DNA from: Zygnema cylindricum
Lineage: Eukaryota > Streptophyta > Zygnematophyceae > Zygnematales > Zygnemataceae
Length of the DNA: 52,233 bases
Reading direction: 5' to 3'
Assembly (NCBI GenBank): GCA_037447655.1
Contig: JBBHKE010002112.1
Coordinates: 15,001 to 67,233 of the forward strand
The position numbers and the translations under genes are program-made. Positions within the stretch are counted from its first letter, which is position 1, and every line of letters starts with the position of its first letter. Shown here in pieces: positions 1 through 52,233 of this stretch. The notes beneath the pieces were generated by a model. That model saw only the letters and a list, made by a program, of their open reading frames with translations. It was not told where the DNA came from and did no database searches.

Positions 1-146
1 AGAATTCGGAATAAAACTGTATTTCTGTTGTCATCGTCTTTTTTGTCTTATGTTTAATTGGACAAGGAAAACTAGTCACCCTGCATTTTTCATTTTTTTA
101 TGGATCTATTCATTTTTTAAACTAGTTGACCGCGAGTTTTCCACAG

Positions 147-1091
147 TTCAACGACATCTGCAACGTGCTCTTCAGCACCAACATGGCGGTGGCGCTCATC
201 TGCGCCTTTTTCCTCGACAACACAATCCCCGCGTCAAGAAAAGTAAGGAGAGAAAAGTCAATCCTATCAACTGCCTTAACTGTCATAGGGTGATTAAACT
301 AATCACATTGAAGAAAATCTGCCCTGAAGTCTGCCCTCGACAAGCGTAAATTTGTTAATGAGCTGACAAAAAATGTATGGCAAAGGTGCACACAACCGTA
401 CGACGATCATATAACTCTTCGACGAGTCAGAGCACCTAGGCGTAAATGTGCGGCGTATGGCAGTGTCATATTTTGAATGTGGTCCGTTGGTGCGTAATGT
501 GCCCAGACACCTGTCTGCTTAAAGCACGCCCTCCCAATTTAACGTATCGATTCACCATATGGGCCAATACGGTTGTGCTAAATTTCATCCTTAATTTTTG
601 TGCCCTAAATTTAAGGGTAAAATTTGTCAAGGCAAAAATGACCTCTTTGCCCTATTTCTGTCACCTAACATGTATGTTATGTGAAAGTACAGAAAATCGA
701 TGAACCGAATAATCGTAAATATGAAAATTTACCCTCAACTATAGCTATTTTCAGTGTAGAATTTTCAATCTAATCTCCTTGTCATTTATGGTTGTTGACT
801 CCTTCGTCTTATTATTGTTTGTCATTGGTCTTTGTTTAGACGAGCAACTTATCTCAGACATAATGTGCACTGTTCAGTTTTGTTCACTTGTCACAAATCT
901 CTCGTTTATATTATCATTTTGTTTTATTGTTTTTCTCGGGAATCCAGGATCGTGGACTGGAGATGTGGGACAAGTTCCGTACAGGAAAAACAGACCCACG
1001 ATCGCACGAATTTTACGACCTGCCTTTGGGACTTAGTCGATCGCCTTTTCTTCAATGGTGTTTCTGGCTCGGTGTGCCTGAAAATAACTAG
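147..1091 (+). CDS. NAT: Nucleobase-ascorbate transporter (NAT/NCS2 family), last two exons
   Basis: Only the 3' end of the gene is in the window. Exon 147-242 (32 codons) follows an acceptor CACAG and ends before GTAAGG. It reads FNDICNVLFSTNMAVAL and then AFFLDNT, which is the last transmembrane segment of plant NAT permeases. Exon 948-1091 follows TCCAG and continues in phase with DRGLEMWDKF, then DPRSHEFYDLPLGL and a stop. The junction rebuilds the family's RKDRG...WDKF and EFY-LP motifs. These proteins are multi-pass membrane symporters for purines, uracil or related bases; the transported substrate cannot be told from this fragment. The tail after the LPLGL motif is unusual: it ends in a hydrophobic, Trp-rich stretch and PENN instead of the common NKYFPSV-like end. 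The first 146 bases are intron. The gene converges on the ALDH3 gene. Confidence 0.88.
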
Positions 1092-2761
1092 ATTCTACAT
1101 TAATTAGTGCGGCACTATTCTACAGTCCTAGTTCTTGCTGTATATAATAATTACAGAGCAGCCAGGTAAAGCTATTTGAAGATATAGTCGAAATGTTCTG
1201 AATTAGAAAGAATTTATGTTCGTAGATTCCGCTAGTAATAGGCATGTATCCAATTTTCTGCTTCTGCTTAAGTTGAATAAAGTCAAAATACTTACGATTA
1301 TCGCTTTATAGCAATGTTTACACATGCCAGTAACCTGTGCTAAAATGAATGAAGTGAAACAGATGACTAGTTATAATCGATCCTAAAAGCTGTATGTCAA
1401 TTCTCCCTTGGAAAATTTGATTATGTCGAGTTTCTTGACCATATTGTTTACAGAATTGTATGAAATTGCTAAATTTATACAGAAGGCAACCCATCATCAG
1501 CAGGACCATGGACAACCTCGACAGTTCATCTCGGCCAGTTTATGCCAAAATCTGCCGATTTAATCTTTTTTATAACCTCATTTGAGAGCTGATAGTGAGG
1601 AAACCTAATTTTCTGCATTATCAGCAGACACTGTTTGACAAATCTTGTATGCATTTGATACTTACTCAATTCTGCCCAAGAGCCAGGAAAACTCGTCCAA
1701 ATATGCGGAAAATATTGTACTGGGAAACAGAGCAAGAAAAGGCCTCGTGACACAAATTATCACAAATTATTATTAATAATCTAGGAAGGAAGTATGTGCA
1801 TATCTTTGATTGTCTACTAACTAGAGGCATCTATAAACCCATCAAAACTAAAATGTGACACCCTACAGCTCACTGGCGGAATACCGCGATGAAGGCATTG
1901 TGAAGAACAATTGCAGAAGCCTCAAGGAACCTTTGCATGCTGTGGAGATAGAGTGGAATTTTCCTTTCTGTCGTAAATCTTTTGCTCTACAGTTTCTGCT
2001 AGTCACCAGCCCAGTAATAACTCCCCAGTTTCCAGTTCCCGGGTGAGGATGTGAGTTTACGAGGAATATTACCGAGTGATAGTTTAACTTTAAATTGTGA
2101 CATTTCCCCCTCTTCATTGAGGACAGTTTTAAGGGTTTCCAAAATGAAACAAAAAGGTGGTTAACATATTTCTACTGGCCTACCCAAAATAATTTCTTGA
2201 ACCACTGGTGGCATTTTACACTAATTATTTCTTCATTGCCAATTTTTTTGACGAGCTTAACAATACAGCATAAATCTTCCATTAAAATTAGGAGAGAACC
2301 ATTATAAAATGCAAAACAGAGTAGGGCCGTCAACATGTGATTGCTGTCAGATGGCTACTACATCACATTAGAATCACCAAATTTTGATCCAAAAAAAAGA
2401 ACAAAAAAAAAAACTAATACCAGAAAGTAATTATCAGATACTGAAGAAAAACTTGGAAAATGTGCCAAACTATATCTCTATATGATATCGACATGATAAC
2501 GAGTTTCCACTATTACTATATCAACAAAAATTAAAAAATATCTGAGCATATACCTGGGTATTCAACGGCCTGAACATCTGAATAGGACAACAATGGAAAA
2601 TTCCAAATTTTATACCGTACTCTAGAATACCCAGATTACTTTTCCTATTCCTACAAAATACTAAATGAGGCCTTAACTGCCATGCTCATCCTAAATGGTG
2701 CAAATTTACTGCCAGACTGAGTATGAGAAGTGAAACTTACATGACCAGTCTGTTCATTACT
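1092..2761. other. Convergent intergenic region (3' flanks of NAT and ALDH3)
   Basis: This is AT-rich DNA between the stop codons of two convergent genes. An AATAAA at 1276-1281 (+) lies 185 bases after the NAT stop and could serve its polyadenylation. The short open frames here show no protein family, codon pattern or splice context that I recognise. I see no RNA gene. Confidence 0.5.
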
Positions 2762-5700
2762 TCACTTCCGAAGACCAAGGATAACCATCAGAGCTCCCCA
2801 TATATCTGAGAATTGAATGGCTCGGATAATAAGCTCTTTGTATCTCGTTACTGGAGGGTATCTTTCCGGCAAATCGAGGGCAAAAGGCTTGAAGAGTACT
2901 GATTTTGGATGGCTAAAACAGTCGAAGGAATCTTTTCCATGGTACTTCCCCATACCACTCTCTCCCACGCCTCCAAAAGGAAGAGCAGAATTGGTCAACT
3001 GCAGAGAAAAGGAAAAAAAAGAGTAAAGAAGAAAAGAAAATAGAGGAAAAAGTAGCATAAAGTCACCAAAAGTAGTACAAAAACAGTAAGTATATTTTCA
3101 AACAGCGTGGATTTCACCGTGAGGTTTACCAACTACTCATTAAAACATGGCTGTATATTGGTGGTAGTAGGTAGGCTTTGTAAATGTCGGTATTATTCCC
3201 TGTAAAACTAACTCAACTGTGGACATAACAAAACTCTATCTTTTTAATGTAAACAAACACAATGGAGTAAGAATGTCTACTATAAGTGATAGATATACTA
3301 CGTTAAAATCTTCTTGAGACGAGTAGCAAAAAAATTGGGCACAGAATTAACAATGAGCACTCCATATCATCCTCAGACAGACGGACGGTCTTAGAGTGGT
3401 ATGCGTTCGATAAACTGCCGACAGCCAATTATTGATGTGAACCACACTGCTACTCACTAATTTGGAAAACAATGCAAGTGATCTGTTTGTTAGTGGGGAC
3501 CTGAAATAGTGTGGATAATCAACGAACAAAGGCCACTAGACAGAGGGGATTATCAATTGATACGATCTAATTTGCTACTTAAAACTATGAAGGGACATTC
3601 CCAGTTATCCACAGACAAATTTAAACACAAATACATAACGATGGTTCATAAGGGCAAGACTGCCACAAATACTAAAGGCTAGTTGTTCATATGCAGCGGG
3701 AAAAAGGTGGAATGGCTGAGAGTTTAGAATCATAGTTATCCTGTGCCCCTATATATCCTCTTTTCTTTGTAAGTACGATCGTCAAAAAAATTGCAAAGTA
3801 TATGGGAAAAAGACTTTCGACAACTAATTCCGAGGTTAAACCCTAGCATTTCCTTCCAATTGAAGCACACACTGACCTGGACGATGCAATCATTGACACA
3901 AACTCCTCCAGAGGACGTTTCTTGAATTATTTGCTCCGCTATCTTTTTATCTTTTGTGAAAGGGTAGATGACAAGAGGCTTTGGCCTTTCATTCACAATT
4001 TGAATCGCTTCCTGTACACTTTGAACCTGCTCCAAAAAAGAAACTCGAAAACTTTATCCGATCAATCCAAACAACAAAACAGGAGATCTATGCGAACAAC
4101 TGGATATTACAGCCAACAGAACATAGGAGACAAATTGGTGATTCACAAAAAAATCGGATAAAAAAAACCTCACAGTTTGAATAGGGAGTATAGGGCCAAA
4201 AATTTCTTCTGACATAATTGCTGAATCCCAAGGAACATCTCGAAGGATGGTAGGAGCGATGAACCTGGACATGGGCAGAGGTTAAGTTCGTGAGCATACA
4301 ATTTGTACAAAAAAGTTAAGCAACAAAACAAGGTTAAATAAGAACCCGTCAATATGAATTGAAAAACCTTTGATGAAAGAAATAACTGCCACGTTATGTA
4401 TGATTTGTACACAAACTCACAAATGACAAAAGGAAAATAGAACCGACATGGGCACCACATGACTAATAAGGCTATGGATGGGAAAAGAACTGGTGTGTAT
4501 TGGGAATGGCCCAATCGACCAAGAACGCATGTAAATAAAAGAAAGTTAGATATACAAAACGAGAGAAAGTAAACAATGAACTTCTTACAGATTTTTCTCG
4601 TCGGTCTGTCCACCAAACACAATCTTCTCAGAGACGGATGGTTCCTGGAGGAAGGCCTCCAGGCGTCTGAATTGCTTCAGGTTCACAATTCGCTGCAAGT
4701 CAGGAGAGGGAGATCCTTCTTTCCCAAACCACTCCACTAAAACTGACTTCATCTTCTCGATCTGCCGTATATATAAAAAGGGATGACAAATCTCATGGTC
4801 AAAATTTGTCAACAACAAGAGGATTCGAGGTGTTAATGGGGTAGTAATTAAAATTCACTTCAAATAGAATGAATGCACAGTCTACATAGATATTAGAATA
4901 GACCACGTAAGAAAATTATCCTTTATTACAAACCATTACACAGAAATGTTCTCATCTTCCTTGAAACATATAGACAAAAGTATGGATTTGAAATGCGAAT
5001 TATTTGCCCACTATTTTTAATGCAAACAACAAAGGGGGAATTATAGGGAGATTATATTATCGAAAATTATATTTTGTGAAGAAAATGTGAGTTTTCATCA
5101 GCCATTTTCACACAGTTACTCACAAAACATAACTGGGAGATCACTCACCAAACATGAGTCATTTTTGTTAGTGTGATCACCCTTGTAGTGTGCAAAGACC
5201 CTCGAACAGCTTTTCAAACGGACTTAATGTGGAAAAGAAAATAAATTGTGTGAATTTCAGAACCAACGCAACAGGGTAACTCACACGAACAACATGCCAG
5301 AAATATTATGGGTGTCAAATAGATACCACGAACATGTAAAAAACTTTGTTAAAAGACTTCGTCACTATCAACAGTGAACCCCGCACTCTTGTAACTTTGG
5401 TCCACGATATGACCAGGTGGCCCGTGTAGGAACAGAAAGCACTCATTTTTTTGTCTTTTTTTTCTTAGACAAACTGAATATACCAGCTTGCTTGCGACGC
5501 TCTCCTCTACCAAAACGTAGTCCGCTGCAGTACAGGTTTGACCTCCGTTGAGAAATTTTCCAAAAGCGATCCGGTTGGCTGCTATCTGCAGATATGACAG
5601 ATCACCTTCAGTAAAGAAAGGAACGGGGAGATGAGGCGGAGGGGAGAGGAGAGGGGAAGGGGAGGGGGAAGGGGAGGGGGGGGGGAGGGGGAGGGAGATG

Positions 5701-8700
5701 GAGAGGGAGAAAGAGAAGGGAGGGAGAGGGAGAGGGAGAGGGAGAAAGAGAAGGCGAGGGAGAGGGAGAGGGTGAGGGCGTGGGAGAGAGAGGAAAAGTC
5801 ACAGAAAACCCGGCGTTGTCACCTGCAAGTCCACAGTAGAGTCCACGAGAACCGGCGACTTGCCACCAAGCTCCAGAGTGCACGGACAGAGATGCTTCGC
5901 TGCCGCAGTAGCTACCACTCGGCCCACTTGGGAACTGCCTGGGTGGACAGAGAGAGAAAGAGAAAAAAAATAAAATTAGGAGGGACAGAGAGAGAGGGAG
6001 GAGGGAGGCCGGGAGAGGGAGAGGGAGAGGGAGTGAGATAAGAAACAACACCCCAATTACCTGTGAAAAAAATCTTGTCCCACTTCTGCTCCAAAAGTAG
6101 GGAGATTTCAGGAACACCTCCTTCTACGACACGTATGAAATCCTGATCGAGGTATTTCTCAATTAACTTTGCCAGTAATGTCGATGTCGAAGGTGCAATT
6201 TCAGACGGCTTCAAAACTATAGAATTTCCAGCAGCTATGGCACCAACCATAGGCTCCAGAGAGAGTACTGCATAATCAATGAAAACCAAACAGAGAAAAA
6301 ATGGTGTCACCACCAATGAGACGAAAGCTTAAATGTACTTCATTAAATACATGGATTGGACTCAAATCATCATATCGAATCTATGCTTCTGGCAACTGCA
6401 CCCCGAAGAAATTTAGAGAAAAAACAGTAAAGAACGAAGCATGAGACGCCCTTGCAACAGTTTAACAACTCAGAAAGGACTGAAATCAGGAACTGAAAAG
6501 AGTCACAAAAACAGAGAGTAAAAGATAGGGTACTTAGAAGAAGAGAGAAAACTTCTGGAAAAGAACCGGAACTAAAACAAAGGGGAAAAAGAAACTGAGA
6601 GGAAAACAGACCCTGTAGAAAAACTGACAAAACGTGAGCAACAACTGAACAGAAATGGAACAGTAAACTGAACAAATAACCCAAAACTGAACATAAATAG
6701 CAATCCATCTGAATACAGTAGAAAGTGACATAGAATATATCCGCTTGATATTTAAAAAGACTATTTTACGTCTTACAAAACGGGAAATTCCATGCAGAAA
6801 TAATAAGAACCACCCCGTACGGCTCCGGAAAGATCTTGCTCTTCCCAGGAATGTTCCCCAAGTTAGTGGAAACCTGAACAAGAGCATATTAAAAAATCCC
6901 CCAATCCAAAAATTGCATTAAGTCACTCTGCGCTCTTCTTGTCGAAAGATATTGCTCTCTTACCCAGTCCTATAAAGTAAACTTTTACGAGACACAGGCA
7001 TCAAAGAGATGCACAAAAAGTCGTGAGAGAACTAAGAGCAAATCTGCATGCCAAGCATATTCAGTACAGTTAGTAGGAACAAGATGGTTCCAATCACTAA
7101 CAGAACACTATTAAGTTGTCCTTTCTCCAAATAACAACGCTGTTGTTGCTGTTGCTGTTCTGTTTCTGCAGGAACTATAATTTGAAAAAACAAAAAGGAG
7201 TTTTACAAGCAGCTCTCAGGGTGCCTTAAACGTCTAGACTATATTACGTATATACTGATTTCAGGCAACCCGGTTCTAACAGCAAATAATCAAAGTGGTT
7301 CCCACTTACAGTTTTTGGCTTCATCCATTTTTTCAGATTTCTCCGAGCTTCTCGTACCGCACACTTTATGGGGATAATCTGAAAAGGGAAAACACGAAGA
7401 ATGGAAAAAAATGAAAAATTACCAAGAATTGCATACGCAGCTGGATAGAATTACTTCCAAGCCATCAAAAACAACAAAAGTTACAATCCAGTTCCATCTT
7501 TTCATAGGAATATTAAGCTAAAACAATAGCATAAGCTGAACTTTGGTTCTACTTTGTCTTTCCTCGTCTTTTTCCATAAATTGTTTTCAGAATACACGTC
7601 CTTTGTAATCAAACAACAAAATGGATGATACACTTCAAGAGAGATATTAACAAATAACCCTTTATTTCCTTTTAATATTAGGCATTTCTAGCTTTTATTG
7701 ACTGCCATCAACGGCGAATAACTCACATAAAATTCATTGCTTACTGACATCCACATGAAAATGGCAAAATCCAAAGAGAAAATCGGCTGACCAATAGGAC
7801 CCATGTCGAAATCAAACTAAATACGAAATTCACGTGGCAAAAGGCCCATGGAATTCACAAGAATATATCATAACATTAGAATAATTAATGGAACTACCCA
7901 TCGAAGTATAAATCATTTGGAAAACCACACAGTTGGTTTCAACATGAGACAAATATCAAACAAAAAAAGTGACTCAAATAACTTGGGCATGCGATTACAA
8001 AAAAAAAATTATGATCCATATTTACGATCCATCTGTTAACTAACCACCAATACACCTTACATACAAATTAGTGTGGATTCACAGAATCGGAGAAAGACTC
8101 ATCCATAGGTTCATTGACAGGTAGTACAAGTAGAATGATGATCTCACAAATTCTTTATAACCAACAGGACATAATTAAACAAAGAAAGCTCCCATAATAG
8201 AGCAAAAATTAAGCCACAAACAAACCCATCGAACTGACACCATCATCAATATACTTTCATAGATTGACCCACAATAGAACTCTGCAAAGTTGCCTTCTCT
8301 TTACAATGTTTGTCTTGATCAATGAAGAATTTGTTAGAGCAGCTACAGATAGCAATACTCTCAATTTCGCCCCACATCAGCATTAGTTCCCACAATTTAA
8401 CAATTAAACATGTAAAAGAAGTCCATTAAACACACGCCAACAAAAACATAAACTAGACACAATCCTAAGTTAACGTGGTCCCAATCGACGTTGAGGCAGG
8501 TAAAACATAAAAATGTGATTCACAATAGAAACAGAGAAGACGTAGATTCGACCAACTCCTGGTGCGACTCATAAGGAGCTGAGATGTCAGTTCCGCAAGT
8601 AGACTCCAAAGTAAAAATACGGAAATAGGCCCATTGACAAAACCACACGATTTCAATACAAGCTTTCTAACCTGAAGAAATTCATAAAAACAGAAAACCT

Positions 8701-9383
8701 TCTGGGAACCAATACAGCAGTGCAACTACAACAGGAATAGATTTTCCTAAAGAATTTCTGCATCAATTGGAGTGTGATTCAAAGAAATCCAAAAACCAAC
8801 CATGGAGTCAACACCTCACTGCATGGTGCTATGGATATGGAACTAATGGCACCAAAAAAAATCCACGTACATTCCACTTCCCTGCCAACCGCTATTAGTG
8901 TTGATAACACTAATTCACTAATTTTTGGCGCAAAATCACAAACTCCTGTTAAAATAGAATAACATCGAAGGTACGCACCAAAAGGATGTCATTAAAAAAA
9001 AAAAAACGACGGGGAAAACCAAACCAGAGGAAATGAAACAAACCAGCATTTAAACCTAAAACAAAAAAAGGATGGTTGATATTTTAAAAGAGCCACGTCA
9101 TAAACAAGAGCCTTAAAACACTTACATCACCAGTGAACGAAGTGAACGAGTTTTTCCCAAGGTCAAGCTCCATGCTCTTCGCCATGGCCTCCTCATTCTC
9201 GACCATCATCCTCTCGAATGCCATCAGCTGCTTCTCCCTCCACGCAACGCCTCGCGTCACATTGCTCTTCATATTCGTACGGATGTCAGCCACCAAGGCG
9301 GACGCCGCCTGGCTGTCGAGCGGCATTCCGCCAAACCCTAACTTCGAATGCTCAGCAACGCCTGCCAAGCGCGCAGACTCCAT
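2762..9383 (-). CDS. ALDH3: Aldehyde dehydrogenase, ALDH3 family; complete ten-exon gene
   Basis: The enzyme oxidises aldehydes to acids with NAD(P)+; ALDH3 members typically act on fatty or stress-derived aldehydes. Exons in gene order: 9383-9126, 7378-7310, 6873-6777, 6267-6061, 5938-5823, 5585-5484, 4761-4589, 4264-4174, 4026-3877, 2998-2762. All borders are GT-AG and phases agree; the sum is 1500 nt, or 499 residues plus stop, the usual size. Landmarks: SAWNFPF before residue 142, LKPSE 160-164, cofactor loop GSSQVG 211-216, catalytic Glu233 in LELGGKSP, nucleophile Cys267 in GGQTC, EIFGP 361-365 and [12 protein letters not shown] 427-438. The end after 478 is an Ile/Leu-rich helix that could anchor the protein to membrane, as in other ALDH3 enzymes. 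The start is the first Met of the exon 1 frame, and I see no clear transit peptide. Intron 1 carries a transposon fragment, introns 4 and 5 pyrimidine tracts, and intron 9 a Ty3 relic. Confidence 0.95.
3314..3391 (+). mobile_element. Ty3/gypsy integrase fragment inside ALDH3 intron 9
   Basis: A 26-codon plus-strand stretch reads [16 protein letters not shown] then YHPQTDGRS and meets a stop at 3392. This is the well-conserved gypsy integrase motif around the third catalytic residue (the STAYHPQTDGQSE region). The glutamate that should follow is lost at the stop. The downstream bases to about 3560 are probably the same decayed element but show no further motif. It lies antisense to ALDH3, within the 878-bp intron between exons 9 and 10. 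Confidence 0.75.
5631..6036. repeat. Polypurine tracts in ALDH3 introns 4 and 5
   Basis: Plus-strand positions 5631-5800 and 5941-6036 are almost pure G/A (GGGGGA, GAGAGG and GAAAGA units). They flank exon 5 (5823-5938) closely on both sides. On the sense strand of ALDH3 they are long C/T tracts. The long frames that cross this region are artefacts of low complexity. Confidence 0.85.
8885..8960. mobile_element. Fragment of inverted-repeat element family B in ALDH3 intron 1
   Basis: The stretch CGCTATTAGTGTTGATAACA and what follows match the start of the element at 29402, including the palindrome of AGTGTT and AACACT and the later ACAAA-rich part. The outermost CACCGCGAAT and the second terminus are missing, so this is a truncated copy. 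Confidence 0.5.
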
Positions 9384-9904
9384 TGCTGCAACTCACTCTG
9401 GCAGGCCGCCTGCCGACTGGCTCCCGAACTGTAGGGGAAGGAGGCGCAGCGACGGAGAGTTCGACCCTAAAAACGCGACACCGAGCCTGCGTCCGGTGCG
9501 GCAGTCTGCGACGGTTCGAATGCGAAAGCGCGACAGGGCAAGATGCCAGCCTGCGACGCGGCACAGGAGGTCTAACCTCCATACGTGAAAGCGCCATATC
9601 GCGACGTGCGCCCGGTTCGAATCGCAGCCAGTGGCAACGGTTGGTATTTCTACGTTTACACCTCGATACCGTACCATCCGCCCGGTTCAACTCGAGTCCC
9701 GTTTGTTTGTTTTACCTTCTGAATATTGAACTTTTGACGACGTGCATTTAAGGAACTTCAAAAAAATAGGGGGCTTTGTCATTTTGTTTAGGAGGAGTAC
9801 AATTTACGAGCTTTCTATTGGCGGACAGCTTCGTTACCGGAAGCTGACTTGAAATGTGATATCCAACAGTTTTCCATTTCAATCGTGCTTTGTACTTGGA
9901 TGGT
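9384..9904. promoter_or_regulatory. Upstream region of ALDH3 (5' UTR and probable promoter)
   Basis: This is a locally GC- and CpG-rich stretch just upstream of the ALDH3 start, unlike the AT-rich surroundings. Long open frames on both strands at 9133-9751 come from the high GC content and overlap the first ALDH3 exon; none shows a known family. No TATA box or defined operator can be placed with confidence. An inverted-repeat transposon starts at 9908. Confidence 0.4.
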
Positions 9905-10142
9905 TTAGGGTGAAGTTCCATTAGTGATTAGGTGAAGTTCCATTAGTGAGGTGAAGTTCCATTACACGAAAAGTGAGGTTGTTTACAGAAATTCGGACCT
10001 CTCCGTACTATGCCGTACTTCATATTTTGTTTTTATAAGGAAAACAACATTACAGAGAATCTTGCCAATATTCTCCAAAAGTCTGGGAGTTAACTATGAC
10101 CGTTGGATGTTTTTTCGCCAAGCATTCGCTTCGAAAGTTTCT

Positions 10143-10182
10143 GTAATTGGTGATGTACCTCGCGGGGTACATCACCAATTAC
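10143..10182. repeat. Perfect hairpin inside element A1
   Basis: GTAATTGGTGATGTACC is followed by a 6-base loop (TCGCGG) and its exact reverse complement, so the stem is 17 bp without mismatch. Element A2 carries a different, imperfect palindrome at the matching place (about 12570-12615). Confidence 0.9.
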
Positions 10183-10290
10183 ATAATTTTTTGAGCCGCG
10201 ACACGTTGGATAATGAGCATACGTGTCAAAATGACAACCAACGGAAATCCAAAAATTTAGCACACGATATACCCATTCAAAAATCCAACA

Positions 10291-10380
10291 AAAAATACAA
10301 ACGAAATGTCGTAAGGAACAAAAAATACAAACGAAATGTCGTAAGGAACAAAAAATACAAACGAAATGTCGTAAGGCACT
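10291..10380 (+). repeat. Three 30-bp tandem copies in element A1
   Basis: The 30-bp unit beginning AAAAATACAAACGAAATGTC occurs at 10291, 10321 and 10351. The first two copies are identical and the third differs only in its last few bases. Because 30 is a multiple of three, the repeat keeps a frame open without being a gene. Confidence 0.92.
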
Positions 10381-10567
10381 TTTGTCACGCTATTTCTGTT
10401 GGCGCCCATTCGTCACACTATTTCTGGCAGCGCTCATTCGTCATGCGAAAAACAGGAACCTTAAAAAGAATGTGGTGGTATCTGACAAGGCGTTTGCAAA
10501 GGCAAAGAGTACAGAAGTTGTGCTGAACGATGACCTGGTACGCAGGTACATGGTACGCAAATGAAGA

Positions 10568-10763
10568 TTTTGGTCGGTGTGAAAATCATTGACGATTTTT
10601 AACATCCGATCTTAGATCACGTGGTACCACTCAATTGTGAACACGTGGATTATAGACTGTGCAATTTTTGGTCGGTGTGAAAATCATTGACGATTTTTAA
10701 CATCCGATCTTAGCTCACGTGGTACCACTCAATTGTGAACACGTGGATTACAGACTGTGTGCA
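10568..10763 (+). repeat. 98-bp tandem duplication near the right end of A1
   Basis: A unit starting TTTTGGTCGGTGTGAAAATC is repeated at an offset of 98 bp with only a few differences. Element A3 (near 32740) has a single diverged copy of the same unit, so the duplication is specific to A1. Confidence 0.88.
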
Positions 10764-10842
10764 ATGGAACTTCGTTCAAATTGTAGCATTCTGTAATGTT
10801 GACCGTACAATTACAGAATGTCCTAATGGAACTTCACCCTTA

Positions 10843-11692
10843 ACCATCGCGCATTTGATAATAAAATGTCCACCCTAAAAAAATATTGAATATTTATAAG
10901 TTCAACTCGACTATGCCTAAATGTACCCTAATTAATATTTAAAGTTCATATGGGTGGCTGTTATGACAATATTGAACAAAGCATAGTTCAAAAGTATGTG
11001 AAAGTACGCCCATACAATGTGCCTATTGTACGCAAAACATACAATATGACCTTAAGACCCATATTGTATTAGTCGCAAAATGAAAAATAATAGTAACACG
11101 GTTGAGTTGCACATCGATCGATAGAGAATTAAACGTCATGTCTAAATTTTGAAAAACATTTGGACACAAAAATATTTATCTGTGAGTTTTTAGGTATTTT
11201 TTATTTAAACCGTCAGATTTTGACGATCGGACGTTCGCTAATTAAAGTAGCGATTTAAGAAGATCACATGAAAAGCCCATAACACAACTTACGATAAAGG
11301 CGCCTTCAGAAGGCCTACAATAGAAACGCCTACTTTTGAACTATGGAACAAAGTCAAACAAGAAAACAGTCAAATTATTTTGGGTATACGCATGAGCTGT
11401 TTTGTATTACGACAGAAGAAATCAAATTATTTTGGGTATACGCATGAGCTGTTTTGTATTACGACAGAAGAAACGTCAGCAAGTACATAATTGTCATAAC
11501 TTTTTTACTAAATCTGTGCATGCATGTTAAGCGTTGGTTAGCCTTTTCGTTCACGTCTTTATTCCACAAGGCGGTCCTAGTAAACGTACGGACATGTCTA
11601 CTGGCAGGGTTTACTGCCGGGGTCTTCCATTATGTCGGTCCAGTAACAGGCCAGTAAACAGCCTCTCACCTGCGTTGGCTCATTTTGGTTGG
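10843..11692. other. AT-rich spacer with a 52-bp tandem duplication
   Basis: I see no gene here. Positions 11370-11421 and 11422-11473 are identical 52-bp copies (TCAAATTATTTTGGGTATAC and onward). The rest is AT-rich sequence without motifs that I can assign. Confidence 0.55.
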
Positions 11693-11694
11693 TA

Positions 11695-12311
11695 CACCGC
11701 GAATCGTAATTAGAGTAAATTACTCTAATTCGGTCGCTCGAAATTTCGACTCTATGACATCAAATAGAGTAAATGATTCTATTTTTTTCATTATTCTAAT
11801 TTAGGTAAGTTTAATTAGCGTAACAGAATTGTAATATAGGTTCTTTTTAAATAGTGTGGAGTACGGACGAAGTTCGACCGTGCAAAACTGTACTTTTTTA
11901 AGTAAAAAAGGTACAAACAATGATTTAATAGAATCGCGCTCGCACGTGAAATCGCACTAAACGGAAAATCAATCACATCGAAAAAAAGCCGTTCGCATAA
12001 CTCTCGTCCGTCGACAACATCGTCGTCAGTGTGAACATTAACTGACATTCAGCGCGACAAATAGTTCTAACGTCATAATGACGTCAAAACTATACGGACT
12101 AACAGATTTTGTACTTATACGTAATTTAGTGTTCATAATTTCAGCGCGGGTATTTATTGCTGACATAACCCAATATAGAGTACTTAAATAAATTAGAGTA
12201 AACTTCCTTTGTTAAAAAGTTTTATCACATAAATTAGAGTTCATTACTCTAATTGTTTTTTTTGGTTTTTTTACTCTAATTTTTTCATTCCTCTAATTAC
12301 GATTCGCGGTG
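11695..12311. mobile_element. Inverted-repeat element B1 (Tc1/mariner-like, non-autonomous)
   Basis: The left end CACCGCGAATCGTAATTAG is mirrored at the right end, which finishes at 12311. TA sits on both sides (11693-11694 and 12312-12313), the duplication expected for Tc1/mariner. Just inside the left repeat is a 23-nt palindrome (11708-11730; AATTAGAGTAA then its complement), and AGAGTAA/TTACTCT motifs recur inside the right end. No transposase is encoded in the 617 bp. Confidence 0.8.
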
Positions 12312-12333
12312 TACTGCGTAGGTTACGATATTA

Positions 12334-13063
12334 GGGTGAACCTCCATCAGGCGAAAAGTGGGGTTCTTTACTGGAAAAAGTGTACTTTCGTACAGATCCA
12401 GCTCATTTCCGTACAAAGACATACTGATTTTTTTTATTTTTTTTTTAAACATGATTACTGTCGGCGCGTCAAGATTCTCCAAACTTCTGGGCGACAACGT
12501 CGACCGTCCGATTACGTGTTTTCGAAGCAGATTACGTGTTTTCGAAGCAAGCGGTCACGTCGTCCAGTGATTAACTACTCTCCTGCAGGAGGAGAGTCAT
12601 CAATCACCGGACGTGTAAATGTTTACGCGTGGAAAGGTGACGTACGGGCCGCGCGCCTTCGGACAGGCGGGAATCAAATCCAACCAAAACCACCAAAAAA
12701 AATATTTGTTGAAGAATGTGTCGTGACGCCTCCTCCACGATCCGCTGACATCCGGAATTTATGGCGCCACGACGAAACACGAACAACAAAACAGCTACAA
12801 AAAATGCAAAACACGAACGTACAAATTGTACATTCACGTAATTTAATTTTGCGACTGGATGTACGGATACAAGTCCATATATTGTGTTTTTTGAATCTTT
12901 GATTGCTCGTCGTCAGAACATGAACCTACGTGCGTCCAATCGAAAGAAAGCACGTATGCGATAGATTCCATTGCTGACACGACCTGATGGAGAAGTGAAC
13001 GAAGTATTAATGCCAGTAAACGTTTCCGTACGATTACTGTCGGCGCCTGATGGAGGGTTACCC
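12334..13063. mobile_element. Inverted-repeat element A2 (PIF/Harbinger-like)
   Basis: The left end GGGTGAACCTCCATCAGGCG and right end CGCCTGATGGAGGGTTACCC are near-perfect complements, with TTA on both sides (12331-12333 and 13064-13066). Internal stretches such as ATTCTCCAAA and CTTCTGGG match A1 in the same order, and a palindrome around CTCCTGCAGGAGGAGAG takes the place of the A1 hairpin. It starts only 20 bp after element B1. The 197-codon frame crossing its left border is not a gene. Confidence 0.78.
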
Positions 13064-13838
13064 TTATTAAGATTTTAAAAATCTAAAAATAATTTTTAAA
13101 CGCGGAGAATTTTAACGTAATATCTGTAACAGCGGAGTTAATTAATGACACGCACGAAAAGTTTGCGACCAGATTTTAATTTTGAAAACGGAAATGGAAA
13201 TTTCGAAACGGAGTGGCAAAAAGGAGCGGCAAACTTTGAAGGTCGGTGGATGACGGAAGGAGCGTGCGAGGATGCTTTCGGTGGACCTGCATGTGCATCC
13301 AGCGTGGCGGAAGGCGCATGGCTCGTACGGTGTGTAGGTCGGTGGTCGCGTGTTCGTCGTTGATATTTTTTTGCTTTTTCTGTTTTTTCATGTTTTTCAC
13401 GTGCACCAGCGAGGAGACCATCCCACACTGGATGATTTGGGCGATTGCTCCGTGGATCTGAAAAAGTGCAACATCCAACGATCAGGGTTTACGCCCACAC
13501 GCTTGGAGTATCCTGAAGTATCGTCTGACAAAAAAAAAAGTTACGAAGTTGTACCCAAACGTACGGCTTCCGGGAAACAACCCCACTTTTTCCTGCAAAG
13601 TCAGTCCACCCTCGGTTGGTAATATAGATCTTGGCCTTTGGGTGACAATGATTGGACACGTCACATTGGGAAACAAAGCGCATCAGGGTGAAATATGGTT
13701 GCCACTGCACAAGTTCACAGTAGGAAATAAAGCGATTCTGTGTCTTGTGATTACTGTGTACTTGTGTACTTTGTGATATTTTTTCCGCATCACCATTCGG
13801 GGGTAGAGTCCTTCGAAGCCGGCACTGTCGCTCGCCAC
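13064..13838. other. Spacer with overlapping short frames, no gene assigned
   Basis: Several short frames overlap on both strands, but none matches a family or forms splice-compatible exons. The CpG content is higher than in the neighbouring transposon block, which could mark the 5' region of the candidate gene that follows. Confidence 0.35.
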
Positions 13839-14367
13839 ATGCGACGGCACAAGCTGTCGCAGGCGCCAGTGGAGATTTCGATGATGGCTGCTGCAGCAGG
13901 AGCTGCCGTCGAGGTGGCCAAGCCGCAAAAGGCGATAGCCCTTTTAGTAGGCCAGGTATGAGGGCAGAGTTTTTAGGTTTTTGAAGGGCTTTGAAAGGCT
14001 TTCTACGGTTTTTAGGGTTTTGAGGAGTTTTTAGGGCTCTTGACACGCGTCACTTGGACCACCTGCCAGCCACGCTGACGCCAACCAATAATCAAGCGCC
14101 AGACATGGCATGAGGAAATGGCCCAATCAGACAGCCACAAAGTGAATCACAAGGACTCGTCGCATTTGTCCCGCAATTTCCGATTTACTTAATCAAACAT
14201 CGCATACAGGGGGTCTCCTATTTGCCATGACTCTATACATGAGCGCAATGCCCTTTTATCGAAAGCCTGGCAAGCGGCAACCATCCGCCCAAGCCCAGTC
14301 AAAGTCTACCGCCCAACGCGACCACCCAAACAAGCCTGTGATGATAAACCTGAAACGACCAAATTGA
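13839..14367 (+). CDS. Candidate small single-pass membrane protein (two exons, phase unresolved)
   Basis: The plus strand has an exon-like stretch ending at 13955 before GTATGA. It encodes an Ala-rich start (Met codons at 13839, 13881 and 13884) and then KPQKAIALLVGQ. After an acceptor at 14209, one frame reads GLLFAMTLYMSAMPFYRKPG, followed by a basic, Gln/Lys-rich tail and a stop at 14365-14367. Joined, the pieces would form a small protein with one hydrophobic helix capped by basic residues. The simple GT-AG junction is out of phase by one base, so the intron border, a further small exon or a base error must be settled. I recognise no family. Confidence 0.3.
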
Positions 14368-17108
14368 CTCCGTACACTGCCAACGATTCAAACCAGCCTA
14401 TCCTGCCTCACACCCCTCCTACCCAAAGTCACAGTGTCAGTCTTCCATCAAAACAAATTCACATGACCCTGAAATAGAGCGGGTCGCATGCCGAATATTT
14501 TGTACTTGTATCGCCGCATCACATTTTCCTGCTTGCACTGTGCACAGAACACATTGATACACGACTCAACTGTCAACTGTCAACTGTCAACTGCCCGATT
14601 ATCATCGACGCCCCGTCACACTCATCTCTTTCTCGAGCCAAACTACTTGCCGCGCTAATTCCCCGTTACTAATAGCTTCTTTGGATCAATACTATTCATC
14701 GCTAACTCAAATAAGGTCTTAACCCCAACGTTTCCCCCTACTAGGCCGCCATTAAGTTAGCAGCTCCAACCATAGCGTTTGTTTCAATACTTCTTTCAAT
14801 TCCAGCTCTGCCATTGCCGCTGCACATTAAGTTGTATCCGGTATGGATTTCCAATGCCACCAACTTTTTCTCTTTTGCTACGAAGACAACTCTCCGAATT
14901 GAAATTCGTCGTTTTTGTTTTTCAAATAGCTACATTCAACCTAATTCGTTTGTTTGTTGTCAACAAACCATGTTCCTGCCTTCCATCTGAAATATTTTAT
15001 CACTTTCCCTTCTACAAAATCTTGTGTGCTCCACTTCAGTGTCCCGTCATCATCTGCTTACACAGATGTTTTTGTTGGAGTATGTTTTTATCAGTTTCAT
15101 CTCGTTCCGACTGAAACAAAGATTTCAATGAAGCAAACCAGCACGTGAAAACACCAAAATGAATGTGCTACACAATTTCGGATGCACATCAAGTGCATGA
15201 TACTGTTGCAATTATTTCTTTCCGTATTTCAAACACCGCTATTACATACTTTGGGTGTTTCCTATATCTGCGGCTCTTGTAAGGCGGAATATTCCAGCTT
15301 CCACCTTAAGATTTCTTGCGAGCGTAAGCTCGCGGTGCCCGACCAAGCCTTTGCCTTTATATGGAGCTTTTGCCTCTGTTTGTATTTCTTTGCACTGTTT
15401 TTCGTCATACTTTTTACACACGCGACAAAGAACCGAATTCTTTCAAAGTGTTCTCCAAATGTTCTTCAAAGTAATCACAGGAATTAATGTGGACATTTCT
15501 GGCTAATTTTATTTGAAATAATGATTTGTGCTAGATGTACAAATCAAGTGAAGAAGTATGAGGTCCGTAGTAAAGCTCCATTTGGAAAGGTTATAATCTC
15601 AAGCATGACACATTACAGAGGGGAATGTTAGACTTCCAATCCCTTTTCGCACGTGGTGAAAGGATTATAGGCGTTTTGTACAAGAAGTTTCCCCTTCAAA
15701 GTTATCACAAACGAGGACAAGAAATGGAGAAGAGGGGAGGGGGAGAAAAAGTAGGAGAAGAACATAATGTCAACAAAAAGTCGGTTTATTTTAAAGATGT
15801 TATTTGAGAACACCCTGAGAGAAAATATTATACAGAAAAAAATAAAAATGACGGACGTTTACCACACCTCAACTTGCCAGCCTGATGAGGATTGTTGGGT
15901 TTTCAGATTTTCTATTAATGTGGCTACCTTTTCTCCTAAGACTCCTTTTCTCTTGAGACATTATCTTTTTGAGCACAAACGGCACAATTTCATGTAGAAG
16001 AACTATTTGCAACTGTGATGCCTGCATATGCCATTTTTTTTTTTATGTTCGTCCTGTTCTAATCTAAAACCTACATTGCCAAGTTTCTTTTTATGGAAAT
16101 TCGACAAGCTTAATCATCATTACTCTACATTGTAGTTACTGTAGATTGTGATCAGTATTGGGGATAAGTAAACAGGTGTGGCCCGTATGACTGAATGACA
16201 TAAATATGACAACCACCCTACTTAAATTTTATGGCATCTTCGTCAATTCATACTAGTTTTTTGCACTATGTCAAGTTTCCGTCATAGTAAAGAGTTTACC
16301 GATTATCAAATGTAACGACAATTGGCGTGCACATGGCCATGTTCAGGCATGTGGCTACATTTTTCAAGACACCGCGAGCATGTAGTCGTTTTCTATTAGT
16401 TGGTTTAAATTGGACTTATCATAGAAAAAAACATGGAACTCCAATCCACATCATTAATGTAACACTTCATCAACAATACTTTTAACCCATCCCTTGACCT
16501 CTAGCCTTGCTTATTCGGGCATCAAACCTTAGTCCTAGCTAGAATTTTTGTCCAGGATGGTGTGCGTTGAGATTTCAAAATTTGGCTCTATTTCTTGTGT
16601 TTCGGCCTCTTGTAAAATCGAAGCTACTCCTAACTTGGTCAAAGGAATGGGTCTTTTGGCGTGACTCCTCTAAACTATTTCGCATTTCATTACATCCACA
16701 CCGTCAGTGATAAGTCAAGCACTATACCCGCACCTAATTTGCTCAAAAACTTGGTGACTTAAAAAAAATAACATATTGAGGTAACAACATCTTTGGGCTA
16801 TTTTCATCCAATTCATAGAAAATAAAGAGACAAAAAGCACAAAGGAAAAAACCGATTCTTGATTGATTATATATCAGAGGAAATGAAAAATTTCCCGCAC
16901 AAATGATAAAAAACTTATGATCAAGCATTTACAATGGCCTAGAATAAGATCTATTCACACATTTTTGACTAAGAAAATCACAATAAGACAAGGTTTTCAA
17001 ATAAATAGCCGCAGTGCTTGGGTAGCTTCCAAAACTGTCTCTAAGTTCCATGGGAATGACTGAGGCCTGGAAAAATATTTTAATTGATCAACTAAAAATT
17101 TGTAGAAC
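14368..17108. other. AT-rich intergenic region without a recognised gene
   Basis: No conserved protein motif, splice-compatible exon set or inverted-repeat transposon is visible. A short CAACTGT triplet repeat lies near 14570-14592. Open frames such as those at 14779-15114 and 15182-15487 are rich in Phe/Cys/Leu, as expected from translated AT-rich DNA. Confidence 0.45.
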
Positions 17109-19463
17109 TTACGACGTCTTAAACATCACACATTGCCTTGTTGTGTCGAAGAGGTTCTCCGTATCGTCCGCCGGGACATTGAAAGCAACACCTTTATACA
17201 TGATTCTGAACACGGTAACGGGCAACATGACGCAACGGCTGCGGAAGTAATCGATGCCCGGAGTTGTTTGGAAGGTCCGGGCTTTCAAAACAGCATCTTC
17301 ACCATTTAGGTAAAATTGGTTTCCGACAGAGTTAGTAGCTGCCGGACATTCTCGGAAGAGAGCGGAACCGGACTCGTCCACCTCAACGTCAAGCTCATCT
17401 CCCGTCTTATTTGTCCTCAAACCGGTACTCAAACTCGTCCCCTCGCCGTTTACAAGCGCAATCGTTGGAATTTCGCTTTTGTATCCCGCAAAATAGAAGT
17501 CGCAAAGCTCCAAGGGAGTGGACGGGCAAGAGGTGTTGCATGCAGGAGGAGGTGGTGGTGACGGAGGGGGTGGGGGAGGAGGCGACGGTGGAGGAGGTGA
17601 AGGCGAAGGAGGGGGAGGAGATGGTGGAGGTGGGGGGTGGCGATGGAGGAGGTGGAGAAGGTGAGGGAGGAGGAGGAGAAGGTGGAGGAGGGGAAGGTGA
17701 AGGAGGAGGTGGTGGAGGCGATACGGGAAGAGTTTTAAAGGAAGTCGAACATGTGCAAGGTGCGGTGGAGGGGCCCGTGCCAAAGACAAGGCATCGGCGC
17801 TCGTCAGGGTAAATTTGCTGGTTTGTGTCGCCCAAGTTGAGGTTTAGTACGGTATTGCCGGTTGGGATTTGTACCGCGGTGAGAGGAATCACGAAACAAG
17901 AGTTCTGGAAGTAGCTCTTGGGTGCCTGCAATAGATGCCAAACCGGATCGCCTCAGCCTCAATTTCTAATCCCCGTAACGTGGTTATGACTTATGTGGAA
18001 TTTCAAGCTTCCATTCACTGTATGTTTGTACATTGCCTGCTCTAGTTACAGAAGAAAAAAAACCGGTTTAGGAACATGGACTGGCGAAATTGAAACATAG
18101 CGATCAATCTGTGACGGCAACCGTGTGCCAATGAGGTTCGATTTTGGATCCTTTCAATTTTTTAAACTTACGGAATTAAAGCTGCGGAACTTGATCTGAG
18201 CTGCTTGTCCGTTGACATAAAACTGGTCGCCAGTGCCGGTTCCCGCATTATCCGAGCAGAGGAACGAGGCCTCCCCGGAACTGTCGACTTCAATGATCTC
18301 TCCACTCACGGAGTCCATAACGTATGGCCCTACTCCCATGTCAGTCGAGCCGTCCAAACTGAAATGGACCAAAACTTTTGGGTCAGTTTTTTTTGTGTTT
18401 TTCAAATAAACACGCCTATGAAACGTGCATATCAAATAGATCAATGCTAAAATTTAATGCGTTTTTGTTTCAAAGAAGAAATGAAAACAAACAAAGAAAA
18501 TCCGATCGGGCTGGAATTACAGATTTCCTGAGCATTCAGAAAACATCTTTTCCCGCCAATATTGCAAAGCTCGAACATTGGCTGAAAAAAATAAATAGTT
18601 GTAGTAAGGTAGATCCAGATGCAAACAAAGGGAGACGATGTGAGGTAGAGAAACAGGAAAAGAAATGCGAGGAGACGACAGAGGGAGATGGGGAAAATAG
18701 AGATGAGGCAAGGGGGAAAATGGAAGAGAAGAGGTGAAGGTCGGAATTAATATTGTACCCACCATCCCGCCTCTATCATCTTCTCACTTTCCCCCACCCC
18801 TTCCACCCCTCTCTTCCTTCCGCAGATTCTATCGTTTCTCTCCCTCTCTCTTCGTCTTTGTTCTCCCCTCCCCTCATTCCCCCTCCATTCCCCCTAATCC
18901 ATTTCCCCTTTTCACCGCTACCTATCTCTCTGCCTTCATACCAACCCTACCCTCACTTTCTCCCTCCCTCTCTTCCTTCCTCCTTCCTTCCCTCCCTCCC
19001 TCCTTTCCTCCTCCATACTCTCGCCATTAATCCCCATCTTCTTATTCGTCGCTCTATCTTCCTCTAGCCTCTCCACTCCATTCCCGGCTGATGATTTCCG
19101 AGTCTACAATTTAAGCATTCAGCTGATGGCTTCCAGCTCTGCACATTCGAATCGATGCAGAGAATCCGCGCTTCCATGTTTTAATGCGGAAAATGGAGAA
19201 ACAGAGTCGGGTCGTCGATCCTACCTGATGCTTGGGATGGTCTCGTTTGTCGGGGAAAGGAAAAAGTCGCACTGAGGGAAGGAAGTGGAGGAGACTGTCA
19301 TCAAATTTCGAGCAGACGCGCGGTTCAACAGTTTTCCACCGTCCATCCTCGTTCCGAAACTGCGCGCAGCCTCGGCACAAAAAGGAGTGCGGCTCGTCGC
19401 CAACGCCACGACGCACATTACCAGGCTCCAACCGAGTTTGGGAGACAGATTTGACTTCGCCAT
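17109..19463 (-). CDS. Secreted Ser-Pro-rich protein with two related domains; frame broken in the linker
   Basis: Exons: 19463-19225, 18358-18172 and 17925-17109. Exon 1 gives a signal peptide (LGWSLVMCVVALA core) and the start of domain 1 (QCDFFLSPTNETIP). Exon 2 carries EVDSSGEASFLC and GDQFYVNGQAA; exon 3 begins APKSYFQNSC. Then comes a Ser-Pro linker (SPPPP units), followed by domain 2 with LCDFYFAG, EVDESGSALF, GNQFYLNGEDA, a CVMLPVT segment and CVMF near the end. The two domains align, so they arose by internal duplication. The layout, globule - SP rod - globule, resembles volvocine pherophorins, but I do not recognise a pherophorin domain. Coding length is 1243 nt, one base over a multiple of three. 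The frame shifts at a run of six G (17632-17637, + strand) inside the linker. This is either a sequencing error or a young null allele. The product is probably extracellular and hydroxyproline-rich. Confidence 0.72.
18597..19075. repeat. Polypurine then polypyrimidine tract in intron 1 of the Ser-Pro-rich gene
   Basis: On the plus strand about 18610-18735 is G/A-rich and 18765-19075 is C/T-rich (CTCCCTC, TTCCTCC units). Switching from purine to pyrimidine within one intron makes partial self-pairing possible. The Pro/Ser/Leu-rich open frames seen across it are low-complexity artefacts. Confidence 0.75.
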
Positions 19464-20259
19464 GGGAAATGATTGCTCCTTTTACAACGAGCAAAGATTC
19501 GAATGGCTAAAAGTTTCAGATGGATATCTTTTATGCTTTTGTAAAAGTGGAATAATTCTTAGCGGGTTGCTTAGCTGGTTGTTTTTTCTTCTGTCCGAAG
19601 TCACTATTTATAAGGAATCTCATCAGCGAGAGGGCAGAGGGAACAGACAGATGAAGCGAGTGCTGTGACGGAAAAATGAGAGAAAAATCCTGGACGCTCC
19701 AGATCCGCCGTTGACCAGATCGACGGTCGTAGGCGTATGGTCGGCCGCGGCGCACTTTTGACTGGCTGTGACGCGTGGCCGGTTCAAACTTTCGAACGGA
19801 GAATCGCGGTGAATTGCGGTGCGCGGCCGGAAAAGCCCAAAGTGTTGTAGCGCCGGAGAAGACTGCAGCGGGCTCCTGGAATTACCGTACGGCGTACCGC
19901 GTACGGAAGCTGCAGCGAAACTGACCTGTGTTCACACGTGCGGGAGACGACCGGACTTCAATTCGACCAAATTGGCCGTCAGCTGCCGGCTTTCGCCAAC
20001 CGTCATCGACCGCCTTCCGCCTCTCTCGCGCGAGATGGGCATTCGAACGGAAAAGTAAGAAACGTCCGATGGGAAGAGAGTTCGATGAAAACAGGGCTGT
20101 ACGGTATGACGGCAATTAGCAAATTTCCTGCCGGTTGAATGCAGTGTACAGCTCATTACTTGTACCGTATGGTACTGGTCAACAACCCAACCGAGGGAAT
20201 ATAGTCCGTACCAGCATTCTCATTCCCATGAGTCCGTACAAAATTCCTTCACTTTCGCA
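19464..20259. other. Upstream region of the Ser-Pro-rich gene
   Basis: GC- and CpG-rich DNA lies upstream of the minus-strand gene and probably holds its 5' UTR and promoter. Short frames overlap on both strands at 19819-20156 without family features. No specific promoter element can be fixed. Confidence 0.35.
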
Positions 20260-20794
20260 GGGTGTGTTCCCATGTAGCTGTAACTTAGTCTTTTTACTTT
20301 GTATTTTAGTGAAGATTCTCCGTACATATTTTCAATATTTTCTTATGTTCGATGACGAAATCGTTCCTTGAATTTTTGACGGATGTAGACGTGGGTACAA
20401 GTTGTGACCGTTGTAGACGATTACAAAACTCGCGACAATTTTTGAAGTTTACCAAATAGCGACGGTTGTAGACGACTACTACTTTGTGACATTGTAGATG
20501 CTTAGGGTTTTGCGACGTTATGATGTCATGCTCACTTGGTCAGCCACTTTAAAAAAAATTGACTAGCGAGTCGTTTTCAGATAAAGTTTGGAGATGACGT
20601 TTTTTAACGTGGCAGTAGGTAGAAATTAGAAAATAGCAAGACGACAAGCTGTAGTACATTTTAAGTTTCAAAACGACGCATTTTGTACTATGGTTTTCGC
20701 AGTTTTTTTGTACAGCAAATTTTTTCGTTGCAGGCTCTGTTTTCGACGTCAAAGACAAGAAAAAATCCTTACTTTATCACATGGGAACAAACCC
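20260..20794. mobile_element. Inverted-repeat element C1 (PIF/Harbinger-like)
   Basis: The left end GGGTGTGTTCCCATGTAG and right end CACATGGGAACAAACCC are near complements. The flanking triplets are GCA and TCA, so the target duplication is imperfect. Inside, GTTGTAGACGA-type motifs and the part before the right end (GACGTTTTTTAACGTGGC and onward) match element C2 at 25004 in the same order. No protein is encoded. Confidence 0.7.
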
Positions 20795-21795
20795 TCACTA
20801 AATACGTGAATAAAACTCTATTTCCAAAAATACGAAGTTAAGACCATGAAAGTACAAAACATGATTGTAACAAGAAATAATTGATGACGATCAACATAGA
20901 GGTTTCATTCATACGGATTTTGACTTTTTTAATAAAATGCGTTTACTTTTTTAGTTCTTTTAGATTTTTGTAATATTCCTAAAATTTCGTGTATGGATAA
21001 AATATACGTTACAATGTTACATAAAATTTCAAAAAAAGGGTTGAAAGTAATCCGTGAATCGTTATTAGAGTACAAAATAATTAGTGAAGAAAAACAATTA
21101 GCGTTATCAACTGTATTCTGGGTTCAAGGGCCTAACGCCAACAGAAATCCATGTTAATTTATGCACATAACACTAATTTGAATACACATTCCCATATGGT
21201 AGTTGCGATAGTTTGTGTTCGCAAGAACATGTGAGAACAAGTTCTCACGATTTCCCTCTTCTTTATGACTTGGAATCAAATCTGAATACGCTTTTCCGTG
21301 GCGACGCGTTGAACTTCCCCCGTCGACGCCTTTATCTTACACTTACTTTGTACGCATGCACAAAATAATGAGCATTTTTGTACGGACTAAGATATTTTGT
21401 ACATTACACTATTTAAAAACAGCCCAAATAAAAGTAATCAACGCCAATTGAATAGTACATATGTTGACGAGAACAAAATATTGAGTTAAGTTTGATAATG
21501 TTGTAATATTTTTTTTCTTTAAACAATTTTCTAATTTTTATTTTATTGTGAAGTCAAAATCGGTCAACGTGTTCCTCCTTATTTTAGATCAATTAAGAAA
21601 CCTAGAAAATACATAAGAAAACTTTTAATTTCAACAAATAAATCAGTGGAAATTGAATTATTACGTCAATTTCCTACGACAAATCCTAACTATTGGCTTA
21701 CTCACATGTTTTAAACAATAAATAGATAAATTAAATTGCTATTTAAGTTAGAGAAACTCGACCACAATTCAAACAAAACTTAGTCATTCACTAAA
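20795..21795. other. AT-rich flank upstream of the hAT relic
   Basis: I see no gene and no left terminus matching the CAGAGGTCG ends of the hAT family seen elsewhere in the window. The region probably includes eroded 5' sequence of the hAT element. Confidence 0.35.
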
Positions 21796-24067
21796 ATGGA
21801 GAAAAACATCCTTGCTTCCCTTAAAACTAAATCCAAAACGAACTTCGAAAATCAAAAAAATGGTGAAATTGCTCAGTATTACCTAGTGAAAGAAAGCAAG
21901 GCCACTTGAAGTTGTTGGAACAATTTTGAACATGTTTATGAAGTTAAAGCATCAAACAAATACATGGTAAAGGGGGCAGGTTTTGTGGCTTGGAATACAT
22001 GTTTCATAGTTTATCAATATAAGTCAGCAAACGGTACTTCAACAATTAACACTCACACAAATTCAACTTTTGCCGACAAAGATAGTTCAAGAGGACTTTT
22101 TCATAAGTTTCTTTCAAAAACGGAGGCGAACATGAGTGACCAAAAAAAAAATGCAAAAATGGTGGCGTTGATGTGTTGTGAGGACCTTCTACCATTTTCC
22201 ATAGTCGACGGTTCATGCATGATTTGTTTTAAATCCCATTTAAGATGGCTTTAATAAATATGCCATTATAACTTGTTTTGTTAATAAATTTATATATTTG
22301 AGCTTCATAACTATATTTTTATAAAAAAAAAATATTCATACGCTTATTTTGATTTTTTTATTATTATTTGGTTTGTCATGATGTTGTTTTTTATTTGTCT
22401 ATCCATAAAAAAAAATCGTTTCGGCAGAAAACCTTTTTTTTTAAGCATGGTTAGTGATTGTATGTATTTTCTTATTGTTTTTTTTTTCCCAGGTTTTTAA
22501 GCATTTTTTCTATCATTGTTTGATGTTGGTTTTTCGTCCAACAAAAGTGTTGACATCGACCAACTTCTCCCGTCCGTCAGTAGCGTAAAAAACTACATTA
22601 TATCCTTTGCGAAAGATATCCGTAGTTTGATCATCCCAAAACTTAGAGAAAACATTGATAACAATATTTTTGTTGCATTTACGACCGATCTCTAGACTGA
22701 GACAATAGAAAGAACCTCATTCATGTCAGTAACCACTCATTATTGACACAAAATTTAAACTTCATGCACGGACGCTTCAAGTCGATTATTTTACGGAGGA
22801 AAAACACACCGCGGAAAATGCTTTAACGACTTTCAAATTTTTTTTGGCCAATTTTGAAATGTCCAATTTCGATGTTTTGGAAAATTGTCGCGTTGTCGTG
22901 TGTGACAGTGGCTCTGACATGTGTGCGGCTGAAGGTCTACCGAGTATGTTTACTTGGATACCTTGCGCGGACCATAAAATTGCTACAATTGTGACAACGA
23001 TGTTGAATAAGAGCGAAACTTCTAAAAAATATAAATACGATGTGGAAGTCCTTGAATTGTTTTATCTAATTGACGCGTGTAAATCATTGGTCACGTTTTT
23101 CAAACATAGTAATTTACAAAATCTTTTGAAAAACACTTTAAAACAAGAAAACGCAACGTGGTAGAATTCTTTGCTCAGAATGCTTAAGAGTATTTACGAT
23201 GTATTCAATGGGATAGGACCAATTGCTCAAACAAAAAATAAATTAATACTTTTTGCTTGTATCGATAAGACTCACCTTACCGAACTTATACGATTTTTGT
23301 AAAGGTTTCAAGAAGCGACCCTAAAGTTGGAAAAATTTAAAGAACCAACTTTATATTTGGTTTTGTTTGAACTATCGTCTCTCCATAACCACTGTAAGAT
23401 AAGTAAAACATCTTACAATGACGGTGAAAAAGAATGCCATGTAGATTCCCCGAACTTGCAAAAAATGATTTTTTTTTTATGAAATTTGCACTACCGAAGT
23501 GGGGCTTTCATGAGTAACATATTGCCGCAACTCTCTTAGATCCCCGATAAAAACAAAAGCTTGAAATAATTGGGGTATCGAAAACCGAAATTGAAAGCGC
23601 GAGGGTCAAACTTCGAGAACTCGCAAACGACCTCGACGATGACGTTGATTTCGGTAGTCCTCAACGTATCACATAAAATCGAAAAACATCGCAAAGTATG
23701 GACGGTTTCCACAATTTTTTTGGTGAGATCGATGACGAAAATGAAGTTGTTAGTACCACCGACAAAAAAACGCTCGTTAATGACGAATTGAAAAGCTATT
23801 TTGATTTCAAATTAACCAACGACGAAGGGTTGAACTTTAACAAACTTGAATGGCGGAAAAAAAAATGTACGTGCGAAAGACGGAGGATTTCCTATTCTAG
23901 CCGGTGTTGCTAGATCTATTCTAGCTTTTCCAACTTCTAGCTCCATGTTCGAATGCAATTTTCCGGATGCCGAGAACACGATAACAAAGAAGAGGAGGTC
24001 ACTAGCGGCTTCAATTGTCATTGATATTTTGTGTGTTAGATTCAACCGAGATATTTTAAATGCATAG
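21796..24067 (+). pseudogene. Decayed hAT transposase
   Basis: From ATG 21796 the sequence gives a degenerate BED-type zinc finger (SCWNNF..., GTSTINTH) interrupted by a stop, then ALMCCEDLLPFSIVDGS, the hAT motif before the catalytic core. Near 22680 the piece FTTDL then TETIERTSFMSVTTHY contains the core start, with stops. Frame 22844-23164 holds VVVCDSGSDMCAAE and IPCADHKIA, and the frame continues past a stop into WNSLLRML. The C-terminal dimerisation part is at 23880-24064 (LAFPTSSSMFECNFPDAE, KKRRSL). Order and spacing are those of a hAT transposase, but at least three stops and several frame shifts disable it. The right end of the element is probably at 24973; no left end is visible. 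Confidence 0.85.
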
Positions 24068-24769
24068 TTTTTTGTTATGTTTTGTTTTCTAATTATTTTT
24101 ATTTTTTTAGTATTAGTTAAATTGTTTTTTTTTCTTTGAAATTTTTGTTGTATTTCACAATTTTTCTAGTGCTATTTTGTTTTTTTTTTTAAACCGGAAT
24201 GTTTATTTTTATCAAATTACCAAAGCGTCAAATTTATACCAAATTTAGATTTATGGATTTTGTGTAGTTTTTGAGTTTGAGGTTGAGAATTTGTGTAATA
24301 GAGTCGAAAATAGGACGAGTTTGTGATTTGTTTATTTCTATATTTGATACTACAAAATAATTATTGTTTTTTAAAATGTAGCGAAAAGTTAGATTTGCGA
24401 GAGAAGAAACATTAACATAAGAGTTTAAACATTAATCTAAGAGTTACACGCAAAATTAGGACAAAATCTCTCGAGGGAGGTGACTGTCGAGGAAAAAAAA
24501 TATTCGTCAAGACAGATTGCAAAAAGACAAAATAGTAAAAAGTAGAGGTAGACGAACTGTTTTTTTGCAAAGGGAGATGTACCACTACACTGCTCATTGT
24601 TATTGGTGTTAATAAGTCGCTACTATTTACAACCAAAAATCACAAAATAGAGTTAACAACATTATTTAAAGACGTGGATTACAACCTGCCACGTCTCCTT
24701 ATATTTTATAGTGTTATTGATCATAATTTTACATTAAATGCTTAACGCTAATAACAATGAGCGTTGTAA
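24068..24769. other. AT-rich 3' part of the hAT element
   Basis: The region is T-rich and non-coding, between the transposase stop and the conserved subterminal block. Nothing in it resembles a gene. Confidence 0.4.
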
Positions 24770-24973
24770 TTTTGTGCTTTTCCGGGTACGGGCGGGTACG
24801 GTTAGTCACGAAAAATCGAGTTTCGGCTAACTTTTATTTTCGTAAACGCGTTTCGGTTAACGGTTGTCAATTTTGGAGCGTGACATAACCCGGTCGGGCG
24901 TCGGGTACTCAGATTTTGAAAAAAAAAAACGGTCGGTTTCGGTTATGTAAAATTTTGACTTTTGCGACCTCTG
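24770..24973. mobile_element. hAT right terminal and subterminal region
   Basis: The end reads TTTTGCGACCTCTG, stopping at 24973; its complement CAGAGGTCGCAAAA is a typical hAT terminus. The preceding 200 bases (CGGGTACGGGCGGGTAC, ATCGAGTTTCGG, GGAGCGTG) match 35870-36067, the right part of the complete non-autonomous element at 35568. The two therefore belong to one family. Confidence 0.75.
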
Positions 24974-25003
24974 CTGTACGGTACAGTCGAAACTCGAAAG
25001 TTA

Positions 25004-25775
25004 GGGTGCGTCTCCATGTACTTGAAACTTAGAGAAAAAACTTTGTTTTTTAGCGCAGATCCGACGGACCCGGATTTCGGGTGTCCCTATGTGTAACAAC
25101 GACATAGTTACTTAAGCGTGTGACGATTGTATACGCTGACAATTCCCGTGACGGCTGTCAACGTCTACATTCTGTGATGACGCACGTTATTTTTTGTAGC
25201 AGGTTGTGACGTCGCATGAGTTTTCGTGACATTGTAGACGTACCGCCATCCAGCCTGTGCCGTTTCACGGTTGAAGAAGATGCAATTTGCCTTTGCGTCG
25301 CATGTCCGCTCGACGTGAAATGGCATCGGATCTTAGACCCCTCGCGAAATAAAATCCGTACCTAGCGCAAACGGACAAAACCAAACAAAGTGTGTACTTT
25401 GTTTTGTCGTAACTGAAAGGAAACGGACAAAACCTAGCGGATCGTGCACTTTTCGTCGTCGCTTGAATTCTTTTAAAATTTCCTGGAAATTTCTTACACG
25501 TGCAACTACGTGTTTTTATTTGTTTTTCGAAGAATCTTTGTTTTAAAACACATCTTTCCTGTAAAGAAAAGTTTGAAGATAGACGTTTTTTGGCGTGGCC
25601 GTGGGTCGAAGAACACAAAACGACAATATGTAGTACATCTTAAATTCGATGATGACGCAATATGTACTTCATTTTTTCCTTTTTTTCGTACGGTTGCAAC
25701 TTAGGCAGTACGGCGCTAAGTTTTACAGGAAAACGACAGAAAAAAACCCTTACTTATGCACATGGGGACATACCC
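25004..25775. mobile_element. Inverted-repeat element C2 (PIF/Harbinger-like)
   Basis: The left end GGGTGCGTCTCCATGTAC and right end GCACATGGGGACATACCC are near complements and TTA flanks both (25001-25003 and 25776-25778). It is the same family as C1. It sits 30 bp after the hAT end and about 375 bp upstream of the PEX11 start, so it occupies the distal PEX11 promoter. It has no coding capacity. Confidence 0.78.
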
Positions 25776-26149
25776 TTAGTTCGATACGGAATGGAAGCGT
25801 GAACGATACCGTACACCTACCTAAAGGATTTGTGACATCTTCTGCCACGTCAGTATTTCCCTTTTCGATCTTAGATAAATGTCGAGAGGGGCCTCCTTTT
25901 TACGCCACGTGGACTTGCAAACGTCAACCTGGCTTTGTTGTCCACAGCGGGAGACCCACGGAGGGAAGAATCGATGAATCATCTATCTCCCTTGCCAGGC
26001 CGTACAGAAGCTGCCTCCACATTTTGCATCATGCAAGGGAAGCAAACCTTTGCTGCTTCCGGAGGGAGCATCGGTTCGCAGGTGAGTCGCAGGTCTTGCA
26101 CGAGGCGTTTGAAACTGTACACGCCGGGCTGTGCACCCCTGTATCCGCT

Positions 26150-27506
26150 ATGAGCAAAGGCGGCCGTCGAGCGGACACTCTCGATCAAACAGTCGCATTT
26201 CTGCAGAAAAGGGATGGTATCGACAAAACCCTCAAGATTTGTCGGTATTCGGCCAAACTAGCTCTTGCGCTGGCTCTGCGGGAATCCAAAACGGATATCG
26301 CGCAAAGGCTGGCGCGTTTCGAGTCCAGCGTGGGCGGCAGCCGCAAGGCGTATCGGCTCGGGAAGTTTCTGCAGAGTGTGAATACGCTGCGCAGAACGCC
26401 GCTAACGACAATCGAAGGAGTTTTGGAACTAGTGGCGACCACAGGGGAGGGTGTGTATTATTTCGTGGAGCAGTTTGTGTGGCTGGTAAGATCCTTAGTT
26501 TTATTTCCTTGTTTTTGTATTTATCTCTTTGTTTACCCTTCAGTTACGCTTTTTGTTTTTCTTCACGAAACAAAAAAAAAAAATCGGCTAGAAGGCTAAT
26601 TTCTAATGCCAGTTCTAAAGTCTGACGTCATCAGTGTTTGTTAAAGTCTTGAAAAGTTCTTCACATACAACAGTGACATTTCTTTTTGACCATCAACGGT
26701 TGCTGGCTTTTATTTGGTTTAAATAGTTTTTTTTTTTTCCATGGAGGGGAATGCATTTTTTTTCTGAAACAGTGAAAATGTGCTCCTATGACCTACAGGT
26801 TCATGAAAAAGTCCATGGTTATGACAAGCCTCAGTTTTAGTTTCATCCAGTTTTCTGGGCCGTTTGGGAGTTAGTAGTGTGTGAGTTTTTGCCAATTGTG
26901 CATCTTCACTGGAGTGCGGTAGATTTCTTATCACAAGCAAATGCTGGTTTTTGTCGGTTTATGGCACCAACGCGCATCGCAGTTAGCGTCAATGTTTTTT
27001 TCAGCACTTGGGCGGGAAAACCATCATGCTAACAGCGGGTGCACGGTGTACTGATGTGCATTTCAGTCCGTTGACCTGCGACACTGTTCTGTTTCCAACA
27101 GGTGAAAGCTGGAGCCATTGACAAGCACCACAGTGACAAGCTTCAAAAGATAAGTGCCTGGGCGGAATTCATCGGCTACTTTGGTTCAGTCGCCCTAAAG
27201 TCCCTTCATATGCTTTCGCTTATGGAGACAGAGGCTAAGCTTTTGACTGATTTGCAGAGAAATGGTGAAGGTCAGATTAATGTTGAGGAAAGGGAGAAGA
27301 CTTTGAGAAAACTTCAAGCTATTCAATTTAAGAAGTTCCTAAACACGCTGTCTGTGGTTCAGGATTTCGCTGATGGTTTGTTAGCCCTTAACGACATATG
27401 GGAGGGGAAAGGTCCTCTAGCGAGACCGGCAATGCTTGCCGGTGCCGGCCTGTTATCGGCTCTCATTAGTGCTCACAAAAATTGGCATTCTGTTTCACCT
27501 TCTTAG
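26150..27506 (+). CDS. PEX11: Peroxin-11, peroxisome proliferation factor; complete two-exon gene
   Basis: PEX11 proteins bind and elongate the peroxisomal membrane before fission. Exon 26150-26485 (112 codons) ends before GTAAGA, and exon 27102-27506 follows CCAACAG in phase 0. The product is 246 residues, the usual PEX11 length. Family signatures are clear: LQKRDGIDKTLKICRYSAKL near the N-terminus, the probable membrane-remodelling amphipathic helix, then SRKAYRLGKFLQSVNTLRR, GEGVYYFVEQFVWL at the exon junction, and a small-residue hydrophobic segment (MLAGAGLLSALISA) near the C-terminus. It ends in NWHSVSPS and has no terminal dilysine signal. The ATG at 26150 is chosen because conservation begins about 10 residues after it; the frame is open upstream but unlike PEX11. 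The 616-bp intron looks ordinary. Confidence 0.95.
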
Positions 27507-28226
27507 CTGCAATTAAATCTGGTTTTTTGGCTTTCTGTAAATTTCCTCTCTGTTTGACCTTCTTAACTTCAACTGAACTGTCCTTGTTTTAACTGAGGAG
27601 TCAAAGAGGAGCTAGGGACTGTTGCTTGAAGGGTTTCACTTTCAACTTTTGTTGTCACAATGTGTGCCGTTTGTGAATGGTGTTCAATCTTGGAATCTGA
27701 AATATTTTCCACTGCAAGCTTTGAGGTATCATGTTAGGAATTTTCTCGAGCAAGACCAACAAAACTAAAGAATGTATGTGGAGTGTAGGAAATGCTTGGC
27801 AGGTACCTCATTAGAGCGAATACTATGCCTGGCAAGTACCTTATTATAGAGAATACTCTTTTGGTCACCGGAAAATAAAAAGAGGAACGAAGTAAGATGA
27901 TAGTTTTGAAATAGTGTAGTAGTGGTCTATTTTAGGCCTAGACTATAGTCTCGATCTGTTAGCTCATAAGTTTTTGTTCCCTTGCGTGCAAATGTCTTCT
28001 TTATTGTGGTCCCAACAATTTAATTGGGAATGTCAGTCAGATTTACAAAATTCGCCAAGGTTTGACGATGATTTGCAATGTCAGCCGGTTTTGGTTAATG
28101 TATAATTTTTCCTGAGACCATGATTGACGACAACAACTTGAAAATTAAGTTTCTCACGTTGTTTCACGTGCACATTTGGCTCTGGATTCTGTTGGAGATT
28201 TTATTTTTAAAGTCCACCATCCTTCG
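27507..28226. other. Intergenic region after PEX11
   Basis: This is the probable 3' UTR and flank of PEX11; an AATAAA lies near 27868. I see no other gene, but it may hold the start of the unidentified locus that follows. Confidence 0.4.
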
Positions 28227-29077
28227 CAGCTCCTCTCTGTTTGTCTGTCCTTCGAACGAGGAGTTCAGCCAGCCGTACTGTTGTACTTTCCATGAACAGG
28301 CAGTCCTGAGAGAGTTCCCACCTCAACATGGAATGAAGTGTCTCCCAGTTTACCTGTTCCAAGCTTCACTCCGGCCTCAATTCCCTCACTTCAAAGAAAT
28401 AGCTCAGCAGGCCGTGTTCGAGGCAGCAGTGCTGATGGACTTTCCATCATTAGGGGCCCCGACGGTTTTTGCACCGCAACAGGGAAAAGTGTCTCCAAGT
28501 TCGGTTGACAGTAGCAATTTGTCGGTCAACAATCCTCAGGCTTGTTTGGACAGACTCACTTCTGTTGGCAGAATCGGGAATTGGGAGGTAGGATTCCTGG
28601 GCTGGTCCTATCTCATAGTAATTTAGGTGATGGAATTAAAGTTTACGCCTCCTCTACTCAAGTCGGTGGTATTGTGGCCGAATCTCCACCACCGAGTGAT
28701 GGGAAAATGCCACGCTGGGCTGTTTCTTGTAGGTAGTGATGTAACTCGTTTGGTAGCAGGACTACAATGCTAGACTTGATTAAAGGAGCAAGGATGACCT
28801 TTGTGTGGTTTTGGCAAGGGTGAAGCTATTTTCTCTAGTGATTCCTCAAATTTTCAATAAGGCTCTGGACAAGAAGAAGATGCATGCATTGCTCAAGAGA
28901 ATGGGACTATTGCTTTGCGACTGGACGGCAGCAAGTACTGTTGTTTTAGAGGATAAGCAAGTGAGGTGTTTGGCGCAGACTCAGTTGAAGCCTGGCAGAA
29001 GGAACAAACCAGAGCCTGCCAGTGGGCAGATGCGATGGCGCGGAAGAAGTACGCGGCGGCTCTCAGGTAGTGTTCTC
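28227..29077 (+). other. Exon-like cluster of an unidentified gene
   Basis: A possible exon at 28227-28587 (acceptor TCGCAG, donor GAG|GTAGGA) keeps a 120-codon frame with PPQHGMKCLPVYLFQ and AQQAVFEAAVLMDFPS. Further stretches follow at 28627-28734 and from about 28844, including IFNKALDKKKMHALLKRMG after a good acceptor (TTTCTCTAG). The last, ending before GTAGTG at 29070, also reads well in another frame (SVEAWQKEQTRACQWADAMA). Amino-acid content looks like real protein, but I cannot make one splice model hold and I recognise no family. It could be a diverged gene or a pseudogene. Confidence 0.3.
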
Positions 29078-29401
29078 AACAGTAAATATGTGAACTGTCC
29101 TAAAATTATCCGTGCAATCGAATCTACGTTTCACTGAAACAGATGAATTTCTTTCAAGTGTAAAGGGTGTTGATGCATATTTGTTGACCTTTATTATTTG
29201 ATTCACTAAAATTTTGCTGTGGGCTCTGACACCCCGAGTACAATTTTTCCAGGTGTTCATGTTGTAGAGTTGCTTTCTGGCTGTGGATGTGTATCCTATG
29301 GTCTTTTCTGAGAGTTTTGTGCAACACCGTGAATTTCGATACAAAAAATTCTGTTCCCAACTCTGCAAGAAATTCTGGATGATGTTATGGACCAAAGAGT
29401 A

Positions 29402-29617
29402 CACCGCGAATCGCTATTAGTGTTAATAACACTGATCCGATCCCGGTTATTTTGCCCTCACAAAATAGTGTTACCAATGCTGAATTGTTTTTTTTCTTTA
29501 CGCCAACTTGTTTAGTGGTTCAGAATCAACCACGTTATGCGCACCGGAAATAAAATTATTAACACTAAAACAGTCCTCATACTAGTTGTTTCTTAACACT
29601 AATAGCGATTCACTGTG
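29402..29617. mobile_element. Inverted-repeat element B2 (Tc1/mariner-like MITE)
   Basis: The left end CACCGCGAATCGCTATTAGT matches the complement of the right end (ACTAATAGCGATTCACTGTG), with TA flanking both (29400-29401 and 29618-29619). The palindrome AGTGTTAATAACACT lies just inside. It is a complete 216-bp copy, related to B1 in its first 12 bases and in having a palindrome next to the terminus. Confidence 0.8.
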
Positions 29618-32447
29618 TAGCCTTTGAGAGTGACAATTTCGTGCGTCACGGAGCTGGATGTATGTGCAGACTCGTACACATTTTGTAAGGGAGAAAGAAG
29701 GAAATGTCGGGGGGGGATGCGCTTTGGTTGCGGCATCAGCACTTTGGAGGTGTTTCACGGCTTTTGACAACTTCTCGGTATGCTGGTTTGCTTCACCTGA
29801 TTATGTTACATTGGAAAGCCTTTGGTTTACCATCTTGTAGTTCATTTGTTGGGAGACTGCACGAATACGGTGCACAATTTTATCCAACATATTTTTTGAA
29901 GCAGTACTTTTTAAAAAATTTAGATGAAGACATAATGTCTGTGTGCCAGACCTTTCTGTATTCTGGTTTCTAAATAAGCTGGGCTATGATTGTATAGGTC
30001 CAAGTATTGCAGGGACTAGGCATATTTTATGGTTTCGTCATATTTAAACTTGCAATTTTGTTTGACTTTCACCCTTAGGAGTTTCGTTCTTGTCCATTTT
30101 ATGCGAGAGTTACAGATTTATAAACATACTACCACAGGACTTTTCTTGTTTGTTTGTGTACATACTTCAATCTCATCCTTAGAGAGATCTTGAAAATCTT
30201 TTTCCTTTTTGTCTCTTATCACTTCACCAACAGGCTGACTCTCTTCCAGTAAACAACATTAAAGGATCTGTAGAGTAGGTGCAAACTAATGCAGGTATCA
30301 TATGTTTAGATGAGCGTATGGCCATGCAGCGATGAAATTAGCCCCTGGGCTCTGTTCGGTCTATATCATTCCGGTTTCCATGTGGGTCTAACCGACCGGT
30401 TCAGTTTGAACCTGGATTTGTGACTTGCGAAAAAAAGCACGCTGTTGGATTTCTGCCGAACCGAACTGTACAAACCATTAAACTGTTCAAAATTTTTAGA
30501 AAGATTAAAAACGTTAAGATAAGCTTTAGAAAATACTGAAATGTTGTTTTGTCAAATTTTGCGTGCTATTTGTACATATTCCGTACATTAGTAGGCTAAT
30601 TAATATGTAATTTATTTTTAACTGTAAGATCGTACGTTTGTACATCGATTCAAACCGGGTTTGGTGTGGCCGAACTGAACCATTCTGCTTTCAACTGATA
30701 TCGATTGGGTGAAAACCAAACTGCCAAAAACCGGTTACTTGGTTGAAACAAGTTTCGGTCCATACGAGGCTGAGTGCTGGATATAATCGAGAGTTTTAAA
30801 AAATCACATTCTTTTGCGTCGATGATGTTGGCAACTTGTCAACTTTGGAATTGTTTCCCAGGTGGGCTTGTCATGTCACGCCCAGGACAGTCAGGACCGC
30901 TATGTCGAGGAAACGGGAATGAACGCATATCTGAATGGAAGCTTCAGACGCTGAGGAGAGCCAGGGAGCCTAAGGGGGGTCATGTGGGTCGGTTTACAGA
31001 TTTAAGGGTTTGTGACAGGTTGGTTCTAGCTGGGTGGGGGGCATGTGGGGCATTCATGGTGACTAGGGACAGAGCATAATATTAAGTTGTGTGTCTGGAG
31101 TTGTGCGCCGAGGAGTCTTTGTAATATAAGAATTACTATTTCTATTTATAGACAGAACGGTTTCGACTTCTTTTATTATTGTTATTATTCTTGAAGAAAA
31201 CAGCTTTAGTGGATAATCTGAATTTTAAGATGCTGGTGCGCTATTTATTCGGTTAACTTACTATCTTTATTGTCTCTTTTTTCTTAATTGGTCTAAGGCT
31301 CCACTATCCGATGATACTCCTATGCCTTTCTTCCACCGGTCTCAGGACGAGACTTCTCAGTCTCTTTTAGAGAGAGGGAGAGAGTGCGGGAGGGAGTGAA
31401 GGAGAGTGTAAGAGCGAAAGAGGTAGGGAGAGGGGGAGAGAGAGGGAGAGGGACAGGCGGATCTGTAAGCAGCCTGATCTGTAAAATTCATGCAGACATA
31501 ACGCGTGTCACAGGTGTGTTTTGTCGATCCACCCGCGAGTCTCGCATGGTGGGGCATGTCTTGGCTTGGGGCATGATGGTGGAAGAGGCGAATTATAATT
31601 TAAATAAGTAAAATCAAATGGAATCCCTGTGTGGCTGTACATCAAACTGTACTCGTATTGTACCGCATGGGCACATGTGCACTACGGGGTCATTGTCTTT
31701 GCACATTTGAAAACTATGGTGTGAATATGGCAAGGATTTTGCCGGATGGACTGGCTGAAAAGGCAAATGGTGGTCTCCAAAACCTTGAACCAACTAAGGA
31801 ATTTTTATAGCCCAGCAAAATTTTGTGACTTCCCATTCGGTTTCTATGATGGGCACATGCTCCGAATAAAACACGGGGAGAGGAGAAACTCCTAAGCAGT
31901 AATTAAACATGAAAAGTTAATGTTTGTTGTGTAATAAAGAGTATGTGCAGCTTCTAATTGGAGAATACTTAAAACGTGCATTGTGAAACTAGAAATTAGT
32001 GGAGCAGGCTGACTTGCAAAATGTACTTAATAAGCATTTCATCATTACCATTTGGGGAGGAAAACATTAAAATCGGCAGGTGATGAACGGGTTCTCTGTT
32101 GCAGCTTTTTAACACCAAAATGCAAGAAAAACAGTAACTACAGAAACGCAGAGAGTATCGCAGGGGAGAATAAGCATCATGAAGCATGGCATGAGCTTTA
32201 TTAAGAAGGTGCGATGGTAAACCATCTGAGTACTTGGGAACAAAGGCAATGAGGATCTAATAAAGAAACTGAGAAAATCGGACACTTGGGAAAGCATACA
32301 TGTTACAAAAGGAACATGGCGTGGAAGGGACGAGTCCGTAGGGAAAGGCAAACTAGGAGAAGGAAACGTAAAGAACTGCAAAACCAAAAGCAACAGCGAG
32401 AGAAAACACAATAATAAAAACTAGTTGAGCAACTCACACCAAAACTA
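29618..32447. other. Mostly non-coding region with one possible terminal exon and a GA tract
   Basis: A possible last exon at 30862-30954 (+) follows TTCCCAG and reads HAQDSQDRYVEETGMNAYLN to a TGA; it may belong to the unidentified locus at 28.2 kb. 31366-31455 is a GA-rich tract. Around 30355-30760, TTCGGTT/CCGAAC motifs recur and may be the remains of a transposon. I see no RNA gene. Confidence 0.35.
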
Positions 32448-32741
32448 GTGCACGGCATGCAGCAGAAGTCAGAAGCCGCCACAAACTGCCCCATGGATCG
32501 CCCAAGGTTGGCAAAGCACACTGAGGAAAATTTCTCTTATTTGCATAAGTTTTCGGAAAACCAGAGAAAGGTCGGCGATAAACGGACCCCAGGGCAGAAG
32601 GTGGAGGACTCCCAGGCTATCCTTCTCCTCTCCAAAGAGTGCCGACCACCGGAGTACCTTGTCCGAAGCAGTGTACTGGAGTTCTGTCGTACGATGACTC
32701 GGTACACAGGTACATGGTATGCAAATGAAAAATTAAGTTAA
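32448..32741 (+). CDS. Unrecognised small frame running into a transposon end
   Basis: A 97-codon frame has a balanced, hydrophilic composition (KHTEENFSYLHKFSENQRK, DSQAILLLSKECRPPEYL), unlike the chance frames nearby. It is not repeat-derived except for its last 22 residues, which lie in element A3. No family is recognised. It could be a coding exon cut off by the A3 insertion, or chance. Confidence 0.22.
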   Translation: MHGMQQKSEAATNCPMDRPRLAKHTEENFSYLHKFSENQRKVGDKRTPGQKVEDSQAILLLSKECRPPEYLVRSSVLEFCRTMTRYTGTWYANEKLS

Positions 32742-32915
32742 AATTGGTCGGTGATAAAAATATTTGACGATTTTTAATATCCGATCTTAATGAACGTGGG
32801 ACCACTCACATTAGAACTCGTGGTTTACAGACTTAACACGATGGGCCAGTTCAAAGTATTACAGCCAGTAATGTCGGTCGTACAATTACAGAAATCTCCA
32901 AATGGAACTTCACCC
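32671..32915. mobile_element. Truncated element A3 (right end of family A)
   Basis: The right end AATGGAACTTCACCC is identical to that of A1 and is followed by TAA. Upstream, GGTCGGTG, GACGATTTTTAA and ATCCGATCTTA occur in the A1 order, and the GGTACA-GGTACATGGTA part near 32700 matches A1 at 10540. The left terminus is missing. Confidence 0.72.
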
Positions 32916-33450
32916 TAACAATACTACTTTACTTTATTGAAATAAACAAAATTTTATTCAGAAAGCACAATAATAACAAAGGGAAGGAAAATAAAAGTGG
33001 AATCAAACCCAAAACTGAAAAACTTTGTGGATGGAACCAGGCAAAACGTAAAAGAGAGGCGAAAGAAACGAACACACAAAAGAAGGGGCACGTAAAACAA
33101 AGACACCCAAACAAACAACAATCACAAAAGCTAGGACATAGCAGTGTGCTTAAACCAACATGACCTAACCAAACCTCAACAAAGGTAAAGATCAAAACAA
33201 GGGCGAAACCACATTCAAGTGAAATAGACACACAGTACGATTCCGAAACCAAAACGCACTGAAACGAAACATGGACGTGCGTAAGACTAAAATGTACGGA
33301 ACACAGTGAAACGCGACGTGGCTCGTGACTGAATTGAACGTACGGATTCGAACCAATGTAATCCCTAACACTCCAATATCATATCGGAGATGAATAATTG
33401 GTCTCCCATGTAGTTTCTTGCGTCAAGTTCGCTAATGTTGTGAGAATACT
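32916..33450. other. Non-coding AT-rich spacer
   Basis: The minus-strand frame at 32929-33252 is Phe/Cys/Leu-rich and has no family features. Nothing else is seen. Confidence 0.4.
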
Positions 33451-33726
33451 TCACTTTTCATAAAAAGTATACTTAGAGTGTATCTGTTGAAATCGAGAGT
33501 GAGGATCAACATGCATTTTTTTTCCTCCTAAAAATGGGACATTTGCACGTCCGCATACACTAGAATGAATCAGTTCTAAGACTTTTTCAACGACTTTTTT
33601 GGCAACTTTTTCAACTTTATTGCTACGTTCTGTGTGGAAAAGAAGTTCATGAATTTTCCCTAAAGCACACCCATCACAAATTAAGCTACTTAGTATACCG
33701 TTATTTTGGAAATACTTAGTTATCAA
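33451..33726 (-). pseudogene. Ty1/copia relic (GAG-pre-integrase and integrase start)
   Basis: The minus-strand frame contains ICDGCALGKIHELLFHTERS, then LELIHSSVCGRANVPFLGG and a KYTFYEK end. This matches the CxxCxxGK zinc-binding end and the LELIHSDVCGP...SLGG integrase start of copia polyproteins. The catalytic Asp of the HSD motif is Ser here, and the flanking pol parts are absent. It is a short, dead fragment and a different lineage from the element at the right edge. Confidence 0.78.
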
Positions 33727-35559
33727 TTCGGAGGTGGTGATGATTCTTTGTGATAAATTCGGAGGTGTTAAGGATCCTTAGTGACATATTCGGAGCATAG
33801 AGGTGTGAAGGAGTGTTATCCTTATAGTGATCATTCTTTAGTGATCCAATTCGGAGTGCAGTGGAGTGAGGAGTAGAGTGATAAAATTAAGAAGGTTGGG
33901 GAGTGAAGGGTAAAAGTTGATGTAAGTGATAATTTCCGGAGTGTAGAAGAGAGAGGAGTGAAAGTTGATGTAAAAGAGGCTATGGCTAAAAGATACATAT
34001 TCCCCTATGGTCGATTGTTCCTTTTTGTGAATACTTCTGTTGTGTAAGTATTTTGTGCTAAATATTTTTTCTTTTTGTGATTTATTTCTATTGATCCAAT
34101 AGTAACAATTACGATGAGTTACTGGCATACCGGGAAAAACCACCAAATTGGATGTCGAATTCCGCAACATCCGGAGGACCTGCGCACGTATCTTGCAATA
34201 ACACACCACATTGTTTTATTACTCTTTTATTTAGTTTAAAATTTTACAATTTTGATTTTTTGTTCAATTTGCGAGTGCTGAAACGTGTACGGAGTTTACC
34301 GAGATACTCGCATGGTTCCTTCGAATGGAAATTTGGACTCTTAGAGTGTCATGCTAAAACCCAAAGTTTAGTTAGGGTAATGCACATGTAGGAAAGCAAA
34401 AATGATTTCGACGATGCAAATTGGTCACACGATTTGAGGTAACTTACTATGTTAGGAAACTGGCGGCGGTTGAAAAAACGGTGCTTTACCTTTTTTTACT
34501 TTCGACCGAAAACTTCCCCTTCTCCCAAAGCCTCGTTACGGGCAGTTAGTATTTAAGTGCATTTAGAGCTATTGGGAATTGCGTCTTTTGATTTTTAAAG
34601 ACGTTTAAAGCAAAGAAATTAGTTACGTGGCGTTCATCTCAACATGTGTAACAAAATATGTGCATCTATATCGTGAACATTTCTTACTTGGAACGAGGTT
34701 TTTCTATCAAAGGTTGCGAGTAGTTATATGAGGACATTTAACTATAATCTGTTTTTTAGGTCATTATTCTTTCAGGTCTTGCGAGTAAACCAACTCAAAC
34801 ACTCATCTCTTATTTTGAGCAGTACCAAGTAGGTTTGCGTCCAAATATTGGAAATCTTCAAAGAATTTCCAAACGTACAACGTGAATGTATTATCTGTAC
34901 TGTTGTGCAATGAGAAATCTCTTATCGCGATGAACATGTTACTGATATTATCGGTTATAGAACTGTGAGGGTTTTCGATATATATCGCTCGAAGACCAAC
35001 AAAAACTATCGTCGATGATATCGGTTTTGGGGGGGTGGTACGTATTAGAGTACAAAAGTATGTTACGTAAATGAAGTATGAAATGAGTATGGAGCTATCA
35101 CGAGGGGGAGTGGCTTTTGAGAATTTTTTCACAGTCCATTCCTTACCATAGTACTGAGTCATCGTCGATAGTTATCGGCCCGACGTTTATTTGTAATTCA
35201 TCGCGAAATATAGTTAATCAATCATGATAATTTCCTAACCGATATATTAACCAATACTTCGATTATCTTTGAGTTAAAACAAGGTACATATCAGTTTTAG
35301 GCAAAACGCTTCCAGTACACAACACACATATCAGTACTATTCTATTGGGCAAAATAAAGAATAAGGTTATAAAACCCAAAATCCATAATCGGGGGCATTC
35401 CGCAAAAGTCAACAGTGGATAAAGGGAGTACAAATAGGACATCTTTCGACAAATATTTTTTGGTGGATATGGGTGGATGGTACGACACGTGAAGGTGTCA
35501 TCGGCCATCATTTCTATCTGGCACCAATCTTTAGTATGTAGGTGTCGTGCTTGTAAATA
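33727..35559. other. Non-coding region with a degenerate ATTCGGAG repeat
   Basis: Between 33723 and about 33935 the motif ATTCGGAG(T/G)G recurs irregularly, probably decayed tandem copies. A 119-codon minus-strand frame at 34803-35162 has mixed composition but no recognised motif, splice context or homologue. No gene is assigned. Confidence 0.4.
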
Positions 35560-35567
35560 GCATGTAG

Positions 35568-36067
35568 CAGAGGTCGCAATCGGGTACCCGAATCCGTACC
35601 ATATCCGTACCCGGCCGGCCGCGTCGGATCCGGAACGAATCCGGGTGCCAAATTTTGGAGGCCGGCCGGATTCGGCCGGGTTGATACAGAAAAAAAAAAA
35701 AAAATCGGGTACGGCCGGGTAACCAAAAAAAACAAAAAAAATGAAGTTTTCCTAGGTACGTACCACTACAATAAGGTACTTTAGTGTCCGTACTATCCAA
35801 CATTATTGTACTTGGTACCCTTGGTATCGTGAGAGAAAACGAGGGTACGATGAGCGGGGTAATTTTGTAATTATTCGGGTACGGGCGAGTACAAGTATTC
35901 GCGAGAAATCGAGTTTCGGTTACCTTTTTTCTGAGTAAACGCGTATCGGGTTACCGGGTAACAATTTAGGAGCGTGCAGTAACGCGGCCGGATTTAGGGT
36001 GTTCACATTTTGAAAACAGAGTTACTGTCTGATTCGGGTATCTAAAATTTTGACTTATCGACCTCTG
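35568..36067. mobile_element. Non-autonomous hAT element with 8-bp target duplication
   Basis: The left end CAGAGGTCGCAATCGGGTAC and the right end, finishing in CGACCTCTG, form hAT-type termini. They are flanked by GCATGTAG (35560-35567) and GCAAGTAG (36068-36075), an 8-bp duplication with one mismatch. The 500-bp interior is rich in GGGTAC, CCGGCCGG and CGGGTTACC subterminal motifs and encodes nothing. Its right part matches the terminus at 24770-24973, next to the decayed transposase. Confidence 0.88.
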
Positions 36068-36293
36068 GCAAGTAGTGCCGTACCGTCGAGGACTCTCGCC
36101 ATCCGCCGTACAGGACAGCACTGGCTGGATGGAGCGATTGCTTTGCGGATGCGAAAACTGAAAAAGTTTTGAAAGGGCACTGTTTACGCGTAGACACGTG
36201 TCGAGTCGTGAATGATTTTCAATAAACATGTTTTTCAAAAAAATGAAAAAAACACTGACATGGTACGAAAATTACGGATCCCAGAAAACTATA

Positions 36294-36350
36294 CTGTGAA
36301 TCATTATTAGTGTTTTAATCCGTAATTACTAATTTTGACGCCGTGTCTTT
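36294..36350. mobile_element. Left-end fragment of element family B
   Basis: After a TA, the sequence CTGTGAATCATTATTAGTGT resembles the B2 terminus (CACCGCGAATCGCTATTAGT). No matching right end is visible, so it is a truncated copy. Confidence 0.4.
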
Positions 36351-38035
36351 ATCCTGACTGTAAACCTTTTCGTCGCCCGAAGCATGTCTCAATGTTTGCA
36401 CGTGGCACACTCCCATTCGAACTGTGTGACGGAACTACAGTACAGTACTTGTACTTGTGAACACCCATCTACCATTCTACGGACGACGACATGACAGAGG
36501 CGTTTGCTGCGATGAAACGTCGCCCCGTCCGTACATCCGCCTGGCATCCGAATGTCTCCTCTGCGTGACATTTGAAGTGTGCGCTGCGTTGAAACAACAG
36601 TTTGGCAGTTTGTACAACGAAGCACTCGTGTCTTTTAGCGCGGGAACCCGCCCTGAAGTTTCTCCTTCCTGAGGCGTGTGCTTCAAGTTCACCTATTTTG
36701 CAAAGAAGGGTAAGTTTCTGACTTAATCTAATTTTAGTTGATTCTTTTCATCGAATACATGTGAAAATCTACATTCCTTTTTGGATGTTTGTAAAAAAGT
36801 TGATACTCTTTCAGACAAACCTATCGAACTTCTAAAAAACCCCAAATATGTACCTTTCTACTTTTGCCTCTATAACATTTCAGTATAGGTAAAGTCGTCA
36901 GTATTTAACAACTCATAAAATGTCGCCCACCACGCAAAATTCCATCACAGTGTCTCCATTTAGAGTATGATTTATTAACACTTTTTGATCCACTTCTTTC
37001 TTTGTGTATTTTATTCAATTTTTATTTTTTTTCTCAATGGCGACAAAACCTTGGCTTCACATAGGTGAAAAATATAATTTTAATCCAATGAGCTGGAAGG
37101 AAGATAACTTTTGTTTTTAGTGACAATGGTTAAGGCGTAGAAGAAACTGTTTGAAGAAAGACATCCGAAACAGATGCAAACGTTTTAATAAAATGTGAAA
37201 CGTGACTGGGCCAAACATTCGGAATGAAAGGATGAATTCATAACAGGTTTAATGTTGATCTTTCACAAATTGAACTGCTTGACATTCTAAGTATTCAAAA
37301 TTATAGAAGGACGACAAATTTTGCCAGTGCTAACTTTCTGTTATCTAATGTTTACTCATCTGCATGTGATCATTCGTAGTCTGGACCATAGTCGTTCAAC
37401 AAAAGTGTTTCCTGGTTTGTTTCAACAAAACCTGACAAGACCAAAATGTCATAATGATTGACAATGATCAGTCTGCATTCACCAGTTCCATAAACTTCAT
37501 CATTATGGAAAATATCTAACAGTGAAAGTGTACATTTTTAAGCTACTGTTTTTTTCTTTCAGCTTCATTTCTTCTCCAAAGACAGTCGTCTTAGTAGCGA
37601 AAATAGTGCAAGCTCATAAATGTCTAAACCCAAGAGAAAACCCCAAAAAAGCTGTCGTTACCACACATCTTGAAGAAGAGAGTACATTTTCTTTTAAAGG
37701 ATTTTCTATAAGAATTTGTCTATTTTATCGTATTCATGTACTCATTTTCTGCCCCGGAAACCCTTAACGCTGAATACGATACAATTTAAAAAAACAGAAC
37801 AGACATAGAAAGTTAATAAACTTTACAAAGCATGAATAATTACTCAAATTTCGAAAACTGATTTGTCAAAAACATTGGTGTTTTGCAGCGTGAAAGTTGA
37901 CCATCAAACAGGAAGAAAAGGGAGGGGAAGAGAATAGGGGGGAGAGGGAGAGGAAGGAAAGTGACATCGTAGAGACAGGGAGAGGGAGTGGGAAGGGGAG
38001 CGAGAGAGGAAAGAAGTGAACGAGATATTCAAAAT
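36351..38035. other. Upstream region of the multidomain lectin gene
   Basis: This is AT-rich DNA without an assigned gene. 37912-38018 is a G/A-rich tract ending about 20 bases before the start codon of the next gene; it is likely in the 5' UTR or core promoter, where GAGA-type tracts can be regulatory. Short frames at 36389-36692 have no family features. Confidence 0.4.
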
Positions 38036-41000
38036 ATGGGCATGGTTGGTGGCTCATCCACACAAATCATTCCATGTGCGATTGCTTTCTTTATGCTCCA
38101 TGTTTTCGTTTTGGGAGTACGGTGTGTCGCGCCGCCTTCACAAAAATATGATCCAACGTTCAGCCGAGTGTTCCCAAAAGCCTACGTCGCAAATATTCCA
38201 GGTAAGCCCCTTAACCCAAAGTCCTCGTTCAATCAACTTTTAATGTTCTCAAATTTAGCCAATTCCCGTTTCAGATGATTATTTTTGTTATTTTCATAGA
38301 TTTGATGATGTTATGTAGTATGTCAACGGTCAATAATCGTATGCTCAATCATTTATTCCCAGTTGTGTCAATTATATTTTTATTTTATATACATTTTTTA
38401 CCAATGGAATCTTAGAGGTGCTGACATTGACAAAATTTTTATAACCCAACTATAATTGCATTGTCTCAAGTAACTTAAGATCGATGAGACGCCTAACGAA
38501 GTATCGTGTTCAAAGTCCAACCTTGGCTATTGGCATCACCATTTTTTTTTGGCTCGTACGAAAACCAACATTGTGTGATTATGGTCATAAAAGAGCATCT
38601 ATCAAAAGCTCTATCAAAAGCATAAAAGCTTCAAGAGGTATATAAATAGTGTAGTGTACGAAATGTGTGGGTCCCTACAAAAAATGCTCATTAATTCATA
38701 CAGAAGTACAAAAAAAGTGACAGACAATGGCGTCGACACAGGAAAGCGCACGTAGATTTGACTTTTAGGATTTATCACGAGAAAAAATCGCTCAAACCTG
38801 TTCTCACATGCTCAAACGTTGGCTTTGTAAATACAGGCTACAGCGGCTACACTACGGGAATGTGTACATAAATTAGTGTGATTTGTGTTAATTATCGTTA
38901 ATTTTTGTTAGGTTTAAGTCTGTGAACCCAAAATAACGTTAGTAACACTTTTTATTTCTTTACGCTAAAATACACTAACAGCGATTCACGGTGTTGTATA
39001 TTCTGTTTTCAAATCTTTAGAGATTATTTTCATTTTTGACAGGCACTTGTTTTTTTACCCCTTTTGACAGAAAAATCAGTATGAAATACCATTTTGTTAA
39101 CTTTTTTGTAGTATGTTCAAAGCAGATTAACGATGTCCATAGCCTTGGTCCCTAACTAATAAAGATGACACGTCAATGACAAAATGATTCTAACAAATCC
39201 TGTCCATTTGATTTGAAACTCGGGCAACCTTGATGTAATAACACGTCATAAGACCCATAACATTATGGCAAGTGTGCTCCTTTATTTCAAGGTTTCTTTG
39301 TCCTACATGATCTTCTGATGGATGTCATGCAGTCTGTCATTGTTGGAAAGGAAGTTGTTGCCTTTCCAACAGAGTGCACAGAGCACACTGTACGTTTAAA
39401 CACATTTGATGTTTTGTCGTTGGTGTTGAAGTGCCCAGAGAGTTGCTTTTAGGGTTAAACACATTTGATGTTTTGTCGTTGGTGTTGAAGTGCCCAGAGA
39501 GTTGCTTTTAGGGTTACAGACACTATATGAACGCTGGTTGTTTGGCCTCTGGCCATAAGATAGCATTAGTACCATTGGTTTCTACGTTCTTAACCTTCAT
39601 TTGGTAATCATATAACTTCCATCCACATTGCTCGAACCTAAATTCGAATTAATGGCACTCAAATCTAAAAAGCTCTTTATTCTACTAGCTACTGATGGTG
39701 TTCCATGCTTCTATTGTTGTCAAAAAAACGTGGAGTAATCCCATTGCTCCGTTAGCCTGTTCTAGAAACTAAACCATGTGAGGATGTCTATCTCTGTTGT
39801 AATTATTTACCACAGAAGTTTAACAGCTTGTAGCTAGCAGCCTTAGCATCCTGCAGCAGGCAGGGGTTACAGAGCAGAGTATACGGGACAAAAATAGTTT
39901 CTGGCTTGACTTAGAGGGACTAGATTTTGATTAAAATCTTCATCTCATGTTCTTTGGTTTTTTTCTCTCGAATTTGATCCAGTTAATTTGATTCTTGGTG
40001 ATTGACTGTTGAGTAAGATATGAAACCAATTCTCGCTCAATTGTAATATCGTCTTCTCAAGTGTATTTCTGCTATCGCTATCGTTTTGTTTATCTGTTCA
40101 TGGTGTCGAAGCCGTCATGTAGCAGTTGTTTTTGTTTGAGTGCCTGAGAGCGACAATCTTTGTGGTTTTTCTTCTAGTAAATTACGCCATGGGCCGTCCC
40201 GCGTACCAGAGCAGCACGTTTGCCAGTCGTGGAGTCCGCTATCCAGCAAACTTTGCAGTTGACGGCGATGTGAATGGAGTTTTCAGCGGCGGCAGCTGTT
40301 CACACACCTATTTGAATGCGACAACCAATGATGGCGAAACTGACCCCTGGTGGATGGTGGACCTCGGGAAATCCTCACAAATTGAGAATGTGGAGCTATG
40401 GGCCCGGGTAAACTGTTGTCTGGAAAGAATGATTGGGGTTCAAGTATGGGTGGGAACAAGCAAACGAAGGTGGGATAGGGACGGAAACAAAGAGTGCGAC
40501 TCTGCCAATTATTACAATGGATCCGGGGCTGCACGACCCTTTACAAAGACATGCTTGAGCTCCGGGCGATACGTTTGGGTACGCCTAAGTGGTCCAAATA
40601 GAATACTCTCACTCTGCGAAGTCCGTGTTTATGGCTATGGTGAGTTGGAAGATGCAATATCAAGTGAATGTGAGCAGACAGGCTCAACTATTTTCTTGTC
40701 ACTATCACAGAAATTGATCGTAATCCATCACGTCATCGCATGCGTTCATCATTTCCCGCATTTAATCTGCTTTAAGTAAGGATAGGATAGTGAATGGCAA
40801 AAGGTAAACTTTCCATTCTCGTCAGCAGTTGCAAAGGGCGATTCCTCCTGACGTTTGTGTTTTAATTAATATTTCTCGTTTTGATCTGAATGTCTACTGC
40901 TATTATTTTGAGTAGTTTTTCCCGTGAATTCTTAGCTATATGGTACGCAAAATTAAAAAAATGTAAAGTCCAACTGGGGGGGGATTGATTTAGAAATATG

Positions 41001-44000
41001 GTATTGGCGCAGTGTAAAAGCTACATTTCGTACTTCTATATTTTTTTCCTTTCTTTCCATTTAGACTGAAGTGTATATATGACAATCAGTCACCCGGATC
41101 CATTTCACCATGCAGATGGCCAAGCGTGCAAGGATGTTCTGTACGCCTACACCCCTTACGCCGACACGGACGTTGCCGGAAGCAACATCGCCTATTACGA
41201 TGCGAGCGTGGCAGAATGCCAAAGCAAGTGCGCAGAAGACTGCACCTGCGCTGGCTTTAGGATTCAAAATGAAACAAAATGTTGGATAAAGTCCAATACC
41301 GATAGATCATCTTGGTTAAAAGTGGGCTTTGGGTATTTGTACACAAAAATTCCAAGTAAGTGTTTCGTTTACTATGCATCGGACTTCTTCTATTGATTCT
41401 CTCAATCACTAATTTCGGTCCAGTACTTTGTTTGTGGTTCGTTTGTTGTATCTCTTCGCTCCGGAGCATCACATGTTTCTTTTTGACTCCTTTGTTATGA
41501 AAAGTGATGAATATTTTTCCAAAATAATTAATCATGTAAAATATGTGATTTAATTAGATTGTGCAAAAGTTAATTAGCTTTTGAACAGCTATTGGTCCTT
41601 TATCCTCCTTTCACCGCTTTCTTCCTTTCGCTCACAGGTAGTGATAGGCAAATGTCAACACTGATCGCTGACTCATTTGTTTAGCTTTCTTCGTATTGAA
41701 ACAGCGCTATGTTTCCTTTAGTATGATTGGTAGACATGACGACCAGCTTTCAATGACTAGGTCGTTTATAAATCCCTGCTCCGAATAAAATGGCATAAAT
41801 CTGAACTTTAGTGGGTAATCGGTCCTGTAATGGTCCGAAAAGTGGCCTAATGGGGCCGAAATGTGATGGTTATTTGGTTGACTCCGAGGGGCTGGTTGGA
41901 TTTTGTTTAGCAAAGAAGTCAATCGCAGTATTGGGGCATTCACACCATAATCAAATATCCATCTAAGGAGTACATAATAAGATAGTAGAGTTCAGATAAC
42001 CTAGTCACAATTAGAATCCACCACGCTAGTGACAGACTGTCCAAATTGCCAGCTTGCTGTATATATTGATTTGATTTATAAGAAACATGGGGATCTGGTG
42101 TAGTATGTCTTATTTTAGATGTTACATATTGTAAATGGTTAAGTCCGTCTTGATTCTTTGTTTAGTACGGAAAAAACAACGTGAATCTTGTTGAGTTGAT
42201 TGGTATTAGGGTTTGGTTACAGGCAAAATAGATGCAAGAAATGCGGCTTTATGTGAACCTTTTCCCTTGAAAACCTGGTTTTGTAGGCTATGGTGTCAGA
42301 GGAGCGAGAATTTGTTTCTTTTCAATCCATTTGATGATTGAAAGTTTACTCTTTTGATCTTCGAAGAGATCCTTTTATACAAAGTCGCACAATACTAATT
42401 AGTGTGGATTTTATCGTGCGCTTTAAATGCATTGTACTCGAAGATCCGTAAATCTGATGTTACGACTATCGCTGGGCAGTGAACAACAAAAGATACGTGG
42501 AACCAAATCGAAGTAATGGATCTAATCTTTTGTAATAGAGCAAAATAACAGTAGTGCACAAAAGACAAAAGGTACTGTAGTACGCGCGTAAGTAAATAGA
42601 TGCAAACAGAGACATTCTTGAAAAAATAGACTAATAGAGCCGTACATGCAAATTCAGGCGAGTGACAAATAAATGAATGTAACGGGACGTAAAATTCAGG
42701 TGAAATACCCTAGAGTAGGACAAGCATAAATTACCCTTAATAATGATTTCACTCTCAAGAATTATCTTGAAAGAAGTTTCTACAATTTTTCCTTGTCGTG
42801 TAACTTCATTTCTTTCGCACTAAGTGAGCTGCTCTGCGCGAACGACAATATTAGGCGTGTGCACAACACTTTAAACTACGCATTGCAAGCGTCACAATTA
42901 GTTTATCGATTAAATTGTCACAGTAAAAATCTCTCCGCCAAAATAACTTTATGCCAACTTCAACATTTACCTATATTCAATTCATATCAAATCAAACTCC
43001 AACTTGCAGCACAAAGTTTTACTTTCCTATGGTTTATATTATAAAACTTGTAGTATGGTTGGATTTGTTTTACAAAATTGCTCTTTCCTATAATGTTCAT
43101 TGCAGTTCATTCGTTTTGAATGTCAAAATTTAGTGTCTCATCGTCATGAATGAACCAAACAAAACGGTATTTCGTTACCTATGTTTGATTTTGTCTCACA
43201 CTGTTATTTATGAGATTGAGAAGGAAAAAGATGTGTGAAAGCTTTGTCCCACTTATCTGTATTTTGCTGTTTAAATTCACGTATAGTCAAAGAAACACAC
43301 ATTCCTAAGCTCTATAGGTAACTCTACCGAGCTCTACCAGATATTGTGTGGAAACCTGTACCCATGGTAATAGTATCAAGAGCTGAATCTGTGATAGATT
43401 ATGTTTTCGACTATATGGCTGTACAATGCCATATATGTTTCTATCTGTATTTCTCTTATCCAAATTCCAAACGTCATTCACCAGGTTACACTGCGTTTTC
43501 ATTTGCGGATTTTAGTTCATCTACATTTTTTACCTTGCGTGGATCATCTCAACTTGTGTACCCCCGACTTCAACTTACACCGGCTAGTTATTACAACGTT
43601 GGACAAGCATTTTATCGGAATCTGGTCCCTCTTCTCCGAGATAGTGGCACTGGCGGGTGTCAACCAGCTTCATTCAACGCGCAGTTCTCTTTCAGCATCT
43701 CCAGCAACAACAAACGGTGCCATGGCGACGGCATTGCCTTCACCATTCTTGGGTCAAACATTGAATTTTCCAAATTGGGAGGATCAGGTGAAGCACTTGC
43801 GCTGCAGTACACAGGTCAGCCTGTTGTGGGGAGTGTGAGCATTATCTTTGACACGAAGAGAAACAGCTACGATCCTCCTGGAAGATACGTGGGAATACGT
43901 GAAAGTTTTGCTTTTGCGCCTGTGGTGTACAATACAACGACTATTCTGGATGATTTCAGTCTCTCCATCAAGTACGCATGGGTGGAGTATGATGGCACAC

Positions 44001-47000
44001 GTCAAAGTTTGCAAGTGTATATCAGCAAACGGAATTCAAAGCCACCAACGCCTTTGCTTACATACAGGAAATCTCTTTGCGAGTTATTGAGGCCATCTGC
44101 CTGCGCCACGTGCCAAACAGTTACTCTGGCATACCTTGGATTCTCCGCCGGAACTAGTAACTGCGTCGACATTCATGGGATTCAATCTTGGAGCTTTGAC
44201 AGCAATTTCCCAGGTAGTATTGAACCCATTCGAAAGCATGTGAATAGCTTCTGTTTCCTCTAGCGATTGCAATTCGATCATAGGTAAATCACAATATTTT
44301 TGCTAGTCGTTGTATGTAATGCACTAGCTTTCTGTTCCTCCTCCGATTGTAATGAAAATGGAAGCGCACTTGTTCAAACAATTGATTGGTCAACGAATCT
44401 TAAAGTTGTGGTACAAGATCTTAATGATCACATTTGCTTAACAACCATCAACCTGAAATTGTAAAACAAAGCTGAATTTCCTATGTTATAAGTTATAATA
44501 TTTGTATAGTACTTTCCTGCAATCTAAATTAAAGTAATCGTACTGTTGTTTAACTTGTTGTGCAATTTTTGTATTTTTCTAAAGTATGCATCATAATTTT
44601 AAAAATCTGGTCCTTTGGCTTGACCATCACGCTACTATTGTACTTTTCATTTCTAGTTCACGTGTTGATTCACCAAACCTCAGTGATATCTGTCACAAAT
44701 TTTCCAAGCACGAATAGCGCATTCAACAATCAACAAACACCATCTCTTCATCAAACGCAAACCTTTATGTAACATTTCATGTTGGAGAAATAATATCTCG
44801 TTTAGATAGGCAATTGCGTGGGGTAACATGGAAAAGTTGAGGAGGTATTGCTGACATTGGAAGGGGTCTGAGAAAAGGTAGAAAACATGAAACTACTCGC
44901 ATGTACGGAATGTCCCCCATATCATTTTTTCATTTTTTTTTGTTTTCATTTTCTTTTCACTTTTATACATGAGTTACATATGGTCGTTTTTTTTCTAGAA
45001 ATATACTGGATTTCAATTTGTGATTAACGTGATTTTTTTTTTTTAGGAGGCCAGTTGATCAAATTTCTTAACCGATTTTCTCTTTTTAATATCTGAAGAG
45101 GTTCGTTAATCCACAGATAAATGAGTTACCTGGTTTGGACAAGCATTTAACAATGTGTAGCCCAATAAGGTCATGACAGCTAAGCGAGTGAAAGTCAAAG
45201 AGCTCATAAAACAGAATGTCAACGCAAAGGCAAACTTGACTTTCGTCAAAAAACAAATTCTTATCTAAAACTGCATATTTTTATAAAAAATAGAGATGAA
45301 TAAAAAATTATGTTTGAATAATAAAAACCCAAAGGAACCCTAATTAGGTGCAAAAATTGTCGTCATGTTCTTCCTTTTAGAATTGGTAGATGACCAAAAG
45401 TTAACCACATAAAATTAATACGTGAAACATATGTTTGTTGTTTTGGATGTTGCTATATAGTAATTATTGGTGTCAATTGCATAAAACCTACAGAAATATG
45501 TATGTTCTTATAGAGGTATACATAGCACAGAATCTGAAATCAAACAATTCAGCCTCTATTTTATGACGAATTCTCTCAAAAACACGCTTATGGTACTTAT
45601 AACTTACGGTAAACTAGGTTGTTTAGGGTTTTTTAAGCTAAAACGCGTGGAGTGAGCTAGTCTCGTCCGAACAAAATCTTACATTGATTTCCGTATTGAA
45701 GTTTCAGAGATTCTGTTTGTTTGACGAAATAGGGAGTAGATTCAAATATGTACATAAGAATTTACCAGCATATTCTGTACCTTGTTTTTATTAAAGTCGC
45801 CCTCTCTCCTCGCCCAATCCTATTCTTTCACATCCCTATTCAACTACGCCATCGACAACTCCATGTTATCCTCCCCTTCAGCTTGTTACCCCTATCTTCT
45901 CCACGTATTTCTTTTCCTTTATGTATCTTCCTCCCATTCTCAATCCTCCAACCTTGCCTCGAAATGATTGCAACAGAAAAATGGTTTTCAAAACAATAAA
46001 TTGCTTGCCACTAATGGACCTTCAAAGAATTCCACATTCTCGAAAGCATTGATGTTCATGTGGTAAGACATGGCTTGCCTGACGATGGGGCTTCTTCTTT
46101 CATTTTTTTGTAGTGTCGCAGTCACCACCGCCCCAATCTCCGCCCCCTTCTTCCTCTTCTCCACCCCCTTCCCCGGCCCCTCCTCCCTCTCGTGTCTCTC
46201 CTCCGTCTCCGCCTCCTCTCTCCTCTCCTCCCCCCCCTCCAACCCCTTCAACCTTTTATTCGCCCCCTCCTTCCTCTCTTCTTTCACCAACCCCTCGTCC
46301 TCCACCACTTTCTAGACCGCCTCCCCGCCGCCCTCCTCCACCCCCCCCTAAGCAACCTCCCCGACCACCTCCCTCCTCACCTCCCAACCCACCAAAGTTT
46401 CAACCTTCTTCACCTCCTCCAAATCCTCCACCTTCTTCATGGAGTCCTCTTCGACACCTCCTCGCCCCCCACCTCTTTCCTCTCCTCCACCATCTCCACC
46501 TCCTCTTTCCTTTGCCCCTCCACAATCTTCACCTCTTTGGGCCCCCCCTCCTCCCTCTCCTAACTCTCCTCCACCATCTTCACCTCCTCCCCCCCCCCCC
46601 TCCTACCTTTCCGCCCTCTCCTCCTCCACTTTTGTCTTCTTTACCAGGTTTTTCCACTTCTCCTCTTCCCCCTTCACCAACCCCTCGTCCTCCACCGCTT
46701 TCTAGACCGCCTCCTCGCCGCCCTCCTCCACCCCCCCCTAAGCAACCTCCCCGACCACCTCCCTCCTCACCTCCCAACCCACCAAAGTTTCAACCTTCTC
46801 CACCTCCTCCAAATCCTCCACTTTCTCCATGGAGTCCTCTTCCCCAAAGTTCGCCACCACCACCACAAACACCAGGTAATAGGTTATTCTATAATTTCTC
46901 AGCTTGTAGTACCAACTCTCCCTTCCCCCCCTCCGCCCTCACTTTAGTTGTTTTGTCGGTTTCATTTATTTATACTGAGTTCTAACTTTCAGTTTTTTCA

Positions 47001-48234
47001 TGTTCTTACATGTCACAAACCTTCTCACTTTCCACCACATTTTGCACCTTTCCCATTTTAATTTGAACTAGTGTAATACTATAAACAAACGGAAATCAAC
47101 CAAAATCAATTAAAATAGACAAGTGTCTAGTTATTCCCGTTACAGTCATGCACCATCATGTCAGAATTTCCATAGCTATTAGTTGTATTCTTGTCCGGCC
47201 AAAAAAGGGAGAAAGTTTCGTAGCAATGCAAGATAAAGAATTGTTAGCGAATGAGCATGGAGGTATATTGAAGATTTTCAATGGATGACGTGGGACCAGG
47301 AAGCGTCTTGCTGCGACTCAAGGATGGGCTGGTCGACCAGAATGACAAACTTTCCGCATGGGGAGATTCGCCGGATGTGTGCCAGTGGTATCAAGTAGTT
47401 TGCGAGAACAAGATTGTAATCAAACTGTATGTTTGTGGATATAATATTCATCTTGCGTGATTTATAACAACGAAGTTCTATAAATTTGAAATCTAAACCC
47501 AAAAACCCAAAAAGATGGGGGGGGGAGACGGTTTCCCTTGATTCCACCATAGTCTAATCACATGAGCCCTTGTCGGCACTTACCTTTCTGAGAACGAGAA
47601 CAACCCCTAGCTTATCTTGAGAGGAAAGAGCCGTTGGAGGACATTTAAAATAAAATAAGTATTTAGAGTCCAATCAATACAATTACGTTACCTGATTGGA
47701 TATTTGAACCACGATTTTCAATTCCAAACCCTCCGTGTACCAAGCTTATCTGATCAATTATCCTCAATATATGCACTATTTGTAAAATAATAAAGTGATT
47801 ATGAGAGGCTCATGTTTTTTGATGCAGGCAACTTCGAGGGCTTGGTTTTGGAGGGAACATATCGGAAGTTATAGGACTCTTGGATACTCTCGTAGAATTG
47901 TAAGTAGAGACATAAGCTCGGTTATGCTTAATTGGCGATATTAACATGTGTTGGTGATAAAATTTCGGTACACTTTCCTTTTAAAAATTTTGGGGGAATA
48001 TTCTTATTTTTGCATCAGCGATTGATGACGCTAAACCATAATGCTGGTAATGAATTCTCTTAAGTCACTTTTGATTTCATTTGAGAAGTTGTTCCCGAAG
48101 GAACTTGATAGCATGAGCTTAACATGATTATTACCATATTGTTTCATTGGTTTATCTTTCAGGGATTTATCTTTTAATGAGTTAAATGGACCCATCCCAG
48201 CGTCTCTGGGAAATTTACGAAAGCTTAGATCATT
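38036..48234 (+). CDS. Multidomain secreted or receptor-type protein: F-type lectin, PAN, L-type lectin, Pro-rich stalk, LRRs
   Basis: Exons: 38036-38201, 40178-40639, 41116-41355, 43485-44213, 46114-46875, 47300-47426, 47828-47899, 48163-48234; all GT-AG and in phase, 876 codons so far. Residues 1-55: signal peptide (AIAFFMLHVFVLGV). 56-209: F-type lectin, with GRPAYQSSTFAS, DPWWMVDLG, RVNCCLER and LCEVRVYG; the binding motif RxDx4R has Asn for Asp. 210-289: PAN/Apple domain (ECQSKCAEDCTCAGF). 290-532: L-type lectin (GDGIAFTILG, VSIIFDTKRN, WVEYDGTRQSLQVYISK, GFSAGTS...SWSFD). 533-786: Pro-rich stalk. 787-828: LRR cap (LLRLKDGLVDQNDKLSAWGD, CQWYQVVC). 829-876: two LRRs on 72-nt exons (DLSFNELNGPIPASLGNLRK). 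The PAN and LRR-cap acceptors are chosen partly by phase. The end is uncertain: a terminal exon 48359-48419 would close at 896 residues with no membrane helix, or a helix and kinase may lie beyond the window. The product probably binds carbohydrate at the cell surface. An ATG at 47281 could instead start a separate LRR gene, but it lacks a signal peptide. Confidence 0.8.
38860..38993. mobile_element. Probable diverged family B element in intron 1 of the lectin gene
   Basis: The right end ACTAACAGCGATTCACGGTG matches the B2 right terminus closely. Near 38870, AAATTAGTGTG may be the eroded left side. The flanking TA is absent, so the borders are uncertain. Confidence 0.45.
39396..39513 (+). repeat. 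Two 59-bp tandem copies in intron 1 of the lectin gene
   Basis: A 59-bp unit containing CACATTTGATGTTTTGTCGT and GTGCCCAGAGAGTTGC occurs at 39396 and again at 39455, with no difference visible apart from the edges. Confidence 0.92.
46281..46843 (+). repeat. About 170-bp direct repeat within the Pro-rich exon
   Basis: Positions 46281-46453 and 46671-46843 are near-identical copies (both include CCTAAGCAACCTCCCCGACC and CCACCAAAGTTTCAACCTTC), offset by 390 bp, exactly 130 codons. Both encode the same block (RPPPLSRPPPRRPPPPPPKQ and onward to WSPL). The repeat enlarges the stalk and keeps the frame. Confidence 0.9.
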
Positions 48235-49549
48235 GTGAGTATGACAAGTTTAATATCCCATTAGGATGAATTTAGTGCTGTAAATTTCCTTTGTTCGTGT
48301 TTGACATATAGATGCTTAATTACATGTATGGCTGTTGTCAATCCTTACATTTCATCAGGAAAAAATGGCTACAATGTGAAGCATATCCTGTTGTTGGATC
48401 CTGCATGGGATACTTTTAAAAATTGGATCTAATTGAAGGAAAGTCTCCCACTTGTGGAAATGACCAACAAAAATCAGTGTGGGATTTTTGTAAACTGCTG
48501 TGGAAGCATAAGTATAACTACCAAACGACAAATGTTTGGCGCTTCACATTTGAGCCCAGTGTTAGGTAACTCCCATTACTATCTCTCCTTTTTCTATCAT
48601 AATAACTCCTTCCCTCACTTTTGCGTGTGTGCTTCTATATCGTCATACATCTCCTCCGTACAGGGAAGTTCTTGCACAAGATTTTTACGTGCGTCTTTAG
48701 GGATACTCCTTACCAAAATCCCTAATTGATCGGTTCAAGGAACCCAGGTTAGGGCGTTATCCCTAAATCTAAAAGACAAAACTAGGTACAGTCGATCACA
48801 GAAGTGGTCATAGAGCCATGCAAATAAATCACAAGGATGCTGTTTTTTGGGGCCTTCTAGCTAAGGTCGATATCTAGGAGAAAAAGCTTGTTTTTTGGTG
48901 AACGAGGTTTTGTGAATGGATTTTAGCCCGTCGGCGGTACCCCCGAAATTGAGAGCTTTTCAAATTAAAAAATTATCCGTCTTCTGAAACAGATGGTAAA
49001 ACGTTATCTGAATTTGTGATTTTTGATTTTTTGTGGGTTTAGAATCGAGTTCGCCTCATGAACCTAAACGCTTACATTCTTTGGATAAAAGAATGTATAT
49101 ATATGTACATATATATCATATTTTTTAAGAGATATGCACCATGCATTTTATAGCAAACCATCTCTTCCCTGAGCAGTAATGATTTTTTTTTTCGGTTTAG
49201 GGTTCAGTTCAATAAAACACCTACTTTTGCATATTTGGAAAAGAATGTGTGTCTATCCCAAGGTGGATTTTGCTCAACCTATTTCACATATAATTCATTT
49301 TTTTTACGAAATGTTGAAAATTGGACAATTCAAGACCTCTAAAGTCATCATAATTGGCGTTTTTTTTATTTTTGCTGGTTTGGAATTGAAGTCTATATTA
49401 TGCTCTAAGTTAAGACTCATTTTTTTCTATCTAAAACCACACACAGCCTACATGACACATACATAGAAGAATCCCTTCTGAGTCAATAGGCTGGTTGCGA
49501 CCACAATGGTGGCGACCAAGAAGCGGAGGGCGAGGCAAACCCAAAAGAA
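48235..49549. other. AT-rich region after the last recognised LRR exon
   Basis: A possible terminal exon 48359-48419 (acceptor TTTCATCAG) would add about 20 residues (KKWLQCEAYPVVGSCMGYF) and a stop. The rest shows no further 72-nt LRR exon, membrane helix or kinase motif. A frame at 48433-48567 reads CGIFVNCCGSIS, faintly like the start of a malectin-like domain, but the support is too weak to annotate. Confidence 0.4.
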
Positions 49550-49864
49550 TGTTGAGATTCAGAAAAAGTGGCCATAGGATCGATCAATTACAAGACAGGA
49601 AGCTAAGGAAAACAACTCTCTATATGAGAAAACAAAGCTTAATTACTGAACAACGAAGAAGGTAGATTAATTACACGACAAAATAAGCACTCAGTGCAAA
49701 AATAGTAGCAGGGAAAAATTAGAGAGAATCATTCAGTTGATTGATGATAAGGTTTCAATGTCAAGCATGAGTAAATTTTATGTGTAGGTGACGTAGGTAC
49801 TACGCTACTTGTGTTTGACATAAAAGAAACATCTTAACTTATGACCTACGTAAACGAATCAACA
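49550..49864 (-). repeat. Possible 3' LTR of the copia element
   Basis: The 315-bp segment begins TGTTGA and ends TCAACA, the inverted tips usual for copia LTRs, and it lies on the 3' side of the minus-strand pol remnant. No second LTR is in the window for comparison, and I see no clear polypurine tract next to it. Confidence 0.28.
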
Positions 49865-50230
49865 GTCACAATTCGTTACGTGACATACACTCAAAATCTG
49901 CGACGACTTCGCTTGCCGTACAATACAAGTACGCGACTACGTTTCACCAAAACTTGACGTCTACGCAGAGTATGCTTAACATCTAAACAAACTTCACTTG
50001 ACGTCCACGCAAATGCATCGTGACGTCTAATCAACCCAACAGGACTTTCCTTGACTTCTTTCTCACGCAACTTTGTCTTCTGGTCCTTAGCTGAAAATGG
50101 ACACAGAATTTTAACACCCTCTCTCTGGGTCATTTTCTGCTTACTATCAATTGTCCACACTAAATAAGACCAACTCTTGTGAGCTGATTACAAAATCAAA
50201 TTTTAAGCCTTTCTTTCCAATTTGTTCTCT
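49865..50230. other. 3' non-coding part of the copia element
   Basis: This lies between the last pol fragment and the candidate LTR. The minus-strand frame at 49891-50160 is hydrophilic, without known motifs. Confidence 0.35.
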
Positions 50231-52233
50231 CTAACTAACAGGTCTTCTTGAAGACATGAAAATCCAACCGGTTATGCTCCTCCTTGTGTCGAGGTCGTGG
50301 TCAGTATGACATCTCTTAAAGGCCTCTTCTCTCATTTCGGTATCAAGTTTGAACTTCCAACACCTAGGACTTTTTTTTAGACCGTATATGGATTTGTGTA
50401 GTTTACACAACATGTGTTCTTTTCTTGGTTCTATCATGCCCTGTGGTTGTTCTATGTAGACTTCTTCCTCAAAATCCCTATTTTAAAATGCAGTTTTGAT
50501 ATCTAGTTGATGCATCTGCATACCCTTTGCTGCCCCTAAGGCTATTAAAATTCTGAGACTATTAAACTTCACTACTGGTGAGAAAGTCTCAGTGTAATCA
50601 ACCCCGGCTTCTTGGGAATACCCCTTAGCTACTAACCTCGCTTTATATCTTTCCACTGACCCATCTAATTTCCTCTTAATCTTAAAGACCCATTTACAAC
50701 CCACAATATTTTTCTCTTCTGGGCGTTCTACTAAGGAGGTCCAAGTTTTGTTTTTGATCAGTGATTCGTATTCTAATTCTATTGCCATTTTCCATTTCTG
50801 AGAATTAAAACTCTCAAAAGCTTCATGAAAGGTTTGCGGTTCTCCCTCTGCCGCCATTAAACAATAAGCTAAACCCACATCTCCCGTTTTCAATTAGCCG
50901 TTTTGGTTTAGCACGTATCCATTAGAGACTCTTTGAGGGGTTACCTTCAATCTCGATTGTTGAATCATATTTGGAGAGATTGTACTTTGCGAAGGTTGTG
51001 GTGCCGGTAACTTCTCCACTGGTAAAGATTGAAAGGTTGATGTTCCACTGGGGATGACGGAAGTCTGAATTGGAATGGAAATTAGTGTGGATGACGAAGG
51101 CTCCACTTCATGTTCTTTGCCTGGAGTACCTGGTGTCTGTGGAGACCCACTTTCCAATTCTTCTTGATTGTTAAAGAGAACAGTGACAGTCTCTTGTTTT
51201 TCGTACCAAGGATCAAAATTATCTGTCACATCTGAATTATTTTCCTTCCCTTCATCCACAGTCACATCTCGACTAACATGAACTTTTTGTGTAATTGGGT
51301 CATAAATTCTGTAAGCTTTTGTATTTGTGACATAACCTACAAAGCCACCAGTCCAACTCTTCTTGTCAAATATCTTTCTATTCGGTGTTGGGATGTGAAC
51401 AAAGGGTTTACTTCCAAAAACTCTAAAATGTTTAACTTTTGGTTTAAAGCCTGACCAAGCTTCTTTAGGTGTAATATATTTCAGAGAAGTACTAGGAGAA
51501 CGGTTTTTCAAATAAATTGCAGTAAGGATAGCTTCAGCCCATAGGTTTTGATCCAATTTTGCACTATGTACTAAACAACGTGCAATTTCAACCAAAGTTC
51601 GGTTAAGTCTTTCTGATACTCTCTTTTGTTGCGGACTATAAGCTACTCTAAATTCTTGCTGTATCCCCCAGGTTTTGCAGTTTTCCTTAAAAGCATTAAT
51701 GGTATATTCCCCCCCATTATCCGACCTTAAAATCTGGATCCGCTCTCCTGCCTGATTTTCTACCATGGTTTTAAACACTCTAAATTTCTCAAGGGCTTCA
51801 CCCTTAGATTTCATAAAATACACCCATACTTTTCTAGTGCATTCATCTGAAAACGTGATGAAAAATCTAGAAACTCTAAGACTTAAGGTGTGAGGACTGC
51901 TCAAGTCAGAATAAATAAGCTCCAGCTTCCTTCTATGTTTAGGTTCATCATCTTTATGAAAAAGAAGCCTTCTCTGCTTACCTTGAGCACATCCTTCACA
52001 CACCTTAAGGTTGTCTTTGGCGTTGACGTCTTCAAGTCCTTTCACCATCTTCTTTTCGATAAGTCGTTTGAGATTTTGCTCTCCCAGATGACAAAATCGC
52101 TGATGCCATAGCTCCAAAGTATGTGTTTTTTTGCTGAAATTCATCTGTGCATCTTTGTGCTTCTTTGCTGAAATTCATCTGTGCATCTTTTTCATCCAAA
52201 CGTAGAGCAAAAATATTCCCTTCCGGATATCCA
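50231..52233 (-). pseudogene. Ty1/copia pol polyprotein, disabled; continues off the right edge
   Basis: Reading right to left: GAG-pre-integrase with an HxxxxHL...CEGCAQGK zinc finger, then the integrase core. The acidic residues are in IYSDLSS, RSDNGGEYT and SERLNRTLVEIAR. It goes on to a chromodomain-like FVGYVTNTKAYRIYDP stretch and a Ser/Pro/Thr linker to 50897. Reverse transcriptase begins after an in-frame stop at 50894-50896: CKWVFKIKRKLDGSVERYKA, ARLVAKGYSQ, then LDIKTAF, which meets another stop at 50480-50482. The continuation EEEVYIEQPQGM and KSIYGLKKSPR leads to CHTDHD and jumps straight into the RNase H piece LDTRRSITGWIFM. The whole catalytic palm with the YVDD motif is therefore deleted. 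A 34-bp tandem duplication at 52131-52198 adds a frameshift. It is a dead element. Confidence 0.92.
52131..52198. repeat. 34-bp tandem duplication in copia pol
   Basis: The unit TTGCTGAAATTCATCTGTGC and the bases after it occur at 52131 and 52165. The offset of 34 is not a multiple of three, so the copia frame upstream of it (GNIFALRLDEKDAQMNFS) is put out of phase with the integrase frame. Confidence 0.88.

What the first reader, a model, noticed from the sequence alone, without database searches (positions are those of the whole stretch)
38036..48234. Single gene joining F-type lectin, PAN/Apple, L-type lectin, Pro-rich stalk and LRRs
The exons are seen directly and their splice phases fit from the signal peptide through the second LRR. 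F-type lectins are common in animals and sporadic elsewhere; L-type lectin and LRR ectodomains are standard in plant receptors. I know of no described receptor that stacks two unrelated sugar-binding folds, a PAN domain, a rigid Pro-rich rod and LRRs. It may be a new class of wall-sensing or immune receptor, or a large secreted adhesive lectin. Whether it is one transcript is inference.
Basis: partly seen in the sequence, partly recalled or inferred. Interest (0 to 1): 0.9.

Follow-up and report, generated by a model that had tools for sequence, protein, structure and literature searches.

The report
Algal gene fusing two lectins
This alga, probably a close relative of land plants, seems to have a family of secreted proteins built like beads on a string from sugar-binding and other pieces; the gene here carries an unusual version, which looks more like a wall or mucus protein than the new kind of receptor first proposed.

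Summary
The exons are real. Signal-peptide-like, F-type lectin, PAN-like, L-type lectin and Pro-rich exons join in phase 1; three LRR exons (LRRNT plus two repeats) follow. The order is not chance: 23 of 81 F-type hits in this genome, the window and its near-copy included, have an L-type hit downstream on the same strand within 8 kb, against 0.08 expected; 15 of 23 PAN hits lie 0.4-0.5 kb after an F-type hit. The doubtful step is Pro to LRR: the LRR acceptor is poor, but a diverged locus (C535) repeats L-type, Pro-rich, LRR with an LRRNT exon of equal length and phase. One gene is likely; no transcript was seen.

At nine of twelve other F-type loci read, papain-type protease exons follow the lectins. 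No kinase was found near any F-type hit or this LRRNT exon type; one L-type hit (C2055) has a kinase 7 kb downstream (list not exhaustive). Best reading: a secreted or wall-bound glycan-binding mosaic protein of an exon-shuffled family in a streptophyte, probably zygnematophyte, alga. Lectin_legB domain diversity in Zygnema is published (PMC11096116); this architecture was not seen in the papers searched. The 3' end is missing.

The parts
38036..38201 (+). Exon 1: start codon and signal-peptide-like hydrophobic N-terminus (judged by eye, no predictor run)
   Evidence: same ATG and donor in near-copy C1657, 4 mismatches in 166, all 4 nonsynonymous
40178..40639 (+). Exon 2: F-type (fucolectin-fold) lectin domain, phase 1-1
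   Evidence: Pfam PF22633 4.9e-14; PDB 3cqo 7.2e-31; model of mean pLDDT 77 from 7 sequences, whose top 11 PDB matches are F-type lectins or fucose-binding modules; 81 hits in the genome
41116..41355 (+). Exon 3: PAN/apple-like domain, phase 1-1
   Evidence: PAN_1 4.9e-4, below cut-off; found downstream of 15 of the 20 nearest F-type hits, this one included; dN .045, dS .140 against C1657
43485..44213 (+). Exon 4: L-type (legume) lectin domain, phase 1-1
   Evidence: Lectin_legB 9.8e-32; Wisteria agglutinin 2.6e-9; dN .022, dS .046; 83 hits in the genome
46114..46875 (+). Exon 5: Pro-rich linker, phase 1-1, with a 390-nt expansion relative to C1657
   Evidence: read-through tail has 9 nonsynonymous and 0 synonymous changes, so the donor is probably used
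47300..47426 (+). Exon 6: LRRNT domain, phase 1 in, phase 2 out; weak acceptor
   Evidence: LRRNT_2 3.2e-8; acceptor score -10.6; same phase and 127-nt length at C535; dN .255, dS .225 against C1657
47828..47899 (+). Exon 7: first LRR (72 nt, phase 2-2)
   Evidence: dN .061, dS .435
48163..48234 (+). Exon 8: second LRR (72 nt, phase 2-2); last exon found
   Evidence: LRR_1 2.3e-4 for the joined E6-E8 piece; dN .040, dS .059
50486..52174 (-). Copia-type retroelement pieces at the contig end, beyond the last LRR exon; not part of the gene
   Evidence: rve, gag_pre-integrs and SH3_retrovirus in 50894-52171; 50486-50893 assigned by eye from its translation

Best explanation
One gene, cut off at the contig end, of an exon-shuffled family of secreted mosaic lectins in a streptophyte (probably zygnematophyte) alga. 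Shown: symmetric phase-1 exons for F-type lectin, PAN-like, L-type lectin and Pro-rich linker, then an LRRNT and two LRRs; paralogues in the same order. Inferred: the protein is exported; its two lectins bind different glycans of the alga's own wall or mucilage, or of partners or microbes; the Pro-rich part, perhaps hydroxyproline-glycosylated, anchors or spaces it in the wall; the PAN-like and LRR parts give protein contacts. In many sister genes the same lectin head is followed by a papain-type protease, which it would steer; this member carries LRRs instead and would act as an adhesive or recognition scaffold. It is probably not a receptor kinase.
For: Phases and exons. F-type to L-type linkage 23 of 81, none on the opposite strand, one upstream, expected 0.08. 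PAN after F-type in 15 of 23 PAN hits. L-type upstream of the LRRNT exon in 4 of 26 such exons (window, its near-copy C1657, C2550, C535), so 2 of 24 besides the window and its copy; expected 0.018 for all 26. C535 repeats L-type/Pro-rich/LRRNT/LRR1/LRR2 and goes on to five LRR-like frames (by eye; four of them match the window's LRR2 at 2e-4 to 0.002) and a weak EGF-like piece. Papain-type exons at nine of twelve other F-type loci read. dN below dS in PAN, L-type and E7.
Against: The E6 acceptor is poor. E6 dN is not below dS, and E6 differs more than its flanking introns; exon 1 shows only nonsynonymous changes (4). No third LRR in either copy. No transcript. In C1657 about 10 kb of inserted DNA separates E6 from E7. 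The F-type fucose motif deviates: RxN for RxD, and 33 rather than 24-26 residues after His. The Pro-rich frame of C535 has no certain phase-1 donor (by eye). No LRR was found after the lectins at the twelve other F-type loci read. Secretion and anchoring were not tested.
Confidence: 0.6

Rival explanations
1. Two neighbours: a lectin gene ending after the Pro-rich exon, and an LRR gene or decayed LRR fragment that begins near 47281.
For: Weak E6 acceptor; E6 dN/dS near 1; no LRR beyond the second; no LRR hit after the lectins at the 12 other F-type loci read downstream in whole or part.
Against: L-type/Pro-rich/LRRNT order with an LRRNT exon of equal length and phase at C535, with more LRR-like frames behind it; L-type then LRRNT also at C2550, by coordinates only. 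No signal peptide before E6 conserved in frame between the two copies (by eye). The read-through tail after E5 shows no constraint.
Confidence: 0.25
2. Ectodomain of a receptor-like kinase whose membrane helix and kinase lie beyond the contig end.
For: LRRNT and LRRs resemble ectodomains of plant LRR receptor kinases (GSO1 6.5e-52, which sums many repeats; SERK1 1.9e-18). L-type lectin plus kinase exists in Zygnema (PMC11096116, passage). One L-type hit of this genome, C2055, has kinase hits about 7 kb downstream on the same strand.
Against: No kinase hit after LRR2 in window or C1657. LRR-kinase loci of this genome such as C805, C1296 and C1521 match the LRR query inside open frames of about 900-1140 residues, unlike this exon type. 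C535 has a weak EGF-like piece after its LRR-like frames. C1657 reaches telomere-like repeats 4 kb after LRR2. The kinase list is incomplete (134 of 757 candidates scored).
Confidence: 0.1
3. A recombined, perhaps non-functional chimera, possibly near a chromosome end.
For: Telomere-like repeats at the C1657 contig end; copia pieces; gene body about 96% identical between copies while collinear flanks are 86-91%; Pro-rich frame slip.
Against: All exons compared keep open frames and splice sites in both copies.
Confidence: 0.15

Closest known systems
F-type lectins (fucolectins: FBP32, eel AAA)
   Same: Sequence, predicted fold, and a CC pair with the basic residue after it
   Different: Arg-x-Asp is Arg-x-Asn here and His lies 33 residues before Arg; one exon of a mosaic protein
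Legume (L-type) lectins and L-type lectin receptor kinases
   Same: Lectin_legB above cut-off; FDT..N..DP kept in the alignment to Wisteria agglutinin
   Different: In that alignment Ile and Tyr stand where Wisteria agglutinin has Glu and His (metal ligands by recall); no kinase found
Lectin_legB domain combinations in Zygnema (26 architectures, PMC11096116, passages read)
   Same: Same domain in many combinations in a probably related alga
   Different: The passages found do not mention F-type lectin, PAN, LRR or papain partners; supplements and figures were not readable
Algal peptidase C1A plus LysM proteins, LysM plus fucolectin (PMC6362431, passages read)
   Same: Similar building blocks to those of the paralogues
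   Different: F-type with L-type lectin not mentioned in the passages; the window gene has no protease found
P0011, an unnamed 1425-residue metagenome protein
   Same: Its Pfam list joins the F-type profile (PF22633, PF00754) with LRRNT_2 and LRR_1
   Different: Also CUB and LamG; no Lectin_legB, and its LRRs precede the F-type part (by eye)
LRX / extensin-LRR wall proteins (LRX1 named in PMC6027541, passages)
   Same: Pro-rich and LRR parts in an extracellular protein
   Different: Order reversed (recalled) and no lectin head (recalled)

Membership tests
F-type lectin | F-type fold and sequence homology | tested here: met
F-type lectin | Fucose motif HX24RXDX4(R/K) (PMC5712786, passage) | tested here: not met
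   window reads H-x33-RVNCCLER; 5 of 20 nearest copies read H-x26-RxDCCxxR. Filed as an F-type-fold domain, not as a proven fucose lectin
F-type lectin | Fucose and calcium binding | not testable with these tools
   needs protein
L-type (legume) lectin | Lectin_legB profile over its cut-off | tested here: met
   110.8 against 26.3 bits
L-type (legume) lectin | Metal and sugar residues | tested here: inconclusive
   FDT..N..DP kept, Ile for Glu and Tyr for His in the alignment; roles of the residues recalled
PAN/apple | Pfam cut-off | tested here: not met
   20.3 against 21.4 bits; called PAN-like; position conserved in paralogues
LRR receptor kinase or LecRLK | Kinase domain in the same gene | tested here: inconclusive
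   none after LRR2 in window or C1657; none near F-type hits in a partial kinase list; the contig ends
LRR receptor kinase or LecRLK | Transmembrane helix | not tested
   no predictor run; gene incomplete
Lectin-papain mosaic family of this genome | F-type, PAN-like, L-type head | tested here: met
Lectin-papain mosaic family of this genome | Papain-type peptidase | tested here: not met
   no papain piece in the window at E 1e-3 nor after LRR2 in window and C1657 (best 0.55); the gene is incomplete

The most novel reading that the evidence does not exclude
The alga uses an exon-shuffled, diversifying set of dual-lectin mosaic proteins, some steering a papain-type protease and some carrying LRRs, to recognise cell-surface sugars, for instance when filaments pair and remodel walls in conjugation; such a glycan-guided protease and scaffold family would be unlike known plant lectin receptors.
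Probability: 0.2. Interest if true: 0.85.

Novelty: new variant of a known kind. Interest (0 to 1): 0.6.

Why it matters
It shows symmetric phase-1 exon shuffling, best known from animals (recalled), building lectin mosaics in an alga near the root of land plants, and it ties F-type lectins, which the review PMC5712786 (passages) reports absent from higher plants, to legume-lectin and LRR parts. Lectin labelling summarised in PMC11449217 (passages) shows mannose/glucose and fucose epitopes differing between vegetative filaments and conjugating papillae in some Zygnematophyceae; a protein family with candidate binders for both would make the molecular side of that testable.

Tried and rejected
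Receptor kinase: looked for kinase and LRR continuation in the window, the C1657 copy, paralogues and the genome; the only lectin-kinase neighbourhood within 20 kb is an L-type hit on C2055. GPI-like tail by read-through of exon 5: 9 nonsynonymous, 0 synonymous changes, so treated as intron. A further exon after 48234: stops at different places in the two copies, judged by eye, not pursued. Independent signal peptide before exon 6: frames not conserved, by eye. Database relatives: the full model found 13 proteins, none with both lectins in its Pfam list (7995 candidates scored); the L-type exon alone found none among 385 candidates. Organism: PEX11 of the window is 83% identical to an unnamed sequence and 54-58% to entries that I read as Mesotaenium, Spirogloea, Closterium and Physcomitrium (two of these labels recalled); 352.8 Mb in 2689 contigs resembles, but does not equal, Zygnema cf. 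cylindricum SAG 698-1a_XF (359.8 Mb, 3587 scaffolds, PMC11096116). So zygnematophyte is inference. LysM-like pieces: two gave no Pfam hit, one E 0.013; the ricin-B-like piece E 0.012, both below cut-offs; the papain N-terminal exon alone gave no Pfam hit.
Full report
Observation. Scripted splicing of the exons gives an open 876-residue model: signal-peptide-like start, F-type lectin, PAN-like, L-type lectin, Pro-rich, LRRNT, two LRRs. Introns 1 to 5 are phase 1, LRR introns phase 2. Pfam supports F-type/F5-8C, Lectin_legB, LRRNT_2 and LRR_1 above cut-off; PAN_1 is just below. The first lectin matches solved F-type lectins, and a model from seven sequences (mean pLDDT 77) has F-type lectins or fucose-binding modules as its top 11 PDB matches. 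To keep the frame the LRRNT exon must start at 47300, not 47281.

One gene, lectin part. The genome (G000, 352.8 Mb, 2689 contigs; the window ends its contig) gave 83 Lectin_legB and 81 F-type hits (lower bounds). 23 of 81 F-type hits, the window and its near-copy included, have an L-type hit downstream on the same strand within 8 kb; one has an L-type hit upstream and none on the opposite strand; 0.08 expected by chance. PAN-like exons were found downstream of 15 of the 20 nearest F-type hits, this one included, and 15 of 23 PAN hits have an F-type hit within 2 kb upstream (given 16 of the 81 F-type hits). F-type, PAN and L-type exons fit phase 1 on both sides where I read them, though automatic site assignment was doubtful for several. 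So F-type, PAN and L-type form one gene.

One gene, LRR part. The acceptor at 47300 scores below all 40 family acceptors (rough profile). Between the two copies E6 has dN .255 and dS .225, unlike PAN (.045.140), L-type (.022.046) and E7 (.061.435); E8 is .040.059. Against that, a whole-genome search gave 86 LRR hits (150 of 373 candidates scored), of which I took 26 as this LRRNT exon type; 4 of the 26 lie within 6 kb downstream of an L-type hit on the same strand, 0.018 expected (given 8 of 83 L-type hits, those on the contigs concerned): the window, its near-copy C1657, C2550 and C535, that is 2 of 24 others. At C535 an L-type exon (43% identical) is followed by a Pro-rich frame, an LRRNT exon of the same 127 nt with a phase-1 start, then LRR1 and LRR2 (LRRNT_2 1.7e-8, LRR_1 1.1e-5, Lectin_legB 4.4e-10). 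Behind them are five LRR-like frames, seen by eye, of which four match the window's second LRR at 2e-4 to 0.002, and an EGF-like stretch below cut-offs (E .0014 and .0028). I favour one gene, with the E5-E6 junction as its weakest link.

The near-copy. C1657 is collinear with the window contig upstream (86-91% identical at the places compared), about 95-97% identical over the lectin part and 82-91% over the LRR part: allelic or homeologous. It keeps exon 1, an in-frame Pro-rich exon of 372 nt and the LRR exons, with about 10 kb between E6 and E7. Homology stops about 520 bases after LRR2, and the contig ends in ten TTTTTTAGGG-like units 4 kb after LRR2.

Paralogues. Twelve other F-type loci were read downstream in whole or part. 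At nine, papain-type exons follow the lectins: six with catalytic-region exons (one C1824 locus, C1773, C1482, C569, C1385, C2211) and three where only the papain N-terminal exon was seen, by tblastn with pieces of the same family (the other C1824 locus, C2027, C1687) (PF00112 for C1824 and C2211). C2211 lacks an L-type hit. The other three (C1032, C1607, C1340) are a diverged F-type/Pro/L-type form without papain in the 6.5-8 kb read. EGF-like pieces follow the papain at C1824, C569, C1385 and C2211, PAN at the first three (C1824 by Pfam, the others by similarity), LysM-like pieces at the first three by similarity. Catalytic Cys, His and Asn contexts were seen by eye only. No papain piece was found in the window.

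Kinases. Of 146 kinase hits (134 of 757 candidates scored), none lies on a contig of this LRRNT type except C1607, about 100 kb away, and none within 80 kb of an F-type hit; one L-type hit, C2055, has kinase hits about 7 kb downstream on the same strand and may be a lectin receptor kinase.

Mechanism. Shown: architecture, recurrence, and dN below dS in several exons. Inferred from the families: export, glycan binding by two lectin folds, wall spacing by the Pro-rich part, protein contacts by PAN and LRR. The F-type motif departs from HX24RXDX4(R/K) (PMC5712786 passage), so sugar specificity may differ. I rate the secreted or wall-bound scaffold at 0.60, two genes at 0.25, recombined chimera at 0.15, receptor kinase at 0.10 (readings overlap). 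On recheck the C2055 neighbour raised the last from 0.08 and lowered the first from 0.62.

Known or new. Papers were searched; passages were read in PMC11096116, PMC9915684, PMC6027541, PMC5712786, PMC6362431, PMC10318531 and PMC11449217. Lectin_legB in 26 architectures in Zygnema, C1A with LysM, and LysM with fucolectin are in print. F-type with L-type lectin, PAN and LRR was not seen in those passages or listings; a metagenome protein (P0011) joins F-type and LRR profiles. Figures and supplements were not readable, so this is no proof of absence. Hence a new variant of a known kind.

Noticed in passing
L031 1-105 (contig C1657 start): Ten head-to-tail units of T5-7AGGG (8 of 10 TTTTTTAGGG) at the very end of the contig; could be a telomere with an unusual unit.
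   Followed up: partly
L033, reverse strand 2-4030: A Pro-rich frame of about 1340 codons after the L-type lectin exon of the C1687 paralogue, far longer than the window's linker.
   Followed up: no
G000:C2055:10562-19326 (+): L-type lectin hit with kinase hits about 7 kb downstream on the same strand; possible lectin receptor kinase.
   Followed up: partly
window 17112-17952 (-): Pro-rich stretch joined to Cys-containing sequence, reminiscent of algal matrix proteins; no Pfam hit.
   Followed up: partly
window 25634-27503 (+): PEX11 gene in two exons; best named relatives are streptophytes, among them Closterium and Physcomitrium.
   Followed up: yes
window 2765-9392 (-): Pieces that look like an aldehyde dehydrogenase gene; a Pfam hit was obtained for 5915-6328, the rest is by eye.
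   Followed up: partly
window 39396-39516: 59-base tandem duplication in intron 1, 100% matching.
   Followed up: no
window 10568-10759 and 11370-11473: Tandem duplications of 98 and 52 bases, 97% and 100% matching.
   Followed up: no
L039 1696-1956 (C2211): Weak ricin-B-type lectin piece (E .012, below cut-off) between PAN and papain, perhaps a third lectin fold in the family.
   Followed up: partly
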